Source of the DNA: Thermodesulfobacteriota bacterium
Lineage (GTDB): Bacteria; Desulfobacterota; UBA8473
Direction of reading: 5' to 3'
Length of the DNA stretch: 64,000 nucleotides
NCBI GenBank assembly: GCA_040757775.1
Contig: JBFLWQ010000002.1
Location: 62,001-126,000 of the forward strand
Of this stretch, positions 1 to 64,000 are shown one piece after another; the first letter of the stretch is position 1, and each line of letters opens with the position of its first letter. The position numbers and the translations under genes are program-made. The notes beneath the pieces are model-generated. The model did not search any database, had not been told where the DNA came from, and worked only from the letters and a program-made list of their open reading frames with translations.

Positions 1-443
1 TTAAAAGCCTCCTTTCTTCCGCCTGTTAATTTCTACGGGCAGCTTTATTGCCTAATTATTCCAGCCGACCGTTACTACACAACAACTGTCCATCTTTCCT
101 TTTATCCTGTGGAATATGTTTCTAAGTTTTACATAGTGAACATCTCTACTCGAGGGAGGAGAATAAGATATATAATCAGATTAAGTTCGTATAGTTTAAT
201 TATTGTTTAAATCTATAGTAGTGTCAAGGAGTTTCTAACACATGCCCCCTTCCCTCCTTCAAGGAAGGTTAAAGGTATCGCGGAAAATTGGAAACAGTCT
301 TCTTTGAGATGTTATTGAGGAAAGGAAAAGGGAAGGCTTTATTTTTCTTGACACAAAACTCGATTCGATTAAGATGGCAGCGTGTCAAGAACAACAAAAT
401 TAGTTCAATCCGTCAGCAAAAATAATATCAAGGGGGAAATACA
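1..443. other. Intergenic region at left edge
   Basis: No gene is supported here. At 8-13 the minus strand reads AGGAGG followed by an AT-rich spacer running off the window, so a minus-strand gene probably begins just left of base 1. The remainder is AT-rich. A possible promoter for the gene at 444 is listed separately. Confidence 0.5.
348..376 (+). promoter_or_regulatory. Possible sigma-70 promoter for the 444 gene
   Basis: TTGACA at 348-353 is followed by a 17-base spacer and a weak -10 (AAGATG, 371-376), about 65 bases before the start codon. The -35 is perfect and the -10 is poor, so this is tentative. Confidence 0.3.
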
Positions 444-953
444 ATGGTTAGTCAGGGGCAGAAAAGGGACATTTTTAAGGTGGATTTAAAAGAGCTTAAC
501 CAGGAAGAGCGGTTGGCCTTTGGTCAAACCATCTCATGGGAAATCCTTGGGCGGGTCTTCGACGCTGTTGAAGAGCGGTATGGAAAAGAGGGGAGAGAAC
601 TACTCAACAAGGTAGTGAGAGACTATATGCGTGAGATCACACCCCGCATAGCTCAATCCCTGGGTATTGTGGGAAATGATATGGCAAGTGTGCTAGAGGT
701 TATCAACTGGCACGATGTCAACCTCTGGCCCCTTATGGATGAAGATATTGCTAAGAGCGAGGAACGGGAGGGGATGCTGCGAATCAATAATTGCTTCCTG
801 AAGGACCGCTGGACTCCACATGAATGTAAGATCGGTATCCCCTATGTTGAAGGGATGCTGGAAGCCCTCAACCCCAAAATTAAGTATAAGGCTACCAAAC
901 TGCTCACCCTGGGGGATGACTGTTGCGAACTAGTGATGAAGCTGGAGGACTGA
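444..953 (+). CDS. ATC-hydrolase-like protein
   Basis: A 169-residue soluble protein with no signal peptide. The C-terminal third has an NPK..Y..T.LL pattern followed by GDDCCEL (about residues 157-163). This resembles the end of the L-2-amino-thiazoline-4-carboxylic acid hydrolase family, members of which open a thiazoline ring toward cysteine. A Cys pair and a DD pair are visible. The start is supported by AAGGGGG about 7 bases upstream. The gene stands alone and diverges from the regulator genes to its right. The family assignment rests on motif resemblance only, and the substrate is unknown. Confidence 0.6.
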   Translation: MVSQGQKRDIFKVDLKELNQEERLAFGQTISWEILGRVFDAVEERYGKEGRELLNKVVRDYMREITPRIAQSLGIVGNDMASVLEVINWHDVNLWPLMDEDIAKSEEREGMLRINNCFLKDRWTPHECKIGIPYVEGMLEALNPKIKYKATKLLTLGDDCCELVMKLED

Positions 954-1054
954 ACGGGCAACACTTGCTGTGTTAACGGGAAATTGAGCCTTTTGGCTTA
1001 GCCTGGGGAAGCAAGGAGAGGGAAGCAGATAGAATCTATAGGCGGTCACATTAC

Positions 1055-2068
1055 TTAAAGAGAATTATGGGACTTTATTCCTAACACATTGTATATATTT
1101 ATATTTCTTCCAATTCCTTTCATGCTCACAGCATCCAGTTTCTCTACTTCTATTTTATGATGAACCTCCTGGAAGGTATCCTCTGCAATTAAAATCTGGC
1201 CCGCTTTGGCAATCTTTTCTAACCTGGCTGCAACGTTAACCGCTGATCCTATAACAGTGTATTCCTTCTTCCTGGTAGACCCAAAGATTCCTGCCACTAC
1301 CTCACCAGTGTTAATGCCAATACCTATGGGTATTGACACCGGACCAGAAGCCCCCAACTTTACGCTTACCTCGACTATCCTTTTTTGCATTTCTATGGCT
1401 GTCAGGACTGCACGAAGAGGGTCGTCATCGTAGGAAATAGGTGCCCCGTAAATAACCATTATACTGTCCCCTATGTGTTTATCAAGGGTTCCGTTATGCT
1501 TAAATACAATATCACTTAATGGCGTGAAATAATAACGGCTTAAAAATGCCGCCAGTTCTTCTGGGTCTACCCCTTCTGAAATTGAAGAAAAGCCTCTTAT
1601 ATCTGCAAACAAGATAGTTGTCCGTTGCTTTCTGGGTTTAACCGTACTGGGGTCATTCTGTAATTCCTGCAGTATCTGGTCGGATACGAATTGTTTCAAG
1701 TGTTTCTTCAGGAAATACTCTCTTACCTTGGCCCTTATCTCAATGTTATCAAAGGGTTTTGTCAAAAATCCATCGATACCTTCGTTGGTAGCCTGAATAG
1801 CACTTTCCATTGTGCCATATCCTGTTAAAACAATGCGTGTTATCTCCGGATTAATATTGCCAATAGCCGATAGAGTCTCAATACCATCAATACCAGGCAT
1901 TTTAAGGTCTGATATAATGATGCCAATCTTATCTATGTTTTCATCAACTATCCTTATAGCTTCATTTCCATCTTTCGCCATAAAAATAGAATAGCTCTCG
2001 TTTTGAAATGCCTTATTGAGAGCCCTCCTGATACCCTCTTCATCGTCAACTATTAGTAGCCCATTCAT
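1055..2068 (-). CDS. Response regulator with adenylate cyclase output domain
   Basis: Residues 1-120 form a receiver domain: acidic D8/D9, phospho-acceptor D54, T82 and K104 are all present. Residues about 148-320 form a class III nucleotide cyclase. The metal aspartates D156 (FADIRGF) and D201 (GDSIMV) are present, as are substrate lysine K197, a Thr in the purine-selecting position (EYTVIG) and the NVAARLE arginine. The Lys-Thr pair is typical of bacterial adenylate rather than guanylate cyclases, so the product is inferred to be cAMP. The gene follows the histidine kinase at 2248-4473 on the same strand, which is its likely phosphodonor. The 179-base gap contains a hairpin repeat that may reduce read-through. 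Confidence 0.9.
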   Translation of the reverse strand: MNGLLIVDDEEGIRRALNKAFQNESYSIFMAKDGNEAIRIVDENIDKIGIIISDLKMPGIDGIETLSAIGNINPEITRIVLTGYGTMESAIQATNEGIDGFLTKPFDNIEIRAKVREYFLKKHLKQFVSDQILQELQNDPSTVKPRKQRTTILFADIRGFSSISEGVDPEELAAFLSRYYFTPLSDIVFKHNGTLDKHIGDSIMVIYGAPISYDDDPLRAVLTAIEMQKRIVEVSVKLGASGPVSIPIGIGINTGEVVAGIFGSTRKKEYTVIGSAVNVAARLEKIAKAGQILIAEDTFQEVHHKIEVEKLDAVSMKGIGRNINIYNVLGIKSHNSL

Positions 2069-2147
2069 GGTATTACTCCTATAAGAAAGCTCCTATTTTG
2101 TTAATTCTAGATTATTCGCAACTATTCAGCCATAACTAGGCAAAGCT

Positions 2148-2218
2148 GTCATTTCGAGCGTAGCGAGAAATCTTATGGTATATTGACATTTTAGATTTCT
2201 CCCTTTGGTCGAAATGAC
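2148..2218. repeat. Inverted-repeat element, TCATTTCGA family
   Basis: GTCATTTCGA at the left end and TCGAAATGAC at the right end form the outer stem. AGAAATCT/AGATTTCT forms an inner stem, giving one long imperfect hairpin of 71 bases between the kinase and cyclase genes. Related copies lie at 43690-43715 (half) and 59658-59740. Confidence 0.8.
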
Positions 2219-2247
2219 AAAAAATGGGGTTTCCGTTCAGCCACTAT

Positions 2248-4473
2248 TTATGAGTCAACAGGCAACTCAACCCGAAAGGTAGTCCCCTTGCCTGGCGTGC
2301 TAAAAACGAAGATATCTCCCCTGTGCCTTTTTACAATCTCGTGAGAAATATACAAACCAAGTCCAGTACCTGTACCCACCTCTTTTGTGGTAAAGAAGGG
2401 TTTAAATATATCTTTGATTGTTGACGGGGGTATCCCCTTACCTGTATCAGTACATTCAAAGATTACCCTGTTGCTCTTTTGGTCAAAACCTGTTCTTAAG
2501 GTTATATTCCCGGCGTTCCCTTTAACTTCCTGGATAGAGTTCTTTATTATATTCAGACATACCTGCCCCAGATTGGCAAAGTTCCCTTTAATCTCCGGGA
2601 TGTCTTCATGGAACTCTTCCACTATTTCTACCTCGTATCTTTTATATTGATTATAAAGTACCCGCAATGCATCCTTAACAACCGTGTTTATATTCACTGG
2701 CTCTGTATACCCTTGGGTCTGACGTGATATATCCAGGAGACTGGCAATGATCTCCTTTGCACGCATTAACTCTTTTAATGTAAACCGAAGATCGTCTATA
2801 ATCTCACCTTCATATTCCCTTTTAACATCCTTATCTTCCAAATATTGCACAGTAGATTGAATAAGGCTCGATACACTTGAGAGGGGATTATTCAGTTCAT
2901 GTGCCACCCCGGCTACCAATTGTCCGACAGCCGCCAGACTCTCTGATCGGATAAGCTGTTCTTGTGTTTTTTCCTTCTCTAACAAAGCCCTCTCCAGCTC
3001 TTTTGTACGAGCCTGTATCTTCATCTCAAGGTTCTTATTTAAGTCCTCGATTATCCTGTACGACCTGGCATTTTCTATTGAAATACTGCTTTGATTTGCT
3101 AAGGTTTGCAGTAATTCCATGTCTTCCGAGGTATATAGATCGCCCGATTTTTTGTAACCAAGGCCGATAAAACCTTTTACAGAATTATTAAAGATCATAG
3201 GAACTATTAAACTTGCGTGCAGATACCCCAATTGCCTGAGGCACTCTCTTTTGTTAATTATCCACTCATTTCCTTCTTCAATATCATGCTTGGATAGTTC
3301 TCTTTTTTGGCTCATCAGCAGGGCAATCAATGGGCTTTCCGGCACTAACTCTATTTCTTTTACATTTTTTTCGAACTCTCCCTTTACACTGTGGACTCGA
3401 AAGGCTTTTTCTTCCTCACTCCACAAAACCACTGATACGCTGGTTACATGCATTGAATTTATGACTGTGTCAATAATGCGATTTACTATCTCATCTATAT
3501 GAAGGATAGACCTCATAGCCTGACTAACATCTCTTAATGTTTTCTGATAATCGTATTTACCCTTAAAGAAGATTCTGTCGATAACCATTTGAACCTTTTC
3601 TTTCACGGGGATAAAAACAAACAGAATGATGAGGAAAAGGAAGACAGGAAAGAGAAAAGAATCAGAAATTTTGAAGCCCTTAAAAATCATATCAAATGCT
3701 ACTATTAAAAAGGCATAAAACGCCATTAGGAAGGCAGTAATCGATGAATAAACCATGCCTTTTCTTATGAGAAATCCCATATCCAGAAGATCGTGCTTTA
3801 AAACTCCAAAAGCGAGGATTATCATGGATATAAAACCAAAATTGCCGAAGGGGTAGATTTCTATCCCGCTCATTGGAAGAACGTTTAGCAGTGCCAATAT
3901 GGTATATGTTCCGAACCCCAGAAAGACGTACTTAATCTGATTACGTTTTACAGGGTTTATCTCTTCTTTTATCTGTTTGTAGGAGAGATACAGACAGTAT
4001 AAAAGCACTAAAGAATTCACGGAGAAAAACAGATAAAAAAGTGGCCCGCCTTTAGCAAAAAAGCCGAAGTAATACCTATAACTGCCGATAAGATAGAATT
4101 GGGATTGGGTGAAAAACATCAATGAAAAACTGAACAGGTAGGCTACCGGGACCAGCCATCTTTTTTTGTTTATAGAAAAAAAGGTATGAACAAAGTGGAG
4201 GTATATGGGAATATTATAGACCAATAACAGGTGATCATATCTGCTGATTTTAAGGGCTATATCTCCTTTTGTTACGATAGTCATCAGTGCCACATCTATA
4301 TTCAAAAAGACCCCAATAGTGCACAGACAGGCAAAGAGGAGATTTGACTTTCTGCCTTTTCCCTTTATAAAGGCCAGCAAAGCCAACCCCAGCGTTGTCA
4401 GGAGACCCAAAAAAGGGGGGATTATGTAAGGGGAAAACCCTTGATGGATGTTAAAAAGGTTATGTAACATCAA
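2248..4473 (-). CDS. Membrane sensor histidine kinase (7TM-GAF-HisKA-HATPase)
   Basis: 741 residues. The first ~300 residues contain about eight hydrophobic segments resembling the histidine-kinase N-terminal 7TM region. A GAF-like domain follows (about 330-480), then a coiled-coil linker. The dimerisation domain carries phospho-acceptor His in VAHELNNP (about 524), and the ATPase has an N box (CLNIIKNS), DTGKGIPPS and [11 protein letters not shown]. All catalytic elements look intact and there is no fused receiver. The start overlaps the stop of the upstream epimerase gene by 4 bases, suggesting coupled translation. The likely partner is the receiver-cyclase downstream. The signal is unknown; a membrane or envelope cue is inferred from the operon. 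Confidence 0.9.
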
Positions 4474-5405
4474 ACCCTTTCTTTAAAATACTCCAGTGTC
4501 ATCTTTAACCCTTCGTCAAGGGATATTTTGGGTTCCCAGTTAAGCAGCTTTTTAGCCTTGCTAATCTCAGGTTGTCTTACTTTAGGATCATCCTCAGGCA
4601 GGGTTGTAAAGGTTATTTTGCTTTTACTATCTGTTAATTCCAGTATCTTCTCCGCAAACTCCAGGATAGTTATCTCGCTGGGATTGCCCAAATTTACAGG
4701 TGGGATTTCATCAGACATCAGCAGTCTGTAAATACCCTCGACCAAATCTGAAACGTAGCAAAAGCTTCGGGTCTGTAGTCCGTCTCCAAATACAGTAAGT
4801 TCCTCCTTACGCAATGCCTGGCATATAAAGGTAGGTAAAGCTCTGCCGTCATCCAGCCTCATTTTAGGACCATAGGTATTAAATATTCTGGCAATCCTGG
4901 TTTCAATACCATGGTATCTGTGATATGCCATGGTTATGGCTTCAGCGAATCTCTTGGCTTCATCATAAACCCCACGGGGACCAACCGGGTTAACATTGCC
5001 CCAATAATCCTCCGACTGGGGGTGAACCAGAGGGTCACCGTAGCACTCTGAAGTTGAGGCCAATAAAAAAGTTGCCTTCTTTGCTTTAGCCAACCCTAAA
5101 GCCTTATGAGTCCCCAGGGAACCTACCTTTAAGGTCTGGATCGGCAACTTCAAGTAATCTATAGGGCTTGCAGGGGAAGCAAAATGTAGAATAAAATCTA
5201 ATTCTCCTTCTACATATATATATTCGGTCACATCGTGTTTTATGAACCTGAAATGGTTATTACCAAAGAGATGGGCAATATTGTCCATGTTCCCGGTAAT
5301 AAGGTTGTCCATGCAGATAACAAAATGACTCTCTGCAATCAAACGATCGCACATGTGGGAACCGAGAAATCCAGCTCCTCCGGTAATTAAGGTTCGCTTT
5401 ACCAT
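4470..5405 (-). CDS. UDP-glucuronate decarboxylase-like SDR epimerase
   Basis: Extended short-chain dehydrogenase. The NAD-binding GGAGFLGS is near the N terminus, a Ser/Thr-rich STSECYG stretch follows, and the active-site Tyr-Lys pair is in YDEAKR. The [22 protein letters not shown] and DDGRALPTF stretches are the pattern of UDP-xylose synthases (UDP-glucuronate decarboxylases). The reading frame is open 36 bases further upstream, but the internal ATG at 5405 has GAGGTG 7 bases before it and gives the usual N terminus ([10 protein letters not shown]), so it is preferred (311 residues). The product is probably UDP-xylose or a related pentose donor for surface glycans. It overlaps the kinase start by 4 bases. 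Confidence 0.88.
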
Positions 5406-5455
5406 CTCTATGCACCTCGTCTTTAGCCCGTTAGATAGCAAGCATCTAACGTGAT

Positions 5456-6661
5456 TTACCTTTTGTCATCCAGCTTTATGTTAACATTGACTATTTCTTT
5501 ATCCTTAATTGTGATGTCCTTGTCAAGTCCACTATATCCATCTGCCTCAAAAGCAATCCTGTAGTTTCCTTCCTTAAGTCCGATTATCGAATATTTTCCT
5601 TGTTCAAATAGGAAAATACGACCCTTAGACCCTTTCCATAAGGTAACTTTCCCTTTAGGAATTATCTTTTCATCAGCACCGATTACAGAACCATAAATAG
5701 TCCCAAACTGTTGAGCTGCCCTTTGCCTGCCCAGGATTGCCTTTCCAGGGGATGGAAGCTGGTCTACCGGCAAAGTAGTATTTTCCTCTTTAAATATCGT
5801 ATAAGTTGTTGCATTTTCCACATCCATCTCTCCACCTTTATAGTAACGAGGGGTATGTTCAACTCCATCAATGTACCTCAGGATATGGAAGGGATCAACA
5901 AAATCCTTAGAGTGTTCCAGGTCAGAAAACGTCCAGCCAATATCCGGGTAGTATACCTCTATCCAGGCATGGAATCCACCGCCGTTAATCTTAATTCCCC
6001 AATATTTCTTTGAAATTCCCCAATCATAACCTGGCGGCAAGTAACCATGGGCATACCTGGCTGGGATTCCGACACTCCTCAGCATAGCGATAGAAAGACA
6101 AGTAATGCCTACACAGGACCCTCGTTTCGTTGTCATTACTGATCTGGCATCCTGGCGCACACCGGGACCTGCATCATAACTAACAGTATCGATTAACCAA
6201 TCGGCAATAGCAGCAAATGCTTCATGTACATATTTAGCCTCTCTAACCAGTTCTCTTGCCTTTTCTGAAATCATCGAATCGTTTGTTTGAATATTTTGCT
6301 CGGCGGTTAAAAATTTTTGCATATTGTTGGGAAGTTCCTTTAATGCTATGGGAAACCTGGCAGATGAGTTCAGAGGACTGAGGTCAATCTCAATTATTAG
6401 TCTTTTGCTGAATTCATCAGAAGCAAGTACTTCCTGCTTATAGAATTTATTCGAATAGTTTGGCAGGTACTCAACACCCAGAGGGTTTACAATATCGTAT
6501 ATAACAATATGCTTCCCCTTGAGTATCTTTGTTTCTGCCTTGAGGGAATTTTGAGGAATCAAAACTGAAATTAAGAGAAAAAAAAGGAAAAAAAAGTTTG
6601 GCCGTTTCAATTGATAATTACCTCCCTTTGAAAAGTGATGAAGCCGTAAAAAGTTCATCAA
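5456..6661 (-). CDS. Secreted transglutaminase-like protein with a C-terminal beta domain
   Basis: 401 residues. The N terminus has a hydrophobic segment (about 23-38) and a plausible signal-peptide cleavage after LKA. A transglutaminase/cysteine-peptidase core follows, with Cys in RGSCVGIT, His in GGFHAWIEV and Asp in GWTFSDL, so the triad is intact. The last ~75 residues ([11 protein letters not shown] onward) look like a carboxypeptidase-regulatory-like beta sandwich. The start overlaps the LPP20-like gene by 4 bases. It probably acts in the periplasm on a protein or peptidoglycan-linked substrate, perhaps with its overlapping neighbour. The substrate cannot be read from the sequence. Confidence 0.82.
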
Positions 6662-7755
6662 TCATAGACTAAAAGTACTCTTCCATTTTTCAAATAGTTT
6701 GTGTATTTATCTGACCCCTGAATGATATTCGCGTCCCGATCGTTGATCACCACATCTGTCCTCTTCTGACCTGTAGCCTGGATTCCTTTTATGACAAAGG
6801 GATTTTCAGTAACCCGCTGGTTCTTTTTAGCTGCATCTACGTCTTTGGCATACCCTACTACTCCCATCTTTACAGCGTCTTTTTGTAGTAAATTTGCATC
6901 ACTGTATATAAGTTCCCCCTTTTGATCCATAATCTTTGGTATCAGGGCAGGACGTATTTGAAGCTTCCTGGCATCGACTACCAACCCTGAGTAGTTGAGC
7001 TTGGTCAGATCTATATCTCCCGAAATTTCTTCCTTCCTGTCCTCCTTTTTAGCCTCCTTTACTTTTACTTCTAACGCGGGTTCGGGCGGCGGCTGTACAG
7101 GCTTTGTTTGTGGAGTTTCAACAGATGGTGGTTTAGGTGGTTCTTGTATTTTTGCTTCCAACAGCGGCTTGGAGGGAACTGGAGGCGTTGGAAGCTTTGT
7201 TTGTGGAGTTTCAACAGACGGTGGTTTAATAGTCGGAGGGACCTCCTTCCTTGGGATTAGCGCAGGGGCAAGAGCTTTTTTTTGCTCTCCGGTTTCTTCC
7301 AGCATCAACTTTAACAGATCCCCTCTCAGGTCCATTTCTACGGTAACCTCTACTGCACCGTCACTCATATACCTGGTATTTATAACCCTTGACAGCTTTA
7401 CTATACCGCTTACCTTAGTTACCACAATGTCACTGGTTGTCATAAAATTCTGCACTGTTGTCTGTGCATCTACTGTAACCCCTTTAACCGTTTCCAGTAA
7501 GTTACGGCGGGCATCCAGGACCGCTGCGCGTTTAGCCATCAATCGGGCCTGAGCCGGATTGCCTACAGAAGAAGGAGGGGCACCACTTCCGGTAGCAGTT
7601 ATAATGCCTCTACTCCAGTTGATTGTTCCGCTGGGAAGATTCTCTGTCAAATCATTGCCATTAGCGGCAAAAAGGAAACATGGAGAAAGAGACAACAGGA
7701 GCAGTAGCATAACAAATAAAGAAAAGGATTTCATATAAAATTTTGAAGTTAGCAT
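6658..7755 (-). CDS. LPP20-like exported protein with proline-rich linker
   Basis: 365 residues with a signal peptide (hydrophobic about 9-30). After it comes an LPP20-type segment (ARLMAKRAAVLDARRNLLE, then VSGIVKLSRVINTRY and VEVTVEMDL), a fold seen in envelope proteins. A Pro/Lys-rich linker (about 165-245) contains direct repeats of PPSVETPQTK. The C-terminal domain (SGLVVDARKL, GVVGYAKDVDAAKK, VINDRDANII) recurs in proteins of this class. The start is set by GGAGGG about 7 bases before the ATG at 7755. It overlaps the transglutaminase gene by 4 bases, so a joint envelope function is likely. Its molecular role is unknown. Confidence 0.72.
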   Translation of the reverse strand: MLTSKFYMKSFSLFVMLLLLLSLSPCFLFAANGNDLTENLPSGTINWSRGIITATGSGAPPSSVGNPAQARLMAKRAAVLDARRNLLETVKGVTVDAQTTVQNFMTTSDIVVTKVSGIVKLSRVINTRYMSDGAVEVTVEMDLRGDLLKLMLEETGEQKKALAPALIPRKEVPPTIKPPSVETPQTKLPTPPVPSKPLLEAKIQEPPKPPSVETPQTKPVQPPPEPALEVKVKEAKKEDRKEEISGDIDLTKLNYSGLVVDARKLQIRPALIPKIMDQKGELIYSDANLLQKDAVKMGVVGYAKDVDAAKKNQRVTENPFVIKGIQATGQKRTDVVINDRDANIIQGSDKYTNYLKNGRVLLVYD

Positions 7756-7776
7756 CTTTAACCCTCCATTAAAAAA

Positions 7777-8754
7777 TTAAATTTTTTCACTTCTGATTTC
7801 CTTAAAAGAAATATTGTCCTTCCAGAGGTAAAATAGTCCTAAGAAGGTTACAGGAAAATATTGGCTTGCATGATAAACCAGTGAGAAACCCAGAGCATCG
7901 CTCTCTTTGATACCCCAAAAAGCCAGTCCAGTTACACAGAAAAATTGGTAAGTACCAATAAAGCCAGGGGAAGAAGGGATCATTACACCAAAGGTCAGGA
8001 TCACAACGAGAAGAAAAGGGGCATAAACCGGGAGATTAAAATTAAAAGATATGAAAACCAGTAATGTTAAAACAGCATATGTTATCCATATGGAAAAGGA
8101 ATAAAACAAGATTAATGCTATCTGTTTTTTGCCCTTCAAGACATCAAAACCGGCTACAAAGGATATCAAAAATTCAGTGGTCTTTTGAGATAGCCGTTTG
8201 GAAAAAGGTGATAATAGATATGCAGAGAACTTCAGCATATTTTCTTTGTATCTCTTTAAGAGTACAAAAAAGGCAATAATCAATAGATAGAAGATAAATG
8301 CCGAGATCCCTGCCTTTTTTAGCCAGCCAGGCAAGGGGAAAAATATAAGTATCGCCAATAAAAATGCTAACAGGGTAAAACCATCCAATATCCTTTCAAC
8401 AACAATAGTTGCAAATGACAAACTCTTGCTCAGATTCTCCTTTTTGCCAATAGCATATGCCCTGACAAACTCCCCTATCCTGGCAGGCAATACATTATTG
8501 GCCATAAATCCTATCATTACTGCGGAGAACAGACTATGATTTTTAATCCTTTTTATGGGCTCCAGCAAATAACGCCACCTTATAGCTCGAAGCCACATAG
8601 TAAGCAATCCTAGAAGAATGGCGGGGATTAAATAGAGGTAATTTGCCTTTTGCAGTGAAATCAGCAGGTTTTCATAACTCACATTGCGAAGGGCAAGATA
8701 CAGAAAAACAAGGCTTATTACTATACCCACAAAGAGTTTTATTTTCATTTTCAT
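7777..8754 (-). CDS. UPF0104 / lysylphosphatidylglycerol-synthase-like membrane protein
   Basis: 325 residues with about eight transmembrane segments. The motifs MWLRAIRWRYLL, NNVLPARIGEFVRAYAIG and ERILDGFTLL are characteristic of the flippase-like UPF0104 family (the membrane part of LPG synthases). There is no aminoacyl-transferase domain. It sits 42 bases after a heptosyltransferase and 21 before the LPP20-like gene. Members of this family often accompany surface-glycan genes, so lipid or glycolipid handling in the inner membrane is inferred. Confidence 0.8.
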   Translation of the reverse strand: MKMKIKLFVGIVISLVFLYLALRNVSYENLLISLQKANYLYLIPAILLGLLTMWLRAIRWRYLLEPIKRIKNHSLFSAVMIGFMANNVLPARIGEFVRAYAIGKKENLSKSLSFATIVVERILDGFTLLAFLLAILIFFPLPGWLKKAGISAFIFYLLIIAFFVLLKRYKENMLKFSAYLLSPFSKRLSQKTTEFLISFVAGFDVLKGKKQIALILFYSFSIWITYAVLTLLVFISFNFNLPVYAPFLLVVILTFGVMIPSSPGFIGTYQFFCVTGLAFWGIKESDALGFSLVYHASQYFPVTFLGLFYLWKDNISFKEIRSEKI

Positions 8755-8796
8755 AAATAGTTTGTTTGCCTTAACTTATTCAAACCCAGGGAGTTT

Positions 8797-9957
8797 CTAT
8801 TCTGCCAGACACTCCTTAACAGCGTTAAAAACTGTGTTTACTTCAATACTTTCAATACATTCGCTTTTTTTGCTGCCTCCGCATCCATCCTGACCGCAGG
8901 GCCGACATGGATGAGAAGCCGATCTCAAAATCCTGTGCCCCTGTCCCCAGGGCCCCCAGTCCAGCTCACTTGTGGGACCGAAAAGTGCTATAATAGGAGT
9001 TTTAACAGCAGCCGATATATGCATTGGGGCTGAATCCACTCCAATAAACAACCTGGCTCTGCGAATCAGTGCCCCAAGTTCTCTCAAATTCAATATGCCT
9101 GAAAAATCTATCACATCATGCAGGGTTTTACTCAAAATATTTTTTGTATGTGCTATTTCTGAACTGTCAGGCCCTGATGTTATAATTACAGGAGTTTTAA
9201 GCTCTCCCTGAATTAAAGCTATCAAATCGGCAACCTTTTCATCAGGCCAACATTTAAACAACCATCTGGATGTCGGATGAACAACAGCATAGGGAACGCT
9301 ATCTGAAATACCTGCTTTTCTGAGTAACTCATTGACACGAAACTTTGCCTGTTCCCCTTCAAAAAATGTTGGAGATTTTAAATTGCCGTAAGGGAATATA
9401 CCAATCCTCCTTAAACAGTCAAGGTGTCTTTCAACATAGTGCCGATGTGCCGGGGCAAGTCGTACCGGGATAGTTAAAAACTTCCATTTCCCGCGTAACG
9501 GCTTTCTTTTTGAGTCAACGCCAACCCTTATTTCAGCCCCGGAGACAAATCCAAGGTATCTCCCTCTATCGCCTGTTCTTAAATTGATTGTCATGTCATA
9601 TCTTTTAACACGAATTGCCCGAACAAGTCTGATTTCTTCTTTTATACGGTGAATTTTCCCGGCTTCCAGTGCTTGCCTGTTAAGGACATGAATGAAGTTG
9701 ACATCGGGATTCTCTATCAAAACTTCTTCACTTCCGCTGTTTACCAAGGCATCCACCAATACTCCGGGAATTGTTTTCCTCAACACGCTGAATATAGGGG
9801 ATGATAGAATTACATCACCGATATTTGCAAAGTTTATAACCAATATTTTTCTTACAGTAGAAAGATCAGGGTAACCACCATAATTCAATTCTTTTAAAGC
9901 CTGCTCAGTTGAATTATTCAATTCATTTTGTCCCATAACAACAAAGCTTATCTGCAC
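8797..9957 (-). CDS. GT9 heptosyltransferase-like glycosyltransferase
   Basis: 386 residues. The first domain has ILVINFANIGDVILSSPI; the second has VVHPTSRWLFKCWP, the nucleotide-sugar-binding FIGVDSAPMHISAA and IALFGPTSELDWGPWG. A C-terminal Cys-rich stretch (HPCRPCGQDGCGG) is common in the ADP-heptose:LPS heptosyltransferase family. It is the first gene of the minus-strand envelope series. It is one of four GT9 proteins in this window, the others being in the 49-64 kb LPS locus. The acceptor is unknown. Confidence 0.85.
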   Translation of the reverse strand: MQISFVVMGQNELNNSTEQALKELNYGGYPDLSTVRKILVINFANIGDVILSSPIFSVLRKTIPGVLVDALVNSGSEEVLIENPDVNFIHVLNRQALEAGKIHRIKEEIRLVRAIRVKRYDMTINLRTGDRGRYLGFVSGAEIRVGVDSKRKPLRGKWKFLTIPVRLAPAHRHYVERHLDCLRRIGIFPYGNLKSPTFFEGEQAKFRVNELLRKAGISDSVPYAVVHPTSRWLFKCWPDEKVADLIALIQGELKTPVIITSGPDSSEIAHTKNILSKTLHDVIDFSGILNLRELGALIRRARLFIGVDSAPMHISAAVKTPIIALFGPTSELDWGPWGQGHRILRSASHPCRPCGQDGCGGSKKSECIESIEVNTVFNAVKECLAE

Positions 9958-10004
9958 CTTAGATTACAGCATAATAGTGGCAAGGGCAGTGTTAAATTAT
10001 AAAT

Positions 10005-10057
10005 AAAAAAGCCTATAACTTATAACAATAATTTCTTCCATGTTTAAAGGCTTTTTT
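10005..10057. terminator. Bidirectional terminator-like hairpin
   Basis: AAAAAAGCCT (10005-10014) and AGGCTTTTTT (10048-10057) are complementary and flank a 33-base loop, so either strand would give a stem ending in U-rich RNA. It lies between the DUF4143 ATPase gene and the heptosyltransferase, and could end transcription leaving the accessory island. Confidence 0.5.
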
Positions 10058-10074
10058 AGGAGAAATTTATCTAT

Positions 10075-10175
10075 GAATACCCACAACAATGGGCTTTAGT
10101 CCATTGTTCCCCTTCCCGTTGCTTCAGACAGACAGCTGAAGCTGTCTGTTGTATCCAAACGAGAGAATCGGTCAT
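10075..10175. repeat. Island repeat copy 1 (two hairpins)
   Basis: First hairpin near 10086-10107 (CAATGGGCTTTAGTCCATTG); second near 10131-10148 (AGACAGCTGAAGCTGTCT). The tail GAGAGAATCGGTCAT follows. It lies just downstream of the first DUF4143 ATPase gene. Confidence 0.85.
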
Positions 10176-10209
10176 CTCCACAATCTTTATCCAGAAACCA
10201 ACCCTTTGC

Positions 10210-11430
10210 TTAGGGTAAGCTCGAAAGCCACTGATATGCGGGAGCGATAAGTATATATCGGTCTCCGTTTGACATCATACGGTAACCTCTGCTTTCCTCG
10301 ACAAGTTGAGTTGCGGGTATTTTCAAAACACCCTGGAACTTCTTAAGAGCACTGGAAGGCTCTGTATCTGAAAGTTTAGCCTCAATCAAAACAAGTGGCT
10401 CACCATCGTTTGCGATGAGAAAGTCTACTTCCTGTTGTTCCTTATTCTTAATAAAATGCAGGGAGAATGAACCATAACCCATATCATTCCATGCTGTAAT
10501 CGCCCTGTACAACTCCAATGCCACCATATTTTCAAACCTGGCCGCTGGTTCTTTTATCCTGGGCGCATCCCATAGATACACCTTACGCTCTTTTTGGATT
10601 GCCCGTGCAACTTTCATTGTCCATGGGGGAATACTAAAAATCAGGAAAAATCTTTCAAAAACAGATAACCAACTCCTGACAGAATTATAGGATACTTTCA
10701 AATCACCTGCCAGTGAGGGTATTGAGATAGGATTCCCCACCTTAGATGGTAACAAAAGATAGAGCGTTTCCATATCCGCTACAGATTTCACGCCGGTCAG
10801 GTCACGAATATCCTCACGTATTAATTGCTGGGAATAAGTGTTTGACCATCGGCGGTAGGTCGTTGTTTTCCCTGCCAGGTACGGTTCTGGAAATCCACTT
10901 AATTCAGCCAGACCCGACCATATCTCTTTCAGTTCATCAGTACGCTCCATTTCTATTTGCAACGGGTCATCGAGAAAAGAACCAATCCTTTTATTCCTAT
11001 TCCCCAACTCGGCAATCGTAAAAGGCCACAGGTGAAACAGAAAGTAGCGCCCGGCCAGCGAATCCCCCCTCTTCTGATAGAGATCCAGCCTTCCACTCCC
11101 TGAAACAAGAAACTGGTAATTATCATGAAACAGGTCATAGATGCCTTTGAGATAGTTTTTCCAGTCACTGTATTTATGGATTTCGTCAAGAACAATCAGT
11201 GGAGTGGATGAATTCCGGCGCTCTAAGGTTTCGAAAAAAATAGGATTTTGAATGAATTTTGTCCTGTGTCCGGCAATATCCCAATTGAAATAGAGACTAT
11301 TTGCAAAAGAACCGGAAATGATTTGGGCAAGAGTGGTCTTTCCTGTTTGACGTGGCCCTACAAGGAATATCATGCTTTTATCAGCAGCAAGGTCCTGCCA
11401 GATTCTGATATACGGGGCTCTATTTTCCAT
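10210..11430 (-). CDS. AAA_14/DUF4143 ATPase
   Basis: About 406 residues. The AAA domain has Walker A GPRQTGKTT and Walker B LIVLDEIHKY. The C-terminal DUF4143 part carries EVDFLI followed by LIEAKL, a PD-(D/E)XK-like D...E-x-K arrangement. Such two-part proteins are widespread in accessory regions and resemble toxin-antitoxin or defence ATPases; their target is not established. An ATG lies at 11439, but the ATG at 11430 is preferred because a -10-like box ends at 11437, leaving an almost leaderless transcript. A palindrome overlaps the start. Only about 27% identical by eye to the neighbour at 11608, so not a recent duplicate. Confidence 0.85.
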   Translation of the reverse strand: MENRAPYIRIWQDLAADKSMIFLVGPRQTGKTTLAQIISGSFANSLYFNWDIAGHRTKFIQNPIFFETLERRNSSTPLIVLDEIHKYSDWKNYLKGIYDLFHDNYQFLVSGSGRLDLYQKRGDSLAGRYFLFHLWPFTIAELGNRNKRIGSFLDDPLQIEMERTDELKEIWSGLAELSGFPEPYLAGKTTTYRRWSNTYSQQLIREDIRDLTGVKSVADMETLYLLLPSKVGNPISIPSLAGDLKVSYNSVRSWLSVFERFFLIFSIPPWTMKVARAIQKERKVYLWDAPRIKEPAARFENMVALELYRAITAWNDMGYGSFSLHFIKNKEQQEVDFLIANDGEPLVLIEAKLSDTEPSSALKKFQGVLKIPATQLVEESRGYRMMSNGDRYILIAPAYQWLSSLP

Positions 11431-11436
11431 ATTGAC

Positions 11437-11465
11437 CATTATTCACAATAATGAAAAATAGTCAA
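11437..11465 (-). promoter_or_regulatory. Promoter with palindromic operator for the 11430 ATPase
   Basis: On the minus strand, TTGACT (11460-11465), a 17-base spacer and ATAATG (11437-11442) form a plausible promoter. CATTATT-CAC-AATAATG (11437-11453) is a perfect 7-3-7 palindrome over the -10 region, suggesting an operator. Confidence 0.5.
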
Positions 11466-11514
11466 GACCATTTTGAAATAGGCTGAAAAATAGTCGAAGG
11501 GGCTCCCCTCCCCT

Positions 11515-11572
11515 TTTCTTCAGACAGACAGCTAAAGCTGTCTGTCGAGCATGGATGAGAGAATCAGTCATC
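11515..11572. repeat. Island repeat copy 2 (second hairpin and tail only)
   Basis: Contains AGACAGCTAAAGCTGTCT and the tail GATGAGAGAATCAGTCAT; the first hairpin is missing. It lies between the two DUF4143 ATPase genes. Confidence 0.75.
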
Positions 11573-11607
11573 TTCGTCAGGGCATGTAAGTAGTTCAAGA
11601 AGTTGAG

Positions 11608-12762
11608 TTAAATAATATCGCCATTCCAGAGCATTTCGCAAAAGGTTTTCCAGGGCAACACTGTTATATCTGAGGTTATTCTTCTCGGAACAGGGTCTCT
11701 TGAGATAATGAAAGCATTTTTACATTTGAATTCCTCTTTGAACAGATGGATACCCTTTGTTCTGTCACCTGCATTTTCAGATGATTTGATCTCTATAGCA
11801 ACTTCTGCGTCGCCAAGTATAAGATCTACTTCCGATCCTCCGGCGGTCCTCCAATAATGAATAGGAAAATCCAAACGGCTGTAATGCCTGTATGCCCGGC
11901 ATTCCTGGAATATAAAATGTTCAAAGGCGCGTCCGAAATTATCAGTGGCAGGATGGAGCGTCTTATAATGTAAAAGCGCAGCGACAATCCCTGTATCAAA
12001 AAAATAAAACTTAGAAGTCTCTATCAACCTTCTCTTTTTTGATTTATTCCATGATGGCAATTGATATCCTATAAGCGTGTCTTCGAGTATCTGGTAATAT
12101 TCCCTTATGGTCTTGACAGAGACCCCCGCTTCCCGGGCAGCATTTGAATAGTTAAGCAGCATACCGTTCATGGCCGCAGCAGAATCCAGGAATCTGGAAA
12201 AGGCGGGTATATTACGGGTAAGTGCCTCTGCCTGTATTTCCTCTTTCAGATAATCAAAAACATAGGACTTTAAATCCATTTCACTGTCGGTTGAAAGGTA
12301 ATGGGAAGGCAGAAGTCCATGAAGAAGGGCCTTTTCGAGATGAAATTTTTCCTTGAGTTCATGGGTGACAAGGGGATAAAGCTCAAAACGCCATGCCCTG
12401 CCGCCAAGTAGATTCGCTGTTGACCTTTTCAGTTTCCTTGCGCTGGAGCCTGAAAGTATGAACCGGTAGTCCCTGTTTTCTATAAGCCAGTGGATTTCAT
12501 CCATGAGATTTGGGATCTTCTGCACCTCATCAATGACAGCAAGTCTGGAAGATTGCGCTTCCAGAACCTGACGCAGGCTGGTGGGTTTCCGGCTGAGGGC
12601 TAAAAAGATGTCGTGATCCAGAAGGTCTATCCAGCAGGCATCAGGAAACTTCTGTCTTAAAAGGGTGGTCTTACCTGTCTTTCTGGGACCCCAGAGGAAA
12701 GCCGATCTATCAGACGGCAATTTAATGTCTTGAATCCTTTCTATTATGAGGGTCTTTTCCAT
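11608..12762 (-). CDS. AAA_14/DUF4143 ATPase
   Basis: About 384 residues from the ATG at 12762. Walker A is GPRKTGKTTLL and Walker B is LAVIDEVQKIP. A winged-helix-like stretch (AAREAGVSVKTIREYY) follows, then EVDLIL and AIEIKSS, a PD-(D/E)XK-like pair. An upstream ATG exists at 12798, but a good promoter lies between the two ATGs, so the inner start (MEKTLIIERIQD) is favoured; no Shine-Dalgarno is visible. Same architecture as the 10210 gene. Its function is unproven, and association with toxin modules is inferred from context. Confidence 0.85.
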   Translation of the reverse strand: MEKTLIIERIQDIKLPSDRSAFLWGPRKTGKTTLLRQKFPDACWIDLLDHDIFLALSRKPTSLRQVLEAQSSRLAVIDEVQKIPNLMDEIHWLIENRDYRFILSGSSARKLKRSTANLLGGRAWRFELYPLVTHELKEKFHLEKALLHGLLPSHYLSTDSEMDLKSYVFDYLKEEIQAEALTRNIPAFSRFLDSAAAMNGMLLNYSNAAREAGVSVKTIREYYQILEDTLIGYQLPSWNKSKKRRLIETSKFYFFDTGIVAALLHYKTLHPATDNFGRAFEHFIFQECRAYRHYSRLDFPIHYWRTAGGSEVDLILGDAEVAIEIKSSENAGDRTKGIHLFKEEFKCKNAFIISRDPVPRRITSDITVLPWKTFCEMLWNGDII

Positions 12763-12769
12763 AGGTTTT

Positions 12770-12798
12770 CTTATATGACAATTTGGAGCATAAGTCAA
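12770..12798 (-). promoter_or_regulatory. Promoter for the 12762 ATPase, near-leaderless
   Basis: On the minus strand, TTGACT (12793-12798), a 17-base spacer and TATAAG (12770-12775). The ATG at 12762 begins 7 bases beyond the -10, so the transcript would have essentially no 5' leader. Confidence 0.6.
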
Positions 12799-12885
12799 GT
12801 TATTTGTGATAATTTGACCTGTAGTACAAATTTATTGTTACCAATGTCGGATACTTCAAAACCATCCATTGCTCATTTAGTCTTT

Positions 12886-12940
12886 GCTTCAGACAGACAG
12901 CTGAAGCTGTCTGTTGTATCTGAATGAGAGAGTCGGTCAT
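12886..12940. repeat. Island repeat copy 3 (second hairpin and tail)
   Basis: GCTTCAGACAGACAG leads into the AGCTGAAGCT hairpin, and the tail GAATGAGAGAGTCGGTCAT ends 1 base before the DUF2283 stop codon. Confidence 0.8.
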
Positions 12941-12941
12941 G

Positions 12942-13154
12942 TTAAGCTACTACTAACTCGACAGGCAATGGTTGATTTATACCGACTGTTTTACTTACAT
13001 AGAGCTTTTCAATACCAATGGTCTTTCCATTTTTATCTTTTTTCAGAATAATACCCTCTCCTGCCTCTTCACATATAACCTCATCTTCGGGATTTCCAAA
13101 CCATATATCCATTGTGTCTGAATCCTTGTGATAGTAAACAACTACCTTGCCCAT
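12942..13154 (-). CDS. DUF2283 small protein
   Basis: 70 residues, matching the DUF2283 pattern: VYYHKDSDTMDIWF, EAGEGIILKKDKNG and IGIEKLYVS. A good ribosome site (AAGGAGAT, 7 bases) precedes the ATG. DUF2283 proteins are often found beside toxin-like genes and may act as antitoxin-type partners, but no toxin overlaps it here. A second, divergent DUF2283 gene is at 15037. Confidence 0.8.
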   Translation of the reverse strand: MGKVVVYYHKDSDTMDIWFGNPEDEVICEEAGEGIILKKDKNGKTIGIEKLYVSKTVGINQPLPVELVVA

Positions 13155-13202
13155 ATTACATCTCCTTCCTTTACCTTATCGGTAGGAGATGCTCTCCTCT
13201 CT

Positions 13203-13234
13203 ACAATCTTTATCTACAATGAAAATTTTGCTCC
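13203..13234. repeat. 32-base dispersed repeat, copy 1
   Basis: Begins ACAATCTTTATCTAC and ends ATTTTGCTCC. The matching copy at 18710-18741 differs at one base. Both lie beside toxin-type genes. Confidence 0.8.
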
Positions 13235-13287
13235 TCAAGAAAAGTGGTTATCTCGGTACGCCCCGGTTCACGGTTCGCAAATAGCCA

Positions 13288-13370
13288 TGAACACCCACAA
13301 CAATGGGCTTTAGCCCATTGGCCCCCTACCCTTTCCTTCAGGCAGACACTTGAAGCTGTATGTATTCAAA
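13288..13370. repeat. Island repeat copy 4
   Basis: The first hairpin CAATGGGCTTTAGCCCATTG is perfect; the second is decayed (GACACTTGAAGCTGTATG). It lies between the DUF2283 and Fic genes. Confidence 0.8.
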
Positions 13371-13404
13371 AGGTTAAGCATCTTCTTTACACTATCGGGA
13401 TTTA

Positions 13405-13473
13405 ATGTAAATAAAAGGGTATTAAGTTTACATAAATAGGTTTAAATGTAAAACAAGAAGCGGTATTTTACAT
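13405..13473. promoter_or_regulatory. Array of four alternating ATGTAAA/TTTACAT sites
   Basis: ATGTAAA at 13405 and 13446 alternate with TTTACAT at 13427 and 13467, at 22, 19 and 21-base steps. The near two-helical-turn spacing suggests a protein-binding array. A minus-strand TTGACA lies at 13475-13480. Confidence 0.35.
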
Positions 13474-13476
13474 GTG

Positions 13477-14610
13477 TCAATCTAAAAATAATGCGAAATA
13501 ACGACCAAAAATATATGTCTGGCTTCGTCCTGTTTTTTCCCATTTTTTCAGGATATTGAGGGACTCGAAATCTCGTATTAATGAACTTGCAGACTGATGG
13601 GTTGTGCTGAGCATCTCAGCGACTTCTTTTGGCGTTATAATCGGTTTGCTGTAAAGATAATTTAGCAACAGGTTAGCGTTTCTAGCCTTTTTGCCTAAGG
13701 ATAGAATTGCTTTTTCAACCTCATTACGAATCTCAAGTATTGACTGAAAGGTCTCTTTCCCCTTCTGAGCAGTATCCCGAACCGCTGTCAACATGAAACG
13801 TACCCAATGCCCAAGGTCATTGGATTCCCTAACATGATTCAAGGCATCATAATAAGCGGCTTTGTGCTTTTCGATATAAGCCGACAGATAGAGCGTAGGC
13901 TTTTTAAGGATACCTTTACTCACAAGATATAAAGTAATCAACAAACGTCCAATGCGTCCATTGCCGTCGAGGAACGGATGAATGGTTTCAAATTGGTAAT
14001 GGGAAATGGCGATCCGAATCAGATGGGGAACATGGATGGTGTCATTGTGCAGAAATTTTTCCAAATCGCTCATCAAGTCCGGCACTTCCGTATGCTGGGG
14101 TGGAACAAAGGCGGCATTTGACGGGCCGCTGCCCCCGATCCAATTCTGGCTTTTACGAAATTCACCGGGGAGTTTCCCTTCACCGCGTACTCCCTCAAGG
14201 AGGGTTTTGTGTGTTGCTTTAAGCAGGCGGTTCGATAGCGGTATCTGTCCTAATTGTTCAATGGCCTGAGTCATAGCCTTGATATAGTTTTGGACCTCTT
14301 GCCAGTCATCCCGACGTTCCGGCGCGATCATTTCTTTTGGCTTAAGGGCTTCATCGATTTCTGTTTTCGTGCCCTCAATCCGGCTTGACGTGTTTGCCTC
14401 CTTTAGTACATGCATTTGTATAAAGAGATCAACATCGGGAACAATCAGGGAAAAGGCATTCAGTTCTCCGATGGCCTGCATGGCTTCTTCCAAAAGAGTG
14501 TTGATTTGGGGATCACTCCATGTCCATTCAATGTTTATATGCACAGGCAAGAAACTTTTATATTGATATTGCTGAATCCATTGTCCAGCTTTGAAGTCCT
14601 TTAAATTCAT
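13477..14610 (-). CDS. Fic-family protein with N-terminal inhibitory motif
   Basis: 377 residues. The Fic active-site loop is HPFLDGNGRIGR, intact for AMP-transfer chemistry. SSRIEG near residues 73-78 matches the (S/T)xxxE(G/N) inhibitory helix, placing it in the self-inhibited class that needs no separate antitoxin. The C terminus (TPKEVAEMLSTTHQSASSLI) is a winged-helix DNA-binding region. AGGAGGA precedes the ATG. Members AMPylate other proteins or themselves; the target here is unknown. A second Fic of similar layout is at 17614. Confidence 0.92.
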   Translation of the reverse strand: MNLKDFKAGQWIQQYQYKSFLPVHINIEWTWSDPQINTLLEEAMQAIGELNAFSLIVPDVDLFIQMHVLKEANTSSRIEGTKTEIDEALKPKEMIAPERRDDWQEVQNYIKAMTQAIEQLGQIPLSNRLLKATHKTLLEGVRGEGKLPGEFRKSQNWIGGSGPSNAAFVPPQHTEVPDLMSDLEKFLHNDTIHVPHLIRIAISHYQFETIHPFLDGNGRIGRLLITLYLVSKGILKKPTLYLSAYIEKHKAAYYDALNHVRESNDLGHWVRFMLTAVRDTAQKGKETFQSILEIRNEVEKAILSLGKKARNANLLLNYLYSKPIITPKEVAEMLSTTHQSASSLIRDFESLNILKKWEKTGRSQTYIFGRYFALFLD

Positions 14611-14666
14611 GTCAGAGTATCCTCCTATTCAACCTCTATTTCAAATTGCCGTTGATTCCCTTTCAG

Positions 14667-14822
14667 TTAGGAGTTCTTTTGCAAGAAATCCTTCTCCGGC
14701 TCCGTCCGCCTGCATATTATATCCCGAATTTCAAGCCTCTTATCATCAACAGTAAAAGACAACGGCTTTTCATTTGCTTTATATCCAGAGTATGAGGTAA
14801 CCTCGTTGACGCGAATACTCAC
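14667..14822 (-). pseudogene. Small ORF remnant beginning inside a repeat
   Basis: A frame of 51 codons whose first in-frame GTG lies in island repeat copy 5. It reads VTSYSGYKANEKPLSF, then LEIRDIICRRTEPEKDF, then a stop. The composition looks like a real protein (a small beta-rich protein seen near DUF2283/Fic-type modules), but there is no ribosome site. Probably a truncated gene joined to the repeat. Confidence 0.4.
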
Positions 14823-14955
14823 AACAATGGGCTTTAGCCCATTGCTTGCTCCCTTTTTCCTTGTTTCAGATAGGCAGCCTTCCTTCAGACAGACAACCTT
14901 GCCTTAGACAGACAACTAAAGCTGTTTGTTGTATCTGGATGAGAGAGGCGGTCAT
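14813..14955. repeat. Island repeat copy 5 (expanded)
   Basis: The first hairpin is CAATGGGCTTTAGCCCATTG. The CAGACAGACAACCTTGCC unit is then duplicated before a decayed second hairpin (ACTAAAGCTGTTTGT), and the tail GATGAGAGAGGCGGTCAT follows. Confidence 0.8.
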
Positions 14956-15036
14956 CTATTTTTTAAGGCCAAAATCAAGCCCGATCTAAAATCCCTTCAT
15001 ATTCTTTCCATACATTTAACTCGGTCCGATTCAGGT

Positions 15037-15252
15037 TCAGCCGCTAGTGGATATCTCCATAGCCTCAAATTCTATTTTTCGCGTCTGGGTCACTCGCTTT
15101 GAGGCATCCAGAATTTCAAGTGAAACGAGGTCACCTTCGTGGTCATAATCCAGGATCACACCCGGCTTATCCTCATCGCTTTCAGCGACCGTGCTTTCTT
15201 CTTTAAATATTACTGTAAGTGTGTCCGTTATTGGATCATAGAAAACTTTCAT
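15037..15252 (-). CDS. DUF2283 small protein
   Basis: 71 residues: MKVFYDPITDTLTVIF, a run of acidic residues, then GVILDYDHEGDLVSLEILDA, the DUF2283 pattern. GGAGGG precedes the ATG. The bases just upstream still encode a methyltransferase C-terminal tail (see 15253-15310), so this gene may have landed on an older gene end. No adjacent toxin is evident; its role is unknown. Confidence 0.8.
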   Translation of the reverse strand: MKVFYDPITDTLTVIFKEESTVAESDEDKPGVILDYDHEGDLVSLEILDASKRVTQTRKIEFEAMEISTSG

Positions 15253-15310
15253 GGCTCATCCCTCCAATAACGTAGAGTTGATACACCATCCGGTCAATCT
15301 CCCGTTTCTT
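15253..15310 (-). pseudogene. Remnant of an N6-methyltransferase C-terminal tail
   Basis: The minus strand reads KKREIDRMVYQLY in frame. This matches the tail of the intact methyltransferase at 23000-26353 (EKEIDQLVYQLY), and the DNA itself is similar (GTAGAGTTGATACACCA is shared). The GL(S/T)EEE part is lost at the junction with the DUF2283 ribosome site. Confidence 0.6.
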
Positions 15311-15377
15311 TGTTCAAAGGGTCGTTTTTTGCCCTGTAACACTCTCGGCTAAGAAACTATAGTGCCCCCTTTGTGAC

Positions 15378-15821
15378 CTATTTCAGAATAGTCTTAAACA
15401 GACTTTCCATTGTCGCGAAGAAGTTCTTAGCAGATTTAAGGGCATTTTCCGCATCCTCTTTGGTCGAAAAGAAACTAAGGTCATACTGGTCATTATGCCT
15501 TATTTCCCTGCTATGGTCTAACAATTCTACCCATTTGTTATCCAGCTTACCGGTTTTAACGTACTTCTCTTCAAGATATCTTGCCACACAGGCATGGCTC
15601 TTTTCCCGGAAGCCATCAAAAAACAGGATAGTCCTGGCTGCATGAAACATTACCATATAAGAAGCTAGAATTGACGAGTTAAACGCATCTCCCATTAAAG
15701 AATTCTCCGCTTCCTTCAACCACTCTCGTGCCTTTTTTAAAGATTGCATGGCCTTACCTTTTGAAGGCGGGATTTTTCTAAGCAACCCTTCTCTCATACA
15801 ATCATTATAATTGAATGGCAT
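15378..15821 (-). CDS. HEPN-domain protein (toxin partner of MNT)
   Basis: About 147 residues from MPFNYNDC; the frame is open a little further upstream. Four helices with ARTILFFDGF, SHACVARYLEEKY and the REIRHNDQY stretch identify a HEPN domain. Proteins of this pairing are RNases or toxins that the adjacent MNT nucleotidyltransferase neutralises by adding AMP to a C-terminal tyrosine motif. The start overlaps the MNT stop by 17 bases, so the two are translationally coupled. A truncated copy lies at 18879-19040. Confidence 0.85.
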   Translation of the reverse strand: MPFNYNDCMREGLLRKIPPSKGKAMQSLKKAREWLKEAENSLMGDAFNSSILASYMVMFHAARTILFFDGFREKSHACVARYLEEKYVKTGKLDNKWVELLDHSREIRHNDQYDLSFFSTKEDAENALKSAKNFFATMESLFKTILK

Positions 15822-16344
15822 CTTTTTCACCGTAAATGACGATTGAACCAAATGCCAATGAGTGGTAGAAAAGCTCGTCGTCTTCTTTCATTTTCTCAAT
15901 CTTCTTGGTAGTTAAGAATAGAGGCTTTACATTCTTTATTTTCTTATTCATTTGGGCACTTAAAGAAGCGACTTCCTCATCGCTTACGTCCTTAATCTTT
16001 ATCCAGAGGTCCACGTCAGACTCATCTGCATTTTCGCCTTTGGCGCAGCTTCCATAAAGGCCAACGGCTTCCACAAAGTCAAACTTTTTAAAAATTTTTA
16101 CATCAATACCAGTTATATTCAATAAAATTTTGGTGGCTTTTGTGACTGCCGAATTAGTAACAAGGTATTTACCATTCGACCTTCTGGCGATTCCCTCTTT
16201 AGCCAAAATATCAAGATATTTAGAAACCAGCCCTTTGCTTATATTAAGCCTGGCGGCAATGACATTGACACTGATAGACTGCTCGCTAAAGATAACAGAC
16301 TTCAGTATCTTGATCCGTTCTTTTGTAGAAAAAATGCTTTCCAC
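15805..16344 (-). CDS. MNT nucleotidyltransferase antitoxin with HTH
   Basis: Starting at the GTG at 16344 (179 residues): AGGAGG lies 6 bases upstream, and the duplicate copy has ATG at the same codon, so the longer frame beginning inside the operator is rejected. Residues ~20-70 form a helix-turn-helix (ARLNISKGLVSKYLDIL). The nucleotidyltransferase site is GLYGSCAKGENADESDVDLW, with GS and D-x-D intact. The protein probably neutralises the HEPN partner and represses its own operon at the two palindromes upstream. Confidence 0.88.
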   Translation of the reverse strand: MESIFSTKERIKILKSVIFSEQSISVNVIAARLNISKGLVSKYLDILAKEGIARRSNGKYLVTNSAVTKATKILLNITGIDVKIFKKFDFVEAVGLYGSCAKGENADESDVDLWIKIKDVSDEEVASLSAQMNKKIKNVKPLFLTTKKIEKMKEDDELFYHSLAFGSIVIYGEKDAIQL

Positions 16345-16362
16345 TCTTGCCTCCTGACAAAT

Positions 16363-16419
16363 GTTCACAATATATGAACGATTTGTTCACATTTTATGAA
16401 CATCTAAGCAGATTGTCAA
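16363..16419 (-). promoter_or_regulatory. Autoregulated promoter of MNT-HEPN copy 1
   Basis: On the minus strand, TTGACA (16414-16419), a 17-base spacer and TAAAAT (16391-16396). Two palindromes of form GTTCA-N7-TGAAC lie at 16363-16379 and 16385-16401, their centres 22 bases apart; the upstream one covers the -10. Confidence 0.75.
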
Positions 16420-16441
16420 GGAAAACTCACAAAATAGCTGT

Positions 16442-16531
16442 GAATACTCACAACAATGGGCTTTAGCCTATTGTTCTTCTAGCACAGACAGCTGAAGCTG
16501 TCTGTTGCGTCTGAATGGGAGGATCGGTCAT
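16442..16531. repeat. Island repeat copy 6
   Basis: The first hairpin is imperfect (CAATGGGCTTTAGCCTATTG), the second is AGACAGCTGAAGCTGTCT, and the tail is GAATGGGAGGATCGGTCAT. It lies between MNT-HEPN and BrnTA. Confidence 0.85.
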
Positions 16532-16618
16532 GTTAAGCTTTTACATCTATTCATTATAGTGTCGTCCAATGCTTAGGTTAAGAGGCAGGAATGAAGCACA
16601 GAAAAATGAGTATCCTTC

Positions 16619-16858
16619 TCAAACCTGTTGCTCCCCATTTTCAGTCTGCCATTTCATGTGCAGTTTTCGGTGATTAACGGCACAATCACGAAGATAAAGG
16701 TTTATTAAGTTTTGGTAAGGAATACCCGATTCTTCCGACATAGACTTGAAATATGAAACAGTGTCACGGTCGAGCCGCATAGTAACCGGTTGTTTTAAAT
16801 ATTTTATATAGGGATTTTTAAGTCCCTTCATTTTGGAAAAATCGTAATGGTCTCTCAT
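16619..16858 (-). CDS. brnA: BrnA-type antitoxin
   Basis: 79 residues with a ribbon-helix-helix-like core: MRLDRDTVSYFKSMSEESG followed by IPYQNLINLYLRD. The gene overlaps brnT by 4 bases (ATGA) in the usual toxin-first order. BrnA binds BrnT and represses the operon, in keeping with the palindrome over the promoter. Confidence 0.88.
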   Translation of the reverse strand: MRDHYDFSKMKGLKNPYIKYLKQPVTMRLDRDTVSYFKSMSEESGIPYQNLINLYLRDCAVNHRKLHMKWQTENGEQQV

Positions 16859-17148
16859 CTTCTATGCCTCCAGTATTCATTTTCTTCATCGCCATCTGCT
16901 TTTCTTGCAGAAATAATTCTAATAACCGTGTTGCTTTCCCGAAAACAATGACAGACGACGAGAACCCTAAGTCTAAAACTTATTCCAAGCAGTATGAAAC
17001 GGTCTTCATCATTGGAATGGTCAGGGTCAAAAAATTGAATCGCATTTTCATCGTAAAAAACTGTGCGAGCTTCATCGAAAGAAATGCCATGTTTTTTTAT
17101 GTTAGCCTTTTCCTTCCGTTTATCCCATTCAAACTGTAGCTCAGTCAT
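16855..17148 (-). CDS. brnT: BrnT toxin (DUF497 ribonuclease)
   Basis: 97 residues: FEWDKRKEKANIKKHGISFDEA, then DRFILLGIS and IRIISARKA near the C terminus, the full DUF497/BrnT pattern with the RelE-like fold residues present. BrnT cleaves RNA and halts translation when BrnA is lost. The -10 box ends 6 bases before the ATG, so the mRNA would be nearly leaderless. Confidence 0.92.
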   Translation of the reverse strand: MTELQFEWDKRKEKANIKKHGISFDEARTVFYDENAIQFFDPDHSNDEDRFILLGISFRLRVLVVCHCFRESNTVIRIISARKADGDEENEYWRHRR

Positions 17149-17150
17149 AT

Positions 17151-17182
17151 GTACATTGTACTTATAATTATGAAAATGTCAA
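17151..17182 (-). promoter_or_regulatory. brnTA promoter and operator
   Basis: On the minus strand, TTGACA (17177-17182), a 16-base spacer and TACAAT (17155-17160). The perfect palindrome GTACA-T-TGTAC (17151-17161) covers the -10, the expected place for BrnA autorepression. Confidence 0.75.
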
Positions 17183-17201
17183 GATTTCAGTTCGTTGACG
17201 T

Positions 17202-17476
17202 GAATACCCACAACAATGGGCTTTAGCCTATTGTTCTTCTAGCACAGAGAGCTAAAGCTGTCTGTTGCAGCCGAGGATAGACAGCTTCGCTTCAGACAGA
17301 CAACCTTGCCTCAGACAGACAGCTGAAGCTGTCTGTTGAGCCTGTAGAATAAGTCCCTTTCTAAGATTTTTCAAAAAATAATATTCAATAAAAACAGTAG
17401 GTTACAAAATGCCTAGGTATTGATTTATGGGTTTTTCTACAGACTCGTTATGTCCGAATGAGAGAATTGGTTATCA
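17202..17476. repeat. Island repeat copy 7, expanded and interrupted
   Basis: The first hairpin starts near 17211. The second-hairpin unit occurs twice (about 17255 and 17320). An extra ~105-base segment (17342-17450), bounded by CCTGTAGAA and TTTTCTACAG, separates them from the tail GAATGAGAGAATTGGTTAT (17454-17472). Confidence 0.75.
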
Positions 17477-17625
17477 GTCTCTTCCTTCCACAATCGCAAT
17501 TTTCTCCTCGGTCAAACCGCAGAGCTTATAAACAAGCTGGTCAACTTGTTTTTCGTATTTTTTGAGCCCATAGTCATTATAAAATGTCCCCTGATAATGT
17601 CCCTTATTGTCCTTTAACGATGTCC
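17474..17625 (-). pseudogene. Remnant of an N6-methyltransferase C-terminal end
   Basis: The minus strand reads YEKQVDQLVYKLCGL then TEEKIAIVEGRD and a stop. This is the same tail as the intact methyltransferase at 23000 (WEKEIDQLVYQLYGLSEEE, then IKIVEG). The frame runs back to 17625 and merges with the GGGACAT-type tandem motif at the Fic 3' end. The rest of the gene is missing. Confidence 0.75.
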
Positions 17626-17643
17626 CTTAATGTCCCTTATTTT
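17580..17643. repeat. Short tandem motif ATGTCCCTTA at a Fic 3' end
   Basis: Five imperfect copies of a TGTCCC/TTA unit run across the Fic stop codon and into the methyltransferase-tail remnant. Slippage or a junction scar are both possible. Confidence 0.6.
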
Positions 17644-18693
17644 TTCTATCACTTTCGACGATAGGATATAATAAGTGCCTTTCCTCTCGCCAATCTTTTT
17701 AAGTATATCTTTTTCAACAAGTCCCGTTAAATCTCTCGTGGCTGTTCTTTTGGTGCTATTGCAAATTTTTTGACACAGCGAGTTATCTATTCGCTCATTA
17801 ATTACCAAATACCGAATAATCTTTTCCTGCCTTATATTTAATCTCATGTCCTTTAATAATTTGACAGTTTTATCAGTAATGATAATCTGCTTGCCCCTCT
17901 CGTAAATTTCTGCCATCTGCGATCTTAAACCGTCCACAAAGTATTCAAGCCATGCTGTCATATCCATGTTGCTTTCCCTAACGGATTGAATCGCTTTGTA
18001 GTATGCCGGACGGTCTTTGTCGTAGTATTCTGAAATTGTAAACAATCTTTTAAAATCGTAACCGGTTTTATAAAGAATCATTGTGGATAGGAGCCGGGCT
18101 GTTCTACCATTGCCATCAATAAATGGATGAATATGCACAAATTGAAACTGAGATATACCGGCAACAAGAATAGGCGAGATATCCCCTGCTTCATTGAGCC
18201 ATTCTATAAACTCACGCATAAGGTGCGGAACCTCAAGAGGTGCAGGAGGGGTGTATATAACCTCACGGGTCCGGGAATTAACGACATAATTCTGTACCTT
18301 GCGATAATTACCTGGGTCCGCTTGGCCGCCACGAACACCTTTCACAGTAACCTTGTGAAGTTCACGGATTATACCTTCGGTAACCGGATCATCCCTGCCG
18401 AGATATTTTGAGATAAAATCCATTGCTTTCTTGTAATTTAAAAGCTCTTTTTCGTCATCCCGGTTAATGCCTTTAAGTTTTTTACCTTCTAAAATACTCT
18501 TTGCTTGTTCAAGGGTTAATGCCGTGCCTTCAATGTGTGTGGAATGGTGCGACTCAAGAATTAATGCGTTTTTTTGCATATCAGCAATCCATTCATCCTT
18601 GAGTTTCACCGCATCAAGAAATCCACGCACTCGCTCTATTTCAACAAGCGCCTTATTCATCTTTGGAGTTATGGCAAATTCAGGTTTAAACAT
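17614..18693 (-). CDS. Fic-family protein with N-terminal inhibitory motif
   Basis: About 359 residues from MFKPEFAITPKM; a GTG 18 bases upstream is also possible. The catalytic loop HPFIDGNGRTAR is intact. STHIEG near the N terminus fits the (S/T)xxxE(G/N) inhibitory helix, so it should be self-inhibited. A winged-helix region (NSTKRTATRDLTGLVEKDIL) ends the protein. Predicted to AMPylate proteins; the target is unknown. The last codons overlap a tandem GGGACAT motif. Confidence 0.92.
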   Translation of the reverse strand: MFKPEFAITPKMNKALVEIERVRGFLDAVKLKDEWIADMQKNALILESHHSTHIEGTALTLEQAKSILEGKKLKGINRDDEKELLNYKKAMDFISKYLGRDDPVTEGIIRELHKVTVKGVRGGQADPGNYRKVQNYVVNSRTREVIYTPPAPLEVPHLMREFIEWLNEAGDISPILVAGISQFQFVHIHPFIDGNGRTARLLSTMILYKTGYDFKRLFTISEYYDKDRPAYYKAIQSVRESNMDMTAWLEYFVDGLRSQMAEIYERGKQIIITDKTVKLLKDMRLNIRQEKIIRYLVINERIDNSLCQKICNSTKRTATRDLTGLVEKDILKKIGERKGTYYILSSKVIEKIRDIKGHR

Positions 18694-18709
18694 TTTATTT
18701 TTTGCCCCC

Positions 18710-18741
18710 ACAATCTTTATCTACGATGAAAATTTTGCTCC
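18710..18741. repeat. 32-base dispersed repeat, copy 2
   Basis: Same segment as 13203-13234 with one substitution; it overlaps the 5' end region of the Fic gene. Confidence 0.8.
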
Positions 18742-18751
18742 CCTACACTTT

Positions 18752-18800
18752 GCTTGAGACAGACAACTTTGCCTAAGACAGACAGCTGAAGCTGTCTGTT
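18752..18800. repeat. Island repeat copy 8 (second hairpin only)
   Basis: Two GACAGACA units lead into AGACAGCTGAAGCTGTCT. The first hairpin and the usual tail are absent. Confidence 0.75.
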
Positions 18801-18841
18801 GCGTTTCCTTTCATACTATTTCTAGCTAGAGAGTTAGCTCA
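18780..18841. repeat. 62-bp direct repeat flanking the second MNT unit, left copy
   Basis: Identical by eye to 19731-19792. It begins with the AGACAGCTGAAGCTGTCT hairpin and ends AGAGAGTTAGCTCA. Confidence 0.9.
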
Positions 18842-18878
18842 GCCTGATTCCTATTCGTCAATTGATCGAAAAAGTTTT

Positions 18879-19040
18879 TTAGAATTTGAAGGACGTCCCC
18901 CTTCTTCTCTCTTTTAAAGAATTCTCCGCTTCCTTCAACCACTCTCGTGCCTTTTTTAAAGATTGCGTGGCCTTACCTTTTGAAGGCGGGATTTTTCTAA
19001 GCAATCCCTCCCTCAGGCAATCGTTATAATTAAATGGCAT
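18879..19040 (-). pseudogene. Truncated HEPN gene
   Basis: Opens MPFNYNDCLREGLLRKIPP exactly like the HEPN at 15378, but after ENSL (about residue 42) homology stops and an unrelated tail (KERRRGTSFKF) ends the frame. The HEPN catalytic core is absent, so no toxin activity is expected. Confidence 0.85.
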
Positions 19041-19563
19041 CTTTTTCTCCGTAAAGAACGATTGAGCCGAATGACAATGAGTGATAGAAAAGCTCGTCGT
19101 CTTCTTTCATTTTCTCAATCTTCTTGGTAGTTAAGAATAGAGGCTTTACATTCTTTATTTTCTTATTCATTTGGGCACTTAAAGAAGCGACTTCCTCATC
19201 GCTTACGTCCTTAATCTTTATCCAGAGGTCCACGTCAGACTCATCTGCATTTTCGCCTTTGGCGCAGCTTCCATAAAGGCCAACGGCTTCCACAAAGTCA
19301 AACTTTTTAAAAATTTTTACATCAATACCAGTTATATTCAATAAAATTTTGGTGGCTTTTGTGACTGCCGAATTAGTAACAAGGTATTTACCATTCGACC
19401 TTCTGGCGATTCCCTCTTTAGCCAAAATATCAAGATATTTAGAAACCAGCCCTTTGCTTATATTAAGCCTGGCGGCAATGACATTGACACTGATAGACTG
19501 CTCGCTAAAGATAACAGACTTCAGTATCTTGATCCGTTCTTTTGTAGAAAAAATGCTTTCCAT
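19030..19563 (-). CDS. MNT nucleotidyltransferase antitoxin, orphan copy
   Basis: 177 residues from the ATG at 19563 (MESIFSTKERIK). Almost identical to the 15805 gene, with differences only at the start codon and in the last ~15 codons (FHSLSFGSIVLYGEKDAI). HTH and GS...D-x-D site are intact. Its HEPN partner is truncated, so it is an orphan antitoxin that could still act on the first HEPN or on its promoter. AGGAGG lies before the ATG. Confidence 0.88.
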   Translation of the reverse strand: MESIFSTKERIKILKSVIFSEQSISVNVIAARLNISKGLVSKYLDILAKEGIARRSNGKYLVTNSAVTKATKILLNITGIDVKIFKKFDFVEAVGLYGSCAKGENADESDVDLWIKIKDVSDEEVASLSAQMNKKIKNVKPLFLTTKKIEKMKEDDELFYHSLSFGSIVLYGEKDAI

Positions 19564-19581
19564 TCTTGCCTCCTGACAAAT

Positions 19582-19638
19582 GTTCACAATATATGAACAA
19601 TTCGTTCACATTTTATGAACATCTAAGCAGATTGTCAA
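19582..19638 (-). promoter_or_regulatory. Promoter and operators of MNT copy 2
   Basis: Same layout as copy 1: TTGACA (19633-19638), 17-base spacer, TAAAAT (19610-19615). Palindromes lie at 19582-19598 and 19604-19620; the inner flanks carry two substitutions but the TGAAC/GTTCA arms remain. Confidence 0.7.
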
Positions 19639-19660
19639 ACAAAACCCACAAAATAGCTGT

Positions 19661-19752
19661 GAATACCCACAACAATGGGCTTTAGCCCATTGCCCCCCTA
19701 CCCTTTCCTTCAGGCAGACAGCTTTGTTTGAGACAGCTGAAGCTGTCTGTTG
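19661..19752. repeat. Island repeat copy 9
   Basis: Perfect first hairpin CAATGGGCTTTAGCCCATTG, then AGACAGCTGAAGCTGTCT at 19731-19748. It is the rightmost copy, at the edge of the PHP-ATPase gene. Confidence 0.85.
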
Positions 19753-19792
19753 CGTTTCCTTTCATACTATTTCTAGCTAGAGAGTTAGCTCA
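19731..19792. repeat. 62-bp direct repeat, right copy
   Basis: Identical to 18780-18841. The two bracket the truncated-HEPN/MNT unit. Confidence 0.9.
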
Positions 19793-19834
19793 ATCCGACT
19801 CCGGTTCAGGTTCATAATAGTCTTATCTATAGAA

Positions 19835-22747
19835 TTACAAATTATATCTCTGTCGTCTAACTCGAAATGCTTCAGCACCACCCTCCATAATTTCTATAAC
19901 AGCTCTAACGATATCATCGTTATCAATAGAACCATGTCTGAGAACTTCCGCCTTTCTATCACTAATTGCATTTAGTACGATGACTTGTTCTGCGTCTCCT
20001 GATACAACAATATTCGGATTATGTGTACAGACTATAATTTGACGCCTTTCCTTGAGTGCCGCAAGGATATCGGTAAGGACTTTACCGATTAATTTATTAT
20101 CGAGATTATCTTCTGGCTGGTCAATTACAAGGGGTGTAGTTTCAGATAAAGCAATCAAAGGCAACATTGCGCTTGACCTCTGGCCCGGCGAGAGTTCACT
20201 TACAGGACGATCATTCAAAAGTATACTCACTTCATCATCCCATTCGACTTCTTCTAATTCTATAAGGTGTAGAAGCTTATCACCATTTTCGACTAGGCAA
20301 TCAACATCCGCAGCATCATCTCTTGACCATGGTGTGCACGTATCCATTGCCTTTTTGGCTTCTGCGTTTGAAATTGTTATAGTTGTATCATTTATAGTGA
20401 CCTGTCCTTCTAATAAGCTTGGCTGATTATCTATAAAAACACGTGATAGAGTGACTGGATTAAATTTTACACCAAAAAATTGTGGTATCTGCCGCGCTTT
20501 GTAATTTTTAGCAATACATGATGCAATCTTACTGGACCTATTTATTAGCTCGTTAGTGTCGCCACCAGCGATAAATCTAAGAGAAACTTTCATTTCAGCA
20601 CCAAAGAAATGATTCAGTTTCTCTTCAATGTTATTATTTTGTCTAGCACGTATGCCTGCGATACGATCTTGGCAGTTAATTAGATCATCGCCAATTGCCC
20701 GGTTAATACCTATAGTTTCCTTAAGCTTACTCCATACTTTTAGATATTCGTCTCGAAGTGCTGATGCCTCACGAAGTCGCTTCTCAGCGTTTGTTCGGAG
20801 GTCAGCAATACGCTGCAACGAAGCATCTTCTGAAAAAGCCGTTCTTATATTTGCATGAGTACGAGAGATGTCTTCGTCAATTAATATTGTATGCTGATTA
20901 ATTAGAGTTGACAGACTTTCAAGTGTTTTTATTGCTGCAGTGATATACTTTTGAATCTCAGCCTCATTCTCTACAATCTTTAATTTGGTAATTTCGTCTG
21001 TTAACCACCAGTCCCCTAATTCTTGTTCTGCCTGGCTCAAAATGTCATCAATGTTATCTCTGAATGTCACTTCAGTAATATCAATTATTTTATTTAATAG
21101 TTTTGATATGTTTGAATTGACCTGTTCGAGAACTCTCTTTTTATTCTGCGCTAAATCTAAGGCCATGAAATATGTTTTAATTTCCGTTGTATTGAGTTTA
21201 TCAAATGCTGCTTTGTATTCAGTGTAACGTTGGATAATTCCATTTTTTTGTATAAATTTATCTTTAAGTTCATTAATGATTTTTTCAATTTCCTTCCTAT
21301 TGGATCTTAACTTAGCGCGAATGTTATTCCGCTCATTAATAATTGACGCCAAATCAGGTATTAATCTGTCCAAAAGATCTCTCTGCCTTGCTGATTCACG
21401 GCCCAATGTTTCAATTTCACTCCATCCAAAAAGACGTAAGGGGTATTCTCCACTCGTCTCAATATCTGAAATGTTTAAAAAGTCACCTGATTCAGAAAAA
21501 ACCTTACTTGCATAGTCCTCATTTGGATCAAAAGTGGCTTCAAGAACGCACCTCTCCTTGTTAACTGTCTGGTAAGCTACCCTTATTAAACATCCTGAAA
21601 GATTTGCACGCTGTAAACTCTTGATTCGATCTGAAAGCCTATTTGTTGTATCCAGTTCACTAAGTGTCCTATTGTAACCGAATACATAGCGCAGTGCTTC
21701 TACAATTGTCGATTTTCCCGAACCGCGAGGACCTATTAGACAGTTCAGATTTTCTGCAAGGGCTATATGAATGTTTTTAAACAAAGAATTATTTGTACCA
21801 ACAATTTCAACCCCAACTAAGCGTGGGTTAGGTGGAACAGGAAGGTCTATTGAGAACCGAACCCTAGTTTCTGCAAATTGAAGTGCTTCTCTAAGTCCTT
21901 TCACACTTAGATTAGTCATCTTGACCCAAGTAATTCGATCAAGGCGGTTGAAATCCTCCACTCTATGAGCATCAAAACTCATGATGACTGGAATACTCAC
22001 TTCTATTCCATCACATTTCGATATCCATCTGTAATGACGTTGATCTGATGCTTTTGCGACTTCAATTGCATCGAAGCCAACGGAAAAAAGATATTCCTTC
22101 AAAATATCGGAAATTTCCTGTTCATTTTCTTTACTTCCTGCTGTACCGGGAGAAACCAAGCTTATTACTTCACGCCCGGTTTGTCTGAATTGACTTCGGA
22201 TTCCTTGTTGCGAATTTACATGGGCTGCAACACATAAACCTTTTTCTTCATGAATCCTTTTAATGAATTCTTTCAATCCTAGATTAGTTATAAGCTCATT
22301 ACCTGTTCGCTGAGCATCATCTGGTATGCCTGACAAACCTGAAAAGAGTCTAGAAAATTTTTCAGGAGATGATGATTCCGGCAGAATGGCTAGAATGTGC
22401 AATCTAGCACTACTTACAGCAGCTTCTGGCTGAATATTAATTTCCATTCCAGGTACTGCTAAAAATTCACCATATGTTTGGCTCAGACGCGAGACTTTAC
22501 TTGCATAACCACATTTCATATGATCTGTAATTGCTACAAGATCGATATGAGGTTTTAGGGCATCAATAAATTGCATCTCACCATTCTCTGCAAGATACAT
22601 ATCCCGATCATTGAGTGCTTTATCACAAGGCTGATCTGCCCAATCGCAGCTCTCTGGCGAATGGAGGTGCAACGCCACACGACGAAAGCGTGCTGTGCGT
22701 TTCCTCAAATCATCTAATCTTTTGAAAAATTGGTCGTAGGATGACAT
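19835..22747 (-). CDS. PHP domain-SMC-like ATPase (TrlF-like)
   Basis: 970 residues. The N-terminal PHP phosphoesterase has HLHSPESCDW and ITDHM metal ligands, with more His near VAAHVN and MSFDAHR. An ABC/SMC-type ATPase follows: Walker A GPRGSGKST (about 345), a long helical middle (about 480-730), signature LSPGQRSSAML, Walker B PLVIDQPEDNLDN and the switch His in IIVCTHNPNIV. The order fits TrlF-type AAA-like ATPases. A nucleic-acid-directed, nuclease-like role in defence is inferred from the domains and the neighbouring methyltransferase/helicase pair. GGAGGT precedes the ATG. All visible catalytic residues are retained. Confidence 0.85.
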   Translation of the reverse strand: MSSYDQFFKRLDDLRKRTARFRRVALHLHSPESCDWADQPCDKALNDRDMYLAENGEMQFIDALKPHIDLVAITDHMKCGYASKVSRLSQTYGEFLAVPGMEINIQPEAAVSSARLHILAILPESSSPEKFSRLFSGLSGIPDDAQRTGNELITNLGLKEFIKRIHEEKGLCVAAHVNSQQGIRSQFRQTGREVISLVSPGTAGSKENEQEISDILKEYLFSVGFDAIEVAKASDQRHYRWISKCDGIEVSIPVIMSFDAHRVEDFNRLDRITWVKMTNLSVKGLREALQFAETRVRFSIDLPVPPNPRLVGVEIVGTNNSLFKNIHIALAENLNCLIGPRGSGKSTIVEALRYVFGYNRTLSELDTTNRLSDRIKSLQRANLSGCLIRVAYQTVNKERCVLEATFDPNEDYASKVFSESGDFLNISDIETSGEYPLRLFGWSEIETLGRESARQRDLLDRLIPDLASIINERNNIRAKLRSNRKEIEKIINELKDKFIQKNGIIQRYTEYKAAFDKLNTTEIKTYFMALDLAQNKKRVLEQVNSNISKLLNKIIDITEVTFRDNIDDILSQAEQELGDWWLTDEITKLKIVENEAEIQKYITAAIKTLESLSTLINQHTILIDEDISRTHANIRTAFSEDASLQRIADLRTNAEKRLREASALRDEYLKVWSKLKETIGINRAIGDDLINCQDRIAGIRARQNNNIEEKLNHFFGAEMKVSLRFIAGGDTNELINRSSKIASCIAKNYKARQIPQFFGVKFNPVTLSRVFIDNQPSLLEGQVTINDTTITISNAEAKKAMDTCTPWSRDDAADVDCLVENGDKLLHLIELEEVEWDDEVSILLNDRPVSELSPGQRSSAMLPLIALSETTPLVIDQPEDNLDNKLIGKVLTDILAALKERRQIIVCTHNPNIVVSGDAEQVIVLNAISDRKAEVLRHGSIDNDDIVRAVIEIMEGGAEAFRVRRQRYNL

Positions 22748-22815
22748 TTTTACCTCCTACCCTTTAGGTTACAGTTACTTTTCCGGATTAGATACTCTTT
22801 CGATCAACATAATTT

Positions 22816-22989
22816 TTAGGGAAATATGCATTTTCTTGAAAGATTGTCTTTACTGGAAGGCAAACAGCCGTAGCTTTCCCAGTAATTACCGAGAATGTAT
22901 AAGCCAAGATCCTGCGCATGTTGCAATACATTGTTATCCAGAAATATTCTGCCGGGAATGAGATGGAAACGGGTCAAATCATCCCGCAA
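22816..22989 (-). pseudogene. Short ORF remnant (possible PIN-like piece)
   Basis: A frame open from a stop at 23007 to TAA at 22816, readable from TTG at 22989. It contains FHLIPGRIFLDNNVLQHAQ then LGLYILGNYWE. The FLDNNVLQ string recalls the first Asp strand of PIN-like proteins, but the ORF is only about 57 codons and ends early. Probably a truncated gene lying directly after the methyltransferase. Confidence 0.4.
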
Positions 22990-22999
22990 TTTTATCTGT

Positions 23000-25900
23000 T
23001 CAACGAGCTATTTCGTTTACACCTTCCACTATTTTAATCTCCTCCTCGCTCAGGCCGTAGAGTTGATACACCAACTGGTCAATTTCCTTCTCCCACGTGG
23101 ACGTATCCGCCTGCAAATTTGTGCGCTTGGCCGCCAGGATGTGGTCCACCAGTTTTGTGAGTAACCTTTCTGCTTCAATAGGTATAGTTAGAACAGGAAG
23201 TTTTCCAACTGTGTTTGCTTGAATTTCAGAAAACACTGTTTTAGTGGATTTGAATTTTCTCTTGTAAATATAGTTCATCAATCGTGAGTTTAGCAGCGCG
23301 AGCAGGCACTTAAGATTATTTACTGTAGCAGACTCTCTCAAATTCACAACTACTAATGTGTTCAATGCAAAATATTGTTCGTTATCATAGGCAAATATCA
23401 AGTCTTCTGAAACGCGTCTAAAAAACAGTTTTTCTTTGGTAAGAAAAATGTCTTTTGTTTTACATGAGTGTATTCTTTTCAAGTCCCAATCTAGATAAAC
23501 GCCATCCCATTGAATGTGGTACTTGCCAATATTTCTACCATCTAGTTTCTTGTAATACTTACCTTTAGGGTTTGATGTATATAAAGAAAGGCTTCTGTCT
23601 CCTTTGAGAGCAATGGCTTGATTTATGTAGCAGAACTCATCAAGTGGGCGTACATCAAGTGAATATATCTTGTCAATAAGATTGTCTGAATTGACATTGA
23701 TAGTAAAGTTGGGATTAGCCAAGAATTTGCTATTTGAGTTTCGTTCCACGAGATTCATCTTGTCTAAGTCATCAATAAAAATTTCTATTTCATATTGGTG
23801 TAGTGTTTCCTTGCTTGCAATAATTGTTACATTTTCAACAATTGCTTCCTCAAAGGGTAGTTCAGAATATTGAACAATTATTCTAAAGCGATTCTTTTTG
23901 AGTAGTAATTCTCTTGTTGCACTGTAATATTCTTGTGTAAGTATCGTGTTCGGGATAATAAATGCTAAATTACCTCTATTTTTTAGAATGCCAAATGCTA
24001 GGTGTATAAAGAAAATAAACGTGTTTAAACGACCACCAGATGTATTAAATCTGTTTTTGAGGAATTTTTTATACCAGTCAGGTGTGCCTGCAACTTTTGA
24101 CAATTGGATGTACGGCGGATTCGCAATCATCACATCAAACCCACCCTTCCCATGAAACACCTCTGAAAAATGTGTATGAAAGTCAAAAGTAATATCCTGA
24201 ATTGAAGGATAAACTTTTTTCATACTGTCTATCAACTTTAAAAACAGGTTGTTAATTATACCCCTGATTTTATTTTTTTCAGATGGGTTTGTAGAGTTAA
24301 AATATAGTTTCTTATTTTCCTCTAATTTGTTGCTAACTTCACAATCAATAAGTACACCATCAGGTAACCCCAACAAAGAATTCCCGCACACAATCTTATA
24401 ATCCAGGTTCGGCAACGGTTTAATCTGCTTTATATCTTCTTCATCGACAACGAGCGACAGCCACAGCCGCAGTTTGGCAATCTCCACCGCACCCGGGTCA
24501 ATGTCCACGCCGTACAGGGAATATTCGATGCAGCGGCGTTTGAGATTATATGTATTGCGTTCGTTATCAATTGAGCATGTAACAGCGGGCTTAAGCCCGC
24601 TGTTGTGCCCGCTGTTATTCAAATAAATCGACAGTACACTTCTCGCCTTCACGATCTCACCCATCATGCCAACAGGAAAGGCGCCGGAGCCAACTGCCGG
24701 ATCACAAACGGTAATATCCGCCAATTTATCATCAATCAGTTTGGCATTTTTTCGGATACTTTCCGGCAGTTGATGGTAATAGGTCTTTGTCTCTTTTCCC
24801 TTACTCAACACCCTTACCTCGTTCTCACTTACCTGTTCGCCCAGGTGAATCAGGGTTACAATATCCTCCTTTGAAATCTCAGTATTTTTATGCTCAATCA
24901 CTATGTCCAACTGTCCCTTTTTCGCTTCATTGCCTAACATATCGAGATTACTATCACCGAGCTTTTCATAACTGGTTATGCCGCTGTTCAGTTCAGTAAA
25001 CAAGTAGTTTATCAAACTCTGCTGACACATGTAATGCACGATTTCACGCGGGGTGTAATAGACGCCGAACTGTTTGTTGAACTTGGTTTCATCGCCTTTT
25101 CTGCCGCTCTTCAGAGCCTTCTTGTATTCCTCAAAGTTATCGGGCCGGATGGCATTGAACTTCTCGTAGGCTTTACCAAGCAGTTCCGGGTCAATGGCAA
25201 CCTCTTTTTCCAGCGGTTCATCCTCTTTTACAGTAAAATTGTAACGGTCAAAGATGTCCAGGATGCCGTCGCCGGTATCGCCTTCTTTGGTCTTATCATT
25301 GTTGGAAAACAGGCTGTCAGGAAGTTTAATATCGGTATGCACCCAGTCGTAATTGCCGATGGGGTCGAAGAGACCGCCGTTTAAGAAAGGGATTTTGCAG
25401 TTGAAACGGCTGTAATAATAATTGTCCTGTTTCCGTTCTTCTCCAACTCGCAGGGCTTCGTAAAATAGAGGCTCCAGAATATCGTTGAAGAAATTCTCGT
25501 AGCTGCTGTGCTTTTTCTCGAAGAGCTCTCTTAAAAATTGCTTGGAACCGTCACCCCAGTCGGCATCGCGGGCAACACCAAACCATCCCTTTTTCTGGAG
25601 AAAATAAAGAAACACAATCTGTCCCAACAGTTTCTTGGCAAAGTCAACGGTGTTCACACCTTTGGGCTCAAAGTCTGCTTTCATTCGGGTGTTTCCTTCA
25701 AGCTCTTTATCCAAAGCCTCTTTGGTGCGGATAAACAGATCGCGGTATTTAAGGAAGAATTCTTTGGTAACGGTTTCGATGTTGAAAGCTTCTTCCAGTT
25801 GTTTCAGTGTGGGATTACGATCAATGTCGGCAAGGATTTTGACCAACCGGCTCTGGGCGGTGTGGCTGTTTTCGTTGGCGCCAACCAGAAAGGACCAGCG

Positions 25901-26353
25901 CCGGGCAGGGGTAAACTCTTCTTTTACTTTTCCGTTTTCATCAAATTTATAATCCATTTTGACCAGTGAAAAGCGCCAGTCCATGTCATCGGGGGAGACA
26001 AATGCCGCCAGTGCTGCGTCCTTCAAGTCCCCGCCTCGACTGCCGTTTAAGTACCAGGCAATGAAATTCCTCTGCATGGTGCGAGCACGTTCGATGGAAG
26101 TTTCCTTTCTGAGATGGATAATCAGTATATCTATCTTATGTTCGCCGTCACTATACTTGGCGATTCTCTCAAGGGTGCTTATGTGCTGCTCAAATGCATC
26201 AGGGATGTAGTTGCCCTTATAGACAAAAGGCACTTCTTCAATACGGTTTAAGAGGTTCCTGATGAAATTGACAAATCTATTTTTATCGAAGGGCAGTTCA
26301 AATGTTTCTTGAATGATGCGTCGTGCCTGTTGTCTATCCATCTGTTTACCCAT
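23000..26353 (-). CDS. Eco57I-family N6-adenine DNA methyltransferase
   Basis: 1117 residues. A helical N-terminal region (ERARTMQRNFIAWYLNG, MDWRFSLVKMDY) is typical of large type II/ISP-like R-M proteins. YYTPREIVHYMCQQSL leads into motif I (DPAVGSGAFPVGMM, about 550), YGVDIDPGAVEIAKLRLW, and motif IV NPPYIQLS. A TaqI-like target-recognition region and the tail EIDQLVYQLYGLSEEE end the protein. It presumably methylates adenine to mark self DNA. No nuclease motif is evident, so cutting may depend on the PLD-SNF2 partner immediately upstream. Oddity: a palindromic repeat is inserted in frame after motif I (about residues 579-591). Confidence 0.88.
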   Translation of the reverse strand: MGKQMDRQQARRIIQETFELPFDKNRFVNFIRNLLNRIEEVPFVYKGNYIPDAFEQHISTLERIAKYSDGEHKIDILIIHLRKETSIERARTMQRNFIAWYLNGSRGGDLKDAALAAFVSPDDMDWRFSLVKMDYKFDENGKVKEEFTPARRWSFLVGANENSHTAQSRLVKILADIDRNPTLKQLEEAFNIETVTKEFFLKYRDLFIRTKEALDKELEGNTRMKADFEPKGVNTVDFAKKLLGQIVFLYFLQKKGWFGVARDADWGDGSKQFLRELFEKKHSSYENFFNDILEPLFYEALRVGEERKQDNYYYSRFNCKIPFLNGGLFDPIGNYDWVHTDIKLPDSLFSNNDKTKEGDTGDGILDIFDRYNFTVKEDEPLEKEVAIDPELLGKAYEKFNAIRPDNFEEYKKALKSGRKGDETKFNKQFGVYYTPREIVHYMCQQSLINYLFTELNSGITSYEKLGDSNLDMLGNEAKKGQLDIVIEHKNTEISKEDIVTLIHLGEQVSENEVRVLSKGKETKTYYHQLPESIRKNAKLIDDKLADITVCDPAVGSGAFPVGMMGEIVKARSVLSIYLNNSGHNSGLKPAVTCSIDNERNTYNLKRRCIEYSLYGVDIDPGAVEIAKLRLWLSLVVDEEDIKQIKPLPNLDYKIVCGNSLLGLPDGVLIDCEVSNKLEENKKLYFNSTNPSEKNKIRGIINNLFLKLIDSMKKVYPSIQDITFDFHTHFSEVFHGKGGFDVMIANPPYIQLSKVAGTPDWYKKFLKNRFNTSGGRLNTFIFFIHLAFGILKNRGNLAFIIPNTILTQEYYSATRELLLKKNRFRIIVQYSELPFEEAIVENVTIIASKETLHQYEIEIFIDDLDKMNLVERNSNSKFLANPNFTINVNSDNLIDKIYSLDVRPLDEFCYINQAIALKGDRSLSLYTSNPKGKYYKKLDGRNIGKYHIQWDGVYLDWDLKRIHSCKTKDIFLTKEKLFFRRVSEDLIFAYDNEQYFALNTLVVVNLRESATVNNLKCLLALLNSRLMNYIYKRKFKSTKTVFSEIQANTVGKLPVLTIPIEAERLLTKLVDHILAAKRTNLQADTSTWEKEIDQLVYQLYGLSEEEIKIVEGVNEIAR
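24581..24617. repeat. Palindromic repeat inserted in frame in the methyltransferase
   Basis: A perfect 24-bp palindrome built on GCGGGCTTAAGCCCGC is followed by a second half copy (GCCCGCTGTT). On the coding strand it contributes NSGHNSGLKPAV. A degenerate copy occurs outside genes at 58056-58079. Confidence 0.85.
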
Positions 26354-26410
26354 ATTTATTCACACCTTCTTTTACGCAATAATGACGCATCAATGGCGCA
26401 ATTGACGCAA
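26354..26410. repeat. Short tandem ACGCAAT motif between helicase and methyltransferase
   Basis: ACGCAATaatgACGCAT, then GGCGCAAT and GACGCAAT: four imperfect 8-9-base units fill most of the 57-base gap. Function unknown. Confidence 0.5.
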
Positions 26411-29400
26411 TTATTTACCTGTTAAATACAACGACAGAATTACTTCCCGTTTGCCAAAAACCGTAGGGGTCTGTTCCGCATAGTGTTCGTCCAGAAGTTT
26501 TACCGGAATATTAGTCTGAAGCGCTGCCAGCACCTTGAAGGGATTCATAATTTCGCTCTTAAGTCCTTCCAGTGCTTTTGATGTCTGCTTTGCCGTCTGT
26601 TTTGGCAGCCCGCCTTCCTCAAGCTGAATCAATACCTTTTTCAGGTATAGCTCTTGGTCTTCTGTCAGCTTCTGGGTGTTCTTAAGGGTTGCTTTTAAAA
26701 CTCTCAGGATATTTGCCGCACTGTCGCGTCCGCCTCTTGTGGCGGCCTGTTGCGGCATTTCTTCAGTAGTTGCAAAAATGAAGGCCTCTTTGTTTTTATC
26801 CAGCAGGTCGTAGAAGTGCTCCGGCAATTTCTGCTTTTGCTCATCGGGATTGCTCTCCAGCAGTTTTGCAGCGGAGATGAAATCGAGTTCTGCTGTTTCC
26901 TGCTTAGTGCCGGCTTGAAAAAATTTTTGCAGTTTGCCCCGCCGAAAATAAGTAATAAGAGAATTTTCATGCCCGATGTTTTGCTTTGCGGTTCGTGCTT
27001 TTTTGGGAAGCCGTTTTACTTTCTCAAAAAGGTCAGGGTCTTTATCACGTATTTCTTTGATAGCATGGAGGTATTTCAATTCGCTTTCCTCCGCCCCGTC
27101 TTCACCTTCCAGCGTTTGTTTGGAAAATAATCGGTTAAAAAGCTCGTGCGAGCCGATGGGTTCACCCTCGGTCAACAGCTCGGCATCACCGCCCAGGAGG
27201 GTAAGAAAGGCATTGATCTTCGCTTCTGCTGCCTCTCTAAGCTTGATCTGGTCGTTGGATTGAACAGTGGGGAAGAAATTGAAGGTATAGATTGTGTCAT
27301 GCCTTGTATCCACCCGGTTGATACGGCCTACCCGCTGCATCATGCGTGTAGGATTCCAGGGGATATCGTAGTTGATGACCGTATTGGAGCGGTGTAAGTT
27401 GACCCCTTCAGACAATACTTCTGTAGAAACCAGTATCCGGTAATCGTCTTTGGGATGTCTGGCACGGGCATCAAAGTTCTCGATGACCTTATCGCGCGTG
27501 GCTTCACCCGAATCGCCGGTATAACACAACACCCTGTCCGGGTATTTTTGATGTAAATTCTTAAACAGATAGTTAGCTGTCTCCTTTGATTCCGTAAAGA
27601 TGATGATATGATTCTCTTTCAATGCCGAAGCCGTTGAAAGCTCACGCAAGAATTTTAGTAACTTTGGGTCGCGTTCAATATGCGTCCACAGTCTTTTGAT
27701 CTCCAGCAGAATGTCACGGTCATTCTGCAAATCATCTCTAAAGCCTTCTCTAAAATCACCGCTGTCGTATCTTTCTGCTTTGCCTTCATCAATCAAGCAT
27801 TGTACGGCTTCGTCGTCATCGTTTTCCAGAAGTTCAAAGATTTTATTTGTGTGCTTCTTACTCACATAGACATTGCCGTTGTCAAATTCCTTGATAAACA
27901 TTTCATAGGAGTGCAGGAACCTGTCCACTGAATTTCGAAAAGCAAAGAAACTGCTCTCCAGCCTTTTCACCAACAGAATCTTCATGAATTTACCCATGTT
28001 TCGCTGGGACAATTCTTCAGGCTGAGTTACCTTACCTTTGTAGTAGAGCATTGGCGTATAGCGGGCATACCTGAACTTTTGCGTTATCAGCTCGATGGTT
28101 TTGTTGAATATCTCGTCCTCTTTCTCATTGAGTTCATAAAAGAGCGGAGTTGGCTTTTCAACCTCGGGGAATCTCAATCCTTGTTGGGTAATATCCTTGA
28201 AAAAATACTTTTCAATTTCGGTGCGGGTTCGACGCACCATCAAATATTTCAGAACCTTTTCCCTGATCTCCCGGGCATTCTCTTTTACGGTGCGGATGTA
28301 TTTATCATAATCTTTCTGGCGATCCAGTCTTTTCAGTTTCTTGTCAAGACGGCTGAAAAAACCTTCCAGATCAGGCAGATTGGGAATCGTGCTTTTCCTG
28401 GCCGGTTGAAACAGTTTTAACAGGCTAAGAATATCCCTTGGTGCGTTGTTGTAAGGCGTGGCGGTAACCAGAACGACCCTTTTGCCGCGGCAGATTTCCG
28501 CCAGCTTCTCATAGGTAATTGTTGCTTCCGTTCTAAAGCGGTGTGCTTCATCTATAATTACATTTTGATATTTTTCAGTTCCGATGTATAGAAGATCGTC
28601 CAGTTTGCCAAGCGATTCAAAGCGTGTTTGCCTTACTCCGAAGTCTTCAAAAACATTAGTCCAGGAACCGGGGTTGGTTTTTTCGAGAAGCATCGGGGGT
28701 GCAATAACCAGGGTTCTACCTTCAAGCTGACCTGCCAGCATGGCTGAGATATAAGTCTTTCCTAATCCCACCACATCCGAAACAAAAACCCCGCCATATT
28801 CCAGCAGGATTTTTTTGGCGTTTAGAACTGCCTGTTCCTGGTATTCGAGCTTTTTAAACTCCTGGGGCAGATATTTCAAAAATAGCTCATCCGTCTGACT
28901 GAGTTCATCTTTGAAATACTCATAGAGAAATTTCAGATAAAGCTGATAGTGCGTGATATTCTGACTGAGCCATGTCTTTTCCTGTATGGTTTGAATGTAC
29001 TTTTCGCTCACCTCCACCGCATCTTTCCAGAGTTCTTCAAACTTCTTCCTGGCAAATTCATAATCGCTGCGGTTTTTCAACTCCACATTGAATTCCAGAT
29101 TGTCAATGAGTCCGGCCTGTGTGAAATTGCTGGAGCCAGTGATAACCCGCCCGGCATCTCTGTCGCCTTCAAAAAAAGTCATTATGTAAAGCTTGGCGTG
29201 GATGTTCTGTGAGGGATAAGCTCTGATTTCCAGCTTTTCGCCTCTGACCCATTCAATAAACTTATTGACCCCTTCTTCGACTTCCCTACGGTCTTCCGAG
29301 TCAGCCAGTTCCTCTTCTACGAGATTTTCTACTTTCTCTTTGGTTTCGGCATGTGAGAACTCTATGACCTGCTGCTTGGGCTTATCGCTATTGACAAGCA

Positions 29401-29608
29401 AATCGTAGGTCTGCCTGTCGGTGCTGATGCCAATCAGTATCCGGATTTTTTCTGTTTTCCCTAAGGATTTATACAGGGCATGGAAACCGCTGGTGTAGAA
29501 GTATCCAACCAGGCAGTCAAAAAAAGAAGTGTCTTTGATCAACACTTCAAATCTATCTTTCAGGCTTTGATTTTCTTCGTTGGTTATGAATGATAAATCG
29601 GTATCCAT
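26411..29608 (-). CDS. PLD nuclease-SNF2 helicase fusion
   Basis: 1065 residues. The N-terminal ~190 residues are a phospholipase-D-like nuclease with one HxK motif (IHAKLYI, about 135) and a following GSSNFTQAGL, so an active site would need a dimer. An SNF2/DEAD-type helicase follows: VGLGKTYISAM, IIDEAHRFR, VLVTATPYN, LVSTEVLSEGVNLH and MMQRVGRINRVD. It is transcribed first, 57 bases before the methyltransferase. The pairing suggests a two-gene restriction system in which this protein translocates and cuts DNA lacking the methyl mark. It resembles parts of DISARM (PLD plus SNF2 plus methyltransferase), but drmA and drmB are absent. Confidence 0.85.
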   Translation of the reverse strand: MDTDLSFITNEENQSLKDRFEVLIKDTSFFDCLVGYFYTSGFHALYKSLGKTEKIRILIGISTDRQTYDLLVNSDKPKQQVIEFSHAETKEKVENLVEEELADSEDRREVEEGVNKFIEWVRGEKLEIRAYPSQNIHAKLYIMTFFEGDRDAGRVITGSSNFTQAGLIDNLEFNVELKNRSDYEFARKKFEELWKDAVEVSEKYIQTIQEKTWLSQNITHYQLYLKFLYEYFKDELSQTDELFLKYLPQEFKKLEYQEQAVLNAKKILLEYGGVFVSDVVGLGKTYISAMLAGQLEGRTLVIAPPMLLEKTNPGSWTNVFEDFGVRQTRFESLGKLDDLLYIGTEKYQNVIIDEAHRFRTEATITYEKLAEICRGKRVVLVTATPYNNAPRDILSLLKLFQPARKSTIPNLPDLEGFFSRLDKKLKRLDRQKDYDKYIRTVKENAREIREKVLKYLMVRRTRTEIEKYFFKDITQQGLRFPEVEKPTPLFYELNEKEDEIFNKTIELITQKFRYARYTPMLYYKGKVTQPEELSQRNMGKFMKILLVKRLESSFFAFRNSVDRFLHSYEMFIKEFDNGNVYVSKKHTNKIFELLENDDDEAVQCLIDEGKAERYDSGDFREGFRDDLQNDRDILLEIKRLWTHIERDPKLLKFLRELSTASALKENHIIIFTESKETANYLFKNLHQKYPDRVLCYTGDSGEATRDKVIENFDARARHPKDDYRILVSTEVLSEGVNLHRSNTVINYDIPWNPTRMMQRVGRINRVDTRHDTIYTFNFFPTVQSNDQIKLREAAEAKINAFLTLLGGDAELLTEGEPIGSHELFNRLFSKQTLEGEDGAEESELKYLHAIKEIRDKDPDLFEKVKRLPKKARTAKQNIGHENSLITYFRRGKLQKFFQAGTKQETAELDFISAAKLLESNPDEQKQKLPEHFYDLLDKNKEAFIFATTEEMPQQAATRGGRDSAANILRVLKATLKNTQKLTEDQELYLKKVLIQLEEGGLPKQTAKQTSKALEGLKSEIMNPFKVLAALQTNIPVKLLDEHYAEQTPTVFGKREVILSLYLTGK

Positions 29609-29644
29609 CGGAATCCTTTTTAGTTGCCGTTCACACCTTACTTA

Positions 29645-29848
29645 GTCCACACTGAAAAATGAAAAATTTCTTTTGGAGCGAACATGAGCAGGATTTTTGG
29701 GGCACCCATCTTGACGAAGCGGAAGATAGGCATTTTCAGGTGTTTGATCCGCCAGAGGCGGGGAGTTCCTGAAAATGCCTGGAGCAAGTCATAGATGGGT
29801 CAAAAAACCTTCACCAGAGAGCGGAAAAGGGAATTTTTCAGGATGAAC
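29645..29848. mobile_element. 204-bp MITE-like element A
   Basis: Terminal repeats GTCCACACTGAAAAAT and (complement) GTTCATCCTGAAAAATT are flanked by TA on each side (29643-29644, 29849-29850), as expected for IS630/Tc1-mariner-type insertion. An internal inverted pair (GCATTTTCAGG/CCTGAAAATGC) is present. It encodes no protein. It is about 96% identical, inverted, to 38001-38204. Confidence 0.75.
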
Positions 29849-30759
29849 TACTCACTTCTCTCCAAAACAGAAAGAATCTCTTTACATCTGTGTAAATACG
29901 TATGATTAGCCAGAATATGACGCTGCCCTTCCCTGGCTATCCTTGCTGCCTCCAGTGGATTGTTGGCAAAATATCTTGCTTTTTCAACCGCTTCATCTTC
30001 TGTCTTATATGTAACATAGTGGCGGTTTTCCAGAAATAAGTCCTCATAGCCGACATTTTCATAAGTATTCGTCAACAGCATAGCCTGACCATTGGCCATC
30101 GTCTCGAACACCCTCATATTTATATCTTTCCCCTTTTCTCCTGTGAACCCGGCACCAACGTTGAACCCTATAGTACAACGCCCTATTTCTCTGGTAGCGC
30201 TCTTACGAAATTTCTTTCTGAAATAGAAATTTGTTGAGAGACCATTTTTCCGGAAAAGTTTTTCAAATTGCCTTCTATGCTTATACGGAGCGCCACACAT
30301 TCCTATATCATAATGGCTCTTTTTCAAGCAACATTCCCAAAAACCCTCTCCCTTCGCCAATTCAGGCCTGAATACATGTTCTTCTTCATCTGCCGCAAGC
30401 GGAAGCCAGGACGCCCTTGGTCCTAATCCTTCAGCTATATGTTTCTGTGCTACCCATATATAATCGAATTCGTTTTCATCGCAGTAATCTCTATGAATCT
30501 CGAGCTTATGACATGAATCTATACTGACAAATCCTTTGGGACAATTGTACTTCTTCAGGGAGGGAAAGCATACAGGCAGACCACAGTCTATTAACAACAA
30601 CAGGTCTCCTTCAGGCAGAGGTTTATCGGGCTGTGGCTTATGGGGGTCAAATGGAACATCTATCAGCTCTACATTTAGAGACTTTAATGCCTTAAAATAA
30701 TAATAAGAGGTATTATAAGGGACAATGGAATGTAAAAAAACAACCCTTAAGTTCTTCAT
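29848..30759 (-). CDS. CgeB-like glycosyltransferase
   Basis: 303 residues, a GT-B-like protein: SLKKYNCPKGFVSIDS, VGAGFTGEKGKDINMRVFET and ANGQAMLLTNTYENVGYEDL match the glycosyltransferase region of CgeB/DUF3880-type proteins. The start overlaps the upstream GT2 gene by one base (TAATG). The TAG stop consists of the TA target plus the first base of MITE A, so the natural C terminus may have been altered. Last gene of the 29.8-34.7 kb glycan operon. Sugar unknown. Confidence 0.75.
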   Translation of the reverse strand: MKNLRVVFLHSIVPYNTSYYYFKALKSLNVELIDVPFDPHKPQPDKPLPEGDLLLLIDCGLPVCFPSLKKYNCPKGFVSIDSCHKLEIHRDYCDENEFDYIWVAQKHIAEGLGPRASWLPLAADEEEHVFRPELAKGEGFWECCLKKSHYDIGMCGAPYKHRRQFEKLFRKNGLSTNFYFRKKFRKSATREIGRCTIGFNVGAGFTGEKGKDINMRVFETMANGQAMLLTNTYENVGYEDLFLENRHYVTYKTEDEAVEKARYFANNPLEAARIAREGQRHILANHTYLHRCKEILSVLERSE

Positions 30760-31604
30760 TAGCCTTTTCTTATAACTCTATAATTTTCATCACTAATTTC
30801 AATTAAGGAACTTTTAATATTTTTGGCATCCTCTTGGTTCTTAATCCTCCTTTTTTTCTCAAAAAACATATCGGCTGATATGGACTTATCCTCCGGGATT
30901 TCATGCCCCAGATGGAATTCAATTGCAAGGCATCTGACAGACTCAAATCGGCAGCCTATGCTATGTAATCTCCAGGCGATATCCGTATCTTCTCCACCTC
31001 CACGGTGCTCATAGTCTTCGTCGAACCCATTAACCTTAAACAGGTCCGATTTGAAGGCTGAAAAGTTGCTGCCCACAAAATCCAGGTAACGCTTCTTTTT
31101 AAAGAAATACAGCGGCTTCAGGGTTTCTTCATAGTACTTAAAATCCTTTACCAGACTTCGATACAAACCCCAGAGGCTAAAACCATCGAAATAACCCCTG
31201 TCTATCATCTCCCTGCTCACATTAGCCGTATATTCCTTTTTAATCATCACCCTTCTGCCACCCAGAAATACGCCTTCTTTCCTCCTCTCCCAGTGAACCT
31301 TCAGAAAATCCCTGGCAACAACACAATCTCCATCAATAAAGACTATATACTCTGCTTTAGAGTGGACAAGAGAATGATTTAAGAGCTTGCACTTACGAAA
31401 ACCTTTATTTTCCTGCCACAGATGGGTAACGGGAAAAGGGGCATTATAGGTCCCAAGCCAGTCCTCTATCTCTGGTCCGGATCCGTCATCCGCAATTATT
31501 ACCTCGAAGTCTTTAAAAGACTGCCTCTCTAAAGACGACAGGCAGAGCTTCAACAGAGGCAATTTATTGAATATTGCTATAATAATGCTGATTGCGGGCA
31601 TCAT
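30759..31604 (-). CDS. GT2 glycosyltransferase
   Basis: 281 residues. GT-A fold: ISIIIAIFNKLPLLKLCL at the start, VIIADDGS, FIDGDCVV as the DXD-type metal motif, then WGLYRSL and GGGEDTDIAWRLHSIG, as in chondroitin-synthase-like GT2 enzymes with a C-terminal galactosyltransferase-type domain. One-base overlaps with both neighbours indicate coupled translation. Role: adds a sugar to a surface glycan; donor unknown. Confidence 0.85.
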   Translation of the reverse strand: MMPAISIIIAIFNKLPLLKLCLSSLERQSFKDFEVIIADDGSGPEIEDWLGTYNAPFPVTHLWQENKGFRKCKLLNHSLVHSKAEYIVFIDGDCVVARDFLKVHWERRKEGVFLGGRRVMIKKEYTANVSREMIDRGYFDGFSLWGLYRSLVKDFKYYEETLKPLYFFKKKRYLDFVGSNFSAFKSDLFKVNGFDEDYEHRGGGEDTDIAWRLHSIGCRFESVRCLAIEFHLGHEIPEDKSISADMFFEKKRRIKNQEDAKNIKSSLIEISDENYRVIRKG

Positions 31605-32839
31605 TAATTCCGATCTGTATTGGTTTTTTTCTCGGCTATTTCATCAATAACAGACAAAAATTTTCCTAATACTACCTCTTTATCGCACTGAAATGCAACT
31701 GTTCTCCTTTGCTCTCTTATTTGCTCGATAGTTCCTTCAGATTTATATACTTGCTCCTTTAAAGCGACATCCTTTATCAATTCTGCCAGACGAAATGGGT
31801 CTGCCGGAACATCGACAACACTGCCTATATTCTCCCGCTGAATCATAAATGAGACGCCGGCACCCCTGCCTATTATAACCGGCAAGCCAAATGCCAATGC
31901 CTCAACCGCAGAAATACAGAAGGTCTCAAAGAGTGAAGGGACAACAAATATGTCGGCAGTTGCATAAAACCGTCCTATGTCTGTTACCCCTCCTGCAAAT
32001 TCCACATAACTTTCAATACCAAGTCGTCTGCTCAGCCTCCTGCACTGCCTGGTGCCATCTCTGTCAGTTCCAACAACAAGCAGCTTAGCATTATGCCAGC
32101 TCTTCAGTAAGATAGCGAGTGCCTCAATAGTATTTTTGAGCCCTTTAATACGAAACCCTGACCCGACATGTAAGAGCGTCAATGTTTCATTATCAATTCG
32201 GAGACTGGCTCTTTCCTGCGTTCTGTACTCCACGAGTCTGTTGTATTGAAAGCGGTTCAAATCCAATGCCGGAGGGACAACAACGAACCTTTCCTCCCTC
32301 ACAGGATAGTATCGCTGAATCTGCTGAATGCTCAGACCTGAAAGAACAACAATATCACCGTTCTTCTCAGGGTTTTCAGCAAAGATGCGTTTTTCGATCC
32401 TGTTTATTACAGGATGAATTGGATTTATCGCTATAGAAATGAAATCTGAGATTCTTCCTGTTTTTTTTCTAAAGTTCAGCCATTCCCTGTGACAGGCATT
32501 TCCGGCACGGTAAATATCCATTACCAGGGTTCTGTCAAACGCTATTATGACATCAAATTGCTCCTTTTCTCGATTCAGATAACGCCTTGAAAGCAAAGCA
32601 AAGGAAAGAACCTTAAACCATGATGACAGTTTAATTATTTTTATCTTCTTAAATTTAATACCGGGCAAATTTTCATCTGTCCACTTATTGGTAAAAATGG
32701 TAACACTGTCACCCCGTTCAGCCAGGGTTTCTGCGAGTATAACTGCCTGACGTTCATACCCCCCAAATGGGTTATACTTCATTAAAACAATTGCTATATT
32801 CAAATCTTTCTCTTTCGCCCCAACTTTCCCAAAAATCAT
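31604..32839 (-). CDS. GT4 glycosyltransferase
   Basis: 411 residues, GT-B fold. The N terminus has LMKYNPFGGYERQAVILAE. The C-terminal GT4 domain has LLHVGSGFRIKGLKNTIEAL, VGTDRDG and FVVPSLFETFCISAVEAL, in which the E(x)7E motif is present. It resembles LPS core glucosyltransferases of the WaaG type. Overlaps the GT2 gene by one base. Confidence 0.85.
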   Translation of the reverse strand: MIFGKVGAKEKDLNIAIVLMKYNPFGGYERQAVILAETLAERGDSVTIFTNKWTDENLPGIKFKKIKIIKLSSWFKVLSFALLSRRYLNREKEQFDVIIAFDRTLVMDIYRAGNACHREWLNFRKKTGRISDFISIAINPIHPVINRIEKRIFAENPEKNGDIVVLSGLSIQQIQRYYPVREERFVVVPPALDLNRFQYNRLVEYRTQERASLRIDNETLTLLHVGSGFRIKGLKNTIEALAILLKSWHNAKLLVVGTDRDGTRQCRRLSRRLGIESYVEFAGGVTDIGRFYATADIFVVPSLFETFCISAVEALAFGLPVIIGRGAGVSFMIQRENIGSVVDVPADPFRLAELIKDVALKEQVYKSEGTIEQIREQRRTVAFQCDKEVVLGKFLSVIDEIAEKKTNTDRN

Positions 32840-32900
32840 TTGTCAACAGGCTGTTGCCCAAACTGAAATTCCTTTGAACGGTCATCAAAAGGTTTTTTGC

Positions 32901-33653
32901 TCACAAATCTCTCCACATTTCTCTTAGTTTGGCATATTTCAGAAAGGTATAGTAAGAGTATAGTATTGCCAGGAGGAAACCATAATACCCATCCAGCATA
33001 CCTCTTTGAAGAAAGAACATCTTAAAAAAGGTAAAGGGGGGCCTTAAAATCAACTGCTCCCAGGTGGTCTTCTTGCCCTTTTTATAACTGCCTTCTGCAA
33101 ACAGAGAGGTATAGATATCCATTCTCTTTATAAAATCAGAAACAGAACTATATGTATAATGCTCTATAGGGTTTTTAAGATAACCAATCGGGCCTTCTAC
33201 TTTCACTCCTTCATGGACTTCTTCATTTCCGAATCTGCCCTTTTCTCTCCTGAATAATCTGAGATGATAATCCGGGTACCAGCCCCCGTGTTTTATCCAT
33301 TTCCCCCCAAAATAGGACTTAAAAGGAATAAGATACCCATCTTTAAGCTTTTCCTTATAAGCAAGGGTACTCTCAATCTCCAGGCGAAGTTCAGGGGTAA
33401 GGCGCTCATCTGCATCTAAATTTAAAACCCACTCCCCTGTGGTTTTATCAAGGGCACTCTGCTTTTGCCTCGAATAACCCTTCCATTCCTCTTTAAAAAT
33501 TCTGTCAGTATATTCATTACAAATCTCGATGGTGTTATCATCACTGTTATCATCTACCACTACTATCTCACCCGCCCATTTAATACTCTCCAGGCAAGAC
33601 CTGATATTTTTTTCCTCATTACGGGTAATAATAAAAACCGATAAACCCTTCAT
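32901..33653 (-). CDS. WaaE/KdtX-like GT2 glycosyltransferase
   Basis: 250 residues. LSVFIITRNEEKNIRSCLES, EIVVVDDNSDDNTIEIC and LNLDADERLTPEL are typical of the LPS core beta-glucosyltransferase family (WaaE/LgtF). A hydrophobic C-terminal part (FTFFKMFFLQRGMLDGYYGF) suggests membrane association. Separated by one base from the deacetylase gene and 61 bases before the GT4 gene. Confidence 0.85.
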   Translation of the reverse strand: MKGLSVFIITRNEEKNIRSCLESIKWAGEIVVVDDNSDDNTIEICNEYTDRIFKEEWKGYSRQKQSALDKTTGEWVLNLDADERLTPELRLEIESTLAYKEKLKDGYLIPFKSYFGGKWIKHGGWYPDYHLRLFRREKGRFGNEEVHEGVKVEGPIGYLKNPIEHYTYSSVSDFIKRMDIYTSLFAEGSYKKGKKTTWEQLILRPPFTFFKMFFLQRGMLDGYYGFLLAILYSYYTFLKYAKLREMWRDL

Positions 33654-33654
33654 A

Positions 33655-34458
33655 TTACAATCTGCTCTTCGCTTTTTTTAATTTGAGGATAAAGTCCAAC
33701 ATATTATCACTTCTCTTGACTATTATCCGTTTAAGCCTGTTGAGGTCATCCCCCCGATTATTTTTCCCTGGTTTGGTGGTAAAAGCTACTGAGTATCCAC
33801 TTTTGTCCACCTTTTCCAGTGTACTCTCATTGAAGAGACCGAAGGGGTATGAAAATACCTTGATCTCCTGATGCAGCCCCTTTTCCAGAACCCTCTTTGA
33901 TTCTTCAAGCTCAAAAGCCTGTTCCCTTTCTGAAATCTCTGTGAGGTTAGAGTGGCTATGCCCATGAGAGCCAAATTCGATACCGTATTCCTTCATCTCC
34001 AAAATCTCAGACCAGGATAATAGGGGTGTTACGGGTTCCCCTTTTGCTTTATCCCAGAGGTTTGAACCTCCTATATACTTCGTTACCAAAAATATTATGC
34101 TTTTAAAACCATACTGTTTTAAGATCGGGAATGCGAAGGTGTAATTATCCTTATATCCGTCGTCAAAAGTTATAATAGCGGGCTTAAAAGAAGGATCCCA
34201 TCCATCCTTTAATATCGATAGAAATTCGTCAATTGTAACAGTAGAATATCCATGAATATGGAGATAGTTCATCTGTCTGGCAAACCTATCCGGGGTTACA
34301 AGTAGCTTCTTTAGCTTTGATTGGGGTTTTTCATCCGTTATCCTGTGGTACATCAAGACCGGGATGCCATCGAGAGTGCGTCGCCAGAATGTAAACCGTA
34401 CAGAAAAGGCAATAAATAAAACTATAACCGGTAAAATTGCAGTAATAAATATTGTCAT
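33655..34458 (-). CDS. Polysaccharide deacetylase (NodB-like)
   Basis: 267 residues with an N-terminal membrane anchor (about 2-22). The NodB core has VLMYHRIT, AIITFDDGYKDNYTFAFP (catalytic Asp pair), GSHGHSHSNLTEIS (metal His) and FSYPFGLFNEST. Probably removes acetyl groups from surface polysaccharide in the periplasm. Within the glycan operon, 12 bases after the Trm112-like gene. Confidence 0.9.
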   Translation of the reverse strand: MTIFITAILPVIVLFIAFSVRFTFWRRTLDGIPVLMYHRITDEKPQSKLKKLLVTPDRFARQMNYLHIHGYSTVTIDEFLSILKDGWDPSFKPAIITFDDGYKDNYTFAFPILKQYGFKSIIFLVTKYIGGSNLWDKAKGEPVTPLLSWSEILEMKEYGIEFGSHGHSHSNLTEISEREQAFELEESKRVLEKGLHQEIKVFSYPFGLFNESTLEKVDKSGYSVAFTTKPGKNNRGDDLNRLKRIIVKRSDNMLDFILKLKKAKSRL

Positions 34459-34470
34459 TCACCTCAAAAT

Positions 34471-34644
34471 TCAATCTTCCAATTTTATGGCTTCATCTAT
34501 CAACATAATCGGGATATCATCCTTAATCTCATACATCAGTTTACATGTATTACAGATAAGGCCATCTCCCTTTTCATTCAGGTAAATGTCACCTTTACAT
34601 TTAGGACAAGCCAGGATATCCAGCAATTCTTTACTTATACCCAT
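34471..34644 (-). CDS. Trm112-family zinc protein
   Basis: 57 residues from MGISKELLDILACPKCKG. GGAGGT lies 5-6 bases before this ATG, so the one 12 bases upstream is not used. Cys pairs CPKC and CNTC form a zinc site, as in the YcaR/Trm112 family. In bacteria these small proteins are often found beside LPS genes (lpxK, kdsB); a chaperone-like partner role is likely. First gene of the glycan operon. Confidence 0.85.
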   Translation of the reverse strand: MGISKELLDILACPKCKGDIYLNEKGDGLICNTCKLMYEIKDDIPIMLIDEAIKLED

Positions 34645-34847
34645 AAGTACCTCCACCTCTATTTGTCAAACTATAGCTTAATTAAATATTTGCTCTCTGT
34701 TTACAGACAAGGAATCTATACTAGACGCATATCGCCTTGTTTTTTTAATATAATACAATTAAGAATCTTAAACAACAGAATTTCTTTATATTTCAAAATT
34801 TTAACATCAGACCATGAGTTGAAGTTCAGAAAAGATGCTACTAATCG

Positions 34848-34876
34848 TTGACAATACTATACCTTTTTGTTAATGT
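34848..34876 (+). promoter_or_regulatory. Possible promoter for the Grx operon
   Basis: TTGACA (34848-34853), a 17-base spacer and TAATGT (34871-34876). The start codon is about 240 bases downstream, across the MITE remnant. Confidence 0.4.
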
Positions 34877-34907
34877 CCCACCTAATCGAATAATGCGCAG
34901 AATCCAC

Positions 34908-34990
34908 GTTTCTAAAATGCTTGAAGCAAGTCTTGGGTAGATAAAAAAGACTGCTTTAGAGAGCGGAAAAGGGAATTTTATAGAGCGAAC
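34908..34990. repeat. Degraded half copy of the MITE-like element
   Basis: Aligns with the right part of element A (GCAAGTC, AGAGCGGAAAAGGGAATTTT) but the terminal repeat has decayed to TAGAGCGAAC. Confidence 0.65.
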
Positions 34991-35116
34991 TTATTAATAA
35001 CCGGGGAGCTTCGGAAAGATTTCCCTTTACAAGAGAGACATGGCTTCTTAGTCCTTTCAGTCTTTAATGGCTGGAGGATAAACTTATGAAGGAAATAAAG
35101 AGAAAGGGCATAAAAT

Positions 35117-35365
35117 ATGCACCCTGTCAAACTATATACACTCAGTACCTGCAGCCATTGTAAGGCTGCCAAGAACTTGATGGACGACTTGAATGTAAAA
35201 TATGAATTTACAGATGTGGACATGCTTTCCGGCAAAGAAAGGGCTGCCATTCTGGAAGAAGTTAAAAAATACAACTCTGCATGCTCGTTTCCAACTATTA
35301 TTATTGGCAACAAAGTAATCGTTGGTTTTAAAGAAAAGGAGATAAAGGAGGCATTGGGGCTATAA
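35117..35365 (+). CDS. Glutaredoxin-like protein
   Basis: 82 residues, thioredoxin fold. Redox motif C12-S-H-C15, cis-Pro in SFPTIIIGN and the C-terminal VGFKEKEIKEAL helix. It overlaps the FTR-like gene by one base (TAATG). The pair probably forms an electron chain in which the Fe-S reductase passes electrons to this protein. Confidence 0.9.
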   Translation: MHPVKLYTLSTCSHCKAAKNLMDDLNVKYEFTDVDMLSGKERAAILEEVKKYNSACSFPTIIIGNKVIVGFKEKEIKEALGL

Positions 35366-35688
35366 TGGATCTGGAACAGCTTTACGAGATTTTACGAAAG
35401 GCACAGGAGCCAAAAGGCTACTTTTTTAACGCGGATAAGGATAGGGTGGTAGGCCTTCTTAAGGGTCTTCTCATCAATAAAGACCGTTATGGCTATATGT
35501 CTTGCCCCTGTCGGCTGGCCTCAAACAACAAAGAGGAGGATAAGGATATAATCTGCCCCTGTATATACCGCACACCAGACGTAGCAGAATACGGAAGCTG
35601 CTATTGCAATCTCTATGTCTCAAAAGACTGGAACGATGGTAAAATTCCTCACGTGTATATACCTGAGAGGAGACCAGCAGAAAGTTAG
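35365..35688 (+). CDS. Ferredoxin:thioredoxin reductase catalytic-chain-like protein
   Basis: 107 residues. Six cysteines in CPCR-x13-CPC-x12-CYC order resemble the FTR catalytic subunit, which holds a [4Fe-4S] cluster next to a redox disulfide. The third motif is CYC instead of the usual CHC, and the spacings differ from plant FTR. Directly coupled to the glutaredoxin gene, its likely substrate. Cytoplasmic. Confidence 0.88.
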   Translation: MDLEQLYEILRKAQEPKGYFFNADKDRVVGLLKGLLINKDRYGYMSCPCRLASNNKEEDKDIICPCIYRTPDVAEYGSCYCNLYVSKDWNDGKIPHVYIPERRPAES

Positions 35689-35694
35689 AAAGGG

Positions 35695-36540
35695 ATGCCA
35701 TTATTAGAAAAGATTGAAGAAGCCAAAGAGTATATCATTGCCAAGACTAAAATTACACCCAGGATTGGAATTTTGCTGGGGACTGGACTTGGGGGATTGG
35801 TTGACAGGATAAATGTAAAAACTTCCATTCCTTATGAGGGAATACCGAATTTCCCGCGATCAACAGTGGAAGGTCATATGGGAAATCTGGTCATTGGTTC
35901 TTTGGCTGAAAGGGAAGTAGTTGTGATGCAGGGGAGGTTTCACTATTATGAGGGCTACTCCATGCAGCAGGTGACCTTTGCTATCCGTGTGATGAATGCC
36001 CTTGGTGTTGAAGTACTGATAGTATCGAATGCAGCCGGCGGGTTGAATCCCGAATTTAACCCTGGAGATATAATGATAATAACCGATCATATAAATCTTA
36101 CAGGGGGTAATCCACTAATCGGTCCCAATATAGACGCTTTAGGTCCTCGGTTTCCCGATATGTCCCAGCCATATACTAAAGACATAGTTAGTCTTACAGA
36201 AAGGGTGGCATCAGAGGAAAAGATTCGTATTCAGAAAGGCATCTATGTCGGTCTTATGGGGCCAAGTCTGGAAACAGCTGCTGAAACTCGTTTTCTAAGA
36301 ATGATCGGGGCCGATGCGGTTGGTATGTCCACTGTCCCGGAGGTCATAGTTGCCGTACATTCCGGGATGAAAGTACTGGGTCTTTCGGTAATCTCGAATC
36401 TGAACATACCGGACAACTTAAAACCCCATTCCCTGGAAGAGATAATTGATGTAGCCAATAACACAGCTCCCAGGCTGGTAAAGCTGATAGAAAGGGTGGT
36501 TCAAGAGATAGAAGTAATTGAAAGAAAGAAGAGAAAGTAA
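35695..36540 (+). CDS. Purine nucleoside phosphorylase (trimeric class)
   Basis: 281 residues. LGTGLGGL, the phosphate-contact FHYYEGYSMQQVTFAIRV, SNAAGGLNPEFNPGDIMII and GPSLETAAETRFLR are hallmark PNP-I segments; GMSTVPEVIVAVHSGM and VISNLN follow. It cleaves purine nucleosides with phosphate to base and ribose-1-phosphate. It lacks the signature of dedicated MTA phosphorylase. In the operon 6 bases after FTR and 3 before the MTA/SAH deaminase, consistent with inosine-type salvage. Confidence 0.9.
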   Translation: MPLLEKIEEAKEYIIAKTKITPRIGILLGTGLGGLVDRINVKTSIPYEGIPNFPRSTVEGHMGNLVIGSLAEREVVVMQGRFHYYEGYSMQQVTFAIRVMNALGVEVLIVSNAAGGLNPEFNPGDIMIITDHINLTGGNPLIGPNIDALGPRFPDMSQPYTKDIVSLTERVASEEKIRIQKGIYVGLMGPSLETAAETRFLRMIGADAVGMSTVPEVIVAVHSGMKVLGLSVISNLNIPDNLKPHSLEEIIDVANNTAPRLVKLIERVVQEIEVIERKKRK

Positions 36541-36543
36541 GAT

Positions 36544-37887
36544 ATGAACAATACAGGGCAAAATAAAAAAGTTGATTTTTTAATCTATTGTGACACCATA
36601 CTTACAATGGTTCCGGGCAGGGAGATTATCAACAACGGCGTTATAGTTATAAAAGATGATTTAATAGAGTTCCTTGGTGAAGAGAATTCTTTAGAAGAAT
36701 CTTTTAATGCTGAAGAGACTATAATTGCCAGGAGAAGCCTTATTATGCCCGGTCTGATAAATTCCCATACACATGCTGCAATGACCTGTTTCAGAGGTAT
36801 TGCCGACGATCTGCCTTTGATGGAGTGGCTGACTGAATACATATTCCCGGTAGAAAGCAAGGCTGACGGAGAACTGGTATATTACGGATCATTACTGGCA
36901 TGTGCCGAGATGATACTCTCCGGTACCACTACATTCTGTGATATGTATTTTTTCGAAGACAAGGTCGCTGAGGCTGCGAAGGCAGCCGGGATCAGGGCTG
37001 TAGTCGGTGAAGTCCTGTTTGATTTCCCATCTCCAAATATTAAGACTCACAAGGAAGGTTTGGAATATACTGAGTGGTTAATCAATAAATGGACAGGGGA
37101 CCCCCTGATTACCCCTGCAGTTGAGCCTCACGCTGTTTACACCTGCTCTCCGGAATTTTTGATGGATACAAAGAGGCTTTCAGACAGGTATGGTGTTCCA
37201 CTTATTATCCATCTTTCAGAATCCGAGAGTGAGGTCAGAGAGGTCAAAGAGAAATACGGGAAAAGCCCGGTTTACCTCCTGGACAGTATTGGTTTTCTGG
37301 GTAAAAACCTTATAGCTGATCATTGTGTCTGCTTGACAGAGGATGAGATGGATATTCTGAAAGAACATGGAGTAAAGGTTGTTCACATGCCTGAAAGCAA
37401 TATGAAACTGGCGTCCGGAGTAGCACCTGTTCCAGAACTAATGTCCAGAGAAATTGCCGTCGGTCTTGGTACCGATGGATGTGCCAGCAACAACAACCTG
37501 GATATGTTTCAGGAGATGGATACCGCCGCTAAGATACATAAGGTTTACAGAGGTGATCCAACAGTGATGAACGCCAGGGAAGTGGTAGGGTTGGCTACTA
37601 TTGGCGGTGCCAGGGTATTGGACATCAACAACAAGGTTGGAACCCTGGAAGTTGGGAAAAAGGCTGACTTGATAATAATTGATATGGACAAACCCCATCT
37701 TACGCCACTTTACAATATATATTCACACCTGGTATATACGGTCAGCGGAGCAGACGTTACAACTGCCATTATCAATGGAAAGCTGGTTATGAAAGACCGA
37801 AGGCTTCTGACTATTGACAAAGATGAAGTTATGGAAAAGGTTAGGCAGATTGCTTTGAGAGTAAAGGGTAGCTTGGACAGCCGCTGA
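36544..37887 (+). CDS. mtaD: 5-methylthioadenosine/S-adenosylhomocysteine deaminase
   Basis: 447 residues, amidohydrolase TIM barrel. Metal and substrate residues: NSHTHAAMTCFRGIADDL, VEPHAVYTCSPE, IIHLSESE, and GTDGCASNNNLDMF (Asp). This order matches MtaD, which deaminates MTA and SAH to inosine derivatives. The PNP just upstream could cleave such inosine products, giving a two-step route for methylthioadenosine disposal. A hairpin follows the gene. Confidence 0.9.
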   Translation: MNNTGQNKKVDFLIYCDTILTMVPGREIINNGVIVIKDDLIEFLGEENSLEESFNAEETIIARRSLIMPGLINSHTHAAMTCFRGIADDLPLMEWLTEYIFPVESKADGELVYYGSLLACAEMILSGTTTFCDMYFFEDKVAEAAKAAGIRAVVGEVLFDFPSPNIKTHKEGLEYTEWLINKWTGDPLITPAVEPHAVYTCSPEFLMDTKRLSDRYGVPLIIHLSESESEVREVKEKYGKSPVYLLDSIGFLGKNLIADHCVCLTEDEMDILKEHGVKVVHMPESNMKLASGVAPVPELMSREIAVGLGTDGCASNNNLDMFQEMDTAAKIHKVYRGDPTVMNAREVVGLATIGGARVLDINNKVGTLEVGKKADLIIIDMDKPHLTPLYNIYSHLVYTVSGADVTTAIINGKLVMKDRRLLTIDKDEVMEKVRQIALRVKGSLDSR

Positions 37888-37910
37888 TTTTAATGCTTGC
37901 AAAAAAATTT

Positions 37911-37940
37911 ACCAGAGAAAAAAACTGGATTTTCTCTGGT
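37911..37940 (+). terminator. Hairpin after mtaD
   Basis: ACCAGAGAAAA and TTTTCTCTGGT form an 11-bp stem with an 8-base loop (37911-37940), 23 bases after the stop. It lacks a strong plus-strand U-run, so termination is likely but not certain. Confidence 0.5.
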
Positions 37941-38000
37941 AATTAATGTATAGAGAAAAATATGGTTAAAAGGCAATGGTAAGTTTGTAGCCTCTAATTA

Positions 38001-38204
38001 GTTCATCCTGAAAAATTCCCTTTTCCGCTCTCTGGTGCAGGTTTTTTGACCCATCTATGACTTGCTCCAGGCATTTTCAGGAACTCCCCGCCTCTGGCGG
38101 GTCAAACACCTGAAAATGCTTATCTTCCGCTTCATCAAGATGGGTACCCCAAAAATCCTGCTCATGTTCGCTCCAAAAGAAATTTTTAATTTTTCAGGGT
38201 AGAC
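38001..38204. mobile_element. 204-bp MITE-like element B
   Basis: Same length as element A and about 96% identical in inverted orientation (8 mismatches by eye). Ends GTTCATCCTGAAAAATT and (complement) GTCTACCCTGAAAAATT; TA flanks both sides inside TAATTA. Confidence 0.75.
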
Positions 38205-38211
38205 TAATTAA

Positions 38212-38290
38212 CACAGGGGTAATTATGAAAGGCGTCTTTCTCTGATTCCCAAAGTTACTGAGAAACCAGAGGATGGTGCCTTTTTTATTT
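38212..38290 (+). promoter_or_regulatory. Candidate RNA leader upstream of binding protein 1
   Basis: CACAGGGGTAATTATGA at the 5' end, TTCCCAAAGTTA in the middle, and a stem (AAAGGC/GCCTTT with CTCTG/CAGAG inside) ending in GGTGCCTTTTTTATT. The T-run suggests conditional termination. Conserved at 39593-39668. Confidence 0.5.
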
Positions 38291-38330
38291 GTTTGGAACT
38301 ACGAGCCGTAAAAAATAAGAAAGGGGAAAT

Positions 38331-39539
38331 ATGAAAATGAAAAGAAGGCTATTCACGGCAATTGCACTGTTGGCAAGTATTTTTTTCATGGCGGATTCAC
38401 CCGCTCAGGCAAAGGACGTCAGAGGGGTCACGGACACCTCGATAATAATCGGGTCAATAGGCGATCATACAGGGCCCACTTCGAATTTTGCAATTCCAAT
38501 CGTTGCTGCCTGTAAGAACTTTTTTCTAGGTGTAAATGATGGGGGGGGTATCCACAGCAGAAAGATAAAATTCATCATAGAGGACTCTCGTTATTCTATC
38601 CCTTCGGCAATGGCTGCCTTTAAAAAGCTGGTGTCTAAAGACCAGGTACTGGCACTCTTAGGCCCTGTCTCTGTCGGCGAAACCAGAGTACTGTTTCGCC
38701 ATATTAAAGAAAACAATGTTCCCTGTTTACCCTATGCCCCTGATAGGTCGATAATGGAGCCGTATAAACGTTACATATTCCCTGCAAACGGTTTCTATGA
38801 TAACGAATTAGGTGTAATATTTAATCACATCTTTGATGAGTTAAAGGCTAAGAATCCGAAGATTGCTCTCTGCTACCCAGATGTGGAATCGGGAAAAGTT
38901 GTTAAGAGAGCAACGGAGGGATGGGGAGAGTCCTTTGGAATAAAAATTCATTTCGAGATTGTTCCTCTTAGCGCAATTGATGTTACATCCCAAATTTTGA
39001 GCATGAAGAAAGCTGGGATAACCCATATTTTAGTACATCACGTCGCACCAGGGGCTGCCGCCCTTCTCAACGGACTCAGGAGGTTCGGTTTAAATATCCC
39101 CGTTTTTGGGACATCTGCAACAACTACAGAGGATATCATAGGGATTAGCGGCGAAGCAGTAAAAAACTTTACAGGTGTGAGTCCTTACAGTTCGTGGTAT
39201 GAGGAAAACCCTGGGATAGTAGATATGAGGAAGATAAGCATGAAATATAATCCGGATGCTGAAAAGTCTTACAGAATCAAAACCTATTCTATTGGCTGGG
39301 CTACGGCATACACTCTTTTTGAAGGACTCAGGAGAGCAGGAAAAAACCTGAATTCCGAAACCTTGGTGGATGCATTGGAGAGTATAAAAGACCTGGACAC
39401 ACGGGGTATATGTGGTCCTATAACATATACACCTGAAATTCATCACGGGTTGAATTACAATAAGCTTTTCAGAGCTGAGCCTGCAACCGTTAAACTTGTC
39501 CCCATAAGTGACTGGAGGTTGCCGCCTTCAAAAAAATGA
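38331..39539 (+). CDS. ABC transporter substrate-binding protein (amino-acid/amide type)
   Basis: 402 residues. A signal peptide (hydrophobic 8-23, cleavage near QA-KD) leads into a Peripla_BP_6 fold: VTDTSIIIGSIGDHTGPTS, GGIHSRKIKFIIEDSRYSIP and LLGPVSVGETRVLFRHI. The family binds branched-chain amino acids, amides or aromatic acids. No permease or ATPase gene adjoins, so it is an orphan receptor. About 45% identical to the next protein. Ribosome site GGGGAAAT. Confidence 0.88.
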   Translation: MKMKRRLFTAIALLASIFFMADSPAQAKDVRGVTDTSIIIGSIGDHTGPTSNFAIPIVAACKNFFLGVNDGGGIHSRKIKFIIEDSRYSIPSAMAAFKKLVSKDQVLALLGPVSVGETRVLFRHIKENNVPCLPYAPDRSIMEPYKRYIFPANGFYDNELGVIFNHIFDELKAKNPKIALCYPDVESGKVVKRATEGWGESFGIKIHFEIVPLSAIDVTSQILSMKKAGITHILVHHVAPGAAALLNGLRRFGLNIPVFGTSATTTEDIIGISGEAVKNFTGVSPYSSWYEENPGIVDMRKISMKYNPDAEKSYRIKTYSIGWATAYTLFEGLRRAGKNLNSETLVDALESIKDLDTRGICGPITYTPEIHHGLNYNKLFRAEPATVKLVPISDWRLPPSKK

Positions 39540-39592
39540 CAGTCTGGAGGCAAAATCAGATATTTAAATGTTGTGAGGGCAAACCCAAATCA

Positions 39593-39668
39593 CACAGGGG
39601 TGATCATGAGGTTATCTTTATTCAATTTCCAAGGGTATAAAGGGAAAAAGGAAGGCGCTTTTTTATTA
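39593..39668 (+). promoter_or_regulatory. Candidate RNA leader upstream of binding protein 2
   Basis: CACAGGGGTGATCATGA, TTTCCAAGGGTA and GGAAGGCGCTTTTTTATT appear in the same order as in the 38212 leader, at similar spacing (76 vs 79 bases) and similar distance to the gene. Confidence 0.5.
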
Positions 39669-39720
39669 AGAATGGAGGAACGTTAATTACTTAGTTCTTA
39701 CAAAAAAAGGGGGTATGCTT

Positions 39721-40929
39721 ATGAAAAGAAAGGAAAGGTTTTTTGTAGCTGGAATTATCGTATTTTTTTTAATAACTCTTATGGCTTCTTCAAGCCCGGC
39801 ACAATCAGTAAGAGGGGTCACTGAAAGCACAATACAGGTAGGTGCTATTTGGGATATGACAGGGCCAGTTGCCGGGATAATGATTCCTATCGTAGATGGA
39901 ATCAGGACATATACGAGATATGTGAATGATCAGGGGGGGATTAATGGGAGGAAGATCAAGTTGATCCTGGAGGATGACCGCTACAGTATCCCTATGGCTG
40001 TGGCGGCATTTAAAAAACTGTTATTTAGAGATAAGATATTTACGCTGTTAGGGCCTGGTTCTAGTGGAGAAACAGCTGTTTTAATGAGACACATAATGGA
40101 ACAAAAACTTCCTGCCTTTCCCCTTGCTGCGGATACAGAGGTCGTTGATCCTTATAAGAGATACCTTTTCTTAGCCATAGATACGTATGATAACCAGACA
40201 GGGGTTCTGCTTGATTGGATGGTTCAGGAATCGAAGCCTAAGAAAGCCAGGATAGCATGCATTGTTCTTGATATTGGTGCTAAGGTACAGTTTCTGAGAG
40301 CAGTCAAGAAGTGGTCTAAATTTTTTGATCTGGATGTTCCGGTTGTTATGACTGTATTAGGTGCTTTAGACCTCACCTCCGAGATATTGCTACTAAAAAA
40401 GGAAAAACCGGATTATGTAATACCATTTCTCACTACTGACGCAATAGTTGCGCTCCTCAGAGACTCAAAAAAACTCGGGCTTGACAGCAATGTATATGCA
40501 ACGTATTCAGGAACCGGTGAGGATGTTGTCAACGGTGCCAAAAAGTTAGCGAATAAATTCTTTGGAGTTCATTTTTACAGTTCCTGGTACGATGACACCC
40601 CGGGAATGGCAGAGATGAGAAAGATAACACTTCAATATTATCCTGGAACGGAAAAACCCTACAGACCTAAAAATTATACCATCGGCTGGATGATGGCAAC
40701 ACTACTTTACGAAGGGATAAAGAGGGCGGGTAAAGACCTGGATAATGAGAAACTCATAGATGCATTAGAAACCTTTAAAAATTTTGACACGAAAGGGATA
40801 GGTGGTTCCATTACCTACACCTCGAAGAACCATGCAGGAATAACATACGATAAGATATACAAGGGCGATCCAGCTACAGGAAAGCTTATCCCGATAAGCG
40901 ATTGGAGAAAGGCACCTGAAATCAAATAG
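39721..40929 (+). CDS. ABC transporter substrate-binding protein, paralogue
   Basis: 402 residues from the ATG at 39721; an ATG 6 bases earlier is too close to the GGGGG ribosome site. Signal peptide, then Peripla_BP_6 motifs: VTESTIQVGAIWDMTGPVAG, GGINGRKIKLILEDDRYSIP and LLGPGSSGETAVLMRHI. Paralogue of the 38331 gene. No transporter subunits are nearby. The shared leader implies joint control. Confidence 0.88.
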   Translation: MKRKERFFVAGIIVFFLITLMASSSPAQSVRGVTESTIQVGAIWDMTGPVAGIMIPIVDGIRTYTRYVNDQGGINGRKIKLILEDDRYSIPMAVAAFKKLLFRDKIFTLLGPGSSGETAVLMRHIMEQKLPAFPLAADTEVVDPYKRYLFLAIDTYDNQTGVLLDWMVQESKPKKARIACIVLDIGAKVQFLRAVKKWSKFFDLDVPVVMTVLGALDLTSEILLLKKEKPDYVIPFLTTDAIVALLRDSKKLGLDSNVYATYSGTGEDVVNGAKKLANKFFGVHFYSSWYDDTPGMAEMRKITLQYYPGTEKPYRPKNYTIGWMMATLLYEGIKRAGKDLDNEKLIDALETFKNFDTKGIGGSITYTSKNHAGITYDKIYKGDPATGKLIPISDWRKAPEIK

Positions 40930-40992
40930 AACCTGAATAAATTACCTTCACATTGCAATCTTCCAGAAGTTGTTTCCGTTTAGGGGTTTACT

Positions 40993-41030
40993 CATCGGTC
41001 AGGAGATGGTCGTTTAAATGACATCCGATG
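40993..41030 (+). repeat. Inverted repeat between binding protein 2 and tRNA-Arg
   Basis: CATCGG (40993-40998) and CCGATG (41025-41030) with an inner GTCGTTTAAATGAC palindrome. It lies after the binding-protein stop and before the tRNA promoter, and could end the upstream transcript. Confidence 0.4.
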
Positions 41031-41039
41031 AATAGCATA

Positions 41040-41068
41040 TTGACAGAAACTTTGAGACAGGCTATAAA
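41040..41068 (+). promoter_or_regulatory. tRNA-Arg promoter
   Basis: TTGACA (41040-41045), 17-base spacer, TATAAA (41063-41068); the tRNA begins 12 bases later. Confidence 0.75.
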
Positions 41069-41079
41069 GAAAAGTCACA

Positions 41080-41155
41080 GGGCGATTAGCTCAGAGGATA
41101 GAGCGTTGGTCTCCGGAACCAGAGGCCGTGGGTTCGAATCCCACATCGCCCGCCA
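41080..41155 (+). tRNA. tRNA-Arg (CCG)
   Basis: A complete cloverleaf. Acceptor GGGCGAT/ATCGCCC, D-arm GCTC/GAGC, anticodon stem TTGGT/ACCAG around CTCCGGA (anticodon CCG, reading CGG), T-arm GTGGG/CCCAC with TTCGAAT, discriminator G and encoded CCA. The only tRNA gene found in the window. Confidence 0.95.
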
Positions 41156-41234
41156 ATAACCCTATTTATAATTAAAAAACCCAGGATTATAAAGACCAAA
41201 ACTTATACTCCTTCTAATAATGTCAGGGGGGAAA

Positions 41235-41561
41235 ATGGCTTCCCAAATGGCATATGTAAATCACATTCGCAAAAGCAAGGGGTTGCCTGACCTCACTGAA
41301 AGCGATTTTGAGCTGATCTCTATCAATCAGGCTCGAAAAAAGGTAGGGTTGTCAGAGCTAATTTGTAAACAAAGAGAATGCATCGTTTGTGGAAAGGATT
41401 TCAAATCCTTCGATGCTTCCCATCGTGTATGTGATAAGTGTCGCCCAAAATGGGTAAAAAAAAGGGACGAGCTTGAAAAGGCATTCATAAATATCGAGAA
41501 TACAGAAACATTCGAACTCCTGGATATAGAAGAAGTCAGCATCTTTGAAGTAATTGAATGA
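41235..41561 (+). CDS. Small zinc-ribbon protein
   Basis: 108 residues from the ATG at 41235, which has GGGGGG just upstream. An N-terminal helical part (MAYVNHIRKSKGLPDLTESD) precedes a four-cysteine zinc ribbon (CIVCGKDFKSFDASHRVCDKC), and an acidic C-terminal helix follows. No catalytic motif. Possibly a nucleic-acid-binding or regulatory protein; I do not recognise the family. Flanked by tRNA-Arg and the acyl-CoA dehydrogenase gene. Confidence 0.65.
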   Translation: MASQMAYVNHIRKSKGLPDLTESDFELISINQARKKVGLSELICKQRECIVCGKDFKSFDASHRVCDKCRPKWVKKRDELEKAFINIENTETFELLDIEEVSIFEVIE

Positions 41562-41740
41562 ACATTTACAAACAGCCATTCTGTTTACTACATATACCGC
41601 CATATAGTATGTAACCCATCGATAGTAGGACAAAAATAACCAACTTCTGTGTTTTTTTGATTCATTGGTATTTTGATGTTAAAGCGGAAGGGATCCCGGA
41701 AAGTCTATAAAAAACTCAAGAGGAAAGGTAGAAGGTAAAT

Positions 41741-42886
41741 ATGGCAAATGATTTCTATCGGGAAGAACACAGAATCTTTCGCGAGACATTAAGGAAATTT
41801 CTACAAAAGGAAGTAGTACCACATATTGAAGAATGGGAAGAAACAGGCGTAGTTCCTCGGGAGATCTGGTACAAATGCGGTGAACAGGGCTTTCTTTGTC
41901 CGTGGGCAGATGAGAAATACGGTGGTTTTAACGCAGGGTTTGAGTATTCGGTTATTATTATTGAAGAGATAGCAAGGGCTGGTGCAGGTTGTTTAGGAGC
42001 AGGGATACATAACGATATCATTGCTCCCTATCTTGGTGACTATGGAAACGAGGAACAAAAGGCAAAGTGGATGCCTGGATGTACTTCAGGTCATTGCATT
42101 ACTGCTATTGCTATGACAGAACCAGATGCCGGCTCAGACCTTCAGGCCATGCGCACCACGGCAATAAAAGATGGCAATTCCTATGTTGTTAACGGTCAAA
42201 AGATATTCATATCCAACGGCGTAAGCTGTGACCTGGCAATAGTAGCCTGCAAAACAGATCCAAAGGCAAACCCTCCCCATAAGGGGATTAGTCTACTCTT
42301 GATAGAAGACGGGACACCTGGCTTTAAACACGACAGGAAACTCCATAAGCTCGGCTTACGAGGCCAGGATACTGCTGAGTTGGTCTTCGAAGACTGCCGT
42401 GTGCCTGAGTCAAACCTCCTGGGCGAAGAAGGTATGGCTTTTGCCTATATGATGAAGAATCTCCAGCAAGAGCGGCTTGTGATAACAATTGGTGCCCAGG
42501 CAGATACAGAAGAGGCACTCAGGCAAACCATTGAGTACTGCAAAAGTCGAACTGCTTTTGATAGACCCATAAGTAAATTCCAGCACAATACATTCAAAAT
42601 CGTGGAGTTAGCAACTGAAGTAGAGCTAGGCAGAACCTTCCTGGATACTCTAATAGCCGACCATATAGCAGGGAAAGATATTGTAAAAAAGGTTTCTATG
42701 GCAAAGTGGTGGATTACAGAAATGGCTAACAGGGTGGCATACCATTGCTTACAGCTCTACGGAGGCTACGGATTTATGGAAGAGTACTCTATAGCCAGAA
42801 GATACCGTGATGCCAGAGCATATACCATTGTTGGCGGCACCACAGAGGTTATGAAAGTCGTTATTGGAGGGCTTATTGGGCTTTAA
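41741..42886 (+). CDS. Acyl-CoA dehydrogenase (LCAD-like)
   Basis: 381 residues. FAD/substrate segments ITAIAMTEPDAGSDLQAM and GGYGFMEEYSIARRYRDAR. The usual catalytic Glu of the short/medium-chain type (YEGT) is replaced by VGGT, but QQERLVI supplies the Glu at the position used by long-chain and isovaleryl-type enzymes, so activity is expected. Oxidises an acyl-CoA to the enoyl-CoA, passing electrons to ETF. No ETF genes adjoin. Good ribosome site and a short gap to the phosphorylase downstream. Confidence 0.92.
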   Translation: MANDFYREEHRIFRETLRKFLQKEVVPHIEEWEETGVVPREIWYKCGEQGFLCPWADEKYGGFNAGFEYSVIIIEEIARAGAGCLGAGIHNDIIAPYLGDYGNEEQKAKWMPGCTSGHCITAIAMTEPDAGSDLQAMRTTAIKDGNSYVVNGQKIFISNGVSCDLAIVACKTDPKANPPHKGISLLLIEDGTPGFKHDRKLHKLGLRGQDTAELVFEDCRVPESNLLGEEGMAFAYMMKNLQQERLVITIGAQADTEEALRQTIEYCKSRTAFDRPISKFQHNTFKIVELATEVELGRTFLDTLIADHIAGKDIVKKVSMAKWWITEMANRVAYHCLQLYGGYGFMEEYSIARRYRDARAYTIVGGTTEVMKVVIGGLIGL

Positions 42887-42913
42887 ACAAAGAAGGAGGA
42901 TTGTGTTATTCAC

Positions 42914-43657
42914 GTGAAATTACCATCTGAAGAACCAGTTATTATAGAGCCGAGAAAAGGCAGAACAGAGTCAAATGTGGAAGAAACGGTACTTTTGTTT
43001 TTCTCACCTACAGATCTTAAGATCGCCTTCAATGTATTAAATCTGGATGAATCACGAACAAGAAGATTGAATTTCGCCAAATTGTACGACCTGAATCTCA
43101 ATGGCAATCGATTCTCCATTGCCGGTCCTGCAATGGGAGCTCCTATCGCTGTGATACTCATGGAGAGGTTGATTGCCATGGGAGCCAGAAATATAGTTGG
43201 CATAGGCTCATGTGGCTCTCTCCAAAAAGACATTCGTATAGGAGACTATATAATTCCTGCCGAGGCACTAATAGAGGAAGGGACATCCCAGCATTATCCT
43301 CTGGGTGAACCGATTCCCAAGGCCAGCAAAAAGATTTTGAAATACCTGAAGGACCGTTGTATGTCAAATAATCTTAACTTCACTATAGGCAAGGTATGGA
43401 CAACAGATGCCCTCTTTCGGGAAACAATTGAAAAAATAACCACGTACCAAAATCAGAATGTCTTGGGGGTTGAAATGGAGATGTCAGCCCTCTTCACAGT
43501 GGGGACGTTCAGGGGAATTGATGCAGGAGGGTTATTGGTAGTTTCCGATGAACTGTTTACTTTAAAATGGAAATCTGGGTTTGGAGGGGACAAATATCTT
43601 TCAGCAATGAAAGCAGCCTGTGAAACTCTATTCTTCATCCCCACAGTTATGGTTTAA
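42914..43657 (+). CDS. Uridine/purine phosphorylase-family nucleosidase
   Basis: 247 residues from a GTG; the GGAGG ribosome site is 13 or more bases upstream, which is loose. GPAMGAPIAVILMERLIAMG, GIGSCGSLQKDIRIGDYIIP, EMEMSALFTVG and VVSDELF match the PNP_UDP_1 family, including the EMEMS ribose contact and the Asp near the base pocket. Probably a phosphorylase of uridine or a purine nucleoside. Possibly co-transcribed with the dehydrogenase. Confidence 0.82.
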   Translation: MKLPSEEPVIIEPRKGRTESNVEETVLLFFSPTDLKIAFNVLNLDESRTRRLNFAKLYDLNLNGNRFSIAGPAMGAPIAVILMERLIAMGARNIVGIGSCGSLQKDIRIGDYIIPAEALIEEGTSQHYPLGEPIPKASKKILKYLKDRCMSNNLNFTIGKVWTTDALFRETIEKITTYQNQNVLGVEMEMSALFTVGTFRGIDAGGLLVVSDELFTLKWKSGFGGDKYLSAMKAACETLFFIPTVMV

Positions 43658-43864
43658 CAAAGCGTCTCAAAAATAACATTCTAATGCTATCATTTCGAGT
43701 GAAACGAGAAATCTTATTGCCTCCTTTGGGGAATGGGACAAAAACCAAAAAATTCCCCTTTGATCACTTGACCCCTTTCTGCCTCTGGCGGACTTGAACC
43801 TTCAAGCTATACCGACAAGTCGGAATGATGGTTGACTTTCAAAAAGGTATAAGGAGAAAAAATA
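43658..43864. repeat. Repeat-rich spacer
   Basis: Half a TCATTTCGA-family repeat (43690-43715), then GATCACTTGACCCCTT and CTTGAACCTTCAAGC, which recur at 50631-50672. No gene is supported. Confidence 0.6.
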
Positions 43865-44902
43865 TTGTCCAATATTAGAATCCTTGCTATCGACGTTGGA
43901 GGGGGAACACAGGATATCCTGCTGTATGAAGAGAGTAGCCCTGTGGAGAATTCCGTTAAGCTGATCTTGCCCTCTCAGACAAGGATCATAGCAAATCGTA
44001 TTGCCAGGATAACACGAGATAGAAATGCCATCTTTCTGAAAGGGAACCTTATGGGAGGTGGCCCCTGTGTAATGGCAATAAGAAACCATATCAATGCCGG
44101 CCTCAAAGTATTTGCCACGGGGTTAGCAGCAAAGACCATCCACGATAACTTAACCAGAGTGGAGAAAATGGGAATAAAAATCGTTACTGACCCGCCCGAA
44201 GATGCAATACCAGTTGTACTGGGAGATATTGATCTAATTGCTCTTAAGAAGGCGCTATCCTGCTTTGACACGGAGCTTCCAGAGAATTTTGCAATTGCGG
44301 TTCAGGACCATGGTGAATGTATATATGGAAGCAATCGGAAGTTTCGGTTTCAACATTGGCAAGAATTTCTACAGAATGACGGGCAGATATCCCATTTAGC
44401 GTATCAGAGCCCGCCCCGGTACCTTACCAGAATGATGGCTCTGAAGAATGACCTTCCTGAGGCGATAGTCATGGACACAAGTACAGCGGCTATCATTGGA
44501 ACCCTTTGTGACCCCTCAATAGAAAAAGAAAATAAAAAGGGGGTGGTCATTGTTAATGTTGGAAACCAGCATACTGTTGCTGCCCTGGTTAAAGACAGCA
44601 AAATGCTTGGGTTATTTGAACACCACAGTGGATCAATGACTCCAGAAAAATTGGAAGACTATATCCACCGTCTCTTAGAGGGAAGACTGACTAACGAGGA
44701 GGTATTTGAAGACGGTGGCCATGGGTGTTTTATCCAGCCTGGTTTCTCTCCGGGGAACGGATTTAAGTTAATATCTATAACAGGCCCTAAAAGAAGATTG
44801 GCAGAAGGTTTAGGGTACTACTTTGCTGTTCCCCACGGCGATATGATGTTAACAGGGTGTTTCGGGTTGGTAAGGGCTGCCATGGGATTTTTTGGTAAAT
44901 AG
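43865..44902 (+). CDS. DUF1786 family protein
   Basis: 345 residues from TTG at 43865, chosen because AAGGAG lies just upstream. LAIDVGGGTQDILLYE at the N terminus resembles an ASKHA-type phosphate loop. GNLMGGGPCVMAIRNHINAG, AIVMDTSTAAIIGTL and VVIVNVGNQHTVAALV are DUF1786 hallmarks. Some members carry a pyruvate-formate-lyase-activator label, but no radical-SAM CxxxCxxC motif is present, so that label is not adopted. Nucleotide-binding function is likely; the substrate is unknown. Confidence 0.75.
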   Translation: MSNIRILAIDVGGGTQDILLYEESSPVENSVKLILPSQTRIIANRIARITRDRNAIFLKGNLMGGGPCVMAIRNHINAGLKVFATGLAAKTIHDNLTRVEKMGIKIVTDPPEDAIPVVLGDIDLIALKKALSCFDTELPENFAIAVQDHGECIYGSNRKFRFQHWQEFLQNDGQISHLAYQSPPRYLTRMMALKNDLPEAIVMDTSTAAIIGTLCDPSIEKENKKGVVIVNVGNQHTVAALVKDSKMLGLFEHHSGSMTPEKLEDYIHRLLEGRLTNEEVFEDGGHGCFIQPGFSPGNGFKLISITGPKRRLAEGLGYYFAVPHGDMMLTGCFGLVRAAMGFFGK

Positions 44903-44918
44903 TAAAAAAGGAGAGGTA

Positions 44919-45197
44919 ATGCCAAAAACTAGAGCCCATGTTATAGTAAAAGGAAGGGTTCAGGGGGTTTATTTTCGTGCTGAAACCCAATATGAAGCAA
45001 GGCGACTAGGCGTAAACGGATGGGTGAGGAACCTGCGGGACAGAAGTGTTGAAGCTGTTTTTGAAGGAGAAGAAGACAGGGTTAAGAGTATGATTAAATG
45101 GTGTAATCACGGACCTGCAGGAGCAATAGTGGCAGATATTTCTATAGATTGGCAGGACTATAAAGGAGAATTTGACAGGTTTTCCATCACGTATTGA
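44919..45197 (+). CDS. acyP: Acylphosphatase
   Basis: 92 residues from MPKTRAHVIVKG, placed by GGAGAGG just before the ATG at 44919. Catalytic Arg in VQGVYFRAETQ and Asn in GWVRNLRDRS are intact. Hydrolyses acyl phosphates. 16 bases after the DUF1786 stop. Confidence 0.93.
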   Translation: MPKTRAHVIVKGRVQGVYFRAETQYEARRLGVNGWVRNLRDRSVEAVFEGEEDRVKSMIKWCNHGPAGAIVADISIDWQDYKGEFDRFSITY

Positions 45198-45522
45198 AAC
45201 TGGTGAAAAAGCCTCACAGTCATCTTTTTGTTACACAAAAAATAAATATTAACAGCATAAATAAAATCAGTGAGGTACCATATGCCTGAATATTTACCAT
45301 CGGCAATCTCTATAGTTTCAAAGCAGCGAAAGATATGATAACGATTATTCAAAATCTTCGAGATTTTGATAAGATTTTTACTGACACAAGTGAGCTTAAA
45401 GAACGCCTTATCGAGTCCATTGATAGTATTCTTTCCACAAAGGAGCAACTCTTGACGTTTCAAAATAGAATAATGGAACTCGAAAAGGAAAAAATCTCAG
45501 ATAAACAGGGAGGGATAAGTTT
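45198..45522. other. Intergenic region
   Basis: Only weak, overlapping frames are present. CAAAATCT-TCG-AGATTTTG (45350-45368) is a small hairpin. A plus-strand frame from 45335 reads a plausible helix (FDKIFTDTSELKERLIES) but then runs 94 bases into the next gene, so it is not annotated as a gene. Confidence 0.5.
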
Positions 45523-46179
45523 ATGTCTTCAAATCAGCAAAAAGGTTTTTGGCAGCATTTCTTCGACTCACTTACTATCCCGTGGGTGGACAAAACCATT
45601 GCCGTTCTGGCGGTGATGCCGTTTGTCTATATACTGTTTCGCATCATGATGCGCGGCGAAATGAACCTCCCCCGTGCCTCGATTGCGATTCAACTCCTTA
45701 TAATAATAATAACAATGGTTATCCGCACCACGCCGATTCGCATAACACCCAATCCATGGTATTGGCTGCTGGCATTTGTAGTTACTTATTTCGGATTTTT
45801 TATCGCAGCATTTGCCCAGAAGGGAACTGCCCTTATCCCTGGTGTAATCCCGAATTTCCTTTCAATACTTGCCCTGGCTGTAGCTGTGTATGCACGTCTC
45901 AGTTTAGGTCGAAACATAGGTCTTGTTCCGGCTCAGCGGAATATCATCACACGCGGCGCGTACGGATTTGTCCGTCATCCAATCTATACGGGACTGATCC
46001 TCTCTTACGTTGGGTTCTCGCTTCGCATGTTCTCACCACGCAATGTGACGATGGCGCTCCTCGGTGTCGGCTTGATAGTGTTAAAGAGCTTCATAGAGGA
46101 AGGCTTCCTGCGGGAAGCTCCGGAGTATGCTGATTACATGGACCGTGTCCGATGGCGGTGGTTTCCCGGCCTGGCATAA
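45523..46179 (+). CDS. Isoprenylcysteine carboxyl methyltransferase-family protein
   Basis: 218 residues, about five transmembrane segments. The C-terminal ICMT signature reads GAYGFVRHPIYTGLILSYVG and ends EEGFLREAPEYADYM. Bacterial homologues methylate membrane-associated substrates with SAM; the substrate is unknown. Base composition is more GC-rich than its neighbours, a sign of possible transfer. Confidence 0.85.
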   Translation: MSSNQQKGFWQHFFDSLTIPWVDKTIAVLAVMPFVYILFRIMMRGEMNLPRASIAIQLLIIIITMVIRTTPIRITPNPWYWLLAFVVTYFGFFIAAFAQKGTALIPGVIPNFLSILALAVAVYARLSLGRNIGLVPAQRNIITRGAYGFVRHPIYTGLILSYVGFSLRMFSPRNVTMALLGVGLIVLKSFIEEGFLREAPEYADYMDRVRWRWFPGLA

Positions 46180-46391
46180 GAACAAATGCCTGCATAATGC
46201 AGGAAGGAAGCTGAACAAAACAGCAACATTGGAAACCTCATGAGTTGAAACAACGGTATTAATGCCTGGCAGGAAAAATGAACTGCCTCGGCTAAATTAA
46301 CAACCTGAAAAAATCTGAGCTGATCGGAGAACTAACTCTCTATCAAAGGGCTTTTTCTACAGGCTCAACGTTAAGGTACTAGGATAACATA

Positions 46392-47273
46392 ATGATGGAT
46401 TATGATGATTTCATTTATTTTGATGTACATACCCATTTCTTTCCTGAAAAATTATTACATGCTATTTGGGAATACATGGCTAGTCATTACTGGCCGGTTT
46501 ATCTTAAAGACACGGCTAAAAATCTTGCTATGAAGCTGGTATCAAATTATAGGGTCAAACATTTTCTGATACTCAATTATGCTCACAAACCAGGTATTGC
46601 CAGTTCCATCAATGAATGGACAAACTCTTTTTGTTCTTCTCCCCAGTTGAAAGGTGTTGCCATACCATTTGGCACAATCCATCCTGGTGATACTGGAAAC
46701 TCCGAAGAGATGGACCGAATTTTCTGTGATTTTGGCTTTGCAGGCATCAAACTTCAGCTGATGGTAACAGACTTTTATATCTCTGACCGGCGGATGAAAA
46801 CTGTCTATGATAAAATAATAGAGTATGATAAGGTATTATTCGTTCATATTGGGACTTTTCCTTCCCACACAAATTACTTTCCAGGCTTAAAATTTCAGTT
46901 CCCTTACACAGGTGTAACCCATTTGGAACGTTTTATGGAAGAATATCCTGAAATGAAGGTTATTGTTCCCCACATGGGGGCTGATGAGTATGAAGAAATG
47001 TGGGAGCTCATAGAGAAGTATCCAAACCTTTATTTCGATACTGCGGGAATTGCGGTCAAAAACAATTCTCTTATTGATGATGGAATGCACTCTATCAACC
47101 ACGAACAACTCTATGAGATTTCTGACCGTATTCTGTTTGGTAGTGACTTCCCGAACATCGGATGGGGATACCGTAACTCTGTTCTAGGGTGGTTGGAACG
47201 AGAAATGGACCGCACATTTTATGAAAAAGTATTTTATAAAAATGCCTCAAGGTTCTTTCGTGGATATATTTGA
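46392..47273 (+). CDS. Amidohydrolase 2-family protein
   Basis: 293 residues. The metal pair is in FDVHTHFFPE, with later His at VHIGTFPSH and VIVPHMGADEYE and Asp in ILFGSDFPNIGWG, the TIM-barrel amidohydrolase-2 pattern used by decarboxylases and lactone hydrolases. The substrate cannot be inferred. Convergent with the epimerase gene, 17 bases away. Confidence 0.85.
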   Translation: MMDYDDFIYFDVHTHFFPEKLLHAIWEYMASHYWPVYLKDTAKNLAMKLVSNYRVKHFLILNYAHKPGIASSINEWTNSFCSSPQLKGVAIPFGTIHPGDTGNSEEMDRIFCDFGFAGIKLQLMVTDFYISDRRMKTVYDKIIEYDKVLFVHIGTFPSHTNYFPGLKFQFPYTGVTHLERFMEEYPEMKVIVPHMGADEYEEMWELIEKYPNLYFDTAGIAVKNNSLIDDGMHSINHEQLYEISDRILFGSDFPNIGWGYRNSVLGWLEREMDRTFYEKVFYKNASRFFRGYI

Positions 47274-47290
47274 TTTGTTTCCTTGTTTCC

Positions 47291-48229
47291 TCACTTCTCA
47301 CCCTTCAACCATTCACATTCCCTCTTTAAGCCCTCGTAAAGCGTTACCTTATGCCGATAACCAAATATATTTTCTGCCTTCGAAATATCAGCCCATGTGT
47401 GACCTACATCTCCTTTTTGATTGTTTTTATATTCAATCTCTGCCTTAACGGATAAGATTTCCGTTAAGATTTTAAGCACAGAATTTATTGTTACTCTGGA
47501 CCCTCCTCCAATATTAAAGATTTCACCGATAGAGTCTGACTTCATAGCAGAAATATTTGCCTCAACAAGGTCATCGATATACGTAAAATCCCTTGTCTGT
47601 TCTCCATCACCATAAACAGTTATCTCTTTCCCTTTTAACATAGAAGTAATAAATCTGTTAAATGCCATGTCTGGCCTTTGAGCAGGACCATATACAGTAA
47701 AGTAGCGTAAGGAAATCGTAGGTACTTTATAGTTTTTATAATACAGATAACACAAGTGCTCAGCCGCCAGTTTTGATACGCCATAGGGGGAGACCGGCCT
47801 TAAAATCGATGTCTCACGCATCGGCAGGTCCTCGGTATCTCCATACACAGAAGAAGACGAAGCAAAAATAAACCCTTTGATTCCGGAATTTATTGAAGCT
47901 TCTAGTAATCGTTGAGTGACCAAGATATTATTATCAGAATATATGCTAAAATTTTCTCCCCAACTGGCCCTTACCCCTGCCTGGGCAGCCTGGTGAAATA
48001 TATAACTTACATCAGAAATCAATTCTCCAAGATCGATGGAAATCAGGTTTGCCTCAATAAATTTGAACTCCTCTCTTTTTTTTAACTCGTTAATATTCCT
48101 CTCTTTTAGTGCCCTTGGATAGTAATCTACGAAGCAGTCGATCCCTATGACCTCATAGCCTTCATTGATTAACCTTTTTGAAAGCTGGGAACCAATGAAG
48201 CCAGCAGCTCCTGTGACTAAACATTTCAT
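47291..48229 (-). CDS. NAD-dependent epimerase (UDP-glucuronate/glucose type)
   Basis: About 312 residues from MKCLVTGAAGFIGS; a TTG 21 bases upstream overlapping the GT4 stop is possible. SSSVYGDT, YGVSKLAAEHLCYLY (Tyr/Lys pair) and RYFTVYGPAQRPDM fit UDP-sugar 4-epimerases of the CapI/GalE type. Last gene of the minus-strand LPS locus. Confidence 0.85.
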   Translation of the reverse strand: MKCLVTGAAGFIGSQLSKRLINEGYEVIGIDCFVDYYPRALKERNINELKKREEFKFIEANLISIDLGELISDVSYIFHQAAQAGVRASWGENFSIYSDNNILVTQRLLEASINSGIKGFIFASSSSVYGDTEDLPMRETSILRPVSPYGVSKLAAEHLCYLYYKNYKVPTISLRYFTVYGPAQRPDMAFNRFITSMLKGKEITVYGDGEQTRDFTYIDDLVEANISAMKSDSIGEIFNIGGGSRVTINSVLKILTEILSVKAEIEYKNNQKGDVGHTWADISKAENIFGYRHKVTLYEGLKRECEWLKGEK

Positions 48230-48246
48230 AAGATTTCCGTAACCTC

Positions 48247-49365
48247 TCAATTAGTTTGGGGGTTTCTTCTCTTCTTCGACAGGATTGTCTCATACAAATT
48301 GGTTATTTTGTCTATCATCGTGTCGCAGCTAAATCTTTCTTCAACTAATTTCCTTCCGTTTTTGCCAATTCTCCGGGCAAATTCACTATCCTTAAGTAGT
48401 CGAAGAATGGCATTTGCTAATCCCTCTGCATCATTTGGCTCAATTAGTATCCCCGTCTGACCATCACTTATAACTTCTGGTATACCTCCCGCATTTGTTG
48501 CTACTACCGGTCTTGCCATTGCCATTGCCTGAATCAAGGCTTGAGGAACTCCCTCAGACGATTCAGAGGTTAACACTGATATATCCGAGACAGAAAGGAT
48601 CTCCGGTATGTCTTCCCTGTAGCCTGTCATAATGGTAAAATCACTAATGCCAAGCTCTTCTATTTTTGCTTCTACATGTTTTCTCCTTGGTCCTTCCCCC
48701 ACTATTAAGAATCTAGCTTCAGGGAAGTTTTTCAGTACCAATCTCGCTGCATCCAAAAAAATCTCATGCCTTTTCCAGCTTCTCAGAACAGCTACCATTG
48801 TAATAATCGGTGTTACACCATTTATTCCAAGCTCTTCCCTTAAATAATGTCCATCTATGTCAGGATCAAACTCTTGTAATTTAACGCCAGTGGGAATTGA
48901 AAAAATCCTACTATTATCAAGCTGATTTATCTTTACCATTCTCTCTTTTATAGATTCGCCAGTGGTTATTATGGCATCGGGAAGCCGATAGATGAAATTT
49001 AGAGGATTGGTAGATATTGGCACAGACAGATGTCGTGTTCTTATTAAAATTGGGCTCCTAGCTAATTTAACCGAAAAAGAAGCGATCCAGCTATCAACTG
49101 AACTATGAGTATTTACAATTTCAATCCTTTTTTCCTTTATCAGCCTGAATATTTTAAAAGACGCCGAGAGGTCGAAACTATGCCGCATAGGCATAGTGAC
49201 AGTTGATATGCCTGCCTTTCTAGCCCTTTTATCTATCTCACTTTCTGGAGTAGATGCCAAGACTACGTAGTGCCCCCTCTTCTGAAACTCGGTAGCCTCC
49301 AGTAATATCCTCTTCTCCTGGCCACCCCAGCCATCAGACCATTCCGTATGCAGTATCTTATACAA
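48247..49365 (-). CDS. GT4 glycosyltransferase
   Basis: 372 residues. The N-terminal GT-B domain has LHTEWSDGWGGQEKRILLEA. The C-terminal domain has VAVLRSWKRHEIFLDAARL, VGEGPRRKHVEAKI and SSEGVPQALIQAMAMARPV, where the E(x)7E motif lies. Suited to LPS core or O-chain assembly. Downstream of waaC, 76 bases apart. Confidence 0.88.
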   Translation of the reverse strand: MYKILHTEWSDGWGGQEKRILLEATEFQKRGHYVVLASTPESEIDKRARKAGISTVTMPMRHSFDLSASFKIFRLIKEKRIEIVNTHSSVDSWIASFSVKLARSPILIRTRHLSVPISTNPLNFIYRLPDAIITTGESIKERMVKINQLDNSRIFSIPTGVKLQEFDPDIDGHYLREELGINGVTPIITMVAVLRSWKRHEIFLDAARLVLKNFPEARFLIVGEGPRRKHVEAKIEELGISDFTIMTGYREDIPEILSVSDISVLTSESSEGVPQALIQAMAMARPVVATNAGGIPEVISDGQTGILIEPNDAEGLANAILRLLKDSEFARRIGKNGRKLVEERFSCDTMIDKITNLYETILSKKRRNPQTN

Positions 49366-49441
49366 TTTTACTCCTTAGACTTTTTCACTTGAACCCCCCA
49401 GCCCCCCTTTCCAAAGGGGGGTGAAGGGGGGGGTAAATGTT

Positions 49442-50500
49442 TCATTTTTCAGGATGAACTATTTGGGTTAATTTCTGTGCTGCTAAAGAGAACACATCAT
49501 CAACAGTTATTTCAGCCATACATTTTTTTGTGTCGCATTTTTTCTTGAAGCACGGGCTGCAGGCAACACTGCTTCTTATAACCGTATGACCATTACCATA
49601 AGGCCCGGTCCTCCATGGTGCTGTTGGACCAAATATGGCTATTACAGGCGTCTTCATCGCTGATGCAACATGCATGGGTCCTGTATCAGTCGTAATCATA
49701 AGGTCTGCTAAACTTAAAAGACATGCCAGCTGCTTAAGATTCATCTTGCCTGTGGTATTAAGTGCAGGGCTTCGCATTCTAGAAGATATGGCATTTATCG
49801 TCTGCAGATCATTTTTGCCCCCGGTAAAAACAATTCTTGCAGGAAGTTCATCGTTAATCCTATCGCACAAAAGGCTAAACTTCTCCCCCTCCCATAATTT
49901 AGTCTCCCATCCTGAAGCAGGATTGACAGCAATTATCCTTTCATTTTCATCTATTTCATTGTTCCTTAAAAACCCCTTAACATACTCCATATCTCTTTTG
50001 TCAAAGGGAATTAAAAACCTGGGGTTGTTGACCTCAACCCCTAGATATTTTATAAGATTCAGGTATCTTTCAACAGCATGCAAATCAGGGTTATAGGGGG
50101 AAACCCGTTCATTTAGAAAAAAATAACTAAACTCCCGGGTCTTATCATAGCCTAGTCTTCTTTCTCCACCACTTAACAAGGTTAGGATCCCACTTTTAAA
50201 AAGCCCCTGGAAGTCTATAACAAGATCATAATTCTTTTCTCTCAATCCTTTAATAAGAGACATGATCTCTCCAAAAGTCCGAAGGCAGGTAGATGGCTTA
50301 AAGATACTTTTCATCCATGTCTTCCTTTTAGATACTATTATGTTATCCAGACATGGGTGATTTCTAATTATCTGCTCTGCATCCTCTTCAATCAGCCAGG
50401 TAATGCGGCTATCAGGATATGCAGCACGTAAAGCCTCAAGAGAAGGAAGGGTATGAACCACATCTCCGATAGCACTTAATTTTACAATTAGGATTTCCAT
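49442..50500 (-). CDS. waaC: Lipopolysaccharide heptosyltransferase I (WaaC-like)
   Basis: 352 residues, GT9. ILIVKLSAIGDVVHTLPSLE at the N terminus, LVIDFQGLFKSGIL, VNPASGWETKLWEGEKF and MITTDTGPMHVASAMKTPVI all match WaaC. A Cys-rich C-terminal stretch (CSPCFKKKCDTKKC) is typical. Adds the first heptose to Kdo. Its last codons derive from a MITE terminal repeat. Confidence 0.88.
   Translation of the reverse strand: MEILIVKLSAIGDVVHTLPSLEALRAAYPDSRITWLIEEDAEQIIRNHPCLDNIIVSKRKTWMKSIFKPSTCLRTFGEIMSLIKGLREKNYDLVIDFQGLFKSGILTLLSGGERRLGYDKTREFSYFFLNERVSPYNPDLHAVERYLNLIKYLGVEVNNPRFLIPFDKRDMEYVKGFLRNNEIDENERIIAVNPASGWETKLWEGEKFSLLCDRINDELPARIVFTGGKNDLQTINAISSRMRSPALNTTGKMNLKQLACLLSLADLMITTDTGPMHVASAMKTPVIAIFGPTAPWRTGPYGNGHTVIRSSVACSPCFKKKCDTKKCMAEITVDDVFSLAAQKLTQIVHPEK
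49443..49461. repeat. MITE end inside the waaC stop region
   Basis: On the minus strand TA-GTTCATCCTGAAAAATG, the terminal repeat of the MITE-like elements, encodes the last waaC residues (IVHPEK) and stop. Confidence 0.55.
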
Positions 50501-50673
50501 TGTTATTGTCTCACTCGGGGATTAGGAGAAAAACCCTCGCCTTTAGGCGAAGACTTCAGTTCGATCTTTTGCGCCGCAAGGGTTCGAGGATTCCAGGATT
50601 CGATAGTAGTAAAGAAAAGATTCTCCCTTGATCACTTGACCCCTTGAATCCTTGAACCCTCAAGCCATCGGCT
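50501..50673. repeat. Repeat-rich spacer between waaC and gmhB
   Basis: GATCACTTGACCCCTT and CTTGAACCCTCAAGC (about 50631-50664) match 43764-43810. CCATCGGCTTTAGCCGATGG (about 50664-50683) is a perfect hairpin reaching into the gmhB end. Confidence 0.7.
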
Positions 50674-51273
50674 TTAGCCGATGGTAGTTGACTTTATGTT
50701 TAAGTGTAGATCATGCAATATCCAGTTCACTGCCTCAAGTATATCCCTGGCAATGTAATGTGGCTGTCTCTTTGATCTTTCATTAAGGGATTCCATCTGG
50801 TCTTTGCCATAACCGGTCAAAACAAGAATTCCCTTAGCACCGACCTTATAGGCAGGCTCAATATCAGTTAGCTTATCTCCAATAACATAAGAATGAGAAA
50901 GGTCTATTTCCAGTTCGGCAGATGCCATGTTCAGCATTCCTGGAGCCGGTTTCCTGCAATTGCATTTTTTGCGATACTCGGGAGGTCCAATCTCTGGATG
51001 ATGGGGACAGTAATATATGCCATCCAGGTAAACACCATTTTCCCCAAGTAATTCCCTCAACCTCACATGGATTTTTTCCACCATTTCTTCAGTGAAATAT
51101 CCTCTGGCTACTCCTGACTGATTAGTAATAACAACTGCCTTAATCTGGTTTTCATTGATCAGTCTTATGGCATCAAGAGCGCGGGGCAATATGTTCAAAT
51201 CACAGGGGTCCTTCAGGTAACCTGTCTCCTCATTTATAGTCCCATCCCTGTCCATAAAGACAGCTATATTCAT
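50674..51273 (-). CDS. gmhB: D-glycero-beta-D-manno-heptose-1,7-bisphosphate 7-phosphatase
   Basis: 199 residues, HAD superfamily. DxD motif FMDRDGTINEE, Thr/Ser in VITNQSGVARG, zinc ligands in YYCPHHPEIGP and KKCNCRKPAPGM, and Asp in YVIGDKLTDIEPA. It prepares ADP-heptose for the WaaC/WaaF transferases. The stop codon lies inside a hairpin repeat. Confidence 0.93.
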   Translation of the reverse strand: MNIAVFMDRDGTINEETGYLKDPCDLNILPRALDAIRLINENQIKAVVITNQSGVARGYFTEEMVEKIHVRLRELLGENGVYLDGIYYCPHHPEIGPPEYRKKCNCRKPAPGMLNMASAELEIDLSHSYVIGDKLTDIEPAYKVGAKGILVLTGYGKDQMESLNERSKRQPHYIARDILEAVNWILHDLHLNIKSTTIG

Positions 51274-51283
51274 TTTAGCTCAC

Positions 51284-52420
51284 TCAGCATGATCTTATAA
51301 CCACCCTGTCCGTTAAAATCTGCCTTGCATGTTCATAAACCTCACCAACCTCAATCAATCTCATGCATTGGTGATCTGTGGGGCATTCTCTCTTCAGACA
51401 TGGACTGCAAGGCACTTTTTTTCTAATAATTATACTACTGGTTCCAAGGGGAGAAGTAGTAACAGGGTCGGTTGACCCAAAAATCGCTATAAGCGGAATC
51501 TTTAAAGCGGCGGCTAAATGCATTAATCCGGAATCATTCGTTATAAAAAGACTACATTTCTCTATCAAAGCCATAGTCTCTAAAAGGGATGTCTTACCAG
51601 CAAGATCTATGACATCTGAGTTAGCAATGCCCAGTATCATTTCAGATATTACTTTTTCCTCTTTACTGCCAAAAAGCAATATCTTGCCTCTAAAATCTTT
51701 ATGTATCATATCCGATAATAAGGCATATCTTTCAGGAAGCCATCTTTTTGCAGAGCCAAAATATGCCCCCGGGTTTATACCTACCAATAATTCACCGTTC
51801 TGTATATTGAGGGGACCCAGTATTTCTGTTGCCCTCTTCCTTGCCTCATCAGAAACTTTAACCAGAGGGTCCTCATCTACGATGTCCATCCCCAGAGCCT
51901 TTAACATCTCCAGGTAGTAATAGACCTGATGCTTTCCAAGCACTGTTTTATCTAATATTACTTTATTAGTCAATAAATGTCCCCTCATATCACTGTTATA
52001 CCCTGCCCTGATGGGAATTCCTGCCAGCAAGGCTATCAGGGCAGCATCAAAAGCGTTCTGGAGGAGAACAGCCAGATCGAACCTCTTTTCTCTCAGAGCT
52101 TTCGCCAGCCTGAGCCTTCCCAATACACCATTGTGTATTCCATTATGCTCGTAGATAATAACCTCATCCACATCAGGATTATTTTCAAGTAAAGGAGCTA
52201 CCCAGGGTCTACTCAAAATCGCTATATAAGATCTGGGGAAGTTCTTCCTAATGGTGGCTATAGCCGGAAAGGTAAGGATAACATCACCAATCCAGTTAGT
52301 TGACCTGATAAGAATCTTATCAATACTATTAACGTCTATCCTTTTTTTATTCTTTACTCTAATTTGAAAATACCTCTCTGACAGGCGAGACGCCTGTCCT
52401 ACTGTTTGTGGATGCCTCAC
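51284..52420 (-). CDS. waaF: Lipopolysaccharide heptosyltransferase II (WaaF-like)
   Basis: 378 residues as an open frame. The family-conserved part begins at KILIRSTNWIGDVILTFPA; INPGAYFGSAKRWLPERYAL and FITNDSGLMHLAAALKIPLI follow. The N-terminal ~35 residues come from a palindromic repeat and the lpxK 3' end (62-base overlap), so the true start is uncertain: no ATG/GTG/TTG lies between the repeat and KILIRS. Adds the second heptose. Confidence 0.88.
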   Translation of the reverse strand: MRHPQTVGQASRLSERYFQIRVKNKKRIDVNSIDKILIRSTNWIGDVILTFPAIATIRKNFPRSYIAILSRPWVAPLLENNPDVDEVIIYEHNGIHNGVLGRLRLAKALREKRFDLAVLLQNAFDAALIALLAGIPIRAGYNSDMRGHLLTNKVILDKTVLGKHQVYYYLEMLKALGMDIVDEDPLVKVSDEARKRATEILGPLNIQNGELLVGINPGAYFGSAKRWLPERYALLSDMIHKDFRGKILLFGSKEEKVISEMILGIANSDVIDLAGKTSLLETMALIEKCSLFITNDSGLMHLAAALKIPLIAIFGSTDPVTTSPLGTSSIIIRKKVPCSPCLKRECPTDHQCMRLIEVGEVYEHARQILTDRVVIRSC

Positions 52421-53501
52421 TCACCCTCTTCAACAAAAAATCTTTAAACTCTTCTTCTCTCTCCAGACACAATTCTATACTCAGGGCAAAGGTCTTAACA
52501 TTGCTCAAAAAGGAGCTGTCTATCTTCACCATATCCTTTTCTGTAGTTACAGCAAAATTGACCTCTCCTGAAATCTCCCCTATCCTCTTATAGTCTTTTG
52601 ATGAGTACCAATGATGGTCAGGGAAGATCAATTCCTCTACCACTATTGCCCCCAGCTCCTTCAATGAAGCGGTAAAGTGTTCTGGATTAGCGATCCCCGA
52701 AAAGGCCAACACCCTTTTATCCCTTAAATAATCCAAACCTTTCCTCTCTCCAAAAGGGTCTATCAGATGTTTAGCCTGAAAATAACCATAAAAGATTTCA
52801 GCGTCTTTTTTAATGCTCCTTATTGTGCGTGTCAATTCCCTTTGTTTATCTGAGCTTTTTGCCCTTGTAACCAAAAAGACATTTGCCCGTTTCAGGTTCA
52901 TTAATGGTTCCCGAAGCACCCCTCTTGGAAAGAGATAATTATTACCGGATACTATCCGTGAATCCAGCAAGAGAATATCTAGGTCTCTTTTAAGCCTTAT
53001 ATGTTGAAAACCATCATCTAAAATCAATACGTTACTGTTAAAACGCTCGATCACATATTTCCCCCCCTGATATCTATCCTTCGAGGTTAGAACCGGAATA
53101 CCCTTCAATTTCTTTGCCAGCATGTAGGGTTCATCACCTGCTTCCCTCGGACTCAATAAAACGTTATCCCCTTCCGATACAAGATTTACCTCATCAGTTC
53201 CCTTGCCCCTGTATCCTCTGCTCACTATTCCGACCCGGAAGTCATTTTCTTTCAGTAATTTGGCAATATAGTGAGTTGTAGGGGTTTTTCCTGATCCACC
53301 TAAAGAGATGTTCCCAACGCTAATGATTTTGCAGGGAAGTTTCTTCGATCGTAAGATACCCCTCTGGTATAACCAATACCTGGTCTGGATAATACCCCTG
53401 TAAAGCAGAGAGAGCAAGAATAAAGGGAACAGCACTATCTCTATATATTTTCTATCGTGCCTCTGCCAAATAATCCTTTCAAAAAGGGCTCTGAGATTCA
53501 T
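52359..53501 (-). CDS. lpxK: Tetraacyldisaccharide 4'-kinase
   Basis: About 380 residues from MNLRALFERIIWQ. P-loop SVGNISLGGSGKTPTTHYIA, DGFQHIRLKRDLDILL and FPDHHWYS are LpxK landmarks. It phosphorylates the 4' position of lipid A precursor at the inner membrane. The C terminus (SRTGVSPVREVF) is repeat-derived and overlaps waaF. Confidence 0.93.
   Translation of the reverse strand: MNLRALFERIIWQRHDRKYIEIVLFPLFLLSLLYRGIIQTRYWLYQRGILRSKKLPCKIISVGNISLGGSGKTPTTHYIAKLLKENDFRVGIVSRGYRGKGTDEVNLVSEGDNVLLSPREAGDEPYMLAKKLKGIPVLTSKDRYQGGKYVIERFNSNVLILDDGFQHIRLKRDLDILLLDSRIVSGNNYLFPRGVLREPLMNLKRANVFLVTRAKSSDKQRELTRTIRSIKKDAEIFYGYFQAKHLIDPFGERKGLDYLRDKRVLAFSGIANPEHFTASLKELGAIVVEELIFPDHHWYSSKDYKRIGEISGEVNFAVTTEKDMVKIDSSFLSNVKTFALSIELCLEREEEFKDFLLKRVSEASTNSRTGVSPVREVFSN
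52380..52398. repeat. Palindromic repeat across the lpxK/waaF junction
   Basis: GACAGGCG-AGA-CGCCTGTC is an 8-bp perfect stem with a 3-base loop, inside both reading frames. Confidence 0.85.
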
Positions 53502-53564
53502 AGCTTTAATTAAAAAACAGATATAGGACAAAGTCCTAATATATTTCCCGCTTTTGCCAATATC

Positions 53565-54881
53565 TTAGAACTCTGTCTTTTGGGGTCTTATAAATCTATC
53601 TATTATCTCCATATTTCTGAGGGTTGCCCCCTGATTCTTTTCAATTACACTATAGGCTGCTTCCCCTAAATGGCGTAAAAGAGAAGGATCACCAAGCAAC
53701 TTTCTTGCCTGAAAGAGAAACTCATCTTTATTCCTGACCTGGACCCCACCGCCACTATCTTTCAACACCCTGGAAATCTCTAAAAAGTTATGCATATAAG
53801 GGCCAAATATTACAGCTTTCTTGTAAGCCGCTGGTTCAAGGAGGTTATGCCCACCGATCTTAACGAAACTCCCCCCAACGAAGACCAGAAGCCCGATAGA
53901 ATATATCTTACATAATTCTCCTATTGTATCAAGGATGATTACCTCAGCAGTGGCGGTTCGCAAACCGCCACTATGTTCTTTAACCCTCGTCTTTCTTGTA
54001 CAATTAAGACTTCGTTGGGATGCCAGATTCTCAACCTCTCTAAACCTCTCCGGATTCCTGGGTGCCAGAATAAGGACTAAATCGGGGTATTCCCCCTTAA
54101 GAGCTTCAAAGACATCCAGAACAATCTCTTCTTCTCCTTTATGGGTACTGCCTGCAATAAAAACTTTCCGATATGGCTTTATCTCCATTGAATCCAAAAG
54201 CCCTTCTTTTTCTGCCTCAGTGAGATCAGGAACCGTCTGGTCAAATTTTAGATTCCCTGTCGTTATCACCTTGGTAGCATCTGCACCACTGCTTATTATC
54301 CTGTCTGAATCTACTTTAGATTGCATGGAAAAAACGGACAGGCACTCCAATACTACTTTGATAAACCACTTAAACCATTTATATCTTCGATAAGACCTGG
54401 GAGAAACCCTGCCATTAATAATAATGGATGGGACATATCTTTTCTTTAATTCTCTTAAAAAATTAGGCCAGATATCGGTATCCACAATTACAAACAGTCG
54501 GGGGTTGACTGCATCGATAACTCTTTTTACTACCCAGGGGTAATCCAGGGGAAAGTAGATTATGCTTTCTGCCTCTATAATTCTAGAATTTGCTGTATAA
54601 TTTCCTGCCTCTGTAACTGTAGAAAGAATGATTTTGTGATTTGGATACCTATCCCTGATCATCCTGATTATGGAGATGGATGAGAGGACTTCACCCACTG
54701 AAACAGCATGAAGCCAAATGGGGTTTTTTCCAGCAAGGTTTTCTGTTAACTTTTTCGGCAGGAAGCCTAACTTTTGAAGAACACTCCTCCTGTATTTACC
54801 GGCAGTTATCATCTTAAACAAATAAAAAGGAAGGGCAAATATTAATGCAAGAATTAGAATCAGATTGTACAAGAGGTACAT
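53565..54881 (-). CDS. waaA: Kdo transferase
   Basis: 438 residues, GT30. N-terminal membrane anchor (2-24), WLHAVSVGEVLSSISIIRM, LSTVTEAGNYTA, the long GT-B linker, and FVGGSFVKIGGHNLLEPAAY. Transfers Kdo to lipid A. It lies between the DUF374 acyltransferase-like gene and lpxK. Confidence 0.93.
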   Translation of the reverse strand: MYLLYNLILILALIFALPFYLFKMITAGKYRRSVLQKLGFLPKKLTENLAGKNPIWLHAVSVGEVLSSISIIRMIRDRYPNHKIILSTVTEAGNYTANSRIIEAESIIYFPLDYPWVVKRVIDAVNPRLFVIVDTDIWPNFLRELKKRYVPSIIINGRVSPRSYRRYKWFKWFIKVVLECLSVFSMQSKVDSDRIISSGADATKVITTGNLKFDQTVPDLTEAEKEGLLDSMEIKPYRKVFIAGSTHKGEEEIVLDVFEALKGEYPDLVLILAPRNPERFREVENLASQRSLNCTRKTRVKEHSGGLRTATAEVIILDTIGELCKIYSIGLLVFVGGSFVKIGGHNLLEPAAYKKAVIFGPYMHNFLEISRVLKDSGGGVQVRNKDEFLFQARKLLGDPSLLRHLGEAAYSVIEKNQGATLRNMEIIDRFIRPQKTEF

Positions 54882-54957
54882 TTTTCACCATTTGCTATTC
54901 TATCTGCTTTAGCTCCTGTTCGGTATCTTTTTATTCTGACTCCTGACTCCCAACCAC

Positions 54958-55662
54958 CTATTTTCCAAAATAATTATCAGCCAGGTTTGTAACGGCTATA
55001 AGTCTCTCTTCCAGCAGCATCCTTTTCTTCTCCAGATATTCCTCGTCACCGTTGTCCTCAACATAGACAGGTTCTCCCCATACAAAAACGCCCCTGGAAA
55101 AGGGGACAGGCAACAAAAAAGCATCCCAGCTTTTGAATATCTTCCTTTTGGAAGAACTGAAAGCCATCGGGAGTATAGGAGATCCACTTAACTTTGACAG
55201 ATCAATAATACCTCTTTGAACCTTATATCTCGGCCCATTAGGCCCATCCGGAGCCAATGCCAAATCTGAACCATCTTTTAAAACTTTAATCATCCTGCGA
55301 AGGGCAGAAAAACCACCCTTTTTAGTTGAACCTCGAATTGTCTCATATCCCATAAGTTGTGTGGACCTGTTAACAATCTCCCCATCGCTATGATGACTCA
55401 TAAGCCCATAAACACGCCTTTCCTTATAGCGATTGAACAATACCGGAACCATCAGCAATCTTCCATGCCAGAAGGCAACTATTACACTCCTCTTTTTCCC
55501 CCAAATTTGTCTAACATTTTCTGGATTATGTTCTGTTATCCTCAAAGTTAAAGACAAAAATCTAATCACTAAAACTACTAATAATGGTGCTGCCGTTGTT
55601 TTTATCTTTTTCTCGAATTTTTTGCTGATAAACCTTTTTCTAATCTCTCTGAACGTCACCAT
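54958..55662 (-). CDS. DUF374 lysophospholipid acyltransferase-like protein
   Basis: 234 residues with a hydrophobic N-terminal segment. VIVAFWHGRLLMVPVLF, MSHHSDGEIV, GSTKKGGFSALRRMI and LAPDGPNGPRYKVQRGII are the DUF374 pattern, related to glycerolipid and lipid A acyltransferases. Position next to msbA and waaA points to lipid A acylation. Nine bases after msbA. Confidence 0.87.
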   Translation of the reverse strand: MVTFREIRKRFISKKFEKKIKTTAAPLLVVLVIRFLSLTLRITEHNPENVRQIWGKKRSVIVAFWHGRLLMVPVLFNRYKERRVYGLMSHHSDGEIVNRSTQLMGYETIRGSTKKGGFSALRRMIKVLKDGSDLALAPDGPNGPRYKVQRGIIDLSKLSGSPILPMAFSSSKRKIFKSWDAFLLPVPFSRGVFVWGEPVYVEDNGDEEYLEKKRMLLEERLIAVTNLADNYFGK

Positions 55663-55671
55663 GTTTTTGTT

Positions 55672-57408
55672 CTATTTAACAACCTCTCCATTGTCTCTAA
55701 ACTGTAATTCATATAGTTTTGTATACTCTCCGTTCCTCTTGAGAAGTTCTTCATGTACTCCTTCTTCAACAATATCCCCCCCAACGATAACTATTATCCT
55801 ATCAGCATTTCTAATAGTAGAAAGCCGGTGGGCAATAATGAAGGTAGTCCTGTTCTTCATAAGGTTTTCCAGGGCATTTTGTACTTCAATTTCAGACTCA
55901 GAATCTAAAGATGAGGTTGCTTCATCTAGTATTAAAATGGGAGCATCTTTTAAGATTGCCCTGGCAATTGAAATCCTCTGCCTCTGTCCACCAGAAAGCT
56001 TCACCCCTTGTTCTCCAATCATGGTATCATATCCCACAGGGGTTTCCATAATAAAATCATGGGCATTGGCAGCTTTCGCTGCCATTATAATATCATTCTT
56101 GGACCTTTTTATATCACCATAGGCAATATTGTTCATAACAGTATCGTTGAATAAGATTGTCTGCTGTGTTACTATAGCAATTTGTGACCGAAGAGATTCA
56201 ATAGTAACATCCCTAATATCCACGTTATCTATCAATATCGCCCCTTCTGATACGTCATAGAAACGGGGAATCAGGTTAACCAATGTAGTCTTTCCCCCAC
56301 CACTCATTCCAACAAAGGCAACAGCCTCTCCTACCTTTACCTTGAGATTAATATTCTTTAAAACCAATTCGTTATCATACTTAAAGGAAACATCTTTAAA
56401 TTCTATATCCTTTGAAACAGGTGCAAGAGGCGTTGCATATTTTTTGTCCTGAATTTCAGGTTCGGTATCTAGAATATCAAACACCCTATAAGCAGCAGCC
56501 AGTCCCTGCTGAACTACACTGTTCACTCCACTAAGCCTTTTAATCGGCTCGTAAAGCATAATTACCCCCGCAAGAAAAGAAAAAAAGTTGCCCGGGGTGG
56601 AATAGCCTTTTATAACGGAGTATCCACCATACCAAACAACCAATGCAGACCCAAATCCCCCTATGAGTTCCATTACAGGAGACGACATAGAACGAATATG
56701 CTGGGCTTTCATAGTAGCTCGAAACAGCCGATTGTTTTCCGCAAAAAACCTTTTGTTTTCGTATTGTTCCATCCCGAATGCCTTTACAATTCTATTCCCG
56801 GATATAGTTTCATGCAAGAGAGTTGTCAAAGCTCCCATAATATTTTGACCAAGGGTACTAAGCAATCGAAGCTTTCTGCCAAATTTTACAATAGGGATAA
56901 TCGCAAATGGAAAAACCAAAAAGGCAAAGATTGCCAGCTTCCAATCCCTGTAAAATACTACTCCGATTAATCCAATAATACTGAAGGAATCTTTCAGAAC
57001 GCTTGTAACTGCACTGGATACGGCTCCCTGTATAAGGTTGACATCATTTGTAACTCTGGACATCAGAACTCCGGTAGGGTTTTTGGTAAAGAAGGAGAGA
57101 GAAAGGGTTTGTATTTTACAATACAGTTTATTTCTAATGTCTTCGACTATCCTTTGACCCACATAACTCATCAAATAGGATTGCCCATAATCGAATGCAC
57201 CCTTAATAAAATACAATAAAACAATAGCTAAGGGGATTAAATGCAGCATAGATATGTCTTTTTTAAAAAATATCTCATCTAACGCGGGTTTTACTAAAAA
57301 GGCAACACCTGCTGTAGATGCAGAGACAAATATCATACATATCATGGCAGCGAACAGCCTATACCAATAGGGTTTTACAAATTCCAGCAAGCGCTTATAT
57401 AATTCCAT
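55672..57408 (-). CDS. msbA: Lipid A export ABC transporter
   Basis: 578 residues. Six transmembrane segments (about 1-320), then the ATPase: Walker A GMSGGGKTTLV, Q-loop, signature LSGGQRQRISIARAI, Walker B ILILDEATSSLD and switch His IIAHRLSTIRNAD. MsbA-type half-transporter, acting as a dimer to flip lipid A-core. Confidence 0.93.
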   Translation of the reverse strand: MELYKRLLEFVKPYWYRLFAAMICMIFVSASTAGVAFLVKPALDEIFFKKDISMLHLIPLAIVLLYFIKGAFDYGQSYLMSYVGQRIVEDIRNKLYCKIQTLSLSFFTKNPTGVLMSRVTNDVNLIQGAVSSAVTSVLKDSFSIIGLIGVVFYRDWKLAIFAFLVFPFAIIPIVKFGRKLRLLSTLGQNIMGALTTLLHETISGNRIVKAFGMEQYENKRFFAENNRLFRATMKAQHIRSMSSPVMELIGGFGSALVVWYGGYSVIKGYSTPGNFFSFLAGVIMLYEPIKRLSGVNSVVQQGLAAAYRVFDILDTEPEIQDKKYATPLAPVSKDIEFKDVSFKYDNELVLKNINLKVKVGEAVAFVGMSGGGKTTLVNLIPRFYDVSEGAILIDNVDIRDVTIESLRSQIAIVTQQTILFNDTVMNNIAYGDIKRSKNDIIMAAKAANAHDFIMETPVGYDTMIGEQGVKLSGGQRQRISIARAILKDAPILILDEATSSLDSESEIEVQNALENLMKNRTTFIIAHRLSTIRNADRIIVIVGGDIVEEGVHEELLKRNGEYTKLYELQFRDNGEVVK

Positions 57409-57430
57409 TGTTCCCTTTCTATCGAGTCAT

Positions 57431-58015
57431 TTAAGAACTCTTATAACCTGTTAATCTCCCTTTTCTCTTTTCAATAAACAAACATGCTTTTCTTTCAATA
57501 ATCAAGATAATTCCGGCACAGATAACCCCAACAACTGCCCCTCCAATAATATCAGAAGGATAGTGCACACCTACATATACCCTGGAGTACCCCACAATAA
57601 CGGCTATGGAGAGAAAGATTGCAACAAGCCTCTTGTATTTATACCCAAAAAAACTGGCAGCTGCAAAGACATTCGATGCGTGAGAGGAGGGAAAGGAATA
57701 TGAATCAGGGCCTCCGCATCCTACCAATAGATGGACATGTGGCAACACATTGCAGGGACGAGCCCTCGCCACGAGAGGCTTTATAAGCTGATGAATCAAC
57801 ATATCACTGAATACAACAACAACAATTACCAGTACTGCAGCTATTCTACCCTTCTTGCCGCCTTTTACAATTAAAGCAAGCCAAACAATAAAAATAACAA
57901 TCTTCCAGTTATCAATGTCTGTTATTACAGGCATAATGCGGTCGAAAAGACCGTTCTGCATAGTGTTATTGATAAAATAAAACAGACTTGTGTCTATCTG
58001 TAAGAGATGGACCAT
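57431..58015 (-). CDS. PAP2 phosphatase
   Basis: 194 residues, about six membrane segments. KPLVARARP, FPSSHASN and RVYVGVHYPSD give the three phosphatase motifs (His retained in PSSH). Could dephosphorylate undecaprenyl diphosphate or lipid A. Its start codon lies in an 18-bp direct repeat that flanks a palindrome. Paired with the ArnT-like gene upstream. Confidence 0.85.
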   Translation of the reverse strand: MVHLLQIDTSLFYFINNTMQNGLFDRIMPVITDIDNWKIVIFIVWLALIVKGGKKGRIAAVLVIVVVVFSDMLIHQLIKPLVARARPCNVLPHVHLLVGCGGPDSYSFPSSHASNVFAAASFFGYKYKRLVAIFLSIAVIVGYSRVYVGVHYPSDIIGGAVVGVICAGIILIIERKACLFIEKRKGRLTGYKSS

Positions 58016-58102
58016 CAGGCTATGCCATTCCCTGTGCAGTTTTCAATCCGGACACAACAGCGGGCTTAAGCCTGCTGCTGAGATCCATCAGGCTATGCCA
58101 TT
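58012..58102. repeat. 18-bp direct repeats around a degenerate palindrome
   Basis: CCATCAGGCTATGCCATT at 58012-58029 and 58085-58102 flank CAGCGGGCTTAAGCCTGCTG (58058-58077), which is related to the palindrome inside the methyltransferase gene. Confidence 0.8.
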
Positions 58103-58135
58103 TTTTAGCTTGTAGGGGTTTGATTAATCAAACTC

Positions 58136-59629
58136 CTACAAGCCTTTAAAATTGTAACACTTATAGATATAAATACTCCTTATGGGAAAGCCAGTTCGGT
58201 TAATCGTTAAACACCTGCTTTCTTCAACATGATCAAAAACAGCCGTGACGAAGCTTGATTCACCATAGCGCTGTTCAGAAACCAATACCGCATTATTGCC
58301 CAAAAGCCTTGAAAAGTCATTCCAAATATTGTACTGATTAAATCGTCCTTCCCAGGATACCTCACAGACAGGATACCTTTCACTCTCAGCGTAAAATGCT
58401 AACTCCCCCACAACCTGATGGCGATGACCTAACATAAAGGTAGGAACCTCTTTTGGCATTTCCCGAAGGACTCTGTTTACCTCTAATCCCATCTCTCGCC
58501 ATCCATGGAGTGCGCTGGTCGGGTCATCCTTCAGGGGGATCGGTAAGACAGGATATATAGCCTGCACATGAGCAACAGTAGTTAGTACAAAACTGGAGGA
58601 AAATACTATTATCAGCCATGCAATATGGAGTTTCCTTTTTTCCCCTCTGGAAAGTGATAAAAGAGACAGACCTGTCATAGCTATAATACCTGAGAAATAA
58701 GCCATCGCAGGCCAATTCCCTTCAACCTTTGTGCGAAGACTAATCATCGCGAAGAACAGAAATACAGGGACAGATGCACAAAATAGCAACAGGAGATTGG
58801 CGTTTTGCCTTTTCAGACCTAAATAGAGGCTCTTTAGCATTATATACAGCCATGCAATAAAGACGAAAGGGGAGATAATCCCCATTTGTCCTCCAATATA
58901 ATCTAAGAAGTATTTCATCCCCGGGTTTTCCTTCGCTGAAAAACCATGTGTGAATTGAAAATTAAAGGATATCCAATCATGCTTAAAATTCCATATAATA
59001 ACCGGGCTAAAGATAATTAATCCAATAACCAATGCCAAGTACGGCTCTTTTCTAATTAACCACCTTCTATTATCTTTTGACAGTATTAAAAATAGAAGTA
59101 TAGAAGGGACAAAGAGAATCATCGTATATTTGCTTAAAAGACCAAACCCTAAAGCTAAACCAACAAGATACCACCAAAATTCCTTATGGGTGGATATCAC
59201 CTTATATACGAAGTACAGCCCTATCACCCAAAAGAATCCCTGTGGGGTATCTGGGGTAATTATTACGGCACCTATTGCATGTCCCGGCACAATATTTACC
59301 AGGAATGCTGACAACAAGCCTGCTCTTTCATCTACAAAAATGTCTTTGCCCAATCTGTATGCTACAATGGTCATAAGAAAAATCAGTACAACACAGCCAA
59401 CCCTTGTAAAGAATTCACTATTGTGGCCGAGCAGGGTAAAAAGATAGATAATATAAGCCACCATAGGAGGATGATCGTAATAACTCAGGCCCAGATTGCG
59501 GGACCAGTCCCAATAATAGGCCTCGTCCGGCGATAAATCCAAGTACCCTATAAATACAAATCTAACCACTGTTACACTAAAGAGAAATACAAGGAAGTAA
59601 GTTTTGTATCTGTTCATATTCTCCCACAC
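58136..59629 (-). CDS. ArnT-like GT39/83 glycosyltransferase 1
   Basis: 497 residues, about ten membrane segments. DLSPDEAYYWDWSRNLGLSY and YYDHPPMVAYII carry the DE and HPP motifs of polyprenyl-phosphate-sugar transferases (ArnT/PMT class). Likely moves a sugar from a polyprenyl phosphate to lipid A or core in the periplasm. Paralogue of the 61136 gene. Confidence 0.88.
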   Translation of the reverse strand: MWENMNRYKTYFLVFLFSVTVVRFVFIGYLDLSPDEAYYWDWSRNLGLSYYDHPPMVAYIIYLFTLLGHNSEFFTRVGCVVLIFLMTIVAYRLGKDIFVDERAGLLSAFLVNIVPGHAIGAVIITPDTPQGFFWVIGLYFVYKVISTHKEFWWYLVGLALGFGLLSKYTMILFVPSILLFLILSKDNRRWLIRKEPYLALVIGLIIFSPVIIWNFKHDWISFNFQFTHGFSAKENPGMKYFLDYIGGQMGIISPFVFIAWLYIMLKSLYLGLKRQNANLLLLFCASVPVFLFFAMISLRTKVEGNWPAMAYFSGIIAMTGLSLLSLSRGEKRKLHIAWLIIVFSSSFVLTTVAHVQAIYPVLPIPLKDDPTSALHGWREMGLEVNRVLREMPKEVPTFMLGHRHQVVGELAFYAESERYPVCEVSWEGRFNQYNIWNDFSRLLGNNAVLVSEQRYGESSFVTAVFDHVEESRCLTINRTGFPIRSIYIYKCYNFKGL

Positions 59630-59657
59630 TACCAGTAGAGCGCTTCGTAATTAAGAT

Positions 59658-59740
59658 GTCATATCGACCGAAGGGAGATATCTTCTAATAATGCATCTCA
59701 ACAGGTCGGAATTAAGATTTATCGCTTTGCTCGAAATGAC
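59658..59740. repeat. TCATTTCGA-family inverted repeat
   Basis: GTCATATCGACCGAAGGGAG on the left and CGCTTTGCTCGAAATGAC on the right form a long imperfect hairpin between the Dpm-type and ArnT-like genes. Confidence 0.75.
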
Positions 59741-59771
59741 AGCATTGCATATGTATTTACGGAACGACGCA

Positions 59772-60470
59772 CTAGTACCTCAATCGAAACACAATCATTT
59801 TCAATAAACTCTCCTTCATTATCCTAAAATTGAAGGTAGATTCACCACTCATTCTTTCCTCAAAGAGAATTGGGACTTCTTTAATTTTAAACCCTTTCTT
59901 ATATGCCTTGTATAAAACTTCCTGGACTATAGAGGGGCCGGTGGAGATCATACTATTGGGGTCTATAGCCTCCAAAACCTCTCTCCGAAAGACCCTGAAT
60001 CCAGAAGTGCAGTCTTTTACATTCAAGTTTAGAATGATTCTTATATATATATTTGCCAACTGGGTTACCCATGTCCTCATAATATTTCTCCCAGATTCTT
60101 CTCCCCCTTTCATGAGCCTGGAACCAATAACTATATCACAAGTATCCATCTCCTTTAGCATTAGAGGGATATAAACCGGCTTATGGGAAAAATCCCCGTC
60201 CATTTCAATAATATAATTGGCACCTTCCCTCAGTGCATACTGAAACCCCTCTATACCTGCTGTTCCCCTACCCCTTACGCCAATCCTGTGAACAACATGA
60301 ACCCTTTGGTCTGTTTCCCTCATCCGGTCCAGAATCTTGCCCGTTCCGTCGGGAGAATCGTCATCTACCACTACCACAGAAATATCATTGGACATAGCCA
60401 GTATCTCTTTAATCAGTCTCTCTATATTTCCCGCTTCATTATATGTGGGAATCATTGCCATAATCTTCAT
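59772..60470 (-). CDS. Polyprenyl-phosphate glycosyltransferase (Dpm1-like)
   Basis: 232 residues from MKIMAMIPTYNEAGNI; GAGAGG lies 9 bases before this ATG, while the frame is open 36 bases further to a TTG. VVVDDDSPDGTGKIL, EMDGDFSHKP and KDCTSGFRVFRREVLEAI fit dolichol-phosphate mannosyltransferase-like GT2 enzymes without the membrane domain. It probably makes the polyprenyl-phosphate sugar donor used by the two ArnT-like enzymes that flank it. Confidence 0.9.
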   Translation of the reverse strand: MKIMAMIPTYNEAGNIERLIKEILAMSNDISVVVVDDDSPDGTGKILDRMRETDQRVHVVHRIGVRGRGTAGIEGFQYALREGANYIIEMDGDFSHKPVYIPLMLKEMDTCDIVIGSRLMKGGEESGRNIMRTWVTQLANIYIRIILNLNVKDCTSGFRVFRREVLEAIDPNSMISTGPSIVQEVLYKAYKKGFKIKEVPILFEERMSGESTFNFRIMKESLLKMIVFRLRY

Positions 60471-60546
60471 CGCAATCGTCCTCTCGTTGCACTTCCCTTT
60501 AGTCAATATTTCTTTTGAAAAAGTATCCCTGAGAGCGAATTCTTCC

Positions 60547-61128
60547 TCAAAGCTCTCTCTTTTTCTTTCCTATCGGAAAATATCTGTACCCAAAATAGCA
60601 TACTACAAAAGATGTCAGGGTACCTATTAGTCCCCCAGCAAGGACATCCGAAGGATAATGGACCCCTACATAGATTCGCGACATACCCGTTATAAAAGCA
60701 ACTACAAATAGAAGTGTTACATATTTTCTATAGGTATAAGCGAGAAACATGGCTGCTCCAAAAGCTGTCTGAGTGTCACCAGAGGGGAAAGAACTGTGTC
60801 TCAATGGTTCCAGTACTATGTTTATGTGGACTCTATTTGCCAGTATCAAATCAGCCATATCCTCCAAAGGACGGGGCCTTGCCACTACCTCCTTTAAGAC
60901 GTGAACGAACATTCCCCCTGCCAGTACAGCAATAATACCAATCGTAAAACTACGCCTGAAATTCTTTCTGTCAAAGATATAGAGTCCCAGACCTATGAGA
61001 CCAGCTAACACATACCCTGAACCAAACCATGAAAATACAATCATTACCACATCAAAGAGCGGGCTTGAAAGTCCATTATTTACAGCAAGAAATATAGATT
61101 TATCTAAAGCAACAATATCCTCTAACAC
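60547..61128 (-). CDS. PAP2-family phosphatase with variant motif
   Basis: 193 residues, about six membrane segments. KEVVARPRP and SRIYVGVHYPSD are normal, but motif 2 is FPSGDTQTAFG, with Asp in place of the usual His of PSGH. Such PSGD forms exist in some lipid phosphatases, so activity is likely but substrate or mechanism may differ. Seven bases after ArnT-like gene 2. Confidence 0.85.
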   Translation of the reverse strand: MLEDIVALDKSIFLAVNNGLSSPLFDVVMIVFSWFGSGYVLAGLIGLGLYIFDRKNFRRSFTIGIIAVLAGGMFVHVLKEVVARPRPLEDMADLILANRVHINIVLEPLRHSSFPSGDTQTAFGAAMFLAYTYRKYVTLLFVVAFITGMSRIYVGVHYPSDVLAGGLIGTLTSFVVCYFGYRYFPIGKKKREL

Positions 61129-61135
61129 CTCTTTA

Positions 61136-62641
61136 TCACCCCAGGGATTTGGAGTTGGACGTTCTGTAATTATAACACTTGTAGATATAAAAAGTCCTTA
61201 TATGTTCTCCGTTTCTATAGATTTTTAGGGGCAGCTCAGCCTCTATAGACGAAAACGTACCCTTATATACCTCGCGAGGGTCCTTGCTATATCGATTGTC
61301 TGCTAAGAAGATTGCATCACCGCCTATAAAATCATCAGGACCATGCCAGAAGTCATATTGATCGACATAGTCATTTAAGCAATATATTCTGAACCTGGCG
61401 CCGGTATAAAACGCAATATGGCCAGCCAGAACAGGACGATGGGTAAAAATAAAAGTCTTATTGCGCTGAGACATCTTACCATATATCTCTAAAATCCTTT
61501 CTCCAGCTTTGGGCCATCCATATAATTCGTTGGTTCCGTCTACTTCTACAGGAAGGGGTATAATTTTGAAAAGTGCCTGGGCAGGCATAAGAGCGGAGAA
61601 TAGAACGGCAGTTACTAAAACGAGATAAGTCGCCACAAGCAAACGTATTCTACTACTGCCAGTCTTTTTTCCAAATGATTCCAATGTTAACTGAGCTAGA
61701 AGAATAAATGCGGTAACAAACCCGAGAGTTGGCCAATGAGGCAATACTTTCTTGAAAAAGCTTAAACCAGCAAAAAAAAGCAGAATTACAACCGAAAAAG
61801 AAAAAAGAAAAAGATAACGATCATCTCGTTTTACAATTCCTCGATACCCACCAATAACAATGGCATAAATGGATGCAAAAAACAGGAAAGGAGAGATATA
61901 ACCCATCTGTCCTGCCAAACCAGCAACAAACCATTTCGGAGAAAATTCAAAGGTGCCTCCATAGCCACGGGAAAGCTGAAATCCAAAGGATGCCCATCCA
62001 TTTTTAATATTCCACATTATAACAGGGCTAAATATTAAAAGGGCAATAACTAATGATATATAAGGTTCTTTACGGGTAAGCCAAAACCTATTCTTTTCAG
62101 ACAATAGGAGAAAAATAAAAACAGAGGGGAATAAAAAAAGGGCGTTGTATTTACTTAAGAGTCCTAAACCTGCCACGCAACCTGCCAGATACCACAAAGA
62201 CGACTTCTCTTCTTTTACAGCCCTGTAAAGAAGATAAAGAGCTATAACCCAGCAGAGCCCCAGAGGAGTATCCGGCAGTATAAGTATTGCCTCTAATACA
62301 CTAAATACCGGTGTTAAATTCAGCAAAAGAGCTGAAAAAAAGCCTACCCTATTATCGTTGAAAATGTCTTTTGCAAGAAGGAAAACAAAAATAGAGGTAA
62401 AGAAAAAAAATATTACAGCCCCAATTCTGACTGAGAATTCATTTATCCCTCCAATTTTTGTAAACATAGCTATCAGGTAAGCAACCATGGGGGGATGGTC
62501 AAAGTATGAGAGACCTAAATATTGAGACCATGCAAAATAATGTGCCTCATCGTCTCCCAGACCAATCTTTCCTATGACACTCAGTCTAAGCACAGTTGTA
62601 ACTATAAGCAGGATAAAGAATAACTTTTTATATCTTTCCAT
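61136..62641 (-). CDS. ArnT-like GT39/83 glycosyltransferase 2
   Basis: 501 residues, about ten membrane segments. GLGDDEAHYFAWSQYLGLSY and FDHPPMVAYLIAMF retain the family motifs. Paralogue of the 58136 gene with the same downstream PAP2 neighbour. Its start overlaps the GT9 gene stop by 14 bases. Confidence 0.88.
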   Translation of the reverse strand: MERYKKLFFILLIVTTVLRLSVIGKIGLGDDEAHYFAWSQYLGLSYFDHPPMVAYLIAMFTKIGGINEFSVRIGAVIFFFFTSIFVFLLAKDIFNDNRVGFFSALLLNLTPVFSVLEAILILPDTPLGLCWVIALYLLYRAVKEEKSSLWYLAGCVAGLGLLSKYNALFLFPSVFIFLLLSEKNRFWLTRKEPYISLVIALLIFSPVIMWNIKNGWASFGFQLSRGYGGTFEFSPKWFVAGLAGQMGYISPFLFFASIYAIVIGGYRGIVKRDDRYLFLFSFSVVILLFFAGLSFFKKVLPHWPTLGFVTAFILLAQLTLESFGKKTGSSRIRLLVATYLVLVTAVLFSALMPAQALFKIIPLPVEVDGTNELYGWPKAGERILEIYGKMSQRNKTFIFTHRPVLAGHIAFYTGARFRIYCLNDYVDQYDFWHGPDDFIGGDAIFLADNRYSKDPREVYKGTFSSIEAELPLKIYRNGEHIRTFYIYKCYNYRTSNSKSLG

Positions 62642-63746
62642 TGTCCTTAAGCAGGTCTACCACAGCCTGGTAAACCTCCTCCAGGCCTATTGTATTCATG
62701 CAGTTAATTTCCTTATTACATTCCCTTTTATAACAGGGGCTACATTCCAGTTTCGAAAGTATCTTCCTGCCCCTACCGTAGAGTTCAATCTCTTGAGCAC
62801 AGGTGGGCCCAAAAATAGCAACTACAAGTTTTCCAAGTGCTATAGCTATGTGCATAGCAATGCTATCACCACTTACCACCATATCGCAGAGATTTATCAG
62901 GGAAGAGAATTGTTGCAGGGAGTTATCACAACCAGTATCATAAACAAGATTCCCAACCCTTGAGTATATCTCCCTGTTCCGTTTAACTTCATTAGGGCCA
63001 CCCAGAAGAATTATCTTCCCATTTATCTCTGAACTTATAGTTTTAATCAATTCGACAAAGCCATCAACTGTCCATGCCTTATTTGCAAATATATCTCCTG
63101 CACCAGTATTCAATCCAACAATTAAAGCATCTCCACTAATTCCATGCCTTAATAAAAATGACCTGGCATAATCCATATCTTTATCAGGGATGGTCAGGAT
63201 GTATTCATCCTGCTGGTATTTTAACCTTGATGCCTCATATATCAACTCAGGATAAGTTTTGGCGTTAATCTCAAATTTTAATGGGTCGGATAGACCTAAT
63301 TTAACCAGGTACAAACTTTCTTCATTTAAAGGAAAGAGATTACCTTCGGGACTCATTCCAAAACCTAATTTTTCTTTTGCCCTGACCTTTATAGCCAAAG
63401 CGGTTGCTCGCGGTTCTTTGTCGAGACACAAAAGCAAATCAAATTTTTCTACTTCCAGTCGGAGGATGGTTTCGACATTAAAAACCAATAGCCTATCTAT
63501 CAATGGATTCTCTTTAAGCAAACCATATGCGTTTTCGTCAGTTAACCATGTAATATGGCTTTCGGGATACTTCCTCTTAAACCCTCTTAAAACAGGGGTG
63601 GTTCTCAATACATCTCCCATAGCAGCCAATTTTATTATCAATATCCGTCTACCCATTGGTGTGTATTTATCACAATCTTCGCATAGCAATTTGTATCTGC
63701 ATGGTTTTTCACCTACAAAGTGCTTGCAATCGAGCCTTAGTTTCAT
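62628..63746 (-). CDS. GT9 heptosyltransferase-like protein with N-terminal Cys motif
   Basis: About 372 residues from MKLRLDCKHF; an ATG 21 bases upstream is also possible. An unusual N-terminal Cys cluster (CKHFVGEKPCRYKLLCEDC) precedes the GT9 start (ILIIKLAAMGDVLRTTPVL). GLNTGAGDIFANKAW and MVVSGDSIAMHIAIALGKLV follow, and CSPCYKRECNKEINC closes. The Cys cluster suggests a small metal site. First visible gene of the LPS locus. Confidence 0.83.
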   Translation of the reverse strand: MKLRLDCKHFVGEKPCRYKLLCEDCDKYTPMGRRILIIKLAAMGDVLRTTPVLRGFKRKYPESHITWLTDENAYGLLKENPLIDRLLVFNVETILRLEVEKFDLLLCLDKEPRATALAIKVRAKEKLGFGMSPEGNLFPLNEESLYLVKLGLSDPLKFEINAKTYPELIYEASRLKYQQDEYILTIPDKDMDYARSFLLRHGISGDALIVGLNTGAGDIFANKAWTVDGFVELIKTISSEINGKIILLGGPNEVKRNREIYSRVGNLVYDTGCDNSLQQFSSLINLCDMVVSGDSIAMHIAIALGKLVVAIFGPTCAQEIELYGRGRKILSKLECSPCYKRECNKEINCMNTIGLEEVYQAVVDLLKDNGKI

Positions 63747-63767
63747 CTTTTTCCCATCCAATCCCAT

Positions 63768-64000
63768 CCTCTCTTTTCAAAAAAGGGAGGCTAAACTAAA
63801 TTCCCCCTTTTAAAGGGGGATATCTGAAAAGGGCAATATAAATAAGCTCAGTTAAAAGTGTCTTCTAACGTGATTACAATCTCTAATTTAGTGTTTAAAT
63901 CCAACTTTATATAAAATACGTTCCATCCACACTACAAAATTAATGGGCAAATCATTGGCTGTTTTGTATAACATGTATATTCCTAATATACCAATGAAAA
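63768..64000. other. Non-coding right edge
   Basis: AT-rich. A short CCCCCTTTTAAAGGGGG hairpin repeat lies near 63803-63820. No gene is supported; the LPS operon promoter may lie here but none is clear. Confidence 0.4.

Follow-up and report, generated by a model that had tools for sequence, protein, structure and literature searches.

A predicted two-subunit ATP-dependent restriction-modification system of a PLD-SNF2 protein and an Eco57I-type methyltransferase, with an accessory TrlF gene

Three genes and a proposed mechanism

Analysis of a 64,000-nucleotide stretch of DNA from a Thermodesulfobacteriota bacterium (hereafter the window) revealed three ORFs that probably constitute a two-subunit ATP-dependent restriction-modification (R-M) system and an accessory gene. 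The system is ordinary in kind, being restriction-modification, and unusual in build. All three ORFs are located on the minus strand; PLD-SNF2 comes first, followed by the methyltransferase and the PHP-ATPase. The first (26411..29608) encodes a fusion of a PLD (HKD) nuclease and a SNF2/RapA-like translocase of 1065 aa (P0003), predicted to be the restriction (R) subunit. The second (23000..26353) encodes an Eco57I-type, IIG-like N6-adenine methyltransferase of 1117 aa (P0002), predicted to be the modification and specificity (MS) subunit, and the third (19835..22747) a TrlF-family PHP-SMC/ABC ATPase of 970 aa (P0001), which is accessory, not core. The helicase and methyltransferase genes are separated by 57 bases, the methyltransferase and PHP-ATPase genes by 252 bases. 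The original prediction had described the first two genes as adjacent and co-directional with a 57-base gap and the PHP-ATPase as following them, which agrees with the coordinates and strands given here. Its reading of the domains (PLD with SNF2, N6 methyltransferase, PHP-ATPase) was likewise confirmed, by profiles and, for PHP, by metal-ligand motifs.

In the proposed mechanism, P0002 would bind a short sequence via its C-terminal recognition domain and methylate adenine on host DNA. P0003 itself would not prefer any sequence; it would dock on P0002 sitting at an unmethylated site, translocate along the DNA by its RapA/SNF2-like motor and cut by its PLD active site, which is probably formed when two copies meet. 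TrlF, a separately acquired PHP-ATPase, might serve as a second-line effector or as a genome-integrity sensor for R-M loci. At the level of sequence, the proposal draws on the conservation of the pair, its intact active sites, the swapped target-recognition regions and the association of TrlF with other R-M loci; from these we infer that the subunits form a complex, that P0003 translocates and cuts, that the pair defends against phage and that TrlF has the role given above. The presumed defence function of the pair rests on family resemblance.

A scan for sigma-70 promoters and terminators gave counts barely above those of shuffled sequences (28 vs. 21.6 and 12 vs. 8.9, respectively) and was left unused. 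An integron origin of a repeat-separated gene array at 10-20 kb was not supported, as the integron-type integrases of the genome are located elsewhere and the repeat has no copy in their vicinity.

The PLD-SNF2 protein

P0003 matched the Pfam profiles PLDc_2, SNF2-rel_dom and Helicase_C. The HxK...GSSN motif of the PLD domain, the Walker A motif and the DEAH motif were invariant in 49 of 49 aligned helicase relatives. A variable region was not observed in the helicase; identity was at least 0.54 in every 50-residue block, the least conserved block reaching 54%. AlphaFold models of the two proteins of the pair had mean pLDDT values of 81 and 80, and the folds nearest to P0003 were RapA and SauUSI. 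With the DrmD profile P0003 scored 136.4 bits, compared to a curated cut-off of 610, and it also matched the BrxH profile. Parts of the pair are already catalogued in the PADLOC HKD+Snf2 model C3a139, with which P0003 scored 151 bits and a relative in locus L172 scored 435 bits. Plasmid searches with P0003 returned relatives of at most 33% identity only. Among the phage records searched, just two weak matches were found (at most 25.7% identity), and phage carriage was therefore set aside.

The matches to the DrmD and BrxH profiles, together with a methyltransferase fold nearest to BrxX/PglX, would also fit a BREX/DISARM-like, modification-dependent exclusion, in which phage DNA is blocked without cutting and the PLD domain is degenerate or structural. 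However, the HxK and GSSN residues are kept without exception in the 49 aligned proteins, and whole-genome searches found neither PglZ nor a DUF499 AAA+ ATPase. No match to an MZB/DUF1998 (drmB-type) protein was found in the whole genome either; such a protein was present in 8 of 14 control genomes. We consider exclusion without cutting highly improbable, and DISARM, BREX and Hma themselves were ruled out because these signature genes are absent from the genome. The missing MZB/DUF1998 protein and the low DrmD score also bear out the original prediction that the locus has parts of DISARM and yet is not DISARM; the parts of the pair are related to DrmD/BrxHII and DrmMI/PglX.

The methyltransferase

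A profile search identified Eco57I, N6_Mtase and TaqI_C domains in P0002, and the motifs DPAxGSG and NPP[YW] were kept in 47 of 47 aligned methyltransferase relatives. The nearest fold to the P0002 model was BrxX/PglX bound to DNA (9ewz), followed by CamA, MmeI/BpuSI and TaqI. P0002 scored 110 bits with the DrmMI profile and 77.5 bits with that of PglX (curated cut-off 500), and it matched the PADLOC type IIG model at 1135.6 bits over most of its length.

Considering the latter match and the fold similarity to MmeI and BpuSI, the methyltransferase could work by itself as a type IIG restriction enzyme, with P0003 as an independent helper. The N-terminal alpha/beta domain of P0002 argues against this: position 80 is Y, K, T, H or Q among relatives, and because the domain keeps D75 but no conserved (D/E)xK, we see no sign of a nuclease in the methyltransferase subunit. 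The PLD-SNF2 partner, moreover, is nearly always present and co-evolves with the methyltransferase (see below), which makes a self-sufficient enzyme quite unlikely. The original prediction had named, as evidence against itself, an assignment of the pair to a known R-M type by profiles. This applies by half: PADLOC would label the methyltransferase type IIG, but this label misses the partner. Although the pair occurs commonly in uncultured and environmental lineages, tools would log it as an orphan "type IIG" enzyme and a helicase, and its frequency and recognition motifs would be missed.

A swapped target-recognition region

In the methyltransferase, the conserved part that comprises the N-terminus and the SAM-binding region (residues 1-745; 24119..26353, minus strand) showed mostly 42-83% identity to the window protein per 50-residue block, with the exception of the gap-rich block 451-500 (25%). 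In residues 751-1050, which contain the TaqI_C specificity domain and form the hypervariable target-recognition region (TRD; 23204..24103, minus strand), identity was 13-22%, and the tail (residues 1051-1117) was conserved again. In the window gene, the TRD stretch has a GC content of 0.33 and is flanked by parts at 0.44 (N-part) and 0.47 (tail); its DNA is thus compositionally foreign.

Across 903 locus pairs, helicase identity correlated with the identity of the methyltransferase N-part (r = 0.62, a value reached in 0 of 2000 permutations). For TRD identity, r was 0.09 by MSA and 0.04 by pairwise alignment; the comparison was first made on MSA columns, which can misalign, and redoing it by pairwise alignment left the result unchanged. 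Where the helicases of two loci were at least 85% identical, the median TRD identity was 26%, some distant locus pairs had TRDs that were 60-78% identical, and grouping at 50% identity gave 31 TRD groups among 43 loci. As TRD variation is uncoupled from the helicase and the GC content of the TRD deviates, the sequences indicate that the TRD is swapped between loci as a module, independently of the helicase. Since the helicase-nuclease stays unchanged while the TRD swaps, the most parsimonious view is that the specificity of the nuclease is supplied by the methyltransferase. Restriction specificity would then most likely reside there, in the manner of type I, III and ISP systems. TRD swapping further predicts that exchange of this one domain in the methyltransferase retargets the motor-nuclease.

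Conservation and spread of the pair

In total, 94 PLD-SNF2 loci were compared: 80 retrieved by scanning bacterial and archaeal genomes with P0003, and 14 stretches from related genomes, a few genomes being seen twice. The scan loci came from MAGs and genomes labelled Desulfobacterales, Nitrospirae, Spirochaetes, Bacteroidetes, Anaerolineales, Omnitrophota, Aminicenantes, Parcubacteria and others. Of the 94 loci, 86 have a methyltransferase relative, nearly always directly downstream or past one or two small genes. The remaining eight are found at contig ends, except L078, which has ample sequence left. The PLD-SNF2 protein and the Eco57I-type methyltransferase are a conserved two-gene unit across many phyla. 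An SF2 motor-nuclease and a TRD-bearing methyltransferase are thereby conserved together, as the logic of ATP-dependent R-M (type I, III and ISP) demands.

The helicase family is patchily distributed in the host phylum (13 of 148 genomes). The closest relative of P0003 (92% identity) was found in a MAG labelled Thermodesulfovibrionia, another phylum label, while a copy from the same genus is 87% identical and located at a different genomic place. Patchy spread and a closer relative across phyla than within the genus form a pattern that would be expected of a horizontally moving two-gene unit. A second, diverged pair of PLD-SNF2 and Eco57I-type methyltransferase is present on contig 7 of the same genome.

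Two loci contain a broken methyltransferase beside a full-length PLD-SNF2 protein with intact active sites. In a same-genus genome (L099), the methyltransferase stops at about residue 440, ahead of the SAM and catalytic motifs; what remains of it in L042 is the C-terminal end. Both are MAG contigs that might be mis-assembled, or the host might be shielded by another methyltransferase; with this proviso, they speak against an autonomous sequence-specific nuclease, which would be expected to be lethal without a protecting methyltransferase.

The R-M junction (26354..26410, minus strand), which has no inserted gene in the window copy, is an insertion hotspot for accessory genes in relatives. In roughly a third or more of them, one or two additional genes are inserted precisely between the R and M genes. 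Those identified by profiles were SLFN_AlbA_2/HATPase_c_4, Bro-N, PIN_3, RhuM, DUF3800 and AbiEii; nucleotidyltransferase/HEPN-like and HigBA-like pairs were recognized by inspecting translations only.

TrlF as an accessory gene

P0001 matched the NCBIfam TrlF family (NF045780) at 373.8 bits over residues 18-969, above the curated cut-off of 350, and also SMC_N/AAA. A PHP domain was not reported by Pfam at E <= 0.001; a motif search found the PHP metal-ligand motifs HLHS27, TDH74, PGMEI99, AAHVN174 and FDAHR258 as well as the ABC motifs (Walker A at 339, signature at 852, Walker B at 874, H-loop at 907).

The original prediction had counted the PHP-ATPase as a member of one composite three-gene defence locus. 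In a true three-component system, TrlF would belong to the pair as its integral effector or regulator, for which its strand and position in the window speak. In the same way, TrlF follows a diverged PLD-SNF2 and Eco57I-type methyltransferase pair in L172 (there with a broken TrlG next), and it occurs inside hsd operons. However, TrlF was beside the pair in 0 of the 94 loci, including 0 of the 42 with at least 4 kb beyond the methyltransferase, and the three genes stand side by side in their own genome only. Of 16 pair-carrying genomes, three have TrlF, none of these in the R-M locus retrieved. The 252-base gap and the different codon composition of the TrlF gene (GC3 of 0.285, compared to 0.465 and 0.510 in its two neighbours) point in the same direction, and a three-component system is therefore unlikely. 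Absence beside the pair and deviant codon composition likewise set TrlF apart from the core. The defence-type pair of the original prediction thus stands, while the PHP-ATPase drops out as third core member; conservation of all three genes was limited to the same order in the diverged L172.

At E <= 1e-40, the 148 related genomes searched contained no further TrlF similar to P0001; members of the wider family were detected in 33 of 395 genomes from the phylum. Genes of R-M type surrounded TrlF in 9 of 32 inspected loci and were found in 2 of 28 random regions (one-sided Fisher p = 0.037), the control having been enlarged from eight regions with no clear R-M genes. This enrichment is modest, and it is tempered by the fact that TrlF lives in defence islands anyway. 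TrlF was located between hsd genes of type I operons in L155, L157, L178 and L181, with BREX in L161 and L168, with Hma in L173 and with a PglXI/DrmD-like locus in L158; L172 is the ninth of these loci. Annotated records show hsdS-M-S-R-TrlF-mcrB in E. coli ET915, BREX-TrlF in E. coli cq9 and Klebsiella, and hsdM-S-TrlF-AlbA-R in Citrobacter. Given these contexts and L172, a weaker part of the original claim survives: TrlF is best read as an accessory picked up by different R-M and BREX loci, and not as part of the two-gene system of the window. With these contexts, the idea that R-M and BREX loci use TrlF as a general add-on becomes testable.

Comparison with known systems

A name or description of the two-gene set was not found in the open-licence literature, in agreement with the original prediction that it fits no named system. 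We tentatively propose that the pair might represent an unnamed, widespread class of ATP-dependent R-M, that is, a type-ISP-like enzyme that is split and equipped with a PLD nuclease. Its helicase-methyltransferase core would be the minimal stand-alone DrmD/BrxHII and DrmMI/PglX module of DISARM, BREX-3, Hma and ARMADA, specificity would change by swapping of TRD cassettes, and the R-M junction would collect accessory defence genes. How the helicase-methyltransferase module works in DISARM, BREX-3, Hma and ARMADA is still debated, and if the pair works alone, it offers a two-gene model for it.

DISARM class I (DrmD and DrmMI) likewise has a SNF2 helicase next to an adenine methyltransferase; in contrast, the window pair is without drmA, drmB and drmC, has its nuclease fused to the helicase and scores far below the DrmD cut-off. 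In type-2 BREX-related/Hma systems (DUF499 ATPase, N6-methyltransferase and HKD-Swi2/Snf2 fusion), the N6-methyltransferase is likewise combined with a Swi2/Snf2 helicase that has an HKD nuclease at its N-terminus (PMC12839542). However, the window genome has no DUF499, and its methyltransferase is of the Eco57I/TaqI_C type; the true Hma locus in L173 scored 1441-1547 bits to HmaA/HmaB. P0001 belongs to the same NCBIfam family as TrlF of the Photorhabdus temperature-restriction locus (PMC7554251), but has no TrlG (AlbA_2) partner directly beside it.

CglI and NgoAVII are also ATP-dependent R-M systems with a PLD nuclease and an SF2 ATPase, but there the R protein contains a B3 DNA-binding domain of its own, a separate gene encodes the ATPase and the m5C methyltransferase is independent (PMC4267653). 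SauUSI, a structural match of P0003, unites a PLD nuclease with an SF2 motor in a single polypeptide; unlike the window system, it is a type IV enzyme whose own SRA domain reads 5mC, and it has no methyltransferase (PMC7913695). These systems illustrate that SF2 motors can drive PLD nucleases, with the recognition domain on the nuclease side (PMC4267653, PMC7913695). Type IIG enzymes resemble P0002 over most of its length, as judged by the PADLOC model, but P0002 differs in having no conserved nuclease motif and an obligate-looking PLD-SNF2 partner. The logic proposed for the pair is that of type I, III and ISP systems (e.g., LlaBIII), where the methyltransferase/TRD gives the SF2 motor-nuclease its specificity; the window system differs from these in consisting of two polypeptides, with PLD in place of a PD-(D/E)XK nuclease and the TRD within the methyltransferase.

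A repeat-separated gene array and the surrounding site

Genes for Fic, nucleotidyltransferase/HEPN and DUF4143-ATPase proteins form an array at window positions 10068–19810, all on the same strand. Between every array gene lie repeats comprising two hairpins, CAATGGGCTTTAGCCCATTG and ACAGACAGCTGAAGCTGTCTGT. The first of these, confined within its own genome to this array, was also present in three same-genus genomes. The array has a cassette-like appearance. Two copies of a 779-base stretch carrying a wHTH-nucleotidyltransferase gene were observed at 15695–16473 and 18914–19692; they are 95% identical across the first 300 bases, and only the first copy has retained its HEPN partner.

Remnants of a methyltransferase C-terminal tail (LVYQLYGLTEEEIAIVEGRD*) adjoin copies of the array repeat, at 17483–17557 in the window and at 16240–16310 and 19440–19510 in locus L099 of the same-genus genome G004, where they lie downstream of an R-M pair orthologous to the window pair.

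In another same-genus genome, G002, contig 49 (L213) matches the window at 6–8.7 kb. Past this match come a short repeat array and then glycosyltransferase-like genes, with R-M and TrlF genes both absent. The window site therefore looks like a variable spot within a glycan locus.

Relatives of the window genes

Contig 7 of the window's own genome harbors another, diverged pair of PLD-SNF2 and Eco57I methyltransferase genes (L098, 7929–14954), sharing 32% and 27% identity, respectively, with the window pair. At the TrlF loci compared (L158–L186), an AlbA_2 (TrlG-like) gene usually stands directly after TrlF; the branch resembling the window's PHP-ATPase P0001 has no such gene directly following.

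At residue 875, the PLD-SNF2 genes of five loci spanning several phyla (L072–L075 and L078) carry an insert that keeps the reading frame, is roughly 215 aa long and has QASSL/HRQDAC residues on its flanks. The insert sequence itself was read in L072–L075, and it contains an IS200/RAYT-like Y1 transposase (PF01797, profile tested in L073 and L075), which may be either domesticated or parasitic.
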